From Schizochytrium sp. TIO01 (taxonomy: Eukaryota > Sar > Bigyra > Thraustochytrida > Thraustochytriidae), in NCBI GenBank assembly GCA_004764695.1, contig SMSO01000025.1, forward strand, positions 5,262,362-5,326,361: a DNA stretch of 64,000 bases, read 5' to 3'. The position numbers and the translations under genes are program-made. Below are positions 1 to 64,000 of this stretch, in pieces (position 1 is the stretch's first letter; every line of letters starts with the position of its first letter). The notes under the pieces were generated by a model. That model ran no database searches, was not told where the DNA came from, and saw only the letters and a program-made list of their open reading frames with translations.

Positions 1-71
1 TTAGCGATCATTTTGCAGCCCCTTGTAAGAGAAAACTGTCTTTCTATTCCATAAGGTCCCATGAAGCAGTC

Positions 72-2804
72 ATGCTTCATGTTTGCCTCATACTCGTAAT
101 ATTCTGTTGCAAAGGGGTAGTTTCTCAAAGCACCCTTCAATATCGTCTGACAATACGAGACTTTCTACCAAGTCATTGTCTTCGTGCGTCAGAGTATGAA
201 TCTTGGTGGGAATACTCTTATTATCGTGGTCTTAATGATACTGTGTATGAGGAATTTGAGACCCTTCCAGATGACTTTTATGCCAACAGAACTGGGCTGA
301 TTGACTTCTCAGATTGGTACGGGCCTTCCTATGTTGGACGCGAAAACGACATTCTCGTTAAACATTATTGTCCTTATTGGACAAAGGGGATGCGCGCAGG
401 TAACATCAGCGGGCATCCTGATTTCGAGGCAGCTACAAAAAGTCTTGAAGATGGACCATCAAATTGTACTTATGGAGGAGCTTCCCAGACATGTGGCGTT
501 GCCACATCTGTCATCAAGACATCCATGAAACTAGCAACTTCTGGCTTACCAAAACTTCAATACTGTGATGATGATGATATGGCTCGCTGTGGTAAACGTA
601 ACAATAAGTACTTGACATCTCGAGGCAAGTTCTTTCATTCATGGTACAATGATGACTCCAAGTATAACAAACGTATAGGTGTCACCATTCCACTAGAGTC
701 AGACGATGAAGGGACCTTTACTTATGCATCGTCGGAATTCTTTCCCATGCAGTCATACAATAAGCTTGTTTTTGAAGAAACATATCCTGATCCTCAGCGA
801 GCTCCAATTTGGCCAAGTGCAATTCGTGATTTCCACCAACAGCACTACTGGTTTACTACTGAATTCCATTCGTACTTTGAGTATTCCGGAAACGAAACCT
901 TTCGCTTTATGGGTGATGACGACTTTTGGGCTTTTATTAATGACAAATTAGCGATTGACCTTGGTGGCTTGCATGGTAATGTTGCTCAATCCATCAAATT
1001 GAGCGACTATAGTGGCCCAGAGTATCTCAATTTAACTGTTGGAGAAGTCTACAGTTTTTCAGTTTTTCATGCAGAGCGTCACTTTAGTGCTTCGAACTTT
1101 AGGATTGATACCACGATTTCGGAGGCATGCAATGTTGCTAAGCCCGGGTCGGCGTCAACAGCGTTTTCTCTTTTGGAATCTACGGAGGCTACCCTTGCTG
1201 TGAGTAATTCTGTTGAAATCTTACCTTCCGGCATAGTGCAGCTTAGCAATAGTTCGTTAGGAGAATACTCTACCTGGCTTTTTACCAAAAATCAGCAAAA
1301 CATTGGTGCAGGGTTTGTTGCAACTTTTACATTTCAAATTCGAAACGAGGCCTCTGTAGAAGGTATCGCTTTTGTAGCTACAAGACGCCCTGAAGGTCTA
1401 GATAACATCCCTGTTGCTACTGGCAGCGGACTTGGATTTCGTTTCCTAACGCACTCTGTTGCTGTTGCGATTGATATGTGTAGCGATCGTAACAGTAGTG
1501 AGGATGCATGCGAGGAGCAAACGGTTCGTATCCAATACCCTGATGATCCAGAGGATACTAATGAAAGTGCCAACGCTTACACCCGTGTATATGATGGGAT
1601 TATGCGCAGTCTTCGCTACAGTGATACGGAAGGCAATCCAGAAGTCCACAAGGTGCGTATTGAATACTTGCAAAGGCCAGATTGGCTCCAGGTTTACATT
1701 GATGACAGTCTCTATTTACGGCAAACAAACTTTGATCTCGAAGATATCATTGGTGGCCGAGATGCATACATTGGCCTTACAAGTGCAACATCCGCAGGGC
1801 GGGAAGGTACTCTTGAAATCTTGGATTTCACTCTTGAGACGGTTGCTGTAGAAGCAACCAAAACCGAAGCAGGGAATATCCTGCCGGATGCAGAAATGCA
1901 AACAATATATGGTGATGGCAAGCACACCGCTGGATTTACCCTCCAAACACGTGATATGTGCGGCAACGACGTGCAGAATGGCGGTGTTTCAGAACTCATG
2001 AAAGCATGGTATATCCCTGTGGGCACTGCTATGGATGCTGACGAGTCCCTCCGGCGGCTGCTTCTGGCCAACGGGACCGATGATGATTGGTTCATCTATC
2101 CTGACGATCGTGTTGAGGCTGAGATCGTAGACAACTTAGATGGATCATATACAGCAAGCTTTGCCAGTACAGATGCTGGTTTGTATGCATTGTATGCTTG
2201 CTTTGGAGATGGATGTGGGTATAACTGGACTTCAACTGATATTGAACCGCTAGATAATAGCTCATTTTACAGTCACGTGGATATTGCTGTTCTAGTAAAT
2301 CCGCTTACAGCGTCCCCGACGCACGCGCCACAGGCTTATGTTCCGGTGTCTGGGAACGACACGGTAATGATTAAGTACGCTTCTATCGGGGGTGGAATTG
2401 CAGGCCTTCTGCTTCTCTCCGCTTTGCTATTCGTATTTGTATTCCGGCGTCGTTGGCGCCATGATAAGGGCTACATTGAGAATGGCAAGCTTTATAACCT
2501 GGAGAGGGCTGTGGAGTATAACCCAAATGATGAGTACAACGTTGTTACTCGCATGGTGATGGACTCTAGCGCCAAGCTGCAATATGAGCGATCAAGACTT
2601 ACTCCAGGAGATGGAGCGGGAGACATTACAGCTTTAACGGTTCAAAATCAGGAACTGCAGGAACAAATCCGCGCTGAGAAGCAGCGCAAACAGCTTTTGA
2701 CCTCAGGAAGCTCCAGACTTTCTCGTATGCTGGGTCGCTCAAACAAGCAAGGTCGAGCCCAACGAAAAGAATTTCATGTCGATGCTGAGGATAGGCCTCA
2801 ATAA
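72..2804 (+). CDS. Fibro-slime/lectin-like type I membrane protein, copy 1
   Basis: A 910-residue predicted cell-surface protein, the first of three tandem paralogues. A hydrophobic signal peptide (about residues 1-18) is followed by a fibro-slime/PA14-like region (about 25-352) with the motifs RDFLPSHC, GHPDFE and GDDDFWAFIND (near 281), and then HAERH. Next come a concanavalin/L-type-lectin-like beta-sandwich (about 395-600, with GIAFVATRR, SVAVAIDMC and AYIGLTSAT) and a filamin-like Ig repeat (about 610-745, with RDMCGNDVQNGG and DNLDGSYTASF). A Thr/Pro-rich stalk leads to one transmembrane helix (about 771-793), a basic RRRWR stop-transfer and a tail of about 115 residues with a heptad-like stretch. 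The family domains suggest carbohydrate or matrix binding at the cell surface; the ligand is unknown. It is clearly diverged in DNA from copies 2 and 3. The ATG at 72 opens the signal peptide. The stop codon lies inside an AATAAA hexamer. Confidence 0.85.
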   Translation: MLHVCLILVIFCCKGVVSQSTLQYRLTIRDFLPSHCLRASEYESWWEYSYYRGLNDTVYEEFETLPDDFYANRTGLIDFSDWYGPSYVGRENDILVKHYCPYWTKGMRAGNISGHPDFEAATKSLEDGPSNCTYGGASQTCGVATSVIKTSMKLATSGLPKLQYCDDDDMARCGKRNNKYLTSRGKFFHSWYNDDSKYNKRIGVTIPLESDDEGTFTYASSEFFPMQSYNKLVFEETYPDPQRAPIWPSAIRDFHQQHYWFTTEFHSYFEYSGNETFRFMGDDDFWAFINDKLAIDLGGLHGNVAQSIKLSDYSGPEYLNLTVGEVYSFSVFHAERHFSASNFRIDTTISEACNVAKPGSASTAFSLLESTEATLAVSNSVEILPSGIVQLSNSSLGEYSTWLFTKNQQNIGAGFVATFTFQIRNEASVEGIAFVATRRPEGLDNIPVATGSGLGFRFLTHSVAVAIDMCSDRNSSEDACEEQTVRIQYPDDPEDTNESANAYTRVYDGIMRSLRYSDTEGNPEVHKVRIEYLQRPDWLQVYIDDSLYLRQTNFDLEDIIGGRDAYIGLTSATSAGREGTLEILDFTLETVAVEATKTEAGNILPDAEMQTIYGDGKHTAGFTLQTRDMCGNDVQNGGVSELMKAWYIPVGTAMDADESLRRLLLANGTDDDWFIYPDDRVEAEIVDNLDGSYTASFASTDAGLYALYACFGDGCGYNWTSTDIEPLDNSSFYSHVDIAVLVNPLTASPTHAPQAYVPVSGNDTVMIKYASIGGGIAGLLLLSALLFVFVFRRRWRHDKGYIENGKLYNLERAVEYNPNDEYNVVTRMVMDSSAKLQYERSRLTPGDGAGDITALTVQNQELQEQIRAEKQRKQLLTSGSSRLSRMLGRSNKQGRAQRKEFHVDAEDRPQ

Positions 2805-2805
2805 A
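2800..2805 (+). terminator. AATAAA hexamer overlapping the stop codon of copy 1
   Basis: The TAA stop at 2802-2804 lies inside an AATAAA sequence. If this served as the poly(A) signal, the 3' UTR would be very short. It may equally be a chance match, since no downstream element was identified. Confidence 0.25.
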
Positions 2806-5800
2806 AATCTGATGTGCATGAACGCTAGCTACAAGTCTCAAAACGTCGATCGCTTTCGCTATTTTCTGGGTCTCTAAAGCTCTCTCTACAATTTTGTTGT
2901 TGCTTACTATTGTTGCTGGCCTTCAGTCCTCGTTCATCCATTACCACCTGGTGGGAGCTGCTTCATAACCAGGCGGCCAGGTTTCCATCATTTCCGAATG
3001 ATTGCCTCCACGTTCTCAGTTTATATAGGCAGCGGCTGTACCTCCTATTTGTGTATTTGTACTTTCCTCCAAAACTCTGAACTAAAATCTGCAGCGAATT
3101 TGTACGTCGTTTGCAACCACTCTCTCCAGCCAAATGGTAACCCTACAGATCTTTCCACTTGCTCAAAAACTCAAGCAACGATATGCTGTATTTTACAGCA
3201 TTGGTCTGCAACCCAAGCTTTGGGTTGAATGATTCCAGGCGTGAGCACCATCTTACGCTTGGACTTCATCCTCAGAGTAGTAGCGCCTGACTAGCGAAAG
3301 TGGCGCACCGCGTACCTTAAAATCTACAAAAGTCAATCCAACGCAGTGCAGGTAGGTAGAGTACCTCCCTGCATCAATTCTATGAGCTTTTACTAGGCTC
3401 AGCCTGATCGTGAAATGAAGGTGCCAAAAAGGGGCGCACGCCTCTGCTAGCGGCCATCTTCATAAAAGTTTGCCATTGATATATACTTATATTCCTACAA
3501 CCAAATGCTAACTTTCTGGCAAACAATTTGCACACCACTTTGAAAGCTGTTATCGTTATTCATGACGATGGACTAAAGCTCTAAGAAATCGACATTAGCC
3601 CCGTTTCGAACATGTCACTGGCAGGCTGTTGAAGGGCTATTTAAGCCTCTGGGCACTCTTGAGTCAATCTTGATTGAAAGTCGTGTTCAACGCTTTCGTC
3701 TCCTTTCTTCAACAGCTTTGCTGCGCGTGAATTGCAGGTCGCAAGTTTATCCTGTTTCTTATTCGTTTTCACTAATTGTAAACAATGTTTTATTCTGCCT
3801 ACGTTTTATTTCGCTGCATTCAGCTTGGAGTTCAAGTTTTAAAGAGTTTGAAGGAAGAATCAGATGGGTTTTCTTATTCTTACCATATTTTATTCTTATT
3901 TTACGCAGAAGAAGATCATAAGAAAGCAACTTTCTTAGTTCCATTATGTTCTCAGTTCCATTGTGCAAAGAGGTCACCCGCACAACAGCAGTATCCATTT
4001 GGCCTATAGCGTTTCGGTAAGAGTTGAAGACAGGCGTCTTTAAAAAAAGGTTGCGTCTGTTGCTTATAATAGGCACGCGTCCTATGGCTCTCATGGCATA
4101 CACCACTTTCTATTCTCTAAAGCCAAATTTGACTTTAAAGTCCAGCTTCAGCGAGATTCGCCCCACGCCATGATCCATCGTTCTCTAAAATCTACGCGAG
4201 CAGCTCTGCTGCAACCTGTACGGTGCCTTTATGTACTGATGGTGGTGGTGGTGGTGGTACTGGCGTTGATAGCTAAAATTGTGTGAAAGGTGAGCGTGGG
4301 AAGTGAGGTTGTTCTTACCAACTCTTCTTCATTAAACCCCCCAAAAAACAAAAAAAAAAACGTGCATCGATTCCACCGTCTTCTATGCAAAGCTATTTTA
4401 GGCTCGCCATATCGAGGTAAGGTCAGTCTTCCCTCCACGTAAGCCATGGCTCCCCAGCTCCCGCAACAGCTCTGTCCCGAAGCCCGAATGAAACAAGCTA
4501 TTGGCGGTACAATCTTCGAGTAGTCCATCTCGAATTCCTTTTCATTTAAGTTTTAAAAAGTAAATCAGAATATATATTATTGGATAAAGAAAAATTAGTC
4601 AGTCTCTGCGCTGATACTTGGACTCCTATTGAAACTATTATATTATTTTCTACGGTCACACCACACATAACTAGCCAAATGGACAAAGAACATTAACAAA
4701 CTACGGCTTTCACGCCTGAGAATGCAAGGGGGTTCTCTAGCAAATCCTTGCTACTAGTGTGAAAAAAGGGCAAGGGTCACAGCTTGCGCCGGCTGATCGA
4801 TGGGAAATAAGCACCAACGCTGAAGTGGCACGTGTTCCAGACGCCAATTTTTAAAGATTGTGGCCTTCTTTTTATTTTATATATATATTTTTACTATTTA
4901 TTTTAAAATAAAACTACTAATAGTGACATTATTTCTTCCCGAGTACTTCCTCATCAGCCACAACTTACTATTTCCCCATCTAAGAGTGATTGTAGGTACG
5001 ACATCAAGCTCAAGCTCAACTCCCTCGTGTTCAAAATCGCAGCAAGCGCTTGGGGAGCTCTATCCTCTGAGCATGGCGAGCAACGCAGCACGTGCAGCTC
5101 AAGCATAACTAAATGACTATCCCTACTACTAGAATGAACAGAGTAGAATCAAATTCATTTTTTTAGCGTTGCAGTTGCTACTATTGTTATTGTCAAAGAA
5201 GACGTATTTTAAAACCCCAGAGCAACGCGAGCCTAGGCTTAAAGCCATCCAGGTAAATGTTGATTGATGGTGAAGCGCGCATCGCCTGCTCGAACCTTCC
5301 ATTGCAAATGCTCATGAGCATCGTATGTTTATTTGTCGTTCGATTAGTTTGGCGGTGCAAGGGGTTCACCTTTCCAGTTGAATTTAATGTATTCCATCTT
5401 CAGCTTTAAACGTGCTGTCAAAACTTATCTTAACTCCTTTAATCATCCATTACATGTTAAGGAGAGGGTTCTCGATGCCTTTTAGACGTGCGCGCGCATC
5501 GTAGTGTTGTGTGCAGCTCCATCAGGTTTATATTACAACACACGTTATTCTGTATTCAAGTTTACTATGCAAAAACAGTGCTACAGACCTTTAGATGACT
5601 ATTATGCAACTTGGACTTCATGCAGAAATAAAACACAGTGTGAGAAAGAAATATTTTGTTCATAAGAATGAATGAAAAACATTTTAAAAAAATACTCCTA
5701 CGTCAAGTCAGCAAAACGGAATGCACGCGCGAGGATCCCGGGCCTGCAGTGTCGCACGAGCGTGGGTAAGCCTTTACAACGTGCTGAAAACCACTTGGGT

Positions 5801-6099
5801 CTGTCACTAGCATACCGGGCTCGGAACAGCATTTGCGAAGCCTCAGTGGGCATACGAGGCCTTGCTGAGTTGCTTGAATTGGGTCGATTGCTGTCGACCT
5901 CGTCTTGAAAGCTTGGTTGTCTCCTGGCTTTGGTAGAGTGATTTGAGCGAGGAGATATTGCATTTGGCTTTCCAGCGAAACTGGACTCGCGAAGACCCGA
6001 TCCAAGAGGTAGAGTGAACTTTGTTGGTTTGTTTTTTGCCGGGTTTAGGCTAAAACTTTCGTTATTTTCGGTGGCGGTGGCCACAGGTTGCATGCACAG
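2805..6099. other. Intergenic spacer between receptor copies 1 and 2
   Basis: I see no convincing gene in this 3.3 kb stretch; open frames are short and match nothing I recognise. It contains a group of hairpin-forming sequences at 3185-3373, a short GGT repeat near 4241-4258, one GTAGGTAC octamer at 4992 and A/T-rich patches near 4560-4600 and 4870-4920. The last 400 bases are more G/C-rich and probably hold the promoter and 5' UTR of copy 2. Confidence 0.6.
3347..3373. repeat. 27-nt inverted repeat (hairpin)
   Basis: Two 12-nt arms separated by GAG are complementary at 11 of 12 positions, giving a compact hairpin. It lies about 540 bases after the stop of copy 1, downstream of smaller hairpins at 3210-3228 (8-bp arms, 3-nt loop) and about 3235-3265. 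Its function is unknown; it could be an RNA structure or the remnant of a mobile element end. Confidence 0.5.
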
Positions 6100-8874
6100 A
6101 TGATGGCTCCAGTAAAGCTTTCGACTCTGATTCTAAGCACAGTTGTCTACCTATGGACAGCAACTGCATACACGCCTCCAAGCACACTGACTTACCGAAT
6201 TACATACCGAGACTTTCTTCCGTCACATTGCCTAAATGAAACACTTTACACGGCGTTGTGGGAGTACTATGATTCCTCAGGAAACTCGTATTATACAGGC
6301 ATGAGAGATACGATGTATGCTGATCCAACCTTGCTGCAGAGTACATGGTATACGAATAACATCGATGAAGCCATGGATTTGACCAACAGTTATGGACCAG
6401 TTTTTTCAACTGCTGTTAAAGTAGTAGAATACTGTCCATATTGGTCCAATGGGATGAGCAATTACACACTGAGCGGACATCCAGATTTCGAGGCAGCTGC
6501 AAAAAGCAAAGTTTCTGCGGTGTCAAAGTGTTACAAAGGAGGCGCCGCAAAGGCAAGCTGCTCTGGAGTTACATCTGTAATAAAGCCAAATTTGACCATC
6601 GCAACATCTGGACTGCCTAAAATTACTTACTGCAATGATACTTACAACTCACGCTGTGGCTCCTATGGTAGCAAGTATACAACATCACGACAACAATACT
6701 TTGACGCCTGGTATAACGACAATGCAAAGTATAATAAGCGCGTGGGACAAGAATTGACTGTGACTCTTGACGAGACGTCCGGCCAGTACCAGTACAGTTC
6801 AAGTCATTTTTTTCCACTTAATAAGTACGATGAAGAGCGTAACGAAGGTCTTTATAGCGATGGCCCGGCTGTCACAGCATATCACTACCCAGACCCCAAT
6901 CGGGCTTATGTTTGGCCAAACTCGATCAAGAACGCTTCATATAGCCACTTCTGGTTCACGACAGAGTTTCACTCTTACTTCAGTTACAGTGGCGATGAAT
7001 ACTTTAAATTCACTGGAGATGACGACCTCTATGTTTTCATCAATGGGAAAATTGCGATTGATTTGGGTGGAACACACTCGGAAGCAACCGATGATCTTTA
7101 TTTGATCGACTATGCTGATGAAGACCATCTCAACCTTACCGTTGGTGAGGTCTACCAGTTTTCGATCTTTCACGCCGAACGACACACAACCGCATCAAAC
7201 TTTAACCTCTACACCTCAATCTCGGAAAATTGCAACATCGCTCGTCCCAACTCTGGCTCAGTCTCGGTAGATATCTCCAACACAACAAGTACTGAGATCA
7301 CTCTCAGTGAAGGCGCTGCTCAGTTCGAAAATGGGACTATCCAGCTCTCCAATGCAGCAAATACTGCTCAAGACTTCTCAACATATATGTTTACAACTAA
7401 TCAGCAAAACATTGGGCCTGGCTTCATTGCCACTTTCTCTTTTCGCGTCCTCGATGAAGCAGCAATCGAGGGTCTGGCCTTTGTCGCCACACGACGCTCT
7501 GAGGGACTCACGAACATCCCCGTCTCTACTGGATCAGGTTTGGGATACCGGTTCATTTCCAACTCTATTGCTGTTGCTATTGATATGTGCACAGATCGGG
7601 CTGAAGGCCGAGACTGCTCCGGGCAGCAGGTCAGTCTGCATTATCCCGATGATGCTGATGATACTAATGAGGATCTCAGCTCAACACTGCGGGTCTACGA
7701 CTCTGTACTACGCAGTCTTCGCTACACGAATGCTTCTAACGTACCTGAGACTCACGTCGTTCGTATCGAATACCTAGAACGTCCTGATTGGTTACAAGTG
7801 TACATCGATGACAGCTTGTATCTCCGGCAAACAAACTTCAACCTTGAGGATATCATTGGCGGTCGTGACGCGTACATTGGTCTCACTAGTTCGACGCCAA
7901 GCTCAGATGTGGGTACTTTGGAGATTTTGAGTTTTACTTTGGAGACTATTGCGGTGGAGGCGAACTCTACAGTCGGTGTAGACTTGACGGAGGATGCGGA
8001 AACGTTGACGCTGGTTGGTAACGGGAAGAGTTCCGCTGGGTTCACGATTCAGACGCGTGATCTTTGTGGGAATGACGTGGAGAACGGTGGTCTATCATCG
8101 TACTTCAAGGCTTGGTATATTCCTACTGAGCAGGAGAGCAGTGGGCGACGCTCTCTAAGTAACTCCACAGAGACATGGGTATTGTACACGGATGATCGTG
8201 TCGATGCAACAATTCAAGATAATCTAGATGGTACTTACACTGCTCTTCTTAGTACAACAGAGACCGGTATGTATGCTCTTTATTCTTGCTTTGGCTTGGA
8301 ATGTGGGTACAATTGGACCAGTTTAGAGCCGCTTGATAGTGAATCTTACTATGGTCAAGTAGCTCTCGCTGTGCGTGTGATTCCTGTAACTTCCCAACCA
8401 ACTCAGTCTCCTATTGAGTATACGGTTGCTACAGGCGATGACTCCAAGGTAGCTATGTATGCAGGTATAGGAGGAGGTGTGGCTGGCGCTGTGCTGCTTT
8501 GCTCTGTGTTTGCGCTTCTTGCGCTTCGAAGGCGTTGGCTTCGCGAAAAGGGTTATATTGAAAACGGCAAGTTATACCGGATGGACCGGGCTGTGGAATA
8601 TGATCCCAATGATGAGTTTATGGTAGTGACACGAATGGTGATGGAGTCTTCTGCAGATTTGCAACGTGAACGTGCCAAGAGGGGTCCAGATGACGGTTCT
8701 GATGCCATCTCGAATTTAAAAGATGAGAACCAGCAGCTTCAAGAACAAGTTCGTTTGGAAAAGCAGCGTGCTCAGCTTGAGAACTCGAAAGGTAGTCGTA
8801 TTTCTCAACTTTTTAAGAACAAGCGCCAGCAAAATGCTCGCAGAAAAGAGTTCAATCAAGATGGATATGTATAA
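6100..8874 (+). CDS. Fibro-slime/lectin-like type I membrane protein, copy 2
   Basis: The 924-residue second paralogue has the same architecture as copy 1: signal peptide (MMAPVKLSTLILSTVVYLW), fibro-slime region with RDFLPSHC, GHPDFE and GDDDLYVFINGKIAIDLGG (from about 306), HAERH, lectin-like sandwich, filamin-like repeat, stalk, transmembrane helix (about 786-809), RRRW and a conserved tail with heptad leucines. Many Asn-X-Ser/Thr sites suggest heavy glycosylation. The open frame extends upstream to a TTG at 6088, so I place the start at the ATG at 6100; 6103 is also possible. From 7126 to 8489 the DNA is nearly identical to copy 3, and again at 8611-8704, while the 121 bases between, covering the transmembrane and juxtamembrane part, are diverged. 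This patchwork suggests gene conversion. Probable role: surface adhesion or recognition; the ligand is unknown. Confidence 0.85.
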   Translation: MMAPVKLSTLILSTVVYLWTATAYTPPSTLTYRITYRDFLPSHCLNETLYTALWEYYDSSGNSYYTGMRDTMYADPTLLQSTWYTNNIDEAMDLTNSYGPVFSTAVKVVEYCPYWSNGMSNYTLSGHPDFEAAAKSKVSAVSKCYKGGAAKASCSGVTSVIKPNLTIATSGLPKITYCNDTYNSRCGSYGSKYTTSRQQYFDAWYNDNAKYNKRVGQELTVTLDETSGQYQYSSSHFFPLNKYDEERNEGLYSDGPAVTAYHYPDPNRAYVWPNSIKNASYSHFWFTTEFHSYFSYSGDEYFKFTGDDDLYVFINGKIAIDLGGTHSEATDDLYLIDYADEDHLNLTVGEVYQFSIFHAERHTTASNFNLYTSISENCNIARPNSGSVSVDISNTTSTEITLSEGAAQFENGTIQLSNAANTAQDFSTYMFTTNQQNIGPGFIATFSFRVLDEAAIEGLAFVATRRSEGLTNIPVSTGSGLGYRFISNSIAVAIDMCTDRAEGRDCSGQQVSLHYPDDADDTNEDLSSTLRVYDSVLRSLRYTNASNVPETHVVRIEYLERPDWLQVYIDDSLYLRQTNFNLEDIIGGRDAYIGLTSSTPSSDVGTLEILSFTLETIAVEANSTVGVDLTEDAETLTLVGNGKSSAGFTIQTRDLCGNDVENGGLSSYFKAWYIPTEQESSGRRSLSNSTETWVLYTDDRVDATIQDNLDGTYTALLSTTETGMYALYSCFGLECGYNWTSLEPLDSESYYGQVALAVRVIPVTSQPTQSPIEYTVATGDDSKVAMYAGIGGGVAGAVLLCSVFALLALRRRWLREKGYIENGKLYRMDRAVEYDPNDEFMVVTRMVMESSADLQRERAKRGPDDGSDAISNLKDENQQLQEQVRLEKQRAQLENSKGSRISQLFKNKRQQNARRKEFNQDGYV
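7126..8489 (+). repeat. Near-identical tract shared with copy 3 (12300-13663)
   Basis: Over 1364 bp the two copies align without a gap at a constant offset of 5174 bases. By eye I count about 14 scattered differences plus one cluster around 7180-7195. Synonymous sites are conserved too, so protein-level selection alone cannot explain it. A second shared tract follows at 8611-8704. Confidence 0.9.
8611..8704 (+). repeat. Second identical tract shared with copy 3 (13785-13878)
   Basis: These 94 bases in the cytoplasmic-tail coding part are identical to 13785-13878 at the same 5174-base offset, and are separated from the longer tract by 121 diverged bases. Confidence 0.85.
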
Positions 8875-11246
8875 ATATGCCATTGAACACCTCAGGTTGC
8901 GAGCTGTTATTTTTTAGGCCTTGACGCTGCTCGAGCGTTAAGTATGAGTATTGTGTCTGGTTGTTTATACACATACTAAGCGGGCTTTCAGATTGGTTTA
9001 AATTTACGTCTTGCTTCTTGACTTCCTGTCTTTTCCTGCCTTTCTTTTTTGTGGATTAATGTTGCTTTAATGAATTTCTGTTTTTGTTTTATCTTGTTTA
9101 ACAAGTTAAAGTTCTATTTCGCTTGCGGTAAATATCATTTTCTTTAATATTGCCAGGCTAAAAGAACATAGATGACTTTCAACGACTCGTAATGCAAAAA
9201 GATCAACACCGGGGTAATCGATGATTCTTCAACGTGAGTCACTCAGTGGGGCGTAGTTATAGATACTTCAAAAATAAAATTAATAAACTTAATAGATAAA
9301 CGATACGATAACCATGATGATTCATTATTAATGTTATTTTTTAACAAGATAAAAACATATTCATTTAATATAAATCTTAATTTTATAACTATTAGCTTAT
9401 AACTAATATTTCTAACTCTAATAAATAAAGATCAGAGCTGGTTTGAGACCTCGGGCCCAGCTGGCTTGGCACAGGAGCGCACGCCGCATAAAGGTGTCTC
9501 GTGCAGGTCTCCGAAGAAAGTTCATACTACAGATGAAACTAGTCGCTTCTCTTACTCTAACAATTCATACTTTACTAGATATAGTACTATATGCCTCAAT
9601 CAACGTGCATCACCTAGATGGTATGGGAAATGAAATCTACTGAAGCTTTTTTAAAAGTTAAACTTGATCATCTACTCGAAGATAGATGAGATCTTCACGT
9701 GCTAATCTATCTTCAAGTGGTCAGCATCGGCAGCTCCTCACGGCAATCATCAAATGCTTTGCTACCTGGTCAATATACGACGGCTGCGTTTGATAGAGGC
9801 AAGGAGATGGCGATGAACAGAGCCACCTTCTTTTCATACCTCATCGCTCATCGCTATCATCCTGGCCATCATCATCAACATCACCGGCACGACTTTCCAA
9901 TTCTGGTCCTTTTTAGCAACGAACTTGTAAAGGGGAGGGTTACATCAACACAGTCGACATCTCGTGCTAACATATCCAAGGCTTCAAGTGCAGGCTCTAC
10001 ATCAGCCGGTCGGTAAATTTCGCATGACGAAATCTGCACGTGCGCAAGGATCGCATGTATATGACTATAATTTAATTTTAATTAAAAGTGTGCACTAAAT
10101 CCAATGAATAAAAACTATATAAAATGAATAATCGTAAAAGTTGAAATAGTAAAATCAATTATAATAAGCGTTACAATCGCTCATTCTAAAAAAGGTTATC
10201 GACAACAGCTTGTACTTCAGGAGAAGAAGCAGAACAAGAACAGAGCACACTAGGGTTACTACACCGTGGGAGTTACAAACCTTGCTTTGAGTTGAGTGGT
10301 TAAAATGGTCGTTGTTCGGGATGCAGTTTCGAGTTAGTGTTTTGAGTCTTTTTACTTATTACTAAAAATAAGCTTACAGTGGCTATGGCCATGCACACGT
10401 TCTCACTATAGGCTGCGACTGAGGAGGTTCCCTTGCGCACTTGGTGGCTCTTAGCTATAGAATCGCAGAACCAATCCATCAAGGCCGAGAAGAGCACCAA
10501 TTGCCTTTCGGGAGTACATCTTACCGGCAGACGCGGACGTCCGGTGTGCGAAAAAGTATTATTGAGACATCCTATAAAAATAAAGGCCGTGCATAACTTT
10601 AAGTTGAGCTGAAAACATAGATTACCCCTCCAGCAGCAATGTTTTCAATCAACTCCTGCTGTCCTTGCTACCAAAATTGTTGCTCGTGTTGGGGATCAAT
10701 GCAATTTATGTAAGGTCTCTGACCAGACCAGTATTCATACCTATCTCAATTCGATTCGAGTTTTGTGTAGAAGGTACCTCCTGCCTACCTATCTTCTATG
10801 TGTGGCACGAGAAATCCACCTGTGCATTTTACTTTCCTCTGTCCATCTACATCCACTTTCTTTTTAGTCTGAAAAAGTATGCAGTAGTAGGTATCAATAC
10901 TTGTGCATAACAGTATTGCACATTAGTTTAGTTGTTCAGTCGTTTTTAAAATTAAAGAAGCATTTTTATTATAAATTCAGGACAGACTCGGAGAACAAAA
11001 CGAAAAAGGACTCGGCGAAAAATGGCACGTGGAATATAAGATTGCAAACCTCCCAGCATAACCATTTTGAGCGTATGGACCACGCGGTTTTGGTTTTACA
11101 AGCCAGCCGAGGTCAGACTCTGATCTGCGTAGAAACCTGAGGGCATAACGAGGGGTCGTAGGTCGCGGGAGTAAGCAGAGTGCACCCACCTTCGAAACTT
11201 TGGGAGGCTTCAGAAATACAACGAGTGCAAGTCAAAGGGAGCCAAG
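8875..11246. other. Intergenic spacer between receptor copies 2 and 3
   Basis: No gene is supported in these 2.4 kb. The first half is A/T-rich, especially 9260-9440. The open frames around 9440-10016 and 10665-11140 are short and unlike any family I know. A TATAAG sequence at 11035-11040, about 210 bases before the copy 3 start, is a possible TATA element. Confidence 0.55.
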
Positions 11247-14048
11247 ATGCATACTTTGTTGCCACAGCTAATACGGCCAGCGTTACCTGTTAGGGCTCTT
11301 CTGCTTTGTGCAGTAGTGTGCAGTTTGCGAAACACCGAAGCTTACGTGTCGCCTGACACTGTCACATACAGACTTACATTTCGGGACTTTCTCCCAGCAC
11401 ACTGCATAGGTAGCGATGAATATGCAGCAGCTTGGGAATACGCAAATTACGTGGGGATGAGAGATCTTGTCTACACAAACACATCAGTAATCCCTGATGA
11501 TTGGTATGCCAATAACATTAGCAAGGCTATGGACCTTAACAGTAACAATGGTCCAGAAATGAGTACACAATGGTACTATGGTAATGTGAAAGTCAATAAT
11601 TATTGCCCATATTGGACAAAAGGCATGTCAAATAAAACAATCAGTGGTCACCCAGATTTCGAGTCAGCATCGAATGGTATTTCAGGCCGTGTTTCTAAAT
11701 GCTACTACGCTGGACAATACAATTCTTGCACTGGGGGTCTCACTTCAATTATTAAACCATCCCTCACGGTTGCAACCTCGGGTCTACCCAAAGTAACTTA
11801 TTGCAATGACACGTCCAACTCAAGATGCGGCTACGATAGCACCTCCAGTGTGTACAGCACATCACGTCAGCAATACTTTGACGCCTGGTACAATGACGAC
11901 TCCAAGTACAACAAACGTGTTGGCCAGGAATTAAGTTTGACAAAGGGCTCAGATGGTCTCTATGCCTACGAATCATTCGAGTTCTACCCGCTGAATAAAT
12001 TTGATGCAAATCGTAGTGATGGACGCTACACAGATGGTCCAGTCGTCACGGAAGAGAATTATGCGGACCCTAGTCGAGCGTATGTTTGGCCAAATTCCAT
12101 GAGGGACGTAGGTTGGAACCACTTCTGGTTTACAACTGAATTTCACTCGTACTTTAGCTACAGTGGAACAGAGCAGTTAAACTTCACAGGAGATGATGAT
12201 CTTTGGGTCTTCATTAACGGAAGGCTCGCTGTAGATCTTGGAGGTAAACATTCTGAAGAAACTGAAAGCATTGTACTGGCTAATTATGCTGACGAAGATC
12301 ATCTCAACCTTACCGTTGGTGAGGTCTACCAGTTTTCGATCTTTCACGCCGAAAGGCATTACTCCCAGTCAAACTTTAACCTCTACACCTCAATCTCGGA
12401 AAATTGCAACATCGCTCGTCCCAACTCCGGCTCAGTCTCGGTAGATATCTCCAACACAACAAGTACTGAGATCACTCTCAGTGAAGGTGTTGTTCAGTTC
12501 GAAGATGGGACTATCCAGCTCTCCAATGCAGCAAATACTGCTCAAGACTTCTCAACATATATGTTTACAACTAATCAGCAAAACATTGGGCCTGGCTTCA
12601 TTGCCACTTTCTCTTTTCGCGTCCTCGACGAAGCAGCAATCGAGGGTCTGGCCTTTGTCGCCACACGACGCTCTGAGGGACTCACGAACATCCCCGTCTC
12701 TACTGGATCAGGTTTGGGATACCGGTTCATTTCCAACTCTATTGCTGTTGCTATTGATATGTGCACAGATCGGGCTGAAGGCCGAGACTGCTCCGGGCAG
12801 CAGGTCAGTCTACATTATCCCGATGATGCTGATGATACTAATGAGGATCTCAGCTCAACACTACGGGTCTACGACTCTGTACTACGCAGTCTTCGCTACA
12901 CGAATGCTTCTAACGTACCTGAGACTCACGTCGTTCGTATCGAATACCTAGAACGTCCTGATTGGCTACAAGTATACATCGATGACAGCTTGTATCTCCG
13001 GCAAACAAACTTCAACCTTGAGGATATCATTGGCGGTCGTGACGCGTACATTGGTCTCACTAGTTCGACGCCAAGCTCAGATGTGGGTACTTTGGAGATT
13101 TTGAGTTTTACTTTGGAGACTATTGCGGTGGAGGCGAACTCTACAGTCGGTGTAGACTTGACGGAGGATGCGGAAACGTTGACGCTGGTTGGTAACGGGA
13201 AGAGTTCTGCTGGGTTCACGATTCAGACGCGTGATCTTTGTGGGAATGACGTGGAGAACGGTGGTCTATCATCGTACTTCAAGGCTTGGTATATTCCTAC
13301 TGAGCAGGAGAGCAGTGGGCGACGCTCTCTAAGTAACTCCACAGAGACATGGGTATTGTACACGGATGATCGTGTCGATGCAACAATTCAAGATAATCTA
13401 GATGGTACTTACACTGCTCTTCTTAGTACAACAGAGACCGGTATGTATGCTCTTTATTCTTGCTTTGGCTTGGAATGTGGGTACAATTGGACCAGTTTAG
13501 AGCCACTTGATAGTGAATCTTACTATGGTCAAGTAGCTCTCGCTGTGCGTGTGATTCCTGTAACTTCCCAACCAACTCAGTCTCCTATTGAGTATACGGC
13601 TGCTACAGGCGATGACTCCAAGGTAGCTATGTATGCAGGTATAGGAGGAGGTGTGGCTGGCGCAGTGTTATTTTGCTCTCTGCTTGGCCTTCTCGGCATC
13701 CGGAGACGCTGGCATCGTGAGAAGGGCTACATCGAGCACGGCAAACTATATCGAATGGAGCGTGCTGTGGAGTATGACCCACATGATGAGTTTATGGTAG
13801 TGACACGAATGGTGATGGAGTCTTCTGCAGATTTGCAACGTGAACGTGCCAAGAGGGGTCCAGATGACGGTTCTGATGACATCTCAAATTTACGTAGTGA
13901 GAATCAGCAGCTTCAAGAACAAGTTCGTTTGGAAAAGCAGCGCGCCCAGCTTGAAAACTCGAAAGGCAGTCGCATTTCCCAATTATTTAAGAGTAAGCGT
14001 GAGCAATTCGGACGCCGAAAAGAGTTCAATCAAGATGGTTATGTATAA
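11247..14048 (+). CDS. Fibro-slime/lectin-like type I membrane protein, copy 3
   Basis: The 933-residue third paralogue opens at an ATG in good context (GCCAAGATGC). A signal peptide precedes a fibro-slime region with RDFLPAHC, GHPDFE and GDDDLWVFINGRLAVDLGG (from about 315). HAERH, the lectin-like sandwich, the filamin-like repeat, a stalk, one transmembrane helix (about 796-818) and the conserved tail follow. Its first 345 or so residues are only moderately similar to copy 2 (by eye somewhat over half identical), yet the region encoded by 12300-13663 is about 99% identical in DNA, as is 13785-13878. An AATAAA lies at 14177. The architecture supports a surface lectin or adhesin with a signalling-capable tail. 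The contrast of variable head and homogenised body suggests recent conversion between neighbours, perhaps with selection for diversity in the outer domain. Confidence 0.85.
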   Translation: MHTLLPQLIRPALPVRALLLCAVVCSLRNTEAYVSPDTVTYRLTFRDFLPAHCIGSDEYAAAWEYANYVGMRDLVYTNTSVIPDDWYANNISKAMDLNSNNGPEMSTQWYYGNVKVNNYCPYWTKGMSNKTISGHPDFESASNGISGRVSKCYYAGQYNSCTGGLTSIIKPSLTVATSGLPKVTYCNDTSNSRCGYDSTSSVYSTSRQQYFDAWYNDDSKYNKRVGQELSLTKGSDGLYAYESFEFYPLNKFDANRSDGRYTDGPVVTEENYADPSRAYVWPNSMRDVGWNHFWFTTEFHSYFSYSGTEQLNFTGDDDLWVFINGRLAVDLGGKHSEETESIVLANYADEDHLNLTVGEVYQFSIFHAERHYSQSNFNLYTSISENCNIARPNSGSVSVDISNTTSTEITLSEGVVQFEDGTIQLSNAANTAQDFSTYMFTTNQQNIGPGFIATFSFRVLDEAAIEGLAFVATRRSEGLTNIPVSTGSGLGYRFISNSIAVAIDMCTDRAEGRDCSGQQVSLHYPDDADDTNEDLSSTLRVYDSVLRSLRYTNASNVPETHVVRIEYLERPDWLQVYIDDSLYLRQTNFNLEDIIGGRDAYIGLTSSTPSSDVGTLEILSFTLETIAVEANSTVGVDLTEDAETLTLVGNGKSSAGFTIQTRDLCGNDVENGGLSSYFKAWYIPTEQESSGRRSLSNSTETWVLYTDDRVDATIQDNLDGTYTALLSTTETGMYALYSCFGLECGYNWTSLEPLDSESYYGQVALAVRVIPVTSQPTQSPIEYTAATGDDSKVAMYAGIGGGVAGAVLFCSLLGLLGIRRRWHREKGYIEHGKLYRMERAVEYDPHDEFMVVTRMVMESSADLQRERAKRGPDDGSDDISNLRSENQQLQEQVRLEKQRAQLENSKGSRISQLFKSKREQFGRRKEFNQDGYV
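12300..13663 (+). repeat. Near-identical tract shared with copy 2 (7126-8489)
   Basis: Partner of the tract in copy 2, ungapped. It covers the end of the fibro-slime region, the lectin-like and filamin-like domains, and the stalk, and stops abruptly within the transmembrane-helix codons. Confidence 0.9.
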
Positions 14049-16496
14049 TGGAAGCTGGAGATTATTATTTCCAGCTTATTTCTATATTTGTTTTAAAAGT
14101 TTTGTTGTTTTTTCCATTCTTGAAATATGCTCAATAGTATAATTATCCTTTCTGAGCTACAGGTTTTTGGCAAGCAAATAAAATGCAATCTGAGTAATCG
14201 CATGCGCCAGCTTGTGTTTCAGCCGCACATGATTTTACTCGATAAGTAATTTACGCTGAGGCGCAAACATTAACGTGTTCGTGTTTGCTCGTTTCATTTC
14301 CGTGGGCAAATTAACTTATATGTCATCATGCGAGAGGTGCGCTGTCTATCGTTAGTTTTTCCTCTTACAAATGGTATTGATGATGTAGGCGAATTCTCGA
14401 GTCGTTCTTAGTGGCTACAGGGCTTCCGGCTCCTCTTGATCCTTTTAGTTAGGTGGTAAAAGCCAAGCAGAAGCGTTGATTTAAAAATGAAAGCCTAGAA
14501 TCTAGTATACATAGTCTCTGTGTGATGATCTTATTTTCAGATGGTGCGGTTGCCCAACTTTGGGGATGCCAGTATAAAGATAGGCCTAATAGAATAATGC
14601 TATATATTATGATATCGTTTATTGCCTTCCAACTAGTGGGAGGCCTTTTATTTCTCCGCGCCTCGTCTCTTATATGAAGCGTAGGTGGGCTCTTCAAGTT
14701 GTGCAATGCCTCACCTTCATATGGAGGTCTGCGACATGGCCTCTGGCCCCAGCTTGAAGGAACACCGTGCAGGAGAAGAGCAAAAACCTACGACGGACCG
14801 CTCGATCGCTTGCACACCCAAGAAGTTGGCAATTGTGATCTTAATCGGAGGAATAAGTACTAGCACCACCTATTCGATATTGTTTGCTGGCACTTCTTAC
14901 TGCCGGGCCCAGTTCGGGAATGGCTTGAGCAGCTACAGTCTGGGATCACTGATCGTTTGGGCGAGTATGCAAAGTTGTGAAGCTTCCCCCAGGAATGGAT
15001 TCGCGACAAACTTTAATACCGAAGAGGCCCAGGCTCGACTTACGTGGTAACGGAATACGTTTCTCGTTATAGTATAGCAACCTAGAGCAGCTAGTAGGTA
15101 CTTTGATCCCTGGAGGTCCTCTGGAATCCATGTTGCACCCGATGAAGTAGCGCACCAACATGGGCAGCACCACCGCCAAGAGATTCAGTCTTGCTAAGAG
15201 TCTTGCTGAGACCAGGTATAGTTCAAATACTAAATACCCAGTACCAGGTCCTACATACCTACTATTCAAGAGCACCGCTGAAGTTTGTTGCTATACTTTT
15301 TGCGCACACATCGTGCACAACAATTTCAACAAACCAACAGACAAGGAAAAAATTCAATCAATGTGCATGCTCGCAGCCAACCGGGTGGCAACATGGACTG
15401 CAAGCCCTTGCCACCACCAACTACGCTATTGATCCTTCATTCTTCGTGTTGATGACTCTAGGGTCCGCCAAATCCCTTATATAATGGCATCAGGATCATC
15501 TCTCTCTCCTTTTGTTTTTGCACGTGCTGGCATTTTTTCACTTTCAGAGTTCTTTCTTCTCATTCCCTCATTTTTTAGTTAGCTCTTACTGGACTCTACA
15601 AGCAACCACTATCAACCTCATCACCACCACGCGACATTGCCGAACCTGGAGTCTGCTCGCTAAGTCAAGCAACTAGTTCGACCCGGCCACCACCTTTGCT
15701 GTAAGAGCTACGCTGAGCCAGTGTACCCAGGGCTTGCTCGCTTGACGGCTCGTGAGCTCCGCTTTCGTTTCACTCCGCACGTGCACACACACTTTGTCCA
15801 CTGAGAGGATCGCAATCCTATTCAAACCTCAAATAGCCGGGTCTTTGCGCACTGCCGGCGCCACTTAGTCTAGCGAAGCAGGGCGTATCTGTGCTAGAGT
15901 CTTTGCTGTGAGGGTTAAGCTGGGGTCGGCAAACCTGCTTGAAGCGCAGTAGTGCGCGGCTGGGAGGAAAAGGGATTGCTGAGCACGCTCCCAAGATCAA
16001 GAGCAGGAGCATATTACTGGTCTCAAAAAGCATTCCTAGCGCTACTGCAGTGGGGGCCTAAGGTGTATGGGAAGGGTCCACGCGCGTTGGAGATCAGCAA
16101 GCTTGAAGGTTGCAAAACGTGAACGTTGAGCAGGCACTCTTGCTTTTTACTGGAGCGCTGATTTCAATTTAAGAAGACAAGGAGGACTGCGAAGCTCAGG
16201 GACACAGAAAACAAAGGTTGAGTCAGGTGAAATATTCAATCGTGTTTCCACGATTGAAAGCCCCCAGTCAGACTGCTGCTGTTCTTGCTGCTTCGAGAAC
16301 GGCTGTGGCGTTCGATTGGGGTCAACAAAAAGTAAGAGCCTCGGCGTTTCTTTATTCTCGTCGTTATTGTGTGGTTTTGATTTGCACGTTTCGAATATCT
16401 AAATAGCGCATTCAACAGAACTTTGAGCGACTCATTTCCAAGTTCGTCGCCAAATCCAGTTTTGTGGGTGAGCTTATCAATCTCAGATTCAATATC
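14049..16496. other. Intergenic spacer before the 7TM-RGS gene
   Basis: No convincing gene in 2.4 kb. An AATAAA at 14177-14182 may end the copy 3 transcript. A frame from an ATG at 14706 to 15050 (114 codons, one hydrophobic stretch) resembles nothing I know and lacks supporting context. One GTAGGTAC octamer is at 15094. The last 700 bases are mixed in composition and probably contain promoter and 5' leader. Confidence 0.5.
14177..14182 (+). terminator. Possible poly(A) signal of copy 3
   Basis: An AATAAA hexamer lies about 130 bases after the copy 3 stop codon, a plausible distance for a polyadenylation signal. It is assigned on motif and position only. Confidence 0.35.
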
Positions 16497-18086
16497 ATGA
16501 GTGGAACTTCAAACAATACTGATGTTTGCGAAACTGCAGAGCATGACACCCTCTATATGAGTGACCCAATGCGGTACCTAGGTCTAGCTCTATTCATATT
16601 TGCCGCGGTTACGATGGTGGCCTCGCTTGCCCTCTGGATACGACGAAGAAGTCATGTGATTTTAGCAAAACGGAACTTTGGACTTACTTTGATCACGGCA
16701 ATTGGAGTTCTCATGCAAATCTCGGGAGATGGCCTAGCAAATTTCATCGGTCGAGAGAAGTACCCATGTGATGTCTCACTCTGGCTTGCTCTGTTGTATC
16801 TTCCATTGGCCGCAGGGCCTACCGCATCGCGCATCGTGCTTACTATGTACCGTGTTCGTTTTGGAAAGCTCATTTACGAAGATTTTGATCAAAGTGAAGT
16901 CGATATTGATCCAGACTTTTATGAGATGGGCTCCTTCCCAGCGCAGATTCGCGCCTTTATCAAAAGCTTTTTCACATGTTCCTGTGATACCGTTCGAGTA
17001 ATTGACTCCTTCAACGACATCAAACCTAGACTTCCACGTTCGAGACTGATGTCTCGCGCTTTTGCATACTCTGTATCATCCTCCTCAACCGGAGAAGGCA
17101 AGTTAGTATCCCAGACTTCTACAATTCCTGAACAGGTGACTGTTCTAGCACGGCCACGCCGTCTTTCACATACTCAAGCCATGTTCTTTGGTAAATCCAG
17201 TGCATATGGCTTCATTCTTCAGATAGTTATTACCGCTGTGTGCATAGCCATTGGTGTCGTGCTAAGCATTAAGAGTGACTCACCATTTGGAGGCAAAGGT
17301 TGCTACGGCTGCACAATTAATGGTTGGATTTTTATTGCGCTGGTAGTCACAGGAGCTATTGTTGTTGCGATAGTGCTTCCGGGGACCATTATTCTTCGCA
17401 ATGTGCATGACTCTATTGGGATTGCTCGTGAACTGCGTCTCCTCATGGTCTGCGGTATCTTCGTGCTACTTGGCGTTTTACTTTCAATGCACGACCCTGG
17501 AAATGCTCGCGCCGAGGGAAAATTTGATTGGCTCTATATCGTTTCTATAGCTGGTATCGCTGTCCATTGGTTGGACTGTGTTCATCCTGTATACCTTACG
17601 TACAGGGACACCCAGCTTCGGCTGACGCACAAGGACTCAACGACGCTCTCAATGGTGCTCAAAGACCCCGAAGCAAAGCAGATTTTTCAAGCTTACCTAA
17701 TTACTGAGTGGAGTAGTGAGAATGGGCTCTTCCTCGATGCTGTGCGGCGCTTCCGTACAATGCACGAGTTAGCTGCAACCCCGGATCTTGTATTGCGAGC
17801 TGTTGACATGTTTAATACCTTCATCAAAGAAGGTGCAATTCTAGAAATTAATGTTCCAGCATCGATCAGACGAACCTTGCGCCTCACCATCGAACCTTGG
17901 CAGACATTCATTGAGAATGATTCGCCATTTTTGGCTACAATGGAAAAACCTGACATTGGTCTTTTCGATGAGGCCTATGAGGAGATTTACATGCTCGTTG
18001 AAACAGACTCCTTCCCGCGCTTCCAGCGGTCAAATATGTATGCAGAAGCCAAACAGTCCTTGCGGTCCAACAATAGTGTAGCATAA
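16497..18086 (+). CDS. Seven-transmembrane receptor with C-terminal RGS domain
   Basis: A 529-residue membrane protein. Several hydrophobic helices occupy about residues 25-345, with a long cytoplasmic loop (about 120-205) between the third and fourth. The C-terminal part (about 375-510) looks like a regulator of G-protein signalling (RGS) domain: it opens with LKDPEAKQIFQAYL, continues with the SSENGLFLDAVRRF helix, and ends with EEIYMLVETDSFPRFQRS. RGS domains accelerate GTP hydrolysis by G-alpha subunits, so a 7TM-RGS fusion would act at the plasma membrane as a self-limiting receptor, as in plant AtRGS1 and many protist homologues. The open frame begins upstream at a GTG (16464); the ATG at 16497 is taken as the start. 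The ligand cannot be inferred. Confidence 0.8.
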   Translation: MSGTSNNTDVCETAEHDTLYMSDPMRYLGLALFIFAAVTMVASLALWIRRRSHVILAKRNFGLTLITAIGVLMQISGDGLANFIGREKYPCDVSLWLALLYLPLAAGPTASRIVLTMYRVRFGKLIYEDFDQSEVDIDPDFYEMGSFPAQIRAFIKSFFTCSCDTVRVIDSFNDIKPRLPRSRLMSRAFAYSVSSSSTGEGKLVSQTSTIPEQVTVLARPRRLSHTQAMFFGKSSAYGFILQIVITAVCIAIGVVLSIKSDSPFGGKGCYGCTINGWIFIALVVTGAIVVAIVLPGTIILRNVHDSIGIARELRLLMVCGIFVLLGVLLSMHDPGNARAEGKFDWLYIVSIAGIAVHWLDCVHPVYLTYRDTQLRLTHKDSTTLSMVLKDPEAKQIFQAYLITEWSSENGLFLDAVRRFRTMHELAATPDLVLRAVDMFNTFIKEGAILEINVPASIRRTLRLTIEPWQTFIENDSPFLATMEKPDIGLFDEAYEEIYMLVETDSFPRFQRSNMYAEAKQSLRSNNSVA

Positions 18087-18809
18087 AAGAAACTGTGATT
18101 TTCTCTTCTATTACGGTCTCCATCCTAATGGTCTCTCTACATTTATTGTACCACACTTTCTCTCATGTTGCTCCATCCTCTTTGTAGTACTTTCCCTTTG
18201 TTGCCCTTTTCTCTTCTTTCTGAAACATGTCAAATTATCATGAATTGACTCTATCGTTCAACTTCCTGAGCAACCTTGCTTGAACTTCTGATGTCTTTGT
18301 CGTATTACTGGCTAATATTCCTTCTTTCAAACTATTTTATTTGCATTCCCAAATTGCATTGGCTACTATCCATTATACCACTCCTCGCACCATTTCTTTA
18401 TTTTTCTTATTCCTGCTTGTGTAAGCCGTAAAGCTTGGCAACTACAGAAACCATCATTTCATAGATTGCTCGCAGCTTCGAGTTATTTGTCCAATTTATT
18501 TGCTTTGTTCAACCGTATTTTATTCGGCTCGTCTTTTATTAATTTCGCTATGTTTCTCCAGAGAACAATGATAGCATAAACTCTAAGGGAGACACCTACA
18601 TCTATCTGCTATGTAGGTCATAAGAACCTCTTATGTATTTTATTCTGGTTTTCGAGGCCCTTCCTTTCCTTCTCTTCCGCTATTTGTTTGGTTTCTTCTT
18701 CTTTCTCGTTCGAAATTGCTTTCGCTTTGTCTCATTTCTTGCGGAGTCCAGAACCACACTCCCTTCGTGTTCCTCTTGTGTGATCTTCACCGCTTCAACA
18801 GCTGCGAAG
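18087..18809. other. Spacer and probable 5' leader of the DUF2009 gene
   Basis: No gene is seen. The stretch is rich in pyrimidines, mainly T, especially 18640-18740. An in-frame ATG at 18633 would add 59 mostly hydrophobic residues, which look like translated T-rich leader rather than protein. Confidence 0.5.
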
Positions 18810-20624
18810 ATGGGCGAGGAATCAAAAGTTATCGAAGCCACCTCTGCTGGCGAAGAGCCTGTGCCGGCCTCGGCAGCCGCCACTGACGGAGATGATGCCG
18901 AGATGGCGCTCATGCCAGCACCGGTTGTGGAGGAGAAGGAGGAGGTCATGGACGAAGCCAAGCTCGCGGAGGTCCGTGACGCGATGAAGACAGATATTCG
19001 TGACGATCTTGATGCCCCTGAAGACGCTGGCGACAGCTCCAGTGACGATGAGAGCAGCGATGATAACGGCGATGATAACGACCAAAGCGAAGATTCTCAA
19101 GACCTGAAGTCAAGGAAAGCCCGCAAGAAGGACAAGGCCAGTTCAAAATCAAAAAGCCATCAGCAAGAACAGCACCTTCTCTCAAAGCACCACATTAACA
19201 TTTTGAGCGATCTACTGGATAGGTCCAAGTCGATTCCGATGCGATTGAGCCCCAAAGAGCGCATTTTGCTAGATAATGTAGAAGGAGCTTTGGACATTTC
19301 CGAGTACACAGATAAGGTTGACGTGAGCAGCAACAACTATTTTGCACGGAATGCCTGGGATAAGGAGGAGACGATCGTTTCGGAGCAGGAAGATTTGTGC
19401 AAGCAGCTTGCTGGACTCGCCATCAGCAACGACTTTCAGTCTATGGGAGCCAAGATGCTCCGTGATCGCAAGCTTGAGGACAACGAGGACTACTTTCAGA
19501 GGGCTATGGAGGTTGGACGTCGCTACAAAATCATGAATCCTGACAAGATGCGGTGTACCTACGGAAAGTTGCTTTACGTTATTATGGACAATGTGAATCC
19601 TCGCCTTCGCCTCTCCATTGATCTCAAGATCCCCGTGCGTACCGTTTACACACTGCTCGCAGAAGTGGATAAACTAGAGATGTTGAATGATCCACTTTTG
19701 GCTGTTGCGGCCTCAGAGGTTGATGCTGGTGGATCACAAGAGGCTGCCAGCGAGGCTCGTGCCCAGAAACAGCGTGCATTAGATACCATAGTGGCCAAGT
19801 ACGCATCCCATGATGGTCTTGCCGAGGAGGACGTGCGACTGGTGGTGGCAAGTATCTCAGATAACTTTAGTTTTCTGCGAAGCAACCGTGGACCTGTTGA
19901 CCGTATGATTGCCTACTTGAAGCGCTACTTTAACCCACACGTGACCCCGGCTAATTCTGAGGAATCTCTCACCATTCGCAGTGGTCGCAACGGCTCGAAG
20001 CTTTCACACCAGCACGAGACGCAATACTATTTTGTACTGCAGTCCTTGACGCTCTGGCGTGAAATTATGGGCAACTTCTTCAAGCTTTGGCGTCTTGCTG
20101 AAGAGGACTTGCTCGACAGTCGGAACGGTTACCGGCTTTGTAACACAGGTCAGGGTTTGCAGCGTTGCCAGAGTGCTCCGCGTGTTTCTCAGGAAATGAG
20201 CCGGATCTTAGCCACTGTTCGCGAAAAGGTGGGCCGCTGGATTGGTCTCAGCGTTGTACATCTTGGAGATCGGGATGTGCCGAACGCCCTCATCTTTATC
20301 GACAAATATACACAGGTTCCGCGTATTCTTGGTCCTCTGGCGAATACGATTGACCGTATCGAGGAGCTCAATGCCGACCCGCATATCAGTTCCTACATCG
20401 ACAAGAACTTTGGCGACTATGAGCGCTTGCGTAAATTAATTCTTGCTGACTTCTTCCGGCACGGTTTTGACGGTTCCGGTGATGATGGTGGTAGCTGCAT
20501 TGATGGCCGTCTTACCAGTTGTTGGAACTGGTGCTCCAAGTTGGAAAAGAAGTCATACTATCCGGTTTTCATGTTGGCCGGCTTCCAAAGCTTCGACGGA
20601 GAAGGTTTTGAGTCTGGAATGTAG
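18810..20624 (+). CDS. DUF2009 (UPF0652) family protein
   Basis: A 604-residue protein with an acidic, Ser/Asp-rich N-terminal region (about 1-110) and a long conserved C-terminal region. The C-terminal half carries stretches I associate with DUF2009/UPF0652: NGYRLCNTGQGLQR, GLSVVHLGDRDVPNALIFID, YTQVPRIL, then LADFFRHGFDGSGDDGGSCID, GRLTSCWNWCSKL and GFQSFDGEGF near the end. The family is eukaryotic and common in plants and protists, with no established biochemical role that I know of. No transmembrane helix or signal peptide is apparent after the chosen start, which suggests a soluble protein. The ATG at 18810 (context AAGATGG) is preferred over the one at 18633. The gene converges on the CENP-P-like gene, with 499 bases between the stops. 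Confidence 0.75.
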   Translation: MGEESKVIEATSAGEEPVPASAAATDGDDAEMALMPAPVVEEKEEVMDEAKLAEVRDAMKTDIRDDLDAPEDAGDSSSDDESSDDNGDDNDQSEDSQDLKSRKARKKDKASSKSKSHQQEQHLLSKHHINILSDLLDRSKSIPMRLSPKERILLDNVEGALDISEYTDKVDVSSNNYFARNAWDKEETIVSEQEDLCKQLAGLAISNDFQSMGAKMLRDRKLEDNEDYFQRAMEVGRRYKIMNPDKMRCTYGKLLYVIMDNVNPRLRLSIDLKIPVRTVYTLLAEVDKLEMLNDPLLAVAASEVDAGGSQEAASEARAQKQRALDTIVAKYASHDGLAEEDVRLVVASISDNFSFLRSNRGPVDRMIAYLKRYFNPHVTPANSEESLTIRSGRNGSKLSHQHETQYYFVLQSLTLWREIMGNFFKLWRLAEEDLLDSRNGYRLCNTGQGLQRCQSAPRVSQEMSRILATVREKVGRWIGLSVVHLGDRDVPNALIFIDKYTQVPRILGPLANTIDRIEELNADPHISSYIDKNFGDYERLRKLILADFFRHGFDGSGDDGGSCIDGRLTSCWNWCSKLEKKSYYPVFMLAGFQSFDGEGFESGM

Positions 20625-21123
20625 GTTTTCTAGAGCTGAACTGTTCTTCTACACATCTGTCAGCCATTTAAACCACAAAGACGTTTAGGAAACAACTAGA
20701 ATAAGAAACGAGTAACAAGAGCAACTCAATCCATATACCAAGATCTCAAAAGCATATCATATAAACTTTCACACATAACTACTACTACTAGAAATAACAT
20801 TGCAAACAGAAATAAAAAAATATCCAATAAGAAAAATTACACAATGAATGATTTACCTTTTTTTTTGTTTGAGACATCAATAGCAAAAAGAATTGCTAAG
20901 CATATATTAATAGTTGACATCATTGAAACTGACATGGTTGGGTATGTATACCTTGGACGAACTAGGCTTACCGCATCAGGATCTCATATATCAAATAAAA
21001 TCAAATCATGATATATATACCCATCGTCGCTACAGATGGTACATACTAAATTCTAACGTACAGAAATCACGGTTTAGAACGAGCGTGTGATTAGTTTCAA
21101 GATAAGCCGAGCTAACAAAGGAA
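20625..21123. other. Convergent 3' spacer
   Basis: An A/T-rich spacer between two converging genes. An AATAAA at 20811-20816 could serve the plus-strand gene. No reading frame or RNA gene is evident. Confidence 0.5.
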
Positions 21124-22422
21124 TTAAGCGGGCTCGGTCGCACAGGTGGCTGAAATGAACTCGAGGGCAGCCTTATGAAGTCCTAGGTGGGTTGCAAGGT
21201 TTTCGAATCCATGGTCTACAGAGAGATTTGTGGCAGCGTTTTGTGAATTGTTCGATCGGGAGCGTGACAAAAGGCGAAGCAAGTGGGCTCTTGTTTCTAA
21301 GCATCTACCTGCATCACTCGGACGAAAGACGGGAGCCCAAACCAGAAAAGCCTGACCTCGACCACGAAGACGAATACGTAGAATTTTACTCACTCCGTCC
21401 AAAATAGCTGGGTCGTCAAAGTTTGTGAGGGACCATGACACAACCGTTTTGCATGCATGGGGGAATTTGTCTGTGAGCATATTAAACAAACGATCTCGTT
21501 CTGTGTGAAAGCGACCATAGTCTGCAAAGACACTAAAGAATGTTCGAAAGCATGCCTTTTCTCGACAGTGCACGAGCGCAGGTGCAATTTCCAAGGCAAC
21601 TTCATCAGACACATCAAGGTTTAGATCCGAAACTTTCTGCTCACGTTCATGGACAAGGAAAGTTGCTTTGAAAGTTGAGTTCTGTTGTGGAGAGTTCTTA
21701 GACTCCAATGCATCGTCGCCAGTGGTGTTCTTTTCCGCCTCAGCACTTGCTGCTTCACCACGAATAGTCCATGATGTCCGCCTAAGATCTGGTAACTGAA
21801 CACGATCAAGGCTCAGGATGCGTACGCCTGTGAGTTTTGCAAGTGCTGTGGTCATCTCTCTCAGACAGAGTGGCGTCTCTGACTCGGGGGCGATGGGGAT
21901 GGGTACATTCTTATCGAGACCCTCCATACGATAGAACGTTGTGCTTGCGTCGCGAACATCTTCATGCTGGATTGTATTGAGAAACGACCGTGTGTTGTTT
22001 ATTACAAGGATCTTACGGAGCTCCCGAAGCTCGTTCTCGCCTCGAATTTGGCTTGCTTGGATGTCCTCATCTTCGTCTTGGTCAGACTGGCCACTCGAAT
22101 TTTTCCCCATGCTCCGGGTGATCTCTGTTCTTGTGCGTTTAACCCTGGCCCGTGCCTGGGTGACTGCACGCTTCAGAGCATAAATTTCCTCATCCTCTTC
22201 ATCCTCGAGACTATGCCCGGCTCTTCGTCTGCCGTCCCCATCCTCGCCGTCTTCGTCATGTAGCGCGAATCGTCGAATCCTGAGGTTTTCATCATCTTCA
22301 TCTTCAACATCTGGACGTCCGCGACGCACGCCACGGCCGACAGGAGCATCGATTCGACCGCGCAGAGTACCTCGCTGGGCACGCTGGAGTCCTTGCGCAA
22401 GGTTTCGCGCGTGCTCCTCCAT
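21124..22422 (-). CDS. CENP-P-like kinetochore protein
   Basis: A 432-residue protein. The N-terminal part is rich in Arg, Asp and Glu, followed by probable coiled coil (about 85-160). The C-terminal part resembles the vertebrate centromere protein P family in the order of its motifs: an LTGVRI segment, a DLNLDVSDE strand, then about 30 residues with paired Phe (FRTFFSVFADYGRF) running into RLFNMLTDKFPHA, a hydrophobic FLVWAP strand and a C-terminal LATHLGLHKAALEFI helix. CENP-P sits in the constitutive centromere-associated network with CENP-O, -Q and -U, and has an RWD fold. The comparison is from memory and distant, so a profile search is needed. At 432 residues it is longer than vertebrate CENP-P (near 290), the excess being N-terminal. 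The frame begins at a GTG (22440); the ATG at 22422 has good context. Confidence 0.55.
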   Translation of the reverse strand: MEEHARNLAQGLQRAQRGTLRGRIDAPVGRGVRRGRPDVEDEDDENLRIRRFALHDEDGEDGDGRRRAGHSLEDEEDEEIYALKRAVTQARARVKRTRTEITRSMGKNSSGQSDQDEDEDIQASQIRGENELRELRKILVINNTRSFLNTIQHEDVRDASTTFYRMEGLDKNVPIPIAPESETPLCLREMTTALAKLTGVRILSLDRVQLPDLRRTSWTIRGEAASAEAEKNTTGDDALESKNSPQQNSTFKATFLVHEREQKVSDLNLDVSDEVALEIAPALVHCREKACFRTFFSVFADYGRFHTERDRLFNMLTDKFPHACKTVVSWSLTNFDDPAILDGVSKILRIRLRGRGQAFLVWAPVFRPSDAGRCLETRAHLLRLLSRSRSNNSQNAATNLSVDHGFENLATHLGLHKAALEFISATCATEPA

Positions 22423-25400
22423 GGTGCTTGCGCAGAACACTCGATTATATGAATTACTCTTTTGAATACTTTGCCACCGTTAGGTCCGGGAAATCGGCAA
22501 AACTACAGTTTTACTTTTTAGGCCTATTTATGAATTCTTTCAGTTAAACTTTTTCTTTGCTAAATAGTTTCACGGTAGTATGCTGTCGAGAATCAATCGA
22601 CTCGTCTGACCATTCTTACCTTCTCAGATTTTCACTGTGACACTTTTATTTGAAAGTCATGTACAGAGTCCAAGAGGCTTTAGAGCTATCCTTGAAGAAA
22701 AGATTGGTGGAATTCCGTTCATCGCTTCTTACTGGTTTTTATGGATTTGGGAGCGCAGTTGGAGAAAATGGTATCAACAATGTTGCGTGAAAGTATTCTA
22801 AGGAGAAGTTTGTTGTGTAAACCATTAATACCAAAATATAGAAATGAGCTGGGGTAAATGGAGTGCAAGAGTCATCTCGAAGGGTAATGATGTTAGACAA
22901 AGAAGACCATTTACACTTAACGGAGACTTGCTGGAAATGCAGAGATCTTGATGCAGGTAATGAACAATAGAAGGTACGAATTCAAGGCAAGGGAGATATT
23001 ACATGGTTCATGGAAATATTGGGTTCATTCTTATATATTGAATATATTGAAGAGAAAACTATGTTTCTGTGAGAGGCTCTGGTATTTGTTGACTCATGTG
23101 ACCTCCAGCCCCAAGTAATAATTTCACATGTTACTGTCAAATATAAAAGAAGAATTTAACTTGGAACTGGTGAGTAAAGAGACGTTTAATTTTGACAATA
23201 TGATGAATAGAAGGGCACCAGCTGCATACTAGGTGGAGATGGGTCCATTCAGTCTATGCCCAGTGAAGGATTCCTTTCCAACACGAGCCAGAAGAAGTCG
23301 AGGACGCTGTTTCAGTCTTCGAGTACACGCCTGAGCTAGAAGAAACATCTCAAGCACCTAACAAGCTTTAATATGAGCCAAATGAGAAATTTCCTAAGAA
23401 ACATTGAAATGAATAGATATGCTGCTGATAATTCATAACATCAATTGAGTTTCTACAGAAATTACTTCAACTAAGCCTCCCTTTTAAAAGCTATTCTTCT
23501 TCATCTTCAAGTTGAACGTTTCTTATGAGTTCCCATTGTATATCAGATATGGATTAACGTTCGGTCCAGTTAAAATGAGCAAGACTTTAGGAAAGCTTCT
23601 GATGAGAGAAAGGACGAGGACATGTTCTTGTCGTCTCGCATTCTTTTTCTCATTGCTATATTAATCTTGAATTCTCTTTGAATGTCAAATATATGCTAAA
23701 CAATGAAAGTGCTTATACCTTTTTTCCTTATTAAATTTTAAAAAAAAAATGTGGTTAACTTCTCGCATCAAAATTGCAATTCCTACATTAAAACAGTATC
23801 CATACAAAGAAGATGTAGTTTTAAAATATGTATGATCATTATATAATTTAAAAATAGTTTTTAATTATATATATATATATATATATAATATATCCAAATC
23901 TTTAAAAAATATATATATTAAAAAAAAAAGAAACAAATACGCACATGTTTTAATTAATATTTTTTTTTAAATAAAAAAGTTAGATATAATATTAATAACA
24001 AAGGATGATTATATTGAAGAGGAAAAACGTTATAGTCATCAATGACTAGATGCTGAGGGAAATGAATGAGAAAAAACAACCCAGATCAGAAAGATAGAAT
24101 TTTATGGCTCTACACAATCGCGGTTGAGCATGTTGGGCAAGCAAGTACATGATGCAGCACTCGTTGAGTTTCCCACGGCACAAATATAGCTTTCCAGGAA
24201 CACCCACTCGACTTTGCATAAGCCTCCTGATTCGACTCAAGCTACCTCAGTGCTTGCGTCGAACTTCTCGAGGAAATTGGGATCGGAAGGCCTCTCACGA
24301 GGGAACAGATGCAGATTTCGCTGCAAACGGCGATGAACCACTCCAGAGCAGTACCCACGAGTCGTTCCAGGTATAGAGGTACGTCAGAGGTTCGCCCTTG
24401 CGTTTCTCACTGTCAAAGATTTACCGGGCGTAAGTTGCACAAAGCATGTCAAGATGCTTAAGCTTGGGATGAGGGGATTAGTTTCGGTATCAGTATCGGG
24501 CAGACAAATGGATCTTCTTATCTCACAGTGGTCTCCCTGGTTGTACAGAGGTACCAGGTAACGAGAAACCGAGGAATTTACAGGAACAGGGAGCTTGACA
24601 TACGCGAGTTCCAGCGCTTGCCCTGGTTCAATAGGATCGTGAAGGCGGCGCAACTTGGGTGGTTCTTGGACGTAACTTGTCATTGATGAGCAAATGATAG
24701 ATCTTATGAGAAGCTGGGACACGAAGTAAAGTTAAGTCGAATGATTAAAAAAGAAACGAAAGGAGGGGCAGAAACCTCGTGCTAGGGTAGAAGAGTGTAA
24801 CGGGAACTTGAAGATCGTCAGTTAGTCAGGTGGGTATCAGGTTGGAGGCATAAACGGATGTGCTACGTACTCCCGGAGAGTAGAGAGACGCAAGCTTTGC
24901 GCAAAATGGGTTTGTTTGATGCTGAAAGTAATGGAGACATTGTAAAATTAGTGTCGTTAATAATCGATTGGTGGGATAGATCTCTGATCTAAGTGATATG
25001 GTATCCAGCATTCATCTTCAGGACGACCACTTGAGGACGCCTGTAATGATTCAAGCCGACAAAGCTGGCTGAGTAAAACGGGGCTGTAATGGAGGCAGAT
25101 GAAGCGCGACATTTTGCCTGCAGAGAGACTTGCATTCAACCTGTAGGAGATGGCAATATCTGGATTCTGTACCATCAATAATACAATACAGGTTACCTTG
25201 GATTGTAGTAGCTGGGAAAGTAGTTCTTTGAATTTAAACGAAAAGGACGCCCAGCTGGCATCGTAGAGCCTTGATTTACAAGGATGAACCTAGGGAAATG
25301 TTCAAAGAAAGAGATAAAGACAGGTGCGAGTTTTGTAATTTTCTATACCTAAAGAAGAAAGTAAAGGGAGCGTTGTGTGTTTTGGTAGTAGTAGAATGTT

Positions 25401-25455
25401 TTGTGTTTTTTCTTTTTTAAACTTAGCTTGACATGACCGGGCACGAAGAGGCGAC
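22423..25455. other. Intergenic spacer, A/T-rich
   Basis: No supported gene in 3.0 kb. The stretch 23700-24000 is strongly A/T-rich and includes an AT dinucleotide run. A minus-strand frame from an ATG near 24683 to 24384 (about 99 codons) has ordinary composition but no recognised domain. Purine-rich, unstructured sequence occupies 22700-23400. Confidence 0.5.
23864..23887. repeat. AT dinucleotide microsatellite
   Basis: An alternating TA run of about 24 bases lies inside a 300-base A/T-rich block. Confidence 0.85.
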
Positions 25456-27246
25456 TTACATCTTCTCGTAAGCGGGGCCACCACCACCCTCGGGGACGGT
25501 CCAGCGAATGTACTCGTTGGGCATCTTGATGCTGCACATCTTGCAGTGAAGGCAGTTGGAGGCGTTGATAACAAGCTGGGGCTTGCCGTTCTCATCGTCC
25601 GCGTATTCGTACACTTTAGCAGGGCAGAAGCGCTGCTCGGGGCCGGCGTATTTGGAAATGCTGACATCCGGCATGTCCTTGAGCTCGGGCTTGATCTTCA
25701 AGTGAGCAGGCTGGTCAGCCTCGTGGTTGGTGCCACTGGTGGAAAGGTTGGCCAAAAGGTCAAAAGAGATGACACCATCGGGCTTGGGGTAGTCGATGGG
25801 GGTGTGCTTGTCAGCAGGCTCGGTGGCGTCGCAGTCGCGCATCTTGCCGTGCTTGGAGAAAGTCCAGGGCTCCATGCCGCGGAGGACGAAACCGGAGATA
25901 CCGGAGTAGATGACACCGGCGTAGAGACCCCACTTAAAGGCAGGGGCGTAGTTACGGACGGACTTGAGCTCGTCGTAGACCCAGGAGCCCTTGAGCTTGT
26001 CGGAGTAGGTGGTGACCTCAGCGGCCTCACCCTCCTCGATGTTCTCGAGGGCCTCGTACACGGCCTCGGCAGCGAGCATACCGGACTTCATGGCGGTGTG
26101 CGAACCCTTGACCTTGGGCACGTTAAGGAAACCGGCGGAGCAGCCAACAAGAAGTCCACCAGGCATGGTGAGCTTGGGGATAGCCTGGAAGCCACCCTCG
26201 TTGATGACGCGGGCACCGTAAGACATGCGCTCACCGCCCTCGAGGTACTGCTTGACCTTGGGGTGGTGCTTGAAGCGCTGGAACTCCTGGTACGGGGAGA
26301 GGTACGGGTTCTTGTAATCAGCACCGACGACGAAGCCGATGAAGATCTCATCCTCACCGTAGTGGTACATGAAGCTGCCACCGTAGGTGCTGGAGTCAAG
26401 GGGCCATCCGAAGGTGTGCTGGATGAGACCGCGCTGGTGCTTCTCCTTGGGGATGCGCCAGATTTCCTTGACACCGAGACCGTAGCTCTGCATGTCGCTG
26501 TCCTTGCGGAGGTCGTACTTGGCGATGACCTCCTCGGAGCAGCTTCCGCGAGCACCCTCGGCAAAAATGGTCTGCTTCGCGCGAAGCTCCATGCCGCGCA
26601 TGAAGGTGTCCTTGACCTCGCCGGCCTTGGAGATACCCATGTCTCCGGTGGCAACACCAACGACGGCTCCCTTGTCATTGTAGAGAACCTCTGCGGCGGG
26701 GAAGCCAGGGTAGATTTCTACACCGAGCTCCTCAGCCTTGGCGCCGAGCCAGCGAACGAGGAGGTTGAGGGAGATGATGTAGTTGCCGTGGTTGTGGAGG
26801 GTGGGCGGGATGAGCAGCGAGGGGGCCTCGATCGCGCTCTGGTCGTTCATGAGGAAGAGAAACTTGTCCTCGCCGGCGGGGGTGGGGTCGTCACCAAGGG
26901 CGCCCTGCTCCTTCCAGTCCGGGAAGAGCTCCGCAAGTGCGGTGGGCTGGAAGACGTTACCGGAGAGGATGTGGCTGCCGACCTCGGCACCCTTCTCGAC
27001 AACGCACACGCTGACCTCGCGGCCCTTTTCGGCCTCGAGCTGCTTCAGCTTGATGGCAGCAGACAGACCGGCAGGGCCGGCACCGACGATGACCACATCG
27101 TACTCCATGGCCTCGCGCTCCATGTTGCGGGGATCATCCTCGTCAGCGACGGAGCTCAGGCCGCGCACGGCGAACCGCACGGGCGACTGAACAGGGGAGC
27201 GGCGGCCCAGGCGGGCTGCCGCCGAGCTCACGCGGCGCATCATCAT
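25456..27246 (-). CDS. ETFDH: Electron transfer flavoprotein-ubiquinone oxidoreductase, mitochondrial
   Basis: A 596-residue enzyme, full length for the family. It passes electrons from reduced electron transfer flavoprotein to ubiquinone at the inner mitochondrial membrane, linking fatty-acid and amino-acid oxidation to the respiratory chain. An Arg/Ser/Ala-rich presequence (about 1-32, ending RGLSS) fits mitochondrial import. The FAD motif YDVVIVGAGPAGLSAA is at 49-64. Four cysteines for the 4Fe-4S cluster are at about 541, 565, 568 and 571 (RFCP, NCLHCKMC), followed by the family ending VPEGGGGPAY. After the last Cys the usual acidic positions read SIKMP instead of DIKDP. The three ATGs at 27246-27238 sit in good context. 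Codons strongly favour G/C at third positions, unlike most neighbours, suggesting high expression. This bias also creates a long antisense open frame, which I do not call. Confidence 0.95.
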   Translation of the reverse strand: MMMRRVSSAAARLGRRSPVQSPVRFAVRGLSSVADEDDPRNMEREAMEYDVVIVGAGPAGLSAAIKLKQLEAEKGREVSVCVVEKGAEVGSHILSGNVFQPTALAELFPDWKEQGALGDDPTPAGEDKFLFLMNDQSAIEAPSLLIPPTLHNHGNYIISLNLLVRWLGAKAEELGVEIYPGFPAAEVLYNDKGAVVGVATGDMGISKAGEVKDTFMRGMELRAKQTIFAEGARGSCSEEVIAKYDLRKDSDMQSYGLGVKEIWRIPKEKHQRGLIQHTFGWPLDSSTYGGSFMYHYGEDEIFIGFVVGADYKNPYLSPYQEFQRFKHHPKVKQYLEGGERMSYGARVINEGGFQAIPKLTMPGGLLVGCSAGFLNVPKVKGSHTAMKSGMLAAEAVYEALENIEEGEAAEVTTYSDKLKGSWVYDELKSVRNYAPAFKWGLYAGVIYSGISGFVLRGMEPWTFSKHGKMRDCDATEPADKHTPIDYPKPDGVISFDLLANLSTSGTNHEADQPAHLKIKPELKDMPDVSISKYAGPEQRFCPAKVYEYADDENGKPQLVINASNCLHCKMCSIKMPNEYIRWTVPEGGGGPAYEKM

Positions 27247-27415
27247 GGTCTAGCTCGGGCGTCGAGTCCAAGGCAGTTCGGGCTCTGCTCGCTCTCGCTG
27301 GAGCCAATTCCGAGTTGATTGATTGATTGCCGCGGCCTTTTCTTTCTATCTATCTTGTTATCATTTCAAGTTCAAAAACAAACACTACTACCTACTACTA
27401 ACTACAATTCAAGTC

Positions 27416-27473
27416 CAAATTCAAATTCAAATTCAAATTCAAATTCAAATCCAAATTCAAATTCAAATTCAAA
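27416..27473. repeat. AAATTC hexanucleotide repeat
   Basis: About nine to ten near-perfect copies lie just upstream of the ETF-QO start (on its 5' side, about 170 bases away). One unit carries a T-to-C change. Confidence 0.9.
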
Positions 27474-27545
27474 ACTAAACGATCGGCATCTTCCAAAACC
27501 ACTTGGTGAGCTTTACTTTATCTTTCCTTTTCTTTTTTCTTTGGC

Positions 27546-27574
27546 TTGTTTTGTTTGTTTGTTTGTTTGTTTGT
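27546..27574. repeat. TTTG tetranucleotide repeat
   Basis: About seven tandem TTTG units followed by a T run. Confidence 0.85.
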
Positions 27575-27819
27575 TTTTTTAACGATGCTTTTGTGTGGAA
27601 ACTATAAAACTTTTATAACCGTGACGGTGCTGCTGCGACGAGTCCTATTGAACCGTAGCCCACCTCTACGCCGCCCTTCTTACAGAAGTAAAGTAAACTA
27701 AAGCCACTTCTAAACAAACGATTGAAGAAACAAACACAATATATTAAAACCAAAAAACAAGAAACTGGACGGAGGTCGCTAGCTCGCAGGCAGGCAGAAC
27801 TGTAGAACTAGCTTGCAGC

Positions 27820-27883
27820 ATCAATCAATCATTCATTCATTCTTTCATCCATCCATCCATCCATCCATCCATCCATTCATTCG
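27820..27883. repeat. Compound AATC/ATTC/ATCC repeat
   Basis: Adjacent runs of AATC, ATTC, ATCC and ATTC units that differ by single substitutions, suggesting one repeat that has drifted. Confidence 0.85.
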
Positions 27884-28380
27884 CTCGCATTCTCAAAAAC
27901 CAACGCGGCGACAGTTCTGCGCTTTTTTCTTTTCTTCTTTTCCAATCGCTCGCCGCTTTTCTTTCTTCATTCGCAGACTTGGACTGTGTCTTAAAGACGC
28001 CTCAAGTAGGTACCCACTGAGAGGAGCGGCTTCTTTTCTTTTCTTTTCTTGTCTTTAGACCACCTTCGAATTTTTTTATTTTTTATTTTTTTTTAAGAAT
28101 AAAAAGTAATGCCCTGTTCACGAGCGGTGACTGTCGCTTCGAAAAGCAGAGTCCCTTCTCTTTGCATTCAACTCGTGTCTTCTTCCTGAGCGCGTTTGAG
28201 ACAGACCTATCAAACTCTCGTCCGCCATTCCCGTCTCTTTCGCGAGCTCAGTTTCACAATCGCTGCGTCGATGACTGAGACTCTGCGAACTTAACCCTTC
28301 TCTGATTATTTTCCCATCCGAGTTTAGGCACCTACTTACTTACTTTCTTTCTTTCTTTCTTAGCCTGAAAAACAAATGAG

Positions 28381-28408
28381 CAATCAATCAATCAATCAAT
28401 CAATCAAT
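28381..28408. repeat. CAAT tetranucleotide repeat
   Basis: Seven perfect CAAT units, followed by an A run. Confidence 0.85.
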
Positions 28409-28736
28409 TTAAAAAAAAAATGAAAAAATATTGAAAAAGCAGCGAGCTCTTGAAAACTCAGGTCTCTCTCTCTCTCTGCCTGCGTGTAAAAGGCCCGATA
28501 CTGCGAAGGCTTTGGAGCGAAGGCGCCGCTCTGCTCTGCTCTGCTCCTCCCTCTACCTCCGCAGAGCCTTCCTTTTCCTCTGCATTGCGAGCTTCTTTCT
28601 GCTCTTTGCTGCTTGGATGCACTACGCTTAATCCCTCTCTCTTTCCCTCTCTTTCATGAAAACCAAAACCAAAAAAAACAAACAAACAAACAAACAAAGA
28701 ACTTGGAAACTTAGAAAGAAACTTAGAAAGGAGGTC

Positions 28737-28777
28737 AGTTAGTTAGTTAGTTAGTTAGTTAATTAATTAATTAATTA
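28737..28777. repeat. Compound AGTT/AATT repeat
   Basis: Six AGTT units pass directly into about four AATT units. Confidence 0.85.
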
Positions 28778-28992
28778 TTCATCTCTTTAATGTGATAAAC
28801 CGCCGCCTAGTGGTCTCCTACCGCTATTAAGTAGGGGTGCTCCCTTCTCCCTCTTAATTCCCGTCTCTTCGAGTTCACTTCACTTCACAAGCGCCGCTTT
28901 CTTCCTCCTCCTCTTTCTTCCCTTTGCAAGCGCGGCTTTCTTCCCTTTTCTTTTCTTTTCTTTTCCTTCTTTCCACTCCTCTTTTCTGTTTA

Positions 28993-29047
28993 CTTCTCTT
29001 CTCTTCTCTTCTCTTTTCTTTTCTTTTCTTCTCTTCTCTTTTCTTCT
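28993..29047. repeat. 55-nt pure polypyrimidine tract
   Basis: Uninterrupted C/T sequence made of TTCTC and TTTTC units. A shorter similar tract lies at 28936-28973. Such tracts can form triplex DNA. Confidence 0.85.
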
Positions 29048-29196
29048 GCCTTTCGGGATCCTTTCTCTGTCTCCTTCGAAGCCACGCCTGCAAACCGGCG
29101 CCTGCGCCGCTCGCCTGCTCCCGAGGCGGCTCAGGCCCTCATTGTGCGGCCTGGAGGGAGTCTTCTTCGCTGTCGTAGCCTTCTTCGCCGTCTTCG

Positions 29197-29210
29197 CCGT
29201 CGTCGTCGTC

Positions 29211-29241
<31 letters not shown>

Positions 29242-29258
29242 TGGCTGTGGCTATCGCT
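29197..29258. repeat. GTC trinucleotide and GCTGTC hexanucleotide repeat
   Basis: About seven GTC units followed by four or more GCTGTC-type units. The minus-strand frame through it encodes Asp and Ser-Asp runs, but no gene is supported. Confidence 0.85.
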
Positions 29259-30309
29259 GTTTGTCTGTTGTAGTTGTTTTCTTTCGATTTCTTTTCTAGG
29301 CTTGATTTCATACATAATCCCACGCGCTCTTCCTGCGGAGTCCCTCCCCATACAACTTTGAAGAGACCATTGTCTTTAGCCTTCCATCTTCCCGCGCGGA
29401 TACAAGCGCGCGATATACTTGTAGTACCTTGGCATTTTTTATCCTGCACCTTCCTCCGCCGCTGTGTTCTAGATGGCGGCTAGGTACTCCTAAGAAAGCC
29501 TGCTTACTTATATTGGCCCAATGTATCTTTTAAACCATTACACGAACTGTATCGATACATGTTTATCTGCGAGAATGGCCTCTTCGATCGCTGCTGCTGA
29601 GGCAGGCAGGTCGAAGAAGAAGAGGCCTCAAAGGGGGCCCAAAGCTGCGCGGAGGGCGCCTGTGGAGGCCTCCTCTGCTCTCGATGCGTGGCTTTCAGCC
29701 CTTCTCTGAGCGCGAGCGGGACTAGTTTCCACATCGAGAAAGGAAGGCGGTGATGTTTACTTCACAAAGACAGACAGACAGACGATTCTTGCTCCATGTA
29801 CTTTTGCTCTTCAAGTTCTTCATCGATTTCGTTTCTCAGTAGTAACACTCATGATCATCTCTGTTTAAATATAAATAAAAAAAAACATACATGTTTTAAA
29901 GTATTTTACTTGAGATCCTTAAATAACAATCAATCAATCAATCAATCTAAACAGATAGATAAATGTCTTGTTGCTGCCTTTTTGCAAATTATGGGGGATT
30001 GATTAGCCACAAAATGCTGCTTTGAGCACGAAGGGATCCACTGTTTTGAAGGTCCTAGTTCCATGAAGAGCGTCGATTCCGCATCGCCATTATACGCCGC
30101 ACCATAGTAAGCACAGCACTGCGCATCATAGGCACCTCCGTGCGACCTGCGCTGTCCGCAGGGGCATTATCCTCCCGCGGAGTAAGTACTGTTATGCTCT
30201 CTCCTACAGTCTTTATAGCGCGCCTCGTCTGTTCGTGCGACTCCCTTTCTCAATTGAAGACCCCCAATCCTCTCTTTCTCGATTGTTTATACATTATAAT
30301 TAATTTTGA

Positions 30310-30353
30310 TTGTTTGTTTTTGTTTTTGTTTGTTTGTTTGTTTGTTTGTTTGT
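30310..30353. repeat. TTTG-type repeat
   Basis: TGTTT units with two interruptions, then seven perfect TTTG units. Confidence 0.85.
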
Positions 30354-30595
30354 AATGAAAACAGAACTCTCAATTCCAAATGAAATGCATTCTACTCATG
30401 CCTCCATTGTGAAATACCATCGTTGCCGCTGTCGTTCGAAGCCGCCACGATCTGAATACGAAAGAACCCTGCGCACGATAGGTACTACAAGTGCCCTTTC
30501 AAGCTTCTTTCCCTCCGTTTTTGCCGCCCCAAGATTCACAAGGAACGAGGATATCAGCAATAAAACCGGGACAATTTCAACGTGTACTGCATAAG

Positions 30596-30660
30596 TAGGT
30601 AGATAGATAGATAGATAGCTGTTGCTAGCAGGAGTGAGTGAGTGAGTGAGTGAGTGGGTT
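30596..30660. repeat. GATA repeat followed by GTGA repeat
   Basis: About five GATA units (30599-30619) and, after 14 bases, about six GTGA units (30634-30658). Confidence 0.85.
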
Positions 30661-33600
30661 GGTGAGTAGTAGTGGTATGTAGGTAGGCGCTGTTCGTTCA
30701 TTTGCTGCAACGATAAAAGCAGCATTTGCTTTCATTCTTTCTGCAAAGATAGATCGTTTCAATTCATGGTTGATCGTTTTCATGATTGAAATGGCAAGTC
30801 ACATCTTGAAGTATAAGTATTTCTTCACTCCAAGTGCTCCTCTTTACTTTTTCTAATCTTGTTTAGTTTACTTCCCTTTTTTACTTCCTTTGTTAGTTAG
30901 TGTTCATTCGAAATTCTGGTCTTTCTGTTTTTCTTTTTCTTTTTTCCTCTTTTTAAATTTAGTTTTTAGTTGGTGTCTTTTACTTCGTTCATAACTTGAA
31001 GTTGAACTAGCACAATTAGCAGTAGATCTAGCAGGTACTACTGGACTCTCAAAGAGCTGCTGCCGCGGCTTTGTTTCTTGTGTTTGATTGGCTGATTCTC
31101 CGCGTCCTTTCTGCGCAGGTCATATCCGAGGCTCTCAAGCCGGGCGCTGCGACGAGATGCGGGTCCGCCGCGGCCCAAGAAGAGGCTCGAGGCAGCCTTT
31201 GCGGAAGCCTACGCAGAAAGAAACAGGGTTTCACGCGGCTCCGAGGGCATGAGACGAAATACGTTCCGAAGCGTTACACGCTGTTTCAGGAAGCAGGCGC
31301 GATTTCACGCGAGGCTCTTAAAAGTGGCCCAAGACCGCGTTCGCTAACATTCGTACACAGTCAACTACTCTTTTCATAATGTTAAAACTGAGAGTGTTAT
31401 GTTATCGGAATGAGGAAAGAGGCCCAAATGTGAAAGGGAGTAAGGATCCGGGTGCCTTACTACGTCGCTTGGAGAGCGAGTTTGCTGAAGCGTGGAATTT
31501 TCATCTCATTTCACGCACACGTTGGTTGAAAGGGAGACTCGCGAGCGGAAGGACCGTGGAATTGAGGGCCTCGTGATCGGCTTTTGACAGCTCTGAAGGG
31601 CGCACTTTGGCTCTGCTTCGGCTTTTCGCCTGACTTCTCTGTGCTTTCTTCGGCAGCCCAAAGCTCCGACTGAGATAATTAATCACGCCGCAGGAAAGAG
31701 TTTTGGACCCAGTGCTGGCGTCCTTGGGCCTGTATCTGATTTAGACGATGCACAGACGCGCACTGGCGCTGGTTAAGCCTAGAAGGCCACGGTGACCGCA
31801 ACAGTGAGAACATGAGAGTTTGTGCTGGTGAGGGATTCATACAGGTTACACATGAAGAAGGACTCTGCTGGCTAGCACGTACTATTACCTCCTTAGTTTC
31901 GCTTTTATACTTCCAATTTTTTTATTTCAAGAAACTCTTTTCTTTATTTCATAATAAAATAAAATAAAATAAAAATTTAGTAGCCTAAATGAAATATTTT
32001 TCATTTAAAATTTAAAATATATGATACTTCAATGTAACGTTAAGTTGTTTATTTTATGTTTTCCACTCACAGGATCTTCTTATAAGCTAAAAAATGCAAC
32101 ACATTGCATTACAAAATCAAACATGCCAACTCGAAGAAGAGGCAGGGACTAAATAAAGTCTTGACCAAAGAAACAATTGATTTATCTCTCTCGCATCATT
32201 TTCGTGATACTATGTACCTTGATAGGGGTGTAGAACTCAAGTTTTTCCAGGGCGGTGTGGAGGTGTCTCAAGCTATCTGCTTTATCAGGGATCCTTTATT
32301 GGTACTAGGCAGAGCAATAAATTCGCATGTGCATAGGAGTTCCAAACTAATCTTCTATTCCCGTCTTGATAGCATTATGAATATAAACATGACAGAAAAT
32401 AAATCTTGGAAAACCCTTTTTCTCATCCATCATGCGTCACACAGCAGACATTCCCAATAACCTGCCTCTTCACTTTCCCCATTCATCATTGTGGACCATG
32501 GTCATTCGACAAAATGAGGCAGCGACGTTGGCACAGGTATGCATTCATTGCTTCATGAGTTTCGTTGACAGCCTCACGAAACCGCAACAACCTAGCATAT
32601 TAATGCACATAGTCTCATGCCGCGCACACCCTGAGCCATCAGAAACGATAGCTGCTGCCAGTCAAAGCAAGCTAACAGCATTGGTGTATGTAAACGAGCA
32701 AGCAAACCTGGAGCAAACCCGGCTAGCCCTGTGTACAGCTCTGGGCGCTCTGGCATAGTCCCTTGTCTGCAAGTAGGTACCTGTATGTATGCTCCCACCA
32801 ACAGCTCTTTTGCCAAGTTCACAATGCTGTGCTGCGCAAGCTCGGCCTTTGCGGCAGCGCATGCAATGGTTTCGCGCAGAGGGACGGGCTATAAGTGTAC
32901 CCTCGATGTGTGAGAGGAGCGCCTCCTAACCACTACAGTAGCGCTGGTTAAGCGAAGTGGAATGAGGGGTTAGTGGGAGCAGGTCTGACTGACCAAGTGT
33001 GTTTCTTTCTTTGAGGTCATTCACTCATTCACTAAACTTACTTCACTTCACTTCGCTTCACTTCACGTCACTTCACTCGGTGCGGAAATGAGGATGAGAG
33101 TGAGAACGATCTTTTGTACGGAAAGCGTCGGTGTTCGTTCGCTTTTGCTTTCGGCTGCGTCAAGAAGTGTTGGAAATGGCAGGTGCACAGATGATTGTGG
33201 AGATGAACAATGAAAACATTAGTAGTTTTCTCATCGATTGGACCTATATATTGGAAACAAGGGCTTTGCGAAATCAACAATCCGCACAAGTAGACTTGAA
33301 CTTTAAAGCACTACTTCTTACTACCGACTTCATCTTTTGCTTCTTGAAAGTCAGAGTTCAAAAGTATAAACCTTTTAGAAGCTTGGGTAAGCGCCAAGAC
33401 TATGACTACTCTTGTTTGCGAGAACCTAGGTAGTTAGCTGCTTAATCCTACTTGTGCAGCTCTTTCTTTAAATCTTGAAAAGTAAGTTGTTAGCCAGCAC
33501 GACTTCGGGAAAGCTTTTCTTTAAGTTCTTCTGCCTTCTATAGATAAAATTGACATCAGATGATCATCTTCCTCCCCTTATTTTACATGTAAATAAAAAC

Positions 33601-36600
33601 CTAGGCAGGTATCATCATCTTTTCGGAAACCTTGCAGCGTGGCACCCTTTGAAGCCTCAAATCTACAGATCAGCGCGACAACGAAGCTGAAGTTCACAAC
33701 CAAACCATCGATTCGATGGCAATATCGATCATATCCAGCCCCCATATATAGCTAGCTACTACTTTAAAAGCAGGCAAGCAGGAGGTTTTCGAATGGATGT
33801 GGCTGGTCAATTTAAAGTTAGTCGTTCTCACTTTCACATTCACTACAGGTAGTAAGAGGTACCTAATTAAAAAATGTAAAGCACGAGGGAACTCGGAGAG
33901 CGCAAAAAAAAAAAAAAAAAAAAAATGACTCCGCTGCACTGCAAAACGCCGCATTGCAAGTTACGGACCCACGGCAGCTCAGCTTGAAGCAAATTGAAAC
34001 GCGGAAGGAGAGGACGCAGCTCTTGATTTTCTTCGGGTGACTGACTGAGTGAGGGAGTGAGGGAGTGAGTGAGTGAGGGAGGGAGGGAGTGCGAGCAACA
34101 GGAGCTTGCTGCCTGCATGTTATGCAACCGTAGATATAACAGACGTGCAGGCCACCACAGAAATTGAAATTGAGGTTAAATTGAAATTGACGGCAGCCAC
34201 GATCTTGGGAATAGATTGCTCGTTTTATTATCGATTCATGCATTTGCATTTAGAAGGGGACATGTTTATGTGGAATAAGTATCATTTGTTTATAAATATG
34301 ATAATTGATTGATCGATTGATTGATCAAGATTTAGAACAAAGTGGGCAAAAGGTGACGATCAATAAATCTGGGATTGGTTGAGGTGGAGTATCTAGGGTA
34401 GCTGCACTAATTTGGATTCGGACTTTGGGATTAAATCAACCTTGGACTGGCGATGCGACTAGCCCGCACTCGTTGCCACTGGCGACACTTTGCTCAAAAG
34501 AATCCGAGCTAACAAGCAAGCTTGCCTTCGATAGATCACCACAATTCCAAGTCTCGATGAGGTTCCTCGTTGGTTCTTTCCAAGCTCCGTTTCCTTTGTT
34601 TGCATTGATTCAAGTTACTTTTCTTTTCTTTCTTTTTACTTCTTTGTTATTTGGGTGTTTACTATTTAATCTATTTTATTTTAAAAAAATCATGTGACTG
34701 ACTACTGCTATGTTTTGGCGATTGAATTCGAGACCGGTAATGCTGGATGCAGAAAGACATTAACCTGACTCTGCAGCACTGCTTCTCGTGGAGAGTGTAG
34801 AACCACGGAAGTTATCGCGAGGTTTGCAATTGTGCTTTTGTTGCGTTCTGATACCTTGCACATTTGTAATTTATTTTCTATCTTCATAATATCAACGACG
34901 GAAGAAGAGGTGATTTTTTCCTGTTCCATTCATTCATTCATTCATTCACTCATCATATTGGCTGGTAATAATAATTGTTATTATTACTTATGTTTTTTTA
35001 TTGTTTTGTTTTTTTAAATATTTTTTTTAATTAAAAAATTGATATATATATATATTTATAAATAATGGAAAACTTCATACATTTGATGAAATTGTAATTT
35101 ATTGATAAAATGGATCGACGGCAATGATGGTGATGATGATGAAGATGATGTGTACGCAGTGGCCAGTCGAAGAGGTGCCCGGTGTGACAAGCACCGGTCG
35201 CCTTTAGCCCTACGAGACAAGCCAAGCAAGTAAGCAAGCTCTCCTCAAAGACAGATGAGTGGCATTTCGGATCGAGTGATTCATTTAATTGAGGCAATTC
35301 ATGGAAATCCGAGGCTAAATAGTACCATGTTATACCATGCTCACACTTAATTCACTACTTCGTGATATCTATCTTCTCTCCAACTCTATCGATCGATCTG
35401 TCGATCGGTATATTAATGCACATTATTCGTGCAGCTGCGCATTTATAAAACTCGTTTACCATCATTAACTTCGACGAACCTGGACAAAGCAACCAGCTAG
35501 AAGCGTGATGTCAAAGCAACCAATCGAAGAGCTCTGTGGCGCTGCTTAAGCGCTTAAGCCACGTTCTTCAACTCTGTAAAAGCTTGTGGTGCCTGTCTCA
35601 TACTTAATGTAATTAACACCCTAGCCTAGCTAGTGCCTATAGTAGGTACCTACTGTGGAGGCGTTCCCAGGTTTTCATGCATGCGCACGATGGCGCATTA
35701 CTCCGCCTGGAAGCACAGCAGAGAACTGCGCGAGTTCCTGAAGTTGATCAGTATTGGTAAGTAAGTACCTAATTCCCTGCTTGAAGTTAGAGGAGAACTA
35801 GCTCGCTCATGTTAGTTTAAGAAAGGGGCGCTCTCACCACAACTTGAAGAAGCCACCAGGACTTACTTCCCAGTCAGCCTTTTGTGGTGGTTGATGAAAG
35901 ACGCAGAGACAAGCGCAAGAATTCAAGATGGGGATCGTTTCCATGATCCGGCCCCGGGCTCTGCTTGCTCGGAATTCTGTGAGTGCAAGATTTACCAGAA
36001 ATGCTCTGATTTCAAAGCCGCCCCAAAGTGTAATGTAGACAGCATCGTATCGAATACTTAATTTCTAGCTAGCTATTCTGTGGGGGTTTAAGAGGGTTTT
36101 CCAGAGATAACACAGGAAACGAAACCAAAACCAGCTCAGCGCGCACCATATGTGCATTGTGCATACTGCATACAAACTATCCTGGGCTCATCTGCCAATT
36201 GTCAGGCCAACCCTTTGCTCTTTGGCTGAAGCAGCCCCATCGCGACCTGCGATGTATGGATGACAAACGATGCTCAGCTTGAGAATTATCTGCCATAGAT
36301 TCCCTCCCTCCCACTTGCAAAAGATTGGATACCAGCAACTTTTACTAAATTCACATGAGTCTGAGAAGTAGCGCCTACCTCACCCTTTGGCAGTGCAAAG
36401 TCGCCCCAAGTTTTGGTTGTCTATGCGGAGGCTTTTCCGTATGGCTGTTGTTGATCTTCAAGTCAGTGTTGTCACCTTCGAAAAGATAACCTCATTTCGC
36501 AGCGAATTGTTTTGTGCCGTCATGAGCTTGATCGATAGTCCGCTCTTTGCAGTTGACTGACTGCCTTCTGCCATAGAACTCCCAAGGCTTTGCATTTCGC

Positions 36601-37001
36601 TCTGAGTCTCCACGATGACACCTCCGTTTCTGCCAATTGAGGCTTGTTGGCAGTGTCAATTGGGCCCCAAGGATAAGGACTCTTTTTTGGCAGGTAGGCA
36701 CGCACCTAGTTACCTTCAGCTCGTCAGTTTATTTCACTCCAAGCCGTCGGTTTGCTGCAAGTTCTGCGTTGGTTTTGGTGCAGCTGGTGTACCAGCGACA
36801 AGTACGGACAAACAGTCTGGGTAAAACCGCAACCAAGGCAACAAAAGACCCTCCTTGAAATGCATGCAAATCGCCACCACACACAAGTGAGAAACGCACT
36901 CCAGATCAGGATGTACTCTATCAAGCCTCGCGCAAGTGCTCGAACTTAGAGTGAAGCAGCACTAGGTTTCATGAATCAGGCGAAAATGAAATTGACAGAT
37001 T

Positions 37002-37057
37002 GAAGAAGAAGAAGAAAAAGAAGAAGAAGAAGAAGAAGAAGAAGAAGAAAAAGAAAA
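37002..37057. repeat. 56-nt polypurine GAA tract
   Basis: GAA units with two GAAAAA interruptions, all purine on this strand. It is about 450 bases upstream of the 37508 start. Long GAA tracts are known to form triplex structures in other genomes. Confidence 0.9.
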
Positions 37058-37413
37058 CAAAAAGTGTCCCATCTCTTTGGCTCTAGGCTGAATGGAACTG
37101 TAGGGCCCCCAGGTTACTAAAGAAGGTAATGCAGGGAACATGGAATTGGGTTGGTGGAGATGATGAGGCGAGAGACCACAAGCGGAGGAAAGACCTCGCG
37201 AAGAGCGCAAGTAATTGAACAAGTTCGCTTTGAGAAGGCCACCCAGGCGTAAGTCCTTCAAAGACAGCCCTTTCCTAAGTGGTCCGTATCAGGTTCCGGG
37301 CTCTCAAGACTTGGTTTTGCAAAAGTTCAAGACTCATAGATCGCGAGAACCACTTAGTTGTGGTGGAGAGCGTCGAGAAGTGGCACAATTTAGTGCCCCG
37401 AGCGCGTGGAGAT

Positions 37414-37420
37414 TATAAAA
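37414..37420 (+). promoter_or_regulatory. TATA-like element
   Basis: TATAAAA lies 88 bases upstream of the chosen ATG at 37508, leaving room for a start site and short leader. It falls inside the GTG-initiated extension of the frame, which supports the shorter protein. Confidence 0.35.
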
Positions 37421-37507
37421 GCCTGTGGAGAAGCAACCGGGATCAAAGCAAGAACTTGCCAGTTGGACACAGGGAGACTTAACGGTGCGCTAAGTCTTTT
37501 TGAGAAA

Positions 37508-38425
37508 ATGAAGGCTCAAGAAGACAACAATGTGCAGTTTTCTGGAGCTGATCTTAAGGCTCAGCTTGCTGATGTCTTTGGATTTGGTGCGGGCTCAGGT
37601 GATGAAGACGATCAAGAAGAAGCACTTCATGATGTCCATGCAAGTTCCAAACAAGCACCCGGCCAACGTTTTGGTCTAGGTGCCGAAGATGACGAAATTA
37701 AGACCAGAGACAGTGACTCAAAGGGTGGCGAACCTGCTCGCAAGGGATTGCTGGAGAAGCTTGCCGACCGCTCAAAGCGGCAAGCGCAGAACAAAAAACG
37801 GCGCCAGCCTACCTCTGCATTTGAGGGTGTGGCCTCAGAACTCAGGGCCTGGGACGGAAGCGATGATGACGATGATGACCTCGGACTCAACAAAGCCGCT
37901 GCTGTGAAAACGAGAAAGCGAATCCGTGTAGATCCTTTGGAATCCCTCATTCAGCAAGACGCTAAAAAGGAGGGTGGTTCTTCTGCCGACATTGACACTA
38001 CCGCCTCTGCTGCTGCTACGAGCGGGGAAGACGGTCAGAGCAAGAGTACCCTCCGCAACCGCCGTCGCCGCGAAAAGAAGAAGCAAGCCGCCAAAGAAAG
38101 CAAAATTGCTCAGCCATCGACAAACGAAACTGAGGAGACGAACCAGGCTAAAGAAGAACCTGAAAAGGAATCATACCTGGCTGGAAAATCTTCGGATGTC
38201 AATAAAAAATCGAAAAACTCTGCCACCGATAAGAAGATTAAGACTGATGATGACGCGGAACACGAACAGTTCTCAGGACCTCGAGACCCAACCGCGCCGA
38301 TGCAGCCAAGCTGGCCGCGAGACAAAACTCGTCGTAAGAAGAAGCGCAGCAAACAGAAGAATTTGAAGAAGGACACAAGGCCTGTTGGTACATTTATCAA
38401 GACTTACAACAAGTACAAAGAGTAA
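37508..38425 (+). CDS. Basic, acidic-patch protein, probably nuclear or nucleolar
   Basis: A 305-residue hydrophilic protein with no membrane segment. It alternates acidic clusters (GDEDDQEE near 27; a run of six Asp near 120) with basic clusters (KTRKRIR, RNRRRREKKK, RRKKKRSKQK), a pattern common in ribosome-biogenesis proteins. The C-terminus has a KKRSKQKNLKKDTRP motif ending TFIKTYNKYKE, which seems conserved-looking, but I cannot name the family. The frame opens at a GTG (37406). The ATG at 37508 follows a TATA-like motif and has GAAAATGA context. An AATAAA at 38540 may end the transcript. Nuclear or nucleolar location is an inference from composition only. Confidence 0.65.
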   Translation: MKAQEDNNVQFSGADLKAQLADVFGFGAGSGDEDDQEEALHDVHASSKQAPGQRFGLGAEDDEIKTRDSDSKGGEPARKGLLEKLADRSKRQAQNKKRRQPTSAFEGVASELRAWDGSDDDDDDLGLNKAAAVKTRKRIRVDPLESLIQQDAKKEGGSSADIDTTASAAATSGEDGQSKSTLRNRRRREKKKQAAKESKIAQPSTNETEETNQAKEEPEKESYLAGKSSDVNKKSKNSATDKKIKTDDDAEHEQFSGPRDPTAPMQPSWPRDKTRRKKKRSKQKNLKKDTRPVGTFIKTYNKYKE

Positions 38426-38809
38426 ACTGCAAAGTCCACCGTGTTTTTCTCATGCGACGTAGAAACCATAAAGTACACTCTCAACGCCCCCTTCTCTTTC
38501 TTGTAGAGTATAGACATTTTAAAAAACTAGCTTTGATCGAATAAAATAAGCTTGCAACCCTCAGCAGCGTCCTATTATTGCTTCCTATTATTGCTTGTTA
38601 GCATCACCCTAACAGTAATGTTGCTTAAGAAATGGCTTGGAGAAGAAGTTGTCCTATAACTAAACTGAAAGAGAGTACCTACCAACAATAATAATAAACG
38701 GCAATTGAAAAGTCTGATATTTTAAAACTATGAATTATCTCATTCGCGCATGTTTAGAGGACCTACGATATCTCGAGCTCCTGAACAGGTTGCGTTCTAC
38801 GGCGCTTTT
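38426..38809. other. Convergent 3' spacer
   Basis: A/T-rich spacer with an AATAAA at 38540-38545, a perfect 13-bp tandem duplication at 38570-38595 and one GTACCTAC octamer at 38675. No gene seen. Confidence 0.5.
38540..38545 (+). terminator. Possible poly(A) signal of the 37508 gene
   Basis: An AATAAA hexamer about 115 bases after the stop codon. Assigned on motif and position only. Confidence 0.35.
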
Positions 38810-40660
38810 TCAACGAACTATTTTTGAGCTCAAAGACATAGAGTTGTAATCTACAAACCTTCGATTGTACGCTGTTTTAACGTAAACTAAGGCGAAAGCA
38901 AACACCATGATTGACTGTGCTGCATACCTTAAAATAAACAATTCGGGGTGTGGCGTCTTTGGAAAGGTAGCGTACTTAAATTTAGGTCCTCCAATTGTAG
39001 CAAGAACTTCTTCGCACGTCCAAGAACCACCGAGTTTTGCGCTTGACCCTACCAAAGTACAGCGAGCCCAATCCGCGAACATCTCTGCACTTTCGTCAAT
39101 ATCAAAATCTAGTAGGATATCAATAATGATGTAAATGAATGTGAATATTGTGCAAAGTGCCCCCAGTAAAGACATGTTCCGACTTAAATTGAGGACATGG
39201 GTCCTCAGAGGGGCAAGTGGGGTAGCCGAGAGCTCGGTCTGCGTGAAAATAAGGAGTTCGTGAAGCAGACTCCGTGCGTGCCAAGTCTTAAACATTATCA
39301 TCAATGATAATAAAATGAGTGGTCCTTTTAATAGAAGAATATCTGGCCCAATATCCAATCGAGGTCCACAAATATATGAATACCGTAAAAGCATACCTTG
39401 ATAATGACTTGCATCCGAGGGGTAAAATCCCTCCGCTATGTACATACAAGCACACAAGATTGCCACTCCAAATACTGTTGCAAAGAGTTTCTGCTTGCGG
39501 GCGGACTTCATAAGGCCCAGACGCGAACTACCTCCTCCATGAAATCCACGAGAAGTTCTTAACAATCGACTATGCGTATCGTTCAAATGAAGGAAAATTA
39601 CTGCGAGAATGAGCAAAATCGCATAAATAGAGCTTTGTTGGAATTTGCAAGCCAATGAAGCTGCAGGACCCATGTCAGAAGGTTCAAGAACCTCTAGTAT
39701 AACAGGCTCTTTGCACCCTGTTGGGCTGTTTGTAGAATGTCGGTAGGAGTTGATTGGGCCCACAAATCCAAACAAGCACCCCGCAAATGCAGCGACAGCC
39801 TGCAGATAAAATGCTCTCGATTTGCGAAAAGAAGCATGTTGTGGACTTTTGTGCACAATAGCCATTATGTTGTCAATTAATAGAGCACAGCAAAAAATAA
39901 AACCTAATACCCCTGGTACTCCATATAAGTATTGCATATGTTCATAGTCTGCGTTACTGTACAGAGGGTGTGGACATTGAACTTGGCAACTCCCTCCATA
40001 GAATCGAGAGAACCCTGCTTCACACTCAAGAGTAGGCATATTCAAGCAGTCAACTGCAACAATTTCGTCTGAGATGTTAAACAAAGATTGGTCTTCAGGA
40101 AACACGTATGAGGGTTGCACAACCTCCCTAATAGATGTTGGAATTTCTAAAGATAAATGTGGCCAGTGAATATCAAAATCCTCTATTGTATCGCATGCTG
40201 GAAGCCATTTAGTGGCATTTGCCCCATCACTGGAACATATGCTATGTACAGACTCACAAACCGAAGTGCAAACTGACTCAGGCACAGATACTACCTCAGA
40301 AATTGAGGAGGTAATATTGAATTGATGGCAGGCCGGCAAAAATTGTCGGCATGCCAGTTGTCGAATTGCTTCATAGCAGTTTGAAGCTGCTTCTTGGACT
40401 GTGAACTCACCCAAATAGGCCTGTAGCTCGGTCTCTATAGCGCTGATGCTTTGGCCCTCAGGAAGATAAATAAATTTGTTGTTGAGCATGTCTGCACATA
40501 GAGCATTAGATGCTGGTTGCGTGTAGCTTACACAACTTCCACTTGACACGTTTCCCAACAAGAACCGAGAATGATCAACTTGCCTTGCCATCGCATGCGG
40601 CGCGCTCGAAAGCCATGTCAGGACAACGCTTAATATCAAAAATTCCTGCTTTGACGCCAT
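38810..40660 (-). CDS. Frizzled/Smoothened-like seven-transmembrane receptor
   Basis: A 616-residue receptor. After a signal peptide (MASKQEFLILSVVLTWLSS) comes a cysteine-rich ectodomain (about 38-175) with the Frizzled-type spacing LACRQFLPAC, then a CTSVCESVHSIC segment and a final WLPAC. A linker with further cysteines leads to about seven helices from residue 245 on. The last helix is followed by VKTAYNRRF, matching the position of the Frizzled KTxxxW motif but with Arg in place of Trp. Frizzled proteins bind ligands through the cysteine-rich domain; in amoebae and other protists similar receptors exist without Wnt, so the ligand is open. The frame extends upstream to a TTG (40765). The ATG at 40660 opens the signal peptide and is the better start. 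Confidence 0.8.
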   Translation of the reverse strand: MASKQEFLILSVVLTWLSSAPHAMARQVDHSRFLLGNVSSGSCVSYTQPASNALCADMLNNKFIYLPEGQSISAIETELQAYLGEFTVQEAASNCYEAIRQLACRQFLPACHQFNITSSISEVVSVPESVCTSVCESVHSICSSDGANATKWLPACDTIEDFDIHWPHLSLEIPTSIREVVQPSYVFPEDQSLFNISDEIVAVDCLNMPTLECEAGFSRFYGGSCQVQCPHPLYSNADYEHMQYLYGVPGVLGFIFCCALLIDNIMAIVHKSPQHASFRKSRAFYLQAVAAFAGCLFGFVGPINSYRHSTNSPTGCKEPVILEVLEPSDMGPAASLACKFQQSSIYAILLILAVIFLHLNDTHSRLLRTSRGFHGGGSSRLGLMKSARKQKLFATVFGVAILCACMYIAEGFYPSDASHYQGMLLRYSYICGPRLDIGPDILLLKGPLILLSLMIMFKTWHARSLLHELLIFTQTELSATPLAPLRTHVLNLSRNMSLLGALCTIFTFIYIIIDILLDFDIDESAEMFADWARCTLVGSSAKLGGSWTCEEVLATIGGPKFKYATFPKTPHPELFILRYAAQSIMVFAFALVYVKTAYNRRFVDYNSMSLSSKIVR

Positions 40661-43095
40661 GATGGAACCTTTTCTGATTCTTGTTTTGAAGCATGCACCA
40701 AAGACCAATGTTCGTTTGGTTTGTAATCTTGTAACAGGTGAAATTGTACCTGGCCAGGCGTACAAAAGAGCATAGGCTATTGCTGCACTGAATACTTAGA
40801 ACACACATATACCTTTCGTGTAGTGTCCCTAGCGCAGTGCACAATTTTCTCCGCCTTGTTAAAAGGTTTCCTACTGTACCTCATCAGTCACTGGGTACTC
40901 AAAGGTAAGAGGCTCCTCCTGACCTACCCATAATTACAAAATAAGTCATAAGGAGATTCCTGAATTTTTCTTCTCCGCGACGTCGTTCCGTCCGATATTT
41001 AAAATGCTTTGAAGTGAGTGTTTTTCTTCTTGTACACATCATTATATATACTACATATTATATCATACTTTGGAGTTTCAAGTTTGTAAAGTGAGAGTAC
41101 CTACACTTTTTAATTCGAATATAAAAAGAAGAAACTTTGACTATCCGTTTGTCTCACACTGAATGGGTAATAATGTACTCCTTTCCAAGGTTCAAAAGAA
41201 ACGATGAAGGCGTTTCCTGAGTCAATTCTACTGTGGCTTGACTAATTGATCGCAGAGCGTCATCAACACTTATGGCATATTTGCGTCACATGATTTTGAA
41301 AACTTTAGTGCAGAGTATCCGGAAATTGGATTTTATTTATTACAATCATGCAGCAGAAAGTCTAAGAAGCGTCCCTGATTTCCAATCTGCCAAAGGCAAG
41401 GGTAAGCAAGACCAGCTAGCCGAGGGAAGCTTACGATGAAAAAGATTAATGAAAAACGTTTCTTGGCAGTTTAGGCGGGCACAATCTGCCGCGACAACAG
41501 TGACATACAGAGAACTCGCTCTGGTGACTTGTGACAGAGTATGCTTATATAAATTATATAGATCATGTGTGGAGAGAGGATCAACTTATACATCTTATGC
41601 TGTATAAGAGATAGAGCCGCTTCTCGAGAGGTAGCTCGATTAGGAAGACCGAGATAATCGTCAGGTGGAACAGTGCACAGGGAGATGATATTCACTCTAA
41701 GAGGATACTAGTGTAAAAGCAAAAAAATGGATGAAACATTCGAGATACTATTTGAACATAATAATCATCATGTTTTATCTTGTTTAGAGGTTTTTTGGAT
41801 GCCAATCGGACTTCCGAGCGGGCGCCCCGGGATTATCGGAACTTTCGCGCGGACAGACGACTGCAAGACGAGCCGGATCAACACATTATTTTGGATAATT
41901 TTCTGTGCTCAGCAGAGACTGAAGATTGACTTGTAGACTGCGCTACGGACAGTACCGGATATATTATTCGCGTATTATCATAAATATGGTTCCTACAATC
42001 TCAAGTTTCTATTTGAAAACCTAGAATGTCGATCTCACATCATTTCATCTCGACGTGTTTTTGCACTGCTGCACTGCCTTTTGCCAGGTCAAGACTTCGC
42101 AACTCCCTCTGCATCATCCAACATTGTCAGGAAGCATTCCCTGCCCCCTTTTGCTCCACTTTGTACACAATTATGTACCACCTCCCCACCATACCTTCCC
42201 CAAGCCATAGATATCAGTAAACAACAAGGCTCCACTCCTTGTGTTGATTTACTTGCAAAATATTTCAACGGTGGGGAACCCAAGATGGCAATATTTCACT
42301 TTGCTAGCCTCTATCTGTCCCTTATCTCTCAATTGCCAAATCAAACTTTTCATACTTTAAAATCATAAACTCAAGCTAACTGAGGCTTATGCGATCATCT
42401 AATCTCATGTCACAGGCCTCTTGTAGCGGTAAAACTTCCATTCCCCCATCTGCTACCAACAGGGGCATTGCACTGTACCCGTCCGTGCACACCGGCGAAA
42501 AGCAGGCAGTTCTCCTCTCTCCCAACGGGTCTAAGCGTAACCCACATACATTACCGCAACCCACATTACCGCAACCCATAATACCGCAACCCATTTATTC
42601 CTCAAATGGGTTGTTGTAATATGGTGACTCTCTGCGAACTCTGAAGTCAATCCTTGTGGAAAATGATGGCGCTGGATGTGTCACTGTAGCCGAACTTCTC
42701 GAACCGCCGTTCTATTTTGTGAGGGTGAGGGAGGGATTGAGAGGGGTTCTGAGTCCATAGGAGTATCCAGAGGAAGGCGCAAAGAAGGCGCGTTTCTCTA
42801 ACTAGAGGCACTGCAAGGCAACCCAAGAGAGCCCGATTCTGGTGAGCTAGCACCCCGAGTGCAGTAAATCGTAGGTAACTGATACCTACATGATGAACTC
42901 TGGTTCAACTAGCAAGCAAGCAAGCCAGCCACACAAGCACGACGTATGAAGCAGCAAACCCACAAGTAAAAGTCACCCAGAGGTTATTAAAGCGAAGAAA
43001 AAGCTGAGGTGCTGTTCTCGTTGTGGCTCTCTCGTCTGGCTGGTAAGGTCGTCGCGTATCGACTCGGTCAGATTCACTTATAAGAGTAGCGCACC
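40661..43095. other. Intergenic spacer between Frizzled-like and Mpv17 genes
   Basis: No supported gene. It holds a GTACCTAC octamer at 41097, a perfect triple 15-bp tandem repeat region at 42548-42592, and a hairpin at 42871-42889 made of GTAGGTA and its complement around a 5-nt loop. Open frames near 42026-42619 are short and partly driven by the tandem repeat. Confidence 0.5.
42548..42592. repeat. 15-bp tandem repeat, three copies
   Basis: Three units of ACATTACCGCAACCC, the third with two changes. Because 15 is a multiple of three, both strands stay open and encode five-residue periods (TLPQP on plus, GCGNV on minus). I do not regard either frame as a proven gene. Confidence 0.85.
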
Positions 43096-43770
43096 ATGAG
43101 TGGACTCTTTGGGATGTATATGAGTGCGCTCAAGAAGAGACCATTGCCGGTCAAGACTGCAACAGGTTGCTTTGCGGCATGTGTGGGAGACGTGATTGCA
43201 CAAAAAGTGCAGTCAGGAGGAGAAGAACCGCTTGATATGCGGCGTCTTATGGCCTTTACGCTCTATGGTGCAGTGTGGACTGGTCCTGTGAACCATGTTT
43301 GGCTTGCCAGACTCGAGAGGTGGTTCCCGGCAGCAGGAGGTCGCCAAAATCTTGCTAAAAAGGTTTTTGTGCAGCAGTTTGTGTGGAGTCCCATCGTGTA
43401 CCTGCCTTCTTTCTTTGTAGCCAACAACCTTCTCCGTGGACGCAGCATTGAAGAGATGAAGGAAGATATGAGAAAGCGCTACTGGGCAACATATATTAGT
43501 TGCGTGGTGTTCTGGGTTCCAACAAATAGTATTCTCTTCGCACGTGTTCCGGAGGTTTTACAGAGCGTCACGATGGCTGGTATCAACTGCGTGTGGAATT
43601 CAATGCTTTCATTCATTGCTAATTCCCACTTTTTTGCAGACCTATTCCACGGCGAAGAGCACGTGCCACCTGCGCTCGCACCCTCTCAGCACGACCCACT
43701 TATCCCTGCGAGCCATGTGCAAAGGATGAGGCCGGATGAGTTTTCTGGTCTCCGCACGGAGGAGGTATAA
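43096..43770 (+). CDS. Mpv17/PMP22 family membrane protein
   Basis: A 224-residue protein of the Mpv17/PMP22 family, small integral membrane proteins of peroxisomes and the mitochondrial inner membrane. The N-terminus MYMSALKKRPLPVKTATGCF and GDVIAQK are typical, as are the central QQFVWSPIVYLPSFF segment and the WATYISCVVFWVPTN segment. The C-terminal GINCVWNSMLSFIA matches the family's closing W-N-x-x-L-S motif. Hydrophobic stretches fit about four membrane helices. Family members are thought to form channels or affect mitochondrial nucleotide and redox balance, though the exact substrate is debated. The start ATG has a good context (GCACCATGAG). The 33-residue hydrophilic C-terminal extension is a minor difference. 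Organelle cannot be decided from the sequence. Confidence 0.9.
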   Translation: MSGLFGMYMSALKKRPLPVKTATGCFAACVGDVIAQKVQSGGEEPLDMRRLMAFTLYGAVWTGPVNHVWLARLERWFPAAGGRQNLAKKVFVQQFVWSPIVYLPSFFVANNLLRGRSIEEMKEDMRKRYWATYISCVVFWVPTNSILFARVPEVLQSVTMAGINCVWNSMLSFIANSHFFADLFHGEEHVPPALAPSQHDPLIPASHVQRMRPDEFSGLRTEEV

Positions 43771-44481
43771 ACGGAGACGAGTGTTGCCTCTCTTTTAACT
43801 TCGCTTTAGCCGTCCTCATTTATAGAATGCGTCGAAATCTCTTCCTTCTCATTGCAATGGCTTTGATTTTAGAGCGTGCTCGAAGCGCGGGCCAACATCT
43901 TGGTTTTGGCAATAGTGAAGTTAGTCATGTATTACCACGCCAACGTTATGTCTTCTTTGGCCTTTCGTAAGTGAGGGTAGCAGTTGGTGCACCTTCGCTT
44001 TCCTTGGGTCTTTTTTTTTTGTTTGTTTTTCTGGTGCATCTTGTTCTATCATATTTTAAAGCATTTTTTGCACCTACTTTGTCATTCGTCTTATTCACGG
44101 AAAACATTTGTACAGCAGGCCTCTTCAATCAAACAAAGTATTAAAGTATACATCAATTAATAGTAATCACAGATCGGCCAACCCTTAACATTTAAAAAAG
44201 AAACTTCTTTTAAAGACCTTGTCGCCATTTCGACACATACAACAAGCTGTTGCAGTACGTCTGTAATTTTATTCTGATGAACAAACGTTACACTTCATCC
44301 GTGTCTTTTATGCATTCCATACTTCGAGCTTTGGGGAAAATAATTTCGGAGGGGTTCCAACTCATGTTCCGTCTCAATAAGCGTCTCGGTCAGGGTTTCC
44401 TCATTAACTCCAGTTCATTGCAAAGGGGAAGGGAAAAAAATTAATATACATATTGCTGAGGTTTTAGTTTACTGGCAGGAG
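43771..44481. other. Convergent 3' spacer
   Basis: A/T-rich spacer between converging genes with no supported gene. A T-run is near 44011-44028. Confidence 0.5.
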
Positions 44482-45726
44482 TTACAAATGCTTTGCTTTA
44501 TAACCAGGGAGTTTCGGATGCATAACAGGCGCAGGAGTCAGAATTTGCTTTCCTTCTGCTGGAATCCTGATGAGGCGCTGAGGTCCCCAATTCATGTTGT
44601 GCATAGTGTCAATTGAATAAGTGGACTCTTTTCGCTCCATTGAGAAATGTGCTACAGTAAAAATGCGCAGCATTGCCTCGCCCCGTTGAATAACACGAAG
44701 CATGCGAAGCACAGCACCAACAAACATAGCACAATCATAGTCCCAACTAAAGCCGCTTGCAAGCATCACACTGCCAGCGTTTGTGAATCCAAAATCCCAC
44801 ATGATCTTTCCCAAGCCACGAAAGAAATCTAAACGGTACCCTGCTGGCTGTTTACAGCAAAGGTCTGTAACCCAATCGAAAGCACTTTTTTCATAATGTT
44901 TGCGAGTCCTTGCATTCAGATTAGGATCCCAGTTGAGCTTTCTCCAAGCTACCAGATCATATTCATGGGATCTGATTAGTCGATCTCGAAGCAGGCACAT
45001 GCCTGGGCCAGTGTGTCCTGCCACACTTGAGTCCGTAGTAGACTCAGCCAACCACTTGACCCCGTTTTCGTCTTCGAGAACTACTGCAACGTGCGTCCAT
45101 TGAATTTTACCTTGAAGTTTGAGAAGCCAGGTTTCAATAACATCAATGAAATGGCCAGTGAACATCCCAAGAGGTCTGACAGGATATGAGAAGAGGATGA
45201 GGTCTCCACTACTGGAGAGCTTTTCGATTTCCTCAATGTCCAGTGAAGGTCCTTCGATAACTGCTGGCAGGGGCCAGCGGCGAATCGCTAACCTAATGAT
45301 GAAGACTATTACACCAACAAAGAATCCGACAACAGTACCCAACATAATTGTGTAAAATTCGAGCAAAATGTGCATGTCAAGGCTGACAAAACTCTGTACA
45401 AGCAACATCACAGCAAACTGCGTAAAGACAGCCGCAACTATGCACATCCATGCCGTTTCTTTGAGGAAAGATATGACCTTACGCTGTTGGTTCAGCCTCC
45501 GACGTATCCTGAATTTTGCTAGAGCTTTGAGAACACCACGCTGCCTTGCGTCTAAAAAAGTTGGTTTAATCCTCTTTGGCTGGATCTCGCCTGCGGTTTG
45601 CTCCATAGGTTCCTCTGACCTTTTGCAATGCCGATATTCGGGTGAACTTAAGAAAGATTCGAAAGAAGAGATCTCTGTTGATGGTGATGATGGCGCCCCT
45701 GCTTCAGTTTCATGAACATTCGGCAT
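44482..45726 (-). CDS. Membrane-anchored permuted NlpC/P60 (papain-like) protein
   Basis: A 414-residue protein with two transmembrane helices (about 91-113 and 120-148) after a hydrophilic N-terminus. The soluble part has the layout of circularly permuted papain-like proteins (the YiiX/YaeF and LRAT-like group of NlpC/P60): GDLILF at 174-179, the catalytic-type His in WTHVAVV at 212, an acidic residue in WLAES at 228, and far downstream the nucleophile-type Cys in DYDCAMF at 332. Family members are amidases or acyltransferases acting on lipids or peptides, so a membrane-bound lipid-modifying enzyme is a fair guess. The His and Cys I would expect are both present, so it may be active. Start: first ATG of the frame, at 45726. 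Substrate unknown. Confidence 0.65.
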   Translation of the reverse strand: MPNVHETEAGAPSSPSTEISSFESFLSSPEYRHCKRSEEPMEQTAGEIQPKRIKPTFLDARQRGVLKALAKFRIRRRLNQQRKVISFLKETAWMCIVAAVFTQFAVMLLVQSFVSLDMHILLEFYTIMLGTVVGFFVGVIVFIIRLAIRRWPLPAVIEGPSLDIEEIEKLSSSGDLILFSYPVRPLGMFTGHFIDVIETWLLKLQGKIQWTHVAVVLEDENGVKWLAESTTDSSVAGHTGPGMCLLRDRLIRSHEYDLVAWRKLNWDPNLNARTRKHYEKSAFDWVTDLCCKQPAGYRLDFFRGLGKIMWDFGFTNAGSVMLASGFSWDYDCAMFVGAVLRMLRVIQRGEAMLRIFTVAHFSMERKESTYSIDTMHNMNWGPQRLIRIPAEGKQILTPAPVMHPKLPGYKAKHL

Positions 45727-47085
45727 GGTGCTCTCTTCTAGTTGCAGGGTTGAAATGCTAATTCACTTTGACGAAATGTGATTCCCACAAAATCAAAGTG
45801 ATCAAAGACGGCTCAGAATGTTTTATATACAATAGACTGCACGCCTTTATGATTTAATGTCGCACAATCTAATGTAGTGTTGGATTGGGTGCTGCGAGGA
45901 TGACAGAAAAGATGTTAGCAGAAAAGCACCAAGTCCAAGTCGTCCCGTCAAGTTCTGTTTGGCCAACTGCAAGGAGAAGTAGTCTTCGCATTCAAGGCAG
46001 GCAAACGTTTCAGGTTTGCCTCCCAAGCTCGGCAGAGACCACAACCGCGACCCCGCTTAGGGAGCCAAGGCTGGCTAAGGATGACAATGTTGCGCAATTG
46101 CTCCGCGGACGGATCTCGTCAAGGTGCCTGATTGACTTTCTTGTTGTTATTATTTCATACGCCAGGCTTAATAGAAGAAAAAAACTTTTAAAGACGAGAA
46201 AGAAAAGGGAGAAAGAAAGAAGAAATTGGCTGCGTGTTCTCTAACTAATCTTTACTCTAATGATCCTGCAAGAACTCTAAGCTTGGCTTGAGTGGTTCCT
46301 ACAAGAGAAAGAGACACAAGGAGTGCTTTAACCCGCTCTTACCATTGATCATAGTAACAATCGTTTTTCTCTTTTCAGAAAACATCATTATTATGCCATC
46401 AGTGATAAAGTAAAAGAATGAGACAACCCACATTGGAAGTTATTTTTTTTCTAGTTAGCTAGGTACCTCTAGCTAGAGAGTCAAAAAGCAAAGTTGTACA
46501 TTGACCAACCAGTACGATTGCCGCGGAGTTAAGGCGTTGAGCAAAAGCTGCGATGGTTGGTGACCTGTGAACACTTGTGACTGCTCAAAGCACCCAAGAT
46601 CATGATATAAGTGTAGAAACAATTGGGTACCTGTGCCGAGACTTTCTCGCGACGAAGTGTCTGCGCATAGGAAGTAAGAGCTGAAAGAGAAAGAGGGTCC
46701 TTGGAAAAAAGGTGGGGTACGCGAGTTGACCATGGCATGGGCCAGAGCGACCAAATTCTCACGGGCACACAAGCACGCATGCAAACTGGGGTGCTAAATT
46801 GCAAGCTGTCTTTTATCCTTCGTCATCATCGTGAGAATGCAGAAATTGTTGGCTGGCATGAAAGAGTAACTATTTCCCCAAGGTTCCAGCAAAATCACGA
46901 TTGACGACCAGCGCTCAAGTTATCGAGAGATACAGAATTCCTCATCAACGCAGAATTTGCATATGTTAAAAAAGAAAAGCCAGAGAGAGAGAGAAAGAAA
47001 TAAACCACACATTAGTTTGTGCACTAAATATTCTGTTAAAGGTACACGATAGTACCACGCGATTTTATAAAACTATATATAGCTC
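45727..47085. other. Intergenic spacer
   Basis: No convincing gene. An imperfect palindrome built on CTAG and TAGGTACC sequence is at 46451-46476. The open frame at 45900-46244 is basic, low in complexity and lacks recognisable domains. Confidence 0.5.
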
Positions 47086-49389
47086 TTATGAAGTTTCATC
47101 TTCTAAGCCGGTTGTAGTCAAATTGTGATTAGCTTGGAAAAGTTTTTGAATAGTTTGTCGTGCATCATGAAGCTGGCGCTTTGTGTCGGCAAGGTCTGTG
47201 GCTTTAGTCTGCCTCATTTGAACAAGCTCTTTGCCAAGCTTGGAAACCTTGCGATTCGCCTGCCGTAATCGCTCCGCTAATTCATGATGGCCATCTGCTA
47301 AATTGCTCAGCAGCTTTAGCACCATGCGCTCGCCAGCATCAGAGCCATTGAGACGAGATGGAATTTTCCATTTAGCTGGTATATGCTCCTCGTCGTCATT
47401 ACCATCAGACTCACCTTCGTCATTTGTTGTGGTTCCTTGATAGTCTTCTTCCTTGTCTTCAAATTTATCACTTTGAAATTGTTTGGCTCGCTGACAGAAT
47501 ACTTCAAAAGCTGATTTTGCATCTGCAAGCATCTGCTGATAGTGGCTTTCTATAGAATTAACATGTTGATCTAATTCATTTTGCAAGTACTGCCGCTTAG
47601 ATTCAAGCAAATCTTGCAAGGCACTCAGTGTCTTGCTTCGGTAGTCTGCGTCGGCTGCTTCAAGCTCCCGCTTATGGTTTGCTACCAGCTCGGCCAGAGT
47701 TTGCTCATGCTTGCGCTCTAGCTCTGCTCGCGTGTTTGCAATAACCGACTGTTGTCGTAACCGTGCACTTTCTGTTTTCTCCCTAATTTCTCGAGACAGG
47801 GTTTCCTCAGCAACCCGCTGGAGCTCCAAAACAGCTTTGTCAAGTGCTGTCTCTAACTGTGTATCAATTTCTGATAGCTTTGTCGCAAGGAGAACCTCTT
47901 GCTTTGTTTTCAGACTTCCCATGGTGGCGGCACGTCGATCTTCCCAGTAAGCTTGACGTTGGGCCATTTCTGATTCCAATTTTAGTTCAAGTTGCGCAAC
48001 AAGTGCTTTGTGAGACTCTCGAGCGCCCTCCTGGAGCGCCAATTCCAGGTCTCGCAAGGTCTCTTCGCGCCTCTGCACAAAATCCCGCTGAACTACTTCT
48101 CTGGCCCGCATGAGATCCGTCTCCTTTGCCGCAAGAGCATCTGCGCATGCTCTGTCTAATAGCGCACGCTGCTTAGCTTCCTCGTCACGGCGAGCTTGTG
48201 CAATCTCTTCACCAATACGGTGTTCCCATTGCAGCCTTGTATTTTCTACCTCTTGTTCAAGAGCTGTGTGAGAGAATTCCTTTTTGAGTTCTACGTGAAG
48301 CTCTTCACGCTTGGCTACATACTCTTTTTTCACGGCTGCCTTTTCTTTGTCAAGACGCACCTCAAATTCCTCTCTCATTTCGCGTAGAAGGTCTTCGTTC
48401 TCATCCTCCAGCTCTGCTCGCAACGCTGTAAGTTCTCGTTGTCTCCTCTGTGAAAGTTCTTTTCCCAGCGCTTCGAGATGTCTCATTCCAGATCGTTCGT
48501 AGTGAGTCCTGAGAATAGCTTCAAGGTTGGCGTTCTCATGTTCGAACATCTCTTGCATAATCAAAGCATCCCTCTGCTCTAATTCATGTTCATGAGACAT
48601 CCTCATTGCCCTTTGCATTGCTGCATCAAGCTCTTCCGCTGCACTCTCAGCCTCCCCTACCTCCTCCGCTTCCTCGATGTTATCTCGTGTCGCTGTCCAA
48701 CTTGTTTTCGATTTCGAGGTCAATTTTGACTTCAATTTTGGTGCAAATTTTGAAGTAACTATTGACGCGCTCTTTGATGTAGGTCGTGATTTTGATGCTT
48801 TCGAAGAAGAAACCTTGGATGCCCCTTTTGTCACTGACCTGAATTTCTGTGTGGAGCTCGCTCCAGAGGTCGATCTCGCCAATGAGGCTTCCATATAACT
48901 TTCGGAGCCATGGGCCTGATGAACCTCACTTCTTTTTTCTGATGGAGGTAGTGATCTTGCCAGCCGTCTTCTAGCACCACGTATTCGCGCGTATTCATCC
49001 ATCTCGAACTGGATGCCTTTGAGCTCGGCCATGAGCGCTTCCTGCGTAAGCTGGTCATCCAGGGCCTCGCTCGCTGCGAGTTCCTGGCTAAGTTTAGCCT
49101 CCTCACGCCCCCTCTCCGCAAGGAACTGCTTCATCGAAGATCTCCGTTGTCCAGGTTTGTTACGCAAGTTATCGAGTTTGTTTTCTAGCAAGTTTTCAAA
49201 GTCGTCAACTTGTTCAAACTTCGAAACATTATAATAATCCTCCTCCTCATCATGACCGCCATCTTCACCTTCACCTGCGCGGCCACGTGAGGCTCTCTCG
49301 CTGCTCCGTTGCAGCCTCCTCATGGCGGCCTCAAATTCCTGCTCGAGGTCGCCCAGGGACAACGGAACGTCCCTGGCGCCGCCCGCCAT
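47086..49389 (-). CDS. Long coiled-coil protein
   Basis: A 767-residue protein dominated by charged heptads. The N-terminus (MAGGARDVPLSLGDLEQEFEAAMRRLQ) is followed by an acidic region, a Ser/Lys-rich low-complexity stretch (about 170-250, with SKSKT-type repeats), continuous coiled coil from about 255 to 640, an acidic break (about 645-675), and a final coiled coil (about 690-755). Such proteins are commonly structural or centrosomal/basal-body components, but I do not recognise a family and assign no function. The frame extends to a TTG (49464); the ATG at 49389 is used. It is transcribed divergently from strumpellin across 313 bases, so they may share a promoter. Confidence 0.75.
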   Translation of the reverse strand: MAGGARDVPLSLGDLEQEFEAAMRRLQRSSERASRGRAGEGEDGGHDEEEDYYNVSKFEQVDDFENLLENKLDNLRNKPGQRRSSMKQFLAERGREEAKLSQELAASEALDDQLTQEALMAELKGIQFEMDEYARIRGARRRLARSLPPSEKRSEVHQAHGSESYMEASLARSTSGASSTQKFRSVTKGASKVSSSKASKSRPTSKSASIVTSKFAPKLKSKLTSKSKTSWTATRDNIEEAEEVGEAESAAEELDAAMQRAMRMSHEHELEQRDALIMQEMFEHENANLEAILRTHYERSGMRHLEALGKELSQRRQRELTALRAELEDENEDLLREMREEFEVRLDKEKAAVKKEYVAKREELHVELKKEFSHTALEQEVENTRLQWEHRIGEEIAQARRDEEAKQRALLDRACADALAAKETDLMRAREVVQRDFVQRREETLRDLELALQEGARESHKALVAQLELKLESEMAQRQAYWEDRRAATMGSLKTKQEVLLATKLSEIDTQLETALDKAVLELQRVAEETLSREIREKTESARLRQQSVIANTRAELERKHEQTLAELVANHKRELEAADADYRSKTLSALQDLLESKRQYLQNELDQHVNSIESHYQQMLADAKSAFEVFCQRAKQFQSDKFEDKEEDYQGTTTNDEGESDGNDDEEHIPAKWKIPSRLNGSDAGERMVLKLLSNLADGHHELAERLRQANRKVSKLGKELVQMRQTKATDLADTKRQLHDARQTIQKLFQANHNLTTTGLEDETS

Positions 49390-49702
49390 CGCGCAGAAGA
49401 ACTGCAAGCCGTTTGGGATTTGAATATGTTGACTCAATTTTATAACTTGGAAATAGTGGGACAAAAATTAGAAATATATTTGTCAACATGGCAGATTTGG
49501 ATAGACTGGTTCGCCGTTCCTAAAAATCAGATATTGTCATCGTTGAGGGGCTCCTACGGCTCGAGACGCATAACCAAACTCAAGTTGGCCTGATCTAGAG
49601 TAACAGGACGAATAAAGTAACATTTTGGGGGAATTCTAGCTCTAGTGAAGAGATAGGATCAAGAGTAAAGTGGCGCGGCCTAAGTTTTGGCGAGGGGAGG
49701 TC
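49390..49702. promoter_or_regulatory. Divergent promoter region
   Basis: These 313 bases separate the start codons of the coiled-coil gene and the strumpellin gene and must hold both leaders and promoters unless transcripts overlap. No clear TATA element is seen. Confidence 0.5.
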
Positions 49703-52700
49703 ATGGAGGCCGAAGGCCTACTAGCAGCGACGAATGTTTGCGGTCAGACACTCCTTAAGCTTGTGGCGAGCGGAAGCGCTGTGCTCGCAGAGATATTGAG
49801 ACTAGCAGATGTGATTCCATCAGTGTTCGAGGGGACCGGGGAATCTTTTGCACGCTATGAACATGTGGTTTTTGATTTTGCGTATTTTAAAAAGCGCAGT
49901 TCCATGGAGGAGCGAATTGACAATGACGAGGACCTTCTTATGAAGGACCACGAATTGCAGCTCAGGTTTGCCAAACTTATCGACAGGTTCTACCTTGCGT
50001 TCAGGGCTATCGTACGTTACCATCGCAAGTTGACGATGTTCTGGGATGACCTCGAGAATGGGTTTTATATTCAACACTCTGCAGAGGAAATCCTGATGGA
50101 CAGGGATGGTGCTCAACTAATGTGTGAAGCGTTATACCAGTATGGTGTCATGCTCGTGTTGCTTGAGCAAAAGATCCCCAGTCGAGTGCGAGAGCGCATG
50201 GTAGTATTTTCATTACGGACGAGAGGTGAAGCAGTCTTGAAGGACCTCGAAACCGTCAGTGTACTTGCTGGCTCCGACGACTTTGCACGGTTGAATGTAG
50301 ACACACGCATTACCAAACTCATCTTAAGCAAACTTGAACTCGACGACTTATACACAATGCGACGGGCATACCCGAATCCTGACCATCGTACAACCGCGCT
50401 TAGCCAACAGGCCGCGATGCTTTTTGTAGTTCTCAAATTTTGTCCCGAGACTCTTCGCAATGAACGCGCAACCATGCGTGCTATCGTAGATCGCTTCTTT
50501 ACAGATAATTGGGTGTTGCATCTATATATGGGAACTATTGTAAATTTGCATGATGCGTGGACTTCCTTTCCAGCTGCAAGGCAAGCACTCCTCGAGGTGC
50601 AAGGGCGCCCTAAGGATCTGGGTGTAGCGGAAGTACAAACCCACATTGATAAGCATCTTATGGACGGTGTTCTCACTGACAAATTTGTGCTTGAGCATTC
50701 AACCAAACTCATCTCTTTGGTAACACGGAGTAACGTAATCATTCGCTGGCTAATGCTGCACCGGACAGATCGCCGTTCTGCCATCACCGCAGAAGGTCTT
50801 CTTGAGTTAATTCTTGGTACCGCCCAGCTGGAGGCAATCCTTAAAGATAAGCTCAGAAAACTCAAGGCAAAGAGGCATGAGACATGGTCATATTGTCAAG
50901 CCCAAGCATCCAAACGGATGGGTGAATTGAGTGATTATTTCACAGGTACCGTGTCCTTAACTCGCGTCAAACCGAATGAGACCTTGGTAGCTTGGTTTAA
51001 GATGATCCAAGATGAAATTGATTCACTAGAATATGTAACACCAACTATTACAGGAAGGCGGATTCAAAAGCTGCTCTTAGCACTGCGTGAAGCAGACAGT
51101 ATTGAGGAAATCGATACGAGCTTACATATTAAGCAGTTTCTTATCGATTCACGTGAGGTCCTCCTACAAATGGTTCGTGTTGTCTCATTAAATGACGGCC
51201 TCTTGGCTAATCTTGATATTGTTACAGATATGGCATATGCATGGGAACTTATCGCCGATTACATGAGCTTGCTCCACGCTCGAATTCATCAACAGCCTGG
51301 AAGTATCAAACTTTTGCGCGCTACATTTATCAAGCTTGTCTCGATCCTTGATACCCCCCTTATCCGGATCTCCCAAGCTGATTCGCCCGATGCACCACAA
51401 GTTGCAGCATATTACTCTGGAGAGCTGGTAAAATTCGTGCAGAGGGTTTTAGCTGTGATTCCTCAAAGCATGTTTGATGTTTTGATGCAATTGATGGACC
51501 TTTTAGTGCACCGTCTACCTTCGATACCCTCTAAAGTTGAGATTGATAATCTGAGAGCGCTAGATTGCCAAAGAGAGCGGCTCCGTATAACAGAGTTGTC
51601 TCATTGGATCTCTACATTCACAGAAGGTATGCTCACCATGCAGGAGACTCTTCTTGGCGTGATAAAAGTGGATCCCCACCAATTGTTAGAAGACGGAATT
51701 CGCACAGAGCTGGTTTCGCGTGTTTGCCATGCACTTGATAGGCAGGTGCAGCTTCCTACACCATTAATCAATCCTTCAACGGAGCAAGTACTGAAAGTTC
51801 TTCACAACGTTTCTGCTAGTATGCGAAGTTTTGAACGTTCACTTGAGTATGTTCAGGACTATGTAGCAATCAATGGCTTACGAATGTGGCATGAAGAACT
51901 TGAGCGCATTTTTGAATGCTATGCAGAATACGAAATGTACCGACGACCACCAGCAATTGGCAACAAGGGAATACCAATATTGCGTGACGCACGGGGCCAA
52001 ACATTTTTAGGACGCTTAGGTCTCATTTTAGATGAGCTCACAAGGCCTGGGTGGACTGTATACGCTCCAGAACAAGCTAGCTGGCATGAACTATCTACTC
52101 ATCAGGAGGTCTTCGGCACAAATTTGATGCGTGCGCTGAAGGAAGCGGTAGGTGTGAAAGGTTTACACGCTTTAGATCGTGTTTTAGAGGTGCGCATCAC
52201 CCGAGAACTTCGTTCATTCTTTCGCAGAGCCAGTGTTTTTTCTTCTTCAAACACCGCTCTTCTTAAGGCACCACCTAAACAGTTGATTATGGCACTTGGG
52301 CAGCCTTGTTTGGGTTCTTGTGAACCAGAGGAACTGTTATCTCTGTTGAAGGAGTGGCGTGATGGAGCCCAACAGGCTTCACAGACAATTGGAAGTCTCA
52401 TGGACCTCGGTCGATGGCAACTTCTTCGTCTGAGGCTACAGCACGAACTTCGTCATACGGCGCGAGTAGAATCCTCATTATTTAGTACCGTTGTATCGCG
52501 TACAAATCAGAGCTTATTGCAGCGAGCAGTTGCGGCCGGCCTTGCAGAATGTGCCAATGAAGAGGATGATGCCGTGGCAACGTCGATGGCAGCAGAGTTG
52601 ATAGAGTTAGACCCTTTGTTGGATCGCTGTGGCCTAGGTGAGCCTCTCAAGAAGATTTATCTTGACAACTCTTTTATTGGGAATGCCGATGAATGCGCAA

Positions 52701-53113
52701 GCGTAATCCCCAGTCTATTACTCGTTGCATTAGTTGAAGCCTTCCCACGTGTACGGTATGATTCTACATTTGCAACTTTGGTCCCGAGCACAAAGCCAAT
52801 TCTTCCTCTTGACGGGTCCCCGCTCGCAGTGGGGCTTACAACTGTCTTGAGGCAGCTAGAGCGTGTGGAAATGGATGCTTTTGTCACTGGGTTCGGTAGC
52901 TTCACGCGTGCTAGTATTAAAGAAGAGCTGTCTGGCAGAATTGGGACCAAGGGTCTTCCTGACCCTATTCTTTCTGCCATTCACTTTGCGGAAACCTTTT
53001 TCGAAGTTGCTGACGTAGATCTCGTTGATGTCAGTCGTGCCTTCCCTGTGTCTTGTTTTGCGTATATAGACCTCCTTTCGGCCCCTCGGTCACGCCAAGG
53101 TGTCTCATCATGA
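49703..53113 (+). CDS. WASHC5: WASH complex subunit 5 (strumpellin)
   Basis: A 1136-residue strumpellin, close in length to the animal protein (about 1160). It is the large helical scaffold of the WASH complex, which activates Arp2/3 on endosomes to drive actin-dependent sorting. The N-terminus is the strongest evidence: NVCGQTLLKLVASGSAVLAEILRL, then VIPSVF, FDFAYFK, RFYLAFRAIVRYH, GFYIQHS, and LMCEALYQYGVMLVLLEQKI with VRERM. No introns, signal peptide or membrane helices are visible, as expected. The open frame starts upstream at a GTG (49670); the ATG at 49703 agrees with where the family begins. It implies the other WASH subunits are in this genome. Confidence 0.9.
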   Translation: MEAEGLLAATNVCGQTLLKLVASGSAVLAEILRLADVIPSVFEGTGESFARYEHVVFDFAYFKKRSSMEERIDNDEDLLMKDHELQLRFAKLIDRFYLAFRAIVRYHRKLTMFWDDLENGFYIQHSAEEILMDRDGAQLMCEALYQYGVMLVLLEQKIPSRVRERMVVFSLRTRGEAVLKDLETVSVLAGSDDFARLNVDTRITKLILSKLELDDLYTMRRAYPNPDHRTTALSQQAAMLFVVLKFCPETLRNERATMRAIVDRFFTDNWVLHLYMGTIVNLHDAWTSFPAARQALLEVQGRPKDLGVAEVQTHIDKHLMDGVLTDKFVLEHSTKLISLVTRSNVIIRWLMLHRTDRRSAITAEGLLELILGTAQLEAILKDKLRKLKAKRHETWSYCQAQASKRMGELSDYFTGTVSLTRVKPNETLVAWFKMIQDEIDSLEYVTPTITGRRIQKLLLALREADSIEEIDTSLHIKQFLIDSREVLLQMVRVVSLNDGLLANLDIVTDMAYAWELIADYMSLLHARIHQQPGSIKLLRATFIKLVSILDTPLIRISQADSPDAPQVAAYYSGELVKFVQRVLAVIPQSMFDVLMQLMDLLVHRLPSIPSKVEIDNLRALDCQRERLRITELSHWISTFTEGMLTMQETLLGVIKVDPHQLLEDGIRTELVSRVCHALDRQVQLPTPLINPSTEQVLKVLHNVSASMRSFERSLEYVQDYVAINGLRMWHEELERIFECYAEYEMYRRPPAIGNKGIPILRDARGQTFLGRLGLILDELTRPGWTVYAPEQASWHELSTHQEVFGTNLMRALKEAVGVKGLHALDRVLEVRITRELRSFFRRASVFSSSNTALLKAPPKQLIMALGQPCLGSCEPEELLSLLKEWRDGAQQASQTIGSLMDLGRWQLLRLRLQHELRHTARVESSLFSTVVSRTNQSLLQRAVAAGLAECANEEDDAVATSMAAELIELDPLLDRCGLGEPLKKIYLDNSFIGNADECASVIPSLLLVALVEAFPRVRYDSTFATLVPSTKPILPLDGSPLAVGLTTVLRQLERVEMDAFVTGFGSFTRASIKEELSGRIGTKGLPDPILSAIHFAETFFEVADVDLVDVSRAFPVSCFAYIDLLSAPRSRQGVSS

Positions 53114-56100
53114 GCAGAAGCACCTTGTGAAAACAAGTGAGATCTGGGCTTTTGTTATCTAGTTCATCTTTCTATTATTATTCTAATATTCTATTATTAT
53201 CTTCTTCTCCTTTTTCTTATGTTATTCTTTGGAATAGAAAAAATCAACTTATTTGAGAGACAAAGCAAAAAGATGAACAGTGGCACTCATGTCAAGACTG
53301 ACGACGGCCTACGCAGCACATCGTCAAGTAAACCCATTAACAGCTGCTGGTTGTGTACATGTGCTACTTTCCTATCTTGAAATCCCAGCCTCATTTCAAG
53401 TAGAGAGAACTCTCCCGAAATATGAACAAATAAACAGAATAATAAAAACTGCTGTCTGAGGACTTGAAACTCATCGTTAGCCCGCTACCAGCATGGCAAA
53501 GCACAGCCTGCATAGCCACGCCTTTCGTTGCTCGCCAGTGATGGGCCCCAAGCCGAAATCGCTGGCAGCCAGCAATGCAGCCGTCCACGCGCTCTGCATT
53601 AAATTTGATCGGTGGGAGGGTCATTTTGGTCTCGACTAATTTTCGTTACACTCCCCAGTCCCAATAACAGTAAGTAATGTCATCGCCCAGAACGGCGAGA
53701 ATTCCAAGCCCTTGAGCAGGAAGCTGAGTTATATGTCTCGAGCACATTGCTGTAGCTAGCCGTGGCTACCTATGTAAAGGTCGCGCCTTCTTGAAACCTT
53801 TTTCGTTAACTATGCTTTGCACAGGCCGTCGAGATGGCACCACCGTAGAGATAGATCATCACATCACCCTTGGCAGGGGAGGTTTGCTCGCCGAGCATAG
53901 CGCCACAAAGCCATAGAGAGCTCAGCGAGTGTGATGCCAGGCGCCGCTGCTTTCAGACCTTTGCAAGGTGCTTGTGTCCTTCACGAGGAGCTTGTGTCAT
54001 GCGGTGGCGAGATGTGTCGCACATGATGAATGAGCAAACTAGAGCGCATCTGATTCTGACATTCGGATTCAATGACCTCACCTCACTAGAACTTGCTTAT
54101 CAAGTGCTAATGATAATACTAATAGAGTATATTTTTTAAATTAACATAAAATATTTAAAGCCTCTTTTTGATATGAGAGACATATTTTTAAAAATAAAAA
54201 AATTAGGCTTTTAAAAAATAATATCTACTTTTTTCATTAGTACATAGTAATACCTCTTATTCAATGGTAAAGAAAATAGCTTATAAAATAAAGATGAAGA
54301 AAACAAGTAAAGAAAAGAAGTATTTCTTTTACTGTCCATAGGGGGGCGTCGTGTGTGACCACGGAGAAACCATCCTCCTAGAAAAGAACGCTACTGTGAT
54401 GTTTAGTATACACCGGATAATCTGGATCTTTAGCCGGCACTCCGGGCACCGCTGGTAATTATAACAAGTCGTTCTTTCTGTTCTCCCATGCTAGATTCTC
54501 CGGCAATCCCATCTCCCTTTCATCAGAAAAGTTCGAGTTTTGGCGCACTTGCAAGTGCTCTCAGCATGCTCCGCTCGATAAAAGCCAAGAGGAAGCCTGG
54601 TCAGAGGTACTCTTCTGTATCGCTAGCCAGCACGCCTGAACGATTCTCTGGGAATGTTGATTCCTGATTTATGATTCATGATTCATGATTCATGGTTTAT
54701 GATTTCATATCGTCAGGCAGTCAGCTCACGCATTCGCTTCTCCTCCTAAGTTCGGCGCCAGTCTAAAAGAAGGGTGAAGCAGCGAGGGGCGCTTAGGCTG
54801 GTATAGGGTTTAGGTTATGAGGCGCTCATGCTCGAGTCCGTCTTCTTTCTTTCTTTTTTCTTTCTTTCTTTCTTTCTTTCAAGCTCTTTTCTTTTTTGTC
54901 TTGAGCGAAGCTGATTCTGAAATGAAATGTTCGGAGGGGTTGGTTTTGTTGCTCTCTGCCTGGAGAGAAGGACGATCACAGGATCTGCGTCTGTCCTGGA
55001 GGAGCTTCTGTCTATCATGATGATCGAATTCCTGGACTCCGTGGCGCGTTATTTATCTCCAGCTGGTGGTGCTTTCTTCATTCCGCAAAGTAGGCAAGCT
55101 ATTCTTCTTCGTTTAGACTAAATAGTCCTTTTAATTCTTATAAAAGACATCATCTCTTCTCGAGATAAAAATTTGTAGGTACCCATGTAGGCTCTCACCT
55201 ACTCATATCCATAGCAGTTGTAAATAGAAAAATAAATAAATAAAATAAATAACATAAATAAATAAAAAGTGGTGACCTGAAGAGGTGAAAAAGAAAGTGA
55301 CCTGAAATGAACAATAGTTTCGTCGCTGCTCTCGCTCCTTCCTGAGAGTAACCAATCTCCTGCAAAACCTGGGGCCTGGCCAGCTCGGCCTCATGGTAAA
55401 TGCCATCGAAAGGTGACCCCGATTCGAGTTAGATCGCACTCGGGTGCGGCTCAACCTGCTCTGCAGTGATTGATCTCGAACGATTGATTGCACGCACATT
55501 GATAAAATAAATTCGTCGTTTTGTTTGCATGAAAAAGATCACTCATTCTTCACTTACGCTGTGTCATGGGCGGGGTAGGACCAGGTAGCTTAAACTATAG
55601 GGCCGGCGGAGGTAACTTTCGTTTGAAACCAAAACAAAACAAAACTTCCTTCGGCTGCTTCCTGCAAAGAGAAACTACAAATAATTGATGCCGCAGGTAT
55701 CTCGCACAGAGCTGTTTCTTTGGTTGACTGTTTGACTGCTTGGGCGGGAACTCTAATGCTGCACTGCATGACACACGGGACCCAAACACGGCTATAAAGA
55801 CACCAAGTTCGTAGAAGTTGGAGCTCAATTGCTGCTTTCATTCGGTCGATCATTGACTTATTGATTTGCTCTGATTATTTGCTTCATGCATGTCGGTGCC
55901 CACATCAAAGTAAATCAGGGGGAATTACTATGGTTTGGGGTAGGAGGCACGTAGTAATCGCGAGTTACTTTTTTGCTTGTTGCGATTTTTGTTTGTTTGT
56001 TTGTTTGTTTGTTTGTTTGTTTGTTTGTTTGTTTGAGCCTTTTCTTCGCTTCTTCGGCCGCTGAAGCGACGGCAAATCGGGATTGGCCTCCTCGGCGTCG

Positions 56101-56771
56101 AGATCGACGCTGCCGCAGCTGCAGGTGCAGCCTGGTGCAGCAGCGCCTTATCTGGTGAGAGTCCTTGCAGACAGAGGAGGGCCCAGCACTGCTGGAGAAC
56201 GCAGCACCGTTGGACCCCGCGGGCCCTGGTCTAGTCTGCTCATTCACTCGATCATTTCCTGGCTCGTTCATATATATATATATTGAATTATAGACATACA
56301 CGTACATAGACATACTTGCACAGGCTTGAAGAAGTATTTATAAAGGAGATACGGGCAAAGACGAAGACCCAGTTGAGCTCAAGCTTGAACGAGGAGAGGG
56401 TAGACGCAAAACAAACATCCTAGATTAGCGAGAAAGAACCTTTGGGCTTGAGCAGAATTTGCTTTGTGTGGTTTCTTCACAGGTTCTAGTTCCGAGAATT
56501 GTGAATTATACTTGGACATCAGCTAGAGCAAAGACTTGCCAAAGGCCTTGCGGTGTAGGTTGCTGTTTCATTGGCGGTGATCATTAATTGGAAACGTTTC
56601 AAGGACGTATTTTATCAAGTGACAAACGTACGCACCACAAAGAGAGATTACGGTACGATCATTTTTCAGGATCTTGGGATTGGAGTTTGACATTACTTGA
56701 GTACAACTAATTTGGTTCGGGCACGGGCCCCTGAAATTGGCAGAGTGGCAATTGGAAAGTGAACCGGTACA
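53114..56771. other. Intergenic spacer upstream of the ABCG gene
   Basis: No supported gene in 3.7 kb. It holds an ATGATTC-type repeat near 54671-54700, TTTC repeats near 54840-54880, an AAAT-rich block at 55226-55275, a GTAGGTAC octamer at 55175, a 48-nt TTTG run, and an AT run at 56268-56282. A TATAAA at 56339 is 430 bases upstream of the ABCG start. The stretch 54100-54300 is very A/T-rich. Confidence 0.55.
55988..56035. repeat. TTTG tetranucleotide repeat
   Basis: Twelve perfect TTTG units. Confidence 0.95.
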
Positions 56772-59573
56772 ATGAAAATTCATACTTATGTCGTAGCACT
56801 GGCGGTTCTTCTGGCGGGTGGCACTGGGGTAAAAGCTGCATCATCAGAAGACTTTTGTGGATTTATTGATACCAATCAAACATGCATTTCACAACTTGGA
56901 GACGCTGTTTGCGATGCAGCGTTAGTGGATCCGCAAAGTGGATCGGTATCTTCAAAAAATCTGAATACTGTTCGAGGATGTCTTTATGAGACTGTTGACC
57001 AGTTTGGCCTTTCTGGTGTGTCCTCGTGCATGAACCTCCTGCAACTACAATATTTTTTTAAAGGGGAGGGCGCAGAGCCAATTGATAACGACCCCTTGGT
57101 GGCCATGGTTATCATTTCAATACTTCTCGTTCTTTACTTTTTAGTACCATTTGTAATATTTCTTGTTATTTCGGTACTACGAATCCAACTTTACAAGACA
57201 TTAGCAGAGGATGAACACGCCTACAAGGACGAACACCCTTCAAGAAAGCGCCAGAGCCGCCCCGCGCCTGCTAGGTCGGGTGGTAGCCAAGGTCGCAGCC
57301 ACAGTGGCGATGACTCGCAGGGAGTCTTGGCAACTGGAGATAGCGTCTTGCCAGTATACCTTTCATTTCATAGGCTTTCTTACTCTGTCAACCTCACCAA
57401 AAGTGCACGCAAACAAATTATCAAGGATAATGATGGTAAAAAGCCCACAACTCCTGGTTGGAATCGAAAGTTGATTCTTGACAACATTTCTGGTGTCTTT
57501 GAGCCAGAGACTCTTTCAGCCATTATGGGCCCGAGTGGTTGTGGTAAATCTACCCTGCTTGATATTCTTGCTGATCGTAAGCATGGTGGTGTTACGCGAG
57601 GAAAAGTGTTGGTCAACGGACGGCATCGCACGGCCATGTACAAACGCGTGACAGGATACGTCATGCAATTCGATAGCCTTTTTCCTCATTTGACTGTGAG
57701 CGAAGTTCTTCGGTACACCGCGGAATTGCGAATTCCAGGTACTGACTTGCGGGAAAAGAAAGCTGCAGTTGACAGTGTTATCCGCGATCTTGACTTAAAG
57801 CGAGTGGCAAACTCGCGTATTGGTGGCAATGGCGTACCAGGAATCTCTGGCGGTCAAGCACGCCGTGTCACAGTTGGAGTGGAACTCATCACCCGCCCAC
57901 TGGTTCTTTTCCTCGATGAGCCAACGACCGGATTGGATTCGTTTTCCTCCCTTCAGTTAGTCCGCACTCTGCGAGTGCTTGCTGACACGGGACGTACTGT
58001 CGTTGCAACTATTCACCAGCCGCGTCCAGATATATTCGAACTCTTTGATATATTGTTGCTCATGAAAACAGGTCGAATCGCATATTTTGGGCCCATTCAC
58101 ACTGTTGGTGCATATCTTAGCAACTTAGGTATCCAAGTTCCTGAGGGAGCATCGGTAGCAGATTTTGTCGTGGATTTGACTTACTCTGGCGAAGGTGGGG
58201 ACGAAAGTGCATCGGCATCCAATATTGTTGCAGAACTTGCGGATTCTTTTCTTGGCAGCGCTGCTCATCGTCGCGTTGAGCGCTTGGCAGCTAGTCTTGA
58301 AGATCGTTCACTGCCAGAATTGCCTCCACCTGCTGCATCCCAATTCACAAAGTGTGATCCCGATACCGGCGCAATCTTGGACCCTCATGCCGTTCGCTTC
58401 TCACAGTCTGTGTTTCGACAACTCTTCATTTTATTACGACGCAGCTACAAAAACATGGGCCGTGATCGCACATATTTCACTAATGTGGCTATTCAGATGG
58501 TTCAATTTCTCTTTTATGGACTTTTGTTCCTTGGTCTGCGAACTCAAAATCCGGGTGACGACGCGGGTTCATTGCTCGGTATTACAAACACAGCATATCT
58601 AGCCATATTCCAGAAACGTGCTTTTATCTTTCAGGTTATGAACACGATCATGATTATTGAAGTCGTTGTCATTAGCAACTGTTTTGTTGAAAAGAAAATC
58701 TTCCGACGTGAACATGCTTCAGGCGCTTACAGTGTTATGGCTTATCATGGGCAATTCATCATTCGTTTCTATGTTGATGCGATTTGGAAAGGTTTGGTAG
58801 CTGCAATCCTTTCTTACTTTTTCCCGCCAATGCGCCTCACTGCAGATGGCTTTTTCTTCTTCGCAGCTACACTCATGGTGTGCTCCACTTTTGGTTCTGG
58901 TCTAGCTTTCTTGATGGTTTCCCTCATTCCTGATGCTGAAGGTGCAGGTAGTGTGCACGCGCAAATCCTCGGAACCTTCGGCTTGTATTCGGGTTACTTC
59001 ATGGTGGGAGAGTTGTATTACCCAGTTTGGATGCGCTGGCTGTATCAGATGCTGCCCTTTCGTTACAGTTTTGAAGCACTCGAGCTCAATGAATTTACAT
59101 GTCTCACAAAGGGCGAGCAAACTGATATTCTTGGAGTACCACTAACGCTCAACCGCTGGACAAGTCTGTTTATTTACATGATTTGGCCCCCAGTTTTACA
59201 GTGCGCTGCAATGCTAGGATCATGGATCTACACGCGTCCCTCTTCATATTGGGCCCAGACGTTCCCACGCTTCTTCAAGGCTGACGAAGATCCTCTCATG
59301 AAAAAGCCCTCTCAGCATTCCAACTTACAGTCTACCTCTTCAGCTGTCAGCGCTCCCTTTTCTAGAGATAACAGCACTCAAGACGGCGCTGGCCTTGAGC
59401 TTATTGAATCAGCTGCTACGTTAGGTGGCGAGAACAGCCTAAACACAGGAGTGAACCCTTCGTCATCATCCTCAAGCTCCAATGGAGGGCTTGAGGCAGG
59501 ACAGAAAAGCACAAATGGCGTAGCTAGCTCGACTGCTGCGTTGGATCAGGAAAAGATGATGAATCAAGTGTAG
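56772..59573 (+). CDS. ABCG-type ATP-binding cassette half-transporter
   Basis: A 933-residue membrane pump. A signal peptide (1-22) and a Cys-containing luminal segment (to about 112) precede a transmembrane helix (about 114-137). A cytoplasmic linker leads to the nucleotide-binding domain: Walker A GPSGCGKST (about 252-260), signature GISGGQARR (about 357-365), Walker B LVLFLDEPTTGLDS (near 377-390) and the H-loop TIHQPRPD (near 415). The ABC2-type membrane domain follows (about 545-820) with QKRAFIFQ and the FMVGELYYPVWMRWLYQMLPFRYSFEAL segment typical of ABCG. The extra N-terminal luminal domain and helix recall fungal Adp1 and plant ABCG24/28 forms. Half-transporters work as dimers, usually exporting lipids, sterols or xenobiotics. 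The ATG at 56772 opens a good signal peptide. The C-terminal 110 residues are Ser-rich. Confidence 0.92.
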   Translation: MKIHTYVVALAVLLAGGTGVKAASSEDFCGFIDTNQTCISQLGDAVCDAALVDPQSGSVSSKNLNTVRGCLYETVDQFGLSGVSSCMNLLQLQYFFKGEGAEPIDNDPLVAMVIISILLVLYFLVPFVIFLVISVLRIQLYKTLAEDEHAYKDEHPSRKRQSRPAPARSGGSQGRSHSGDDSQGVLATGDSVLPVYLSFHRLSYSVNLTKSARKQIIKDNDGKKPTTPGWNRKLILDNISGVFEPETLSAIMGPSGCGKSTLLDILADRKHGGVTRGKVLVNGRHRTAMYKRVTGYVMQFDSLFPHLTVSEVLRYTAELRIPGTDLREKKAAVDSVIRDLDLKRVANSRIGGNGVPGISGGQARRVTVGVELITRPLVLFLDEPTTGLDSFSSLQLVRTLRVLADTGRTVVATIHQPRPDIFELFDILLLMKTGRIAYFGPIHTVGAYLSNLGIQVPEGASVADFVVDLTYSGEGGDESASASNIVAELADSFLGSAAHRRVERLAASLEDRSLPELPPPAASQFTKCDPDTGAILDPHAVRFSQSVFRQLFILLRRSYKNMGRDRTYFTNVAIQMVQFLFYGLLFLGLRTQNPGDDAGSLLGITNTAYLAIFQKRAFIFQVMNTIMIIEVVVISNCFVEKKIFRREHASGAYSVMAYHGQFIIRFYVDAIWKGLVAAILSYFFPPMRLTADGFFFFAATLMVCSTFGSGLAFLMVSLIPDAEGAGSVHAQILGTFGLYSGYFMVGELYYPVWMRWLYQMLPFRYSFEALELNEFTCLTKGEQTDILGVPLTLNRWTSLFIYMIWPPVLQCAAMLGSWIYTRPSSYWAQTFPRFFKADEDPLMKKPSQHSNLQSTSSAVSAPFSRDNSTQDGAGLELIESAATLGGENSLNTGVNPSSSSSSSNGGLEAGQKSTNGVASSTAALDQEKMMNQV

Positions 59574-60812
59574 TCTAGCTAAGTCTTCTTTCCTTTCAAT
59601 TATAGCAATAACTAGAATAATAGCCAAGCTAAAAAAAAAGAATGAATTGAAATTCTTTGCAATGCTATTGATTTTCTCTCTTGATAAAAACAAAAACCAA
59701 AAACACAATTAGTCTTCTTATCTTATTCTGGTTCAAGAAAGTTTATGTTGACACATTGCAACTTGTTTCATAAAACAATTATATCAATACGGCACTCAGG
59801 TAGCCGCCGAAGCATGGCATCAATCTACTACGAATTTATGCCTATTTGATCTTCGCCGACAGCAACCAACATTACACACAGTTAACAGCCTAGTTCTAAG
59901 AATAATTATATGTTACAAATGAGCCATGGCTGTATAGACAGATGTTCTTTCTATTACTTTTCATAGGCATTGTTAATTTGGATATTTCAGAGACATTTCC
60001 CATTCTTCTATGTTTTTGGTGTGTGTAGAAATTCATTTTGCACCATTCTCAGGTGCTAAATATGAAGTTTAAATTATGTCTATCCTTACAGAAAGGTTAC
60101 TACACTAGTTCTCAGTAGTCATTACATTTTTATAGCTGACAGTGTGAGTCTATCGAATTCGTTTATGCATATTTACGTTTTGAGTTTCTCTGAAGTACAA
60201 TGATATGGCGATTTTATTAAAATATATAGGTACAGTGTTGGTAGCAAGACCATTCCATCATATGCACAAAGAAGAGAAACAGTGAAGAGCCACAACCCCC
60301 TTATCGAAACAGTACTGAGTTATGTGGGCTATAATATAAAAGATTGATTCATAAACCAGACAATGTTGGAATGACCCTATTCAATTAAATTGTTCTCGTA
60401 AAACTTAAGTCCACAAATAGCGATATGACTCGGACTAGTAAAGGGTTGCTGGCTTTATTTTTAAAATTGTCGAAAGAAAGCACATCACGTAGATTAGTCG
60501 TCAATGTCAATCCTGAGTTTCATTTCAATTTAATTCTGGAAATCTGCAAACAAGAAGCAAATTAATGCTTTTAACAAGGTATTTTAACCTGTAGTCAGTC
60601 AGTTGTATATAGAATTAGAATGAGCAAAATACCTAGTCGTTTGTCATGTATAGTGGGGGATTTGGATACGTACAAAGTTTGAAGAAATTGAATGTACAAT
60701 TTAACAATCAGATCAACATGATGTCTCCTTCTAAAGCATATACGGCCGGATATGCTTGATGCCTTTTTTATGTAGGTGTTTGCTGTCCCTCCCTTCACGA
60801 GAAAAATTTCAT
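59574..60812. other. Convergent 3' spacer
   Basis: A/T-rich spacer, 1.2 kb, between converging ABCG and GNAT genes. No gene, notable repeat or RNA structure recognised. Confidence 0.5.
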
Positions 60813-61523
60813 CTATCGAACTTTAGAAATCGGTTTTTCCATGTGTTCAAAGTAATAGTGGCGAAACTCTGGGCATGCAAGGTCTACTAATCGTTGAGGC
60901 ATTTCCATGGGACCTGTGCGGACGAAGCCACGTCTAGAATAAAATTCAATAATGTCCTTTCGCAACTCAACAACATGAATGCGAATCAAGCCCTTGGGGC
61001 TGAGTTTACTCTTCAAAAGAAGTTGAGCCGCTTGAACAAGGAGCGGCCCAACGCCACGTCCGCTGTATAGAAGAGGTACTGCAAGCTTGAAAAAGTGGCC
61101 AACATCTTTTTCAGTGTCCCATTGAACCCAGACGCAACCCTGAATCTGACGGTTCAATGGATCTTCATAAACAAGCATGCACGTGTGGGGCGTTTCCACA
61201 AGATCTCGTACATCGCTCCCGTCTTGGTTCACACGGAATCGATATCCCTGTAAGAAGATGTATGCATCTGCTTCATAAAATGCAACATTAATAAGTTCCG
61301 AAATCACGCGTAGTTCTAGTTCGCTGCCTGTCGTTTCCCTTACATATTCAATTTTTGAAGGCGCATGTCTTACACCCTTTGCATCAATTACAACTGCTGA
61401 CTCATCCAATCTTGGCCCGGCGGAATGAAGGTCACTTTTCAACCAGCTCTTATGCCTGGCCACCAATAGCAAAGCAGCGCTGGAAGCTGCAAAGGCCGCT
61501 GCTATCACCGTGGTCTCTGGCAT
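60813..61523 (-). CDS. GNAT-family N-acetyltransferase with N-terminal membrane anchor
   Basis: A 236-residue protein. A hydrophobic N-terminal segment (about 5-23) suggests a membrane anchor. The rest looks like a GNAT acetyltransferase: a motif-B/D-like stretch QIQGCVWVQW, then motif A HFFKLAVPLLYSGRGVGPLLVQAA, containing the acetyl-CoA-binding G-R-G-V-G loop, and near the C-terminus IIEFYSRRGFVRTGPMEMP, the typical closing helix-and-strand. GNATs transfer acetyl groups from acetyl-CoA to amines; substrate not inferable. The frame extends to a GTG (61586); the ATG at 61523 is used. It lies convergent with the ABCG gene. Confidence 0.8.
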   Translation of the reverse strand: MPETTVIAAAFAASSAALLLVARHKSWLKSDLHSAGPRLDESAVVIDAKGVRHAPSKIEYVRETTGSELELRVISELINVAFYEADAYIFLQGYRFRVNQDGSDVRDLVETPHTCMLVYEDPLNRQIQGCVWVQWDTEKDVGHFFKLAVPLLYSGRGVGPLLVQAAQLLLKSKLSPKGLIRIHVVELRKDIIEFYSRRGFVRTGPMEMPQRLVDLACPEFRHYYFEHMEKPISKVR

Positions 61524-62310
61524 AATCTGTTCTCTTGGTTTGACCCGAGTGACGTTAAACCCTTGTCGCAATTGCTGGACTGCCACTTCGCTGCGAGTTA
61601 GCGCTCAAGAACCGCTCGCTGCTTCTGCACTACGAGGAAAGTAGGTACCTTACCTACTACTCTATCTACCTACTTGGAGTAGAAAACAAGAGAACAAGAG
61701 AACCTTACGCCTAGCTAGGGAGCTAGGGTTCATTACCACTCGTCTTTGTTTCAGGAACAGCTTCTTGACACAAAACAAGCTCAAGTTAGGCAACAGCTTG
61801 GGCTCCTTATCATCCAAATTGCTGGAATGTAGGTGCTTGGCACTCCCCGGCAAGATTTGCAGCTACTCACCAGGCTTGAGTATCTACTGCGTAACTCGCA
61901 TATTCTACTGGTTGTTGATTCTTTCGTGGATTCATTCATTCATTCATTCCCGCGCATTCTCCAGCCTCACTCAAGAGTGTAACGCATAGGTACAAATCAA
62001 TCTCGAAGAACTCAAGGCAGTGCTGCAATGCTCATACACTGTGTTCAATTAAGCAAACATGTGCGTTCATGCATGTATGCATGGGCACTCAAGTCCATGT
62101 TGCCGTCATTCGATCAACCTTTGATCAATGAACGTAACTCCATAAACCAATCCATCGCGAGTACAGACACACCTTGTCCCTTATTCCTCACCCCATTGTC
62201 GTTGCTTCGAAAGGGCGGCAAATGGCAGTGCTATGGTTTTCGCAATATGGCTATTAGGGTAGGCGGCGGCTCACAGTGATGCAGCGATTATGAGCGATTC
62301 ATTGCAATGG

Positions 62311-62360
62311 AATGAATGAATGAATGAATGAATGAATGAATGAATGAATGAATGAATGAA
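62311..62360. repeat. AATG tetranucleotide repeat
   Basis: Twelve and a half perfect AATG units. Confidence 0.95.
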
Positions 62361-62843
62361 ATAAGTCCAAGACTATCAAAGGGAAGACTTAGTTCGCGAG
62401 CCACATCAAGAGCGACGCATGGCGTGGCAGCAACTTCTATCCTCCGTCCAAATTGCCTGAAGCAGCGAGCCTGGTAATGGATGGAATCTGCCGCCCTTGA
62501 TATACATCATGTATATGTATATGAATGTATATGTATATATGGGTAAGTAAGTAATTAAAATGTTCTGTGGATGTGCGGCGACTCACTTATCGGCGAAGAG
62601 GACTCCACGTCGATGGGCTCTGATGAAGACTCCTCAGCAGGGATCACTACCGGCACCTCACCTGGAGGAGCAGAGTGCGTTGATCGGTGAATCGATCAGG
62701 CAATCGGCGATGACGGATGCTTCATTCCAACAGGGTTTCGGAGTGCAATGCGACAGTGACGGTGATGGCGCGATACTCCGCCTCGCGGTTTACACTCAAG
62801 CTATACCCCACTTGCAAGGCGGATGAAAGTAGACTATCACCCG

Positions 62844-62881
62844 TATAACTCACTTACAGGGACGCGCATAAGTGAGTTATA
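62844..62881. repeat. Perfect 13-bp inverted repeat with 12-nt loop
   Basis: Arms TATAACTCACTTA and its exact complement TAAGTGAGTTATA are separated by 12 bases. It could form a stable hairpin or a dyad protein-binding site; nothing else identifies it. Confidence 0.8.
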
Positions 62882-63504
62882 GCACCTCTGCCCTCCGTCC
62901 CCAGTGAATGAGGGAATGATTACCAGTAATCATCGCAGAGATGAATTCTATCTCGTACTTGTAGATAGATAGATACCTACTGCGTGCCCACTTCCTAGGG
63001 CAACCTCCAGCAATAGAGAGTCTTTCTGGTCAGACCGAGACGCTTGTGCCTGCCTCTTTTGTGCTGGTTCGTTCGTGTTTGCTACCAAGCACAGAATCAA
63101 GTCGGCGGAAACTGCAAAATGCAAGTGGGATAATCCAAACTACGCTGCTCTTTTTAACTTATATGAAATAAAATTTTATAAAATTACTCATTACCTACGC
63201 TATCATAACAATATGCATCTTTAGATGAGTAGACTGCAAAAAAGAATCATCAGGTGTTTTACTTTTTGATCGATCATAGTATTGAACGTCTCGTTAGCTG
63301 CTATCTTTCTCGGCGCTTCAGGCATACCCTCAATCCTCTCCAAGGTTTACTGACTGTTAATACTGCGAGTTCTCTCCGGTCTTCCTCCACCCTTCGTCCT
63401 CGCACGTACTTCCCCTTATCTCGCTGTTCTCGTAGGTCTGTCGTTGGACCTTCGTTCATCCACTCATCCATCCAACTTAACCTCGCATATCTACATCCTC
63501 AAGC

Positions 63505-64000
63505 ATGTTCGCTCGTTCCTCCCGTGTCCTGGCCAGAGCCGCTGCCGCTGCTGCAACAGTCGGCGGTGGTGCTGGTCTCCTCGTTTCTGTGAATGCCTCG
63601 AACGCCTCTGTGGCCTCTTGCGAGCCTATCAACTTCCGCGCGGAGTCCTTGCGCCTTGCCGAAGGCGCTCTCGAGCGCGTGGACAAATTGCTGGCCAGAA
63701 TGCATGCATTGAACAGCCTCGCGGACCGCATTGATCACACCTTGCTCCGCTCAGATGCGACCGTTGCTGAGATTGAGGTTCTCTGCGCCGAGGCCGTCGA
63801 GCATGGCTTTAAGACCGTGTGCGTGAACTCTGGCAACGTGCAGGTTGCGAAAGAATTCTTGGCTAAGGCTGCCGCAGCTGGCAAGGAGCATGCTGTGAAG
63901 GTCTGTGCTGTTGTCGGATTTCCTCTTGGCGCATGCTCAACTGAGGCCAAGGCCTTCGAGACCGAGGCTGCAATCCTGGCGGGTGCTAGCGAGATTGATA
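63505..64000 (+). CDS. Deoxyribose-phosphate aldolase, 5' part (runs off the window)
   Basis: This frame (165 codons visible) has no stop before the window ends. An N-terminal extension [17 protein letters not shown] resembles a mitochondrial targeting sequence. From about residue 76 on it matches class I deoxyribose-phosphate aldolase (DeoC): [50 protein letters not shown] and the final [15 protein letters not shown]. The enzyme splits 2-deoxyribose 5-phosphate to glyceraldehyde 3-phosphate and acetaldehyde in nucleoside salvage. The lysine that forms the Schiff base lies downstream and is not visible. The form is the bacterial-type DeoC, not the longer animal type. Codons are G/C-ending, like ETF-QO. 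Confidence 0.9.

Follow-up and report, generated by a model that had tools for sequence, protein, structure and literature searches.

Three tandem genes and their architecture

The window analysed here, the whole stretch of 64,000 nucleotides from Schizochytrium sp. TIO01, has a GC content of 38 to 54% across 2-kb bins and contains three genes that all lie on the plus strand and, in the open-frame reading of the window, have no internal stops: gene A (72-2804, 910 aa), which encodes a predicted type I surface protein, and genes B (6100-8874, 924 aa) and C (11247-14048, 933 aa), both with the architecture of A. The start of gene B is placed at the ATG at 6100, with a TTG at 6088 likewise in frame. 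A, B and C are real, intact paralogues, in which a fibro-slime/PA14 head is followed by an L-type-lectin-like sandwich, a weakly filamin-like part, a stalk, a predicted transmembrane (TM) helix and a cytosolic tail.

The fibro-slime core (843-1121 in A, 6946-7224 in B and 12123-12398 in C) belongs to a head that scores 88, 85 and 89 bits for A, B and C with the fibro-slime family TIGR02148 (curated cut-off 45) and 41, 32 and 37 bits with the PA14 family PF07691 (gathering cut-off 24). Among solved structures no convincing match for the head was found (best E 0.31). The lectin-like part (1278-1793 in A, 12603-13070 in C) gives lectin Pfam matches below the curated cut-off for A (E 5e-8) and C (E 5e-5), with none listed for B. 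A body profile of the nine members of the family introduced below (A to I) matched the solved legume lectin 7elv with an E of 7.5e-11, and two of these members, H and I, score 26.5 and 33 bits with the legume lectin family PF00139, both over its cut-off of 26.3; these profile matches indicate L-type (legume) lectin homology of the family body. Filamin is the least secure label of the architecture. The filamin-like parts lie at 1890-2207 in A, 8029-8277 in B and 13203-13451 in C, and with PF00630 the three proteins, taken singly, reach an E of 0.002-0.016 (16.5-19.5 bits), under the gathering cut-off of 26.9; a genome search with PF00630 returned 11 matches, none of them within A, B or C, and the body profile matched the gelation factor 1wlh with a whole-chain E of 7e-5 and an E of 0.87 for the best single stretch.

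The predicted TM helix (about 2385-2441 in A, 8467-8523 in B and 13641-13697 in C) is followed by a tail of 115-119 residues (2445-2801, 8527-8871 and 13701-14045, respectively). A hydrophobic TM segment and a tail are present in all nine family members, as judged by hydropathy and alignment only, and every one of the seven fibro-slime-headed members carries 12-16 N-glycosylation sequons in its ectodomain, against 0-1 in its tail. The first-pass annotation had described three same-strand paralogues of one architecture, with a likely surface topology, and had called for a profile search of each domain. The head, lectin-like sandwich, stalk, TM helix and tail were borne out, the first by TIGR02148 over its cut-off and the lectin by way of the family profile and of H and I, and the surface topology continues to look likely; the filamin repeat stays below its cut-off and can be carried only as a weak assignment.

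Other features of the window may be recorded here. Continuing downstream from C on the plus strand, the first long frame (16464-18083) encodes an RGS domain (E 1.9e-16), a module of G-protein signalling, and a frame of 651 aa on the minus strand (38813-40765) has a Frizzled-domain (Fz) match just below the cut-off (E 1.5e-6). An open frame of 590 aa on the plus strand (25546-27318) runs antisense over an ETF-QO gene (25459-27246, minus strand) and falls largely within the most GC-rich 2-kb bin (0.544); it is probably a by-product of codon usage.

A modular family in the genome

Searches with C of the genome, which comprises 64.06 Mb in 37 contigs, returned A, B and C together with D and E on contig C6, about 10 kb apart and on the same strand, as well as F and G on contig C24, H on contig C3 and, weakly and through its lectin part, I on contig C30 (E 6e-5). 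Counts of the family are lower bounds, with at least nine members of which at least seven are fibro-slime-headed; TIGR02148 was found at seven places in the genome, each over its cut-off. In member H the place of the fibro-slime head is taken by a vWA domain and PT repeats, and I consists of the lectin part, TM segment and tail only. An alignment of the nine tails has six invariant columns, and a genome query with the tail of C brought back eight of the nine members (the seven fibro-slime-headed ones and H), missed I, and gave one extra weak place (contig C34, 473847-474089, E 0.2) in a frame of 811 aa. A, B and C are part of a small modular family whose heads are fibro-slime, vWA or none.

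The same genome holds matches to a PfaA-type polyunsaturated fatty acid synthase on contig C4 (608161-617209), split over two open frames of 1031 and 2172 aa. For this type of synthase one frame group with its neighbours exceeded the curated cut-off, which was exceeded in 0 of 14 control genomes, 11 of the 14 having matches below it; this makes a thraustochytrid or a near relative the likely host.

Legume lectins have a sugar-site Asp and a metal-site Glu and Asp, and these positions were read in the lectin-like body. The sugar Asp is replaced by Glu in A-F, Tyr in G and Gln in H, and Asp is found only in I; the metal Glu is absent in all nine members, A-H retain the metal Asp next to it, and a Cys pair lies near the metal site in eight of the nine. 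The "lectin" of the body may be a matter of fold only. This pattern bears on a reading of the proteins as intracellular cargo or sorting receptors like ERGIC-53/VIP36, whose L-type lectin binds secretory glycoproteins. Such receptors would share with the family L-type lectin homology, a predicted type I topology and a single TM segment, and member I has nothing but lectin part, TM segment and tail; the sugar Asp and metal Glu are mostly replaced, and the lectin matches are to PF18483 and PF00139, with no ERGIC-type family listed for any of the nine proteins (E up to 1 for A-C, up to 0.01 for the other six). Members of the ERGIC-53/VIP36 class are not known to have a fibro-slime or vWA head or a long cytosolic tail, which likewise speaks against this role, and we regard it as improbable.

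Mosaic divergence of genes B and C

Genes B and C alternate between near-identical and diverged stretches, and the transitions between them are abrupt and fall within the genes. The main tract (B 7195-8489, C 12369-13663, plus strand) has 13 differences in 1,295 nt and is a probable gene conversion; it spans the end of the fibro-slime core and the lectin-like and filamin-like parts up to the stalk, with edges taken from a three-state segmentation whose rates were chosen by the analyst. All 13 differences are transitions. Three of these transitions are clustered within 6 nt (7314, 7316 and 7319). Just upstream of the main tract, in the fibro-slime core, 54 nt are identical (B 7126-7179, C 12300-12353, plus strand), and they are followed, inside the converted region, by an island of 15 nt with 10 differences (B 7180-7194, C 12354-12368, plus strand), which encodes ERH-TTA-SNF in B and ERH-YSQ-SNF in C. 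After the main tract the TM region has diverged again (34/119), a second identical patch of 96 nt lies in the cytosolic tail (B 8609-8704, C 13783-13878, plus strand), and the end of the tail past this patch has 27 differences in 167. Nucleotide identity of the two heads is about 0.6, with the tail intermediate; synonymous divergence (pS) reaches 0.87 and 0.69 for the two parts of the head, falls to 0.04 for the lectin and 0.02 for the filamin part, and rises again to 0.18 for stalk and TM together and 0.46 for the tail.

The longest identical run between B and C is 296 nt, a length that was reached in none of 1,000 site shuffles (maximum 69) and none of 300 codon shuffles (maximum 79). In the remaining 20 pairs of the seven fibro-slime-headed members identical runs are 9-18 nt long and none exceeds its own shuffle maximum; runs in the upper tail were those of AD, BE, CD, AE, BG, CF and DG, reached in 4, 6, 7, 13, 15, 17 and 1 of 300 shuffles, respectively. 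Homogenisation across the family is rejected, since a long tract occurs in one of 21 pairs only (B/C). Gene A, whose lectin and filamin parts are 0.56-0.61 identical to those of B and C and whose head is 0.46-0.63 identical to theirs, has diverged along its whole length, so that the "homogenised body" of the first-pass annotation applies to B and C and must be withdrawn for A.

Trees of the head and of the body both contain ((B,C),A) and (D,E), with a support of 91/98 for D/E in the head tree and the other groupings starred, and the tail tree has no supported branch. Because the head and body trees agree on these groupings, the copy probably passed between existing sisters. The D/E tails are 0.40 identical and the E/B tails 0.47, though D and E are sisters in the head and body trees. 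The near-identity of the B and C bodies is most likely due to ectopic gene conversion, by which one was copied over the other, and the simplest account of the whole mosaic is at least two conversion events of different age. Most likely, the tandem pair of B and C is old, its body was recently homogenised, and its heads and non-coding flanks keep the old divergence; a blastn comparison of these flanks gave no match. Unequal crossing-over is unlikely as the source of the tract, because there is divergence on both sides of it and the flanks do not match.

To judge the divergence of the heads, identity was compared over six segments for every pairing of the seven fibro-slime-headed members (21 in all). 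In 20 of these pairs the fibro-slime core ranks first in conservation (0.49-0.68 vs. 0.33-0.62 in the lectin), the reverse being found in B/C alone (0.79 vs. 0.99), after conversion of the body. The N-terminal half of the head (0.32-0.54) lies below the lectin in 18 of the 20 other pairs and equals it in two, with a gap of 0-15 points (median 6) that is widest in the tandem pairs AB and AC (0.47 and 0.46 vs. 0.61). Hypervariability of the head among paralogues is rejected for the fibro-slime core and weakly suggested for the N-terminal half. The B and C heads are old and constrained, with saturated synonymous sites and far fewer amino-acid changes (pN 0.28 and 0.13 in the two head parts). Among windows of 20 codons no head window in BC, AB, AC or DE has pN > pS, a test of little power because synonymous sites are saturated; over the whole length such windows number 3/90 in BC, 1/88 in AB, 1/88 in AC and 1/92 in DE, and each of those in BC is due to a single change that lies within the converted tract or beside it. 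Within the limits of this test, nothing points to diversifying selection.

These comparisons weigh on the idea that the proteins are allorecognition or kin-discrimination receptors, with heads diversified by selection, partners on other cells and bodies kept uniform by conversion. PA14-type heads do work in recognition elsewhere, as in Myxococcus TraA, which is described as having a polymorphic PA14-like domain, a little-varied remainder and chimeric alleles (PMC3820747), and in yeast, where recognition by heterotypic mannan binding is described (PMC7156268). The sole divergent island of the converted region falls in the ERHxxxSNF loop of the head, and the low identity of the N-terminal head half points the same way. 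The conservation of the fibro-slime core, the low amino-acid divergence of the saturated B/C heads, the lack of head windows with pN > pS (a test of low power) and the absence of a homogenised tract from the other 20 pairs all tell against diversified heads on uniform bodies. A diverged head joined to an identical body in neighbouring genes can arise by conversion of the body, and on its own it does not tell whether the head is under diversifying selection. The "variable head" that had been taken as a sign of allorecognition is not borne out, and allorecognition for A-C is unsupported by these comparisons of paralogues within one genome and quite unlikely.

Candidate ligand sites, known systems and a probable surface role

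A GDDD motif is invariant in the alignment of the seven fibro-slime heads and would fit a flocculin-type Asp-Asp Ca2+ site, as described for the PA14 domains of flocculins and TraA (PMC3325183). With this motif kept and most sugar and metal residues of the lectin replaced, we assign ligand binding to the head and a spacer role to the body. The 15-nt island belongs to the ERHxxxSNF loop, whose Glu369 follows the Asp run of C at a distance of 51-53 residues, and the proposed third ligand of TraA, Glu237, is found 53-54 residues after the Asp pair (PMC3325183); as a lead for further work, the island may sit in a ligand loop. A second lead is a dibasic RR(x)L motif, present in one copy per ectodomain in all seven fibro-slime-headed members (protein positions 661 in A, 683 in B, 692 in C, 695 in D, 695 in E, 727 in F and 606 in G) and in neither H nor I. 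It lies in a variable-length loop of the filamin-like part (in F in a nearby loop) and occurs in 6-19% of shuffles of the seven ectodomains, the seven proteins being related to one another. Diatom silaffins are described as losing RXL domains by proteolysis, perhaps likewise Sin1 (PMC5525289), and cleavage of the ectodomain at RR(x)L is possible.

None of the known systems compared matches the family beyond the PA14/fibro-slime head. Nearest in working principle is TraA of Myxococcus xanthus, then come the flocculins and Psi factors, and all of these are closer than Tgr. Like A-C, TraA has an N-terminal secretion signal (seen here by hydropathy only), a PA14-type head, a further extracellular region and surface anchoring, which is predicted for A-C (PMC3325183, PMC3820747), and pairs with diverged heads and a near-identical remainder occur (PMC3820747). 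The TraA head varies from strain to strain, and this polymorphism is proven to set partner specificity (PMC3820747). Cys-rich repeats and a MYXO-CTERM tag set TraA apart from A-C, and the architecture described for it includes no lectin, filamin or cytosolic tail; neither the repeats nor the tag had a Pfam or NCBIfam match in A-C (E up to 1). Yeast Flo5 likewise has a PA14 head, with an Asp-Asp Ca2+ motif to which GDDD here may correspond, the homology being at the level of the PA14 superfamily only. Flocculins are GPI-anchored wall adhesins and, unlike A-C, are not known to have a lectin sandwich or a cytosolic tail. The Psi factors of Dictyostelium (PsiA, DicA1/PsiF) are eukaryotic extracellular proteins containing PA14 (PMC3325183), but they are secreted signals with PF00526 Cys-rich repeats, a family with no match in A-C. 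TgrB1 and TgrC1 of Dictyostelium resemble A-C in membrane placement and are polymorphic recognition proteins (PMC11088635). A-C differ from them in their same-strand tandem arrangement and have no detected Tgr-type domain, in agreement with the first-pass view that the two are not homologous. Tgr extracellular domains are of the TIG/IPT type, and the domain search of A-C gave no TIG family (E up to 1).

Bacterial fibro-slime proteins belong to the same head family, with at least 509 relatives among at least 595 candidate stretches, of which 80, mostly titled as myxobacteria or other deltaproteobacteria, were kept. The body or tail of the family was found at none of these 80 loci (matched strand, frames of at least 80 aa, E up to 0.01), and a bacterial origin of the whole protein is rejected on this count. 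Viral carriage of the head was also considered and dropped, as the 80 pattern matches in viral contigs included no relative. The literature searches, and passages of one genome paper on a labyrinthulomycete, contained no described PA14/fibro-slime surface protein of labyrinthulomycetes; no publication was found that pairs a legume lectin with fibro-slime, or a PA14 domain with a stramenopile and a lectin, and none on fibro-slime that concerned a protist, judged by title.

The reading we favour, and consider moderately probable, is that of a modular family of single-pass surface glycoproteins, serving as adhesins or receptors, with a Ca2+/glycan-type head, a constant spacer and a coupling tail, in which the body of B and C was converted. 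The fibro-slime/PA14 head would be the ligand-binding end, probably Ca2+-dependent, with glycans or polymers of the wall as targets; the constant spacer would consist of the lectin-like and filamin-like parts, and the common coiled-coil-like tail would couple the protein to the cytosol. Ectopic, non-crossover conversion would recently have made the bodies of B and C near-identical. A narrower form of this explanation, in which the proteins are substrate or matrix adhesins whose heads attach to polysaccharides, either those of food particles or those in the wall or net of the organism itself, and whose paralogues differ by target or life stage, is a serious possibility, if somewhat short of an even chance. 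Fibro-slime proteins of Fibrobacter have been called cellulose-binding (PMC4668043), labyrinthulomycetes use ectoplasmic nets to attach to substrates and to penetrate them (PMC10101102), and fixed, distinct ligands would fit heads that are old and constrained. A more far-reaching and rather unlikely variant would have exchangeable heads on a common lectin-like body with its own signalling tail, serving cell or substrate recognition, with conversion unifying the constant part and selection keeping the ligand loops of the heads; a hint of such selection on head-specific loops would be the 15-nt island that the ERHxxxSNF loop has retained.

For our favoured reading of surface adhesins or receptors, the analysis provides a defined family of nine genes, at the least, for probable surface receptors, whose tail was matched with confidence nowhere else in the genome, and for A-C a role in the adhesion of cells to one another or to a substrate is reasonable.
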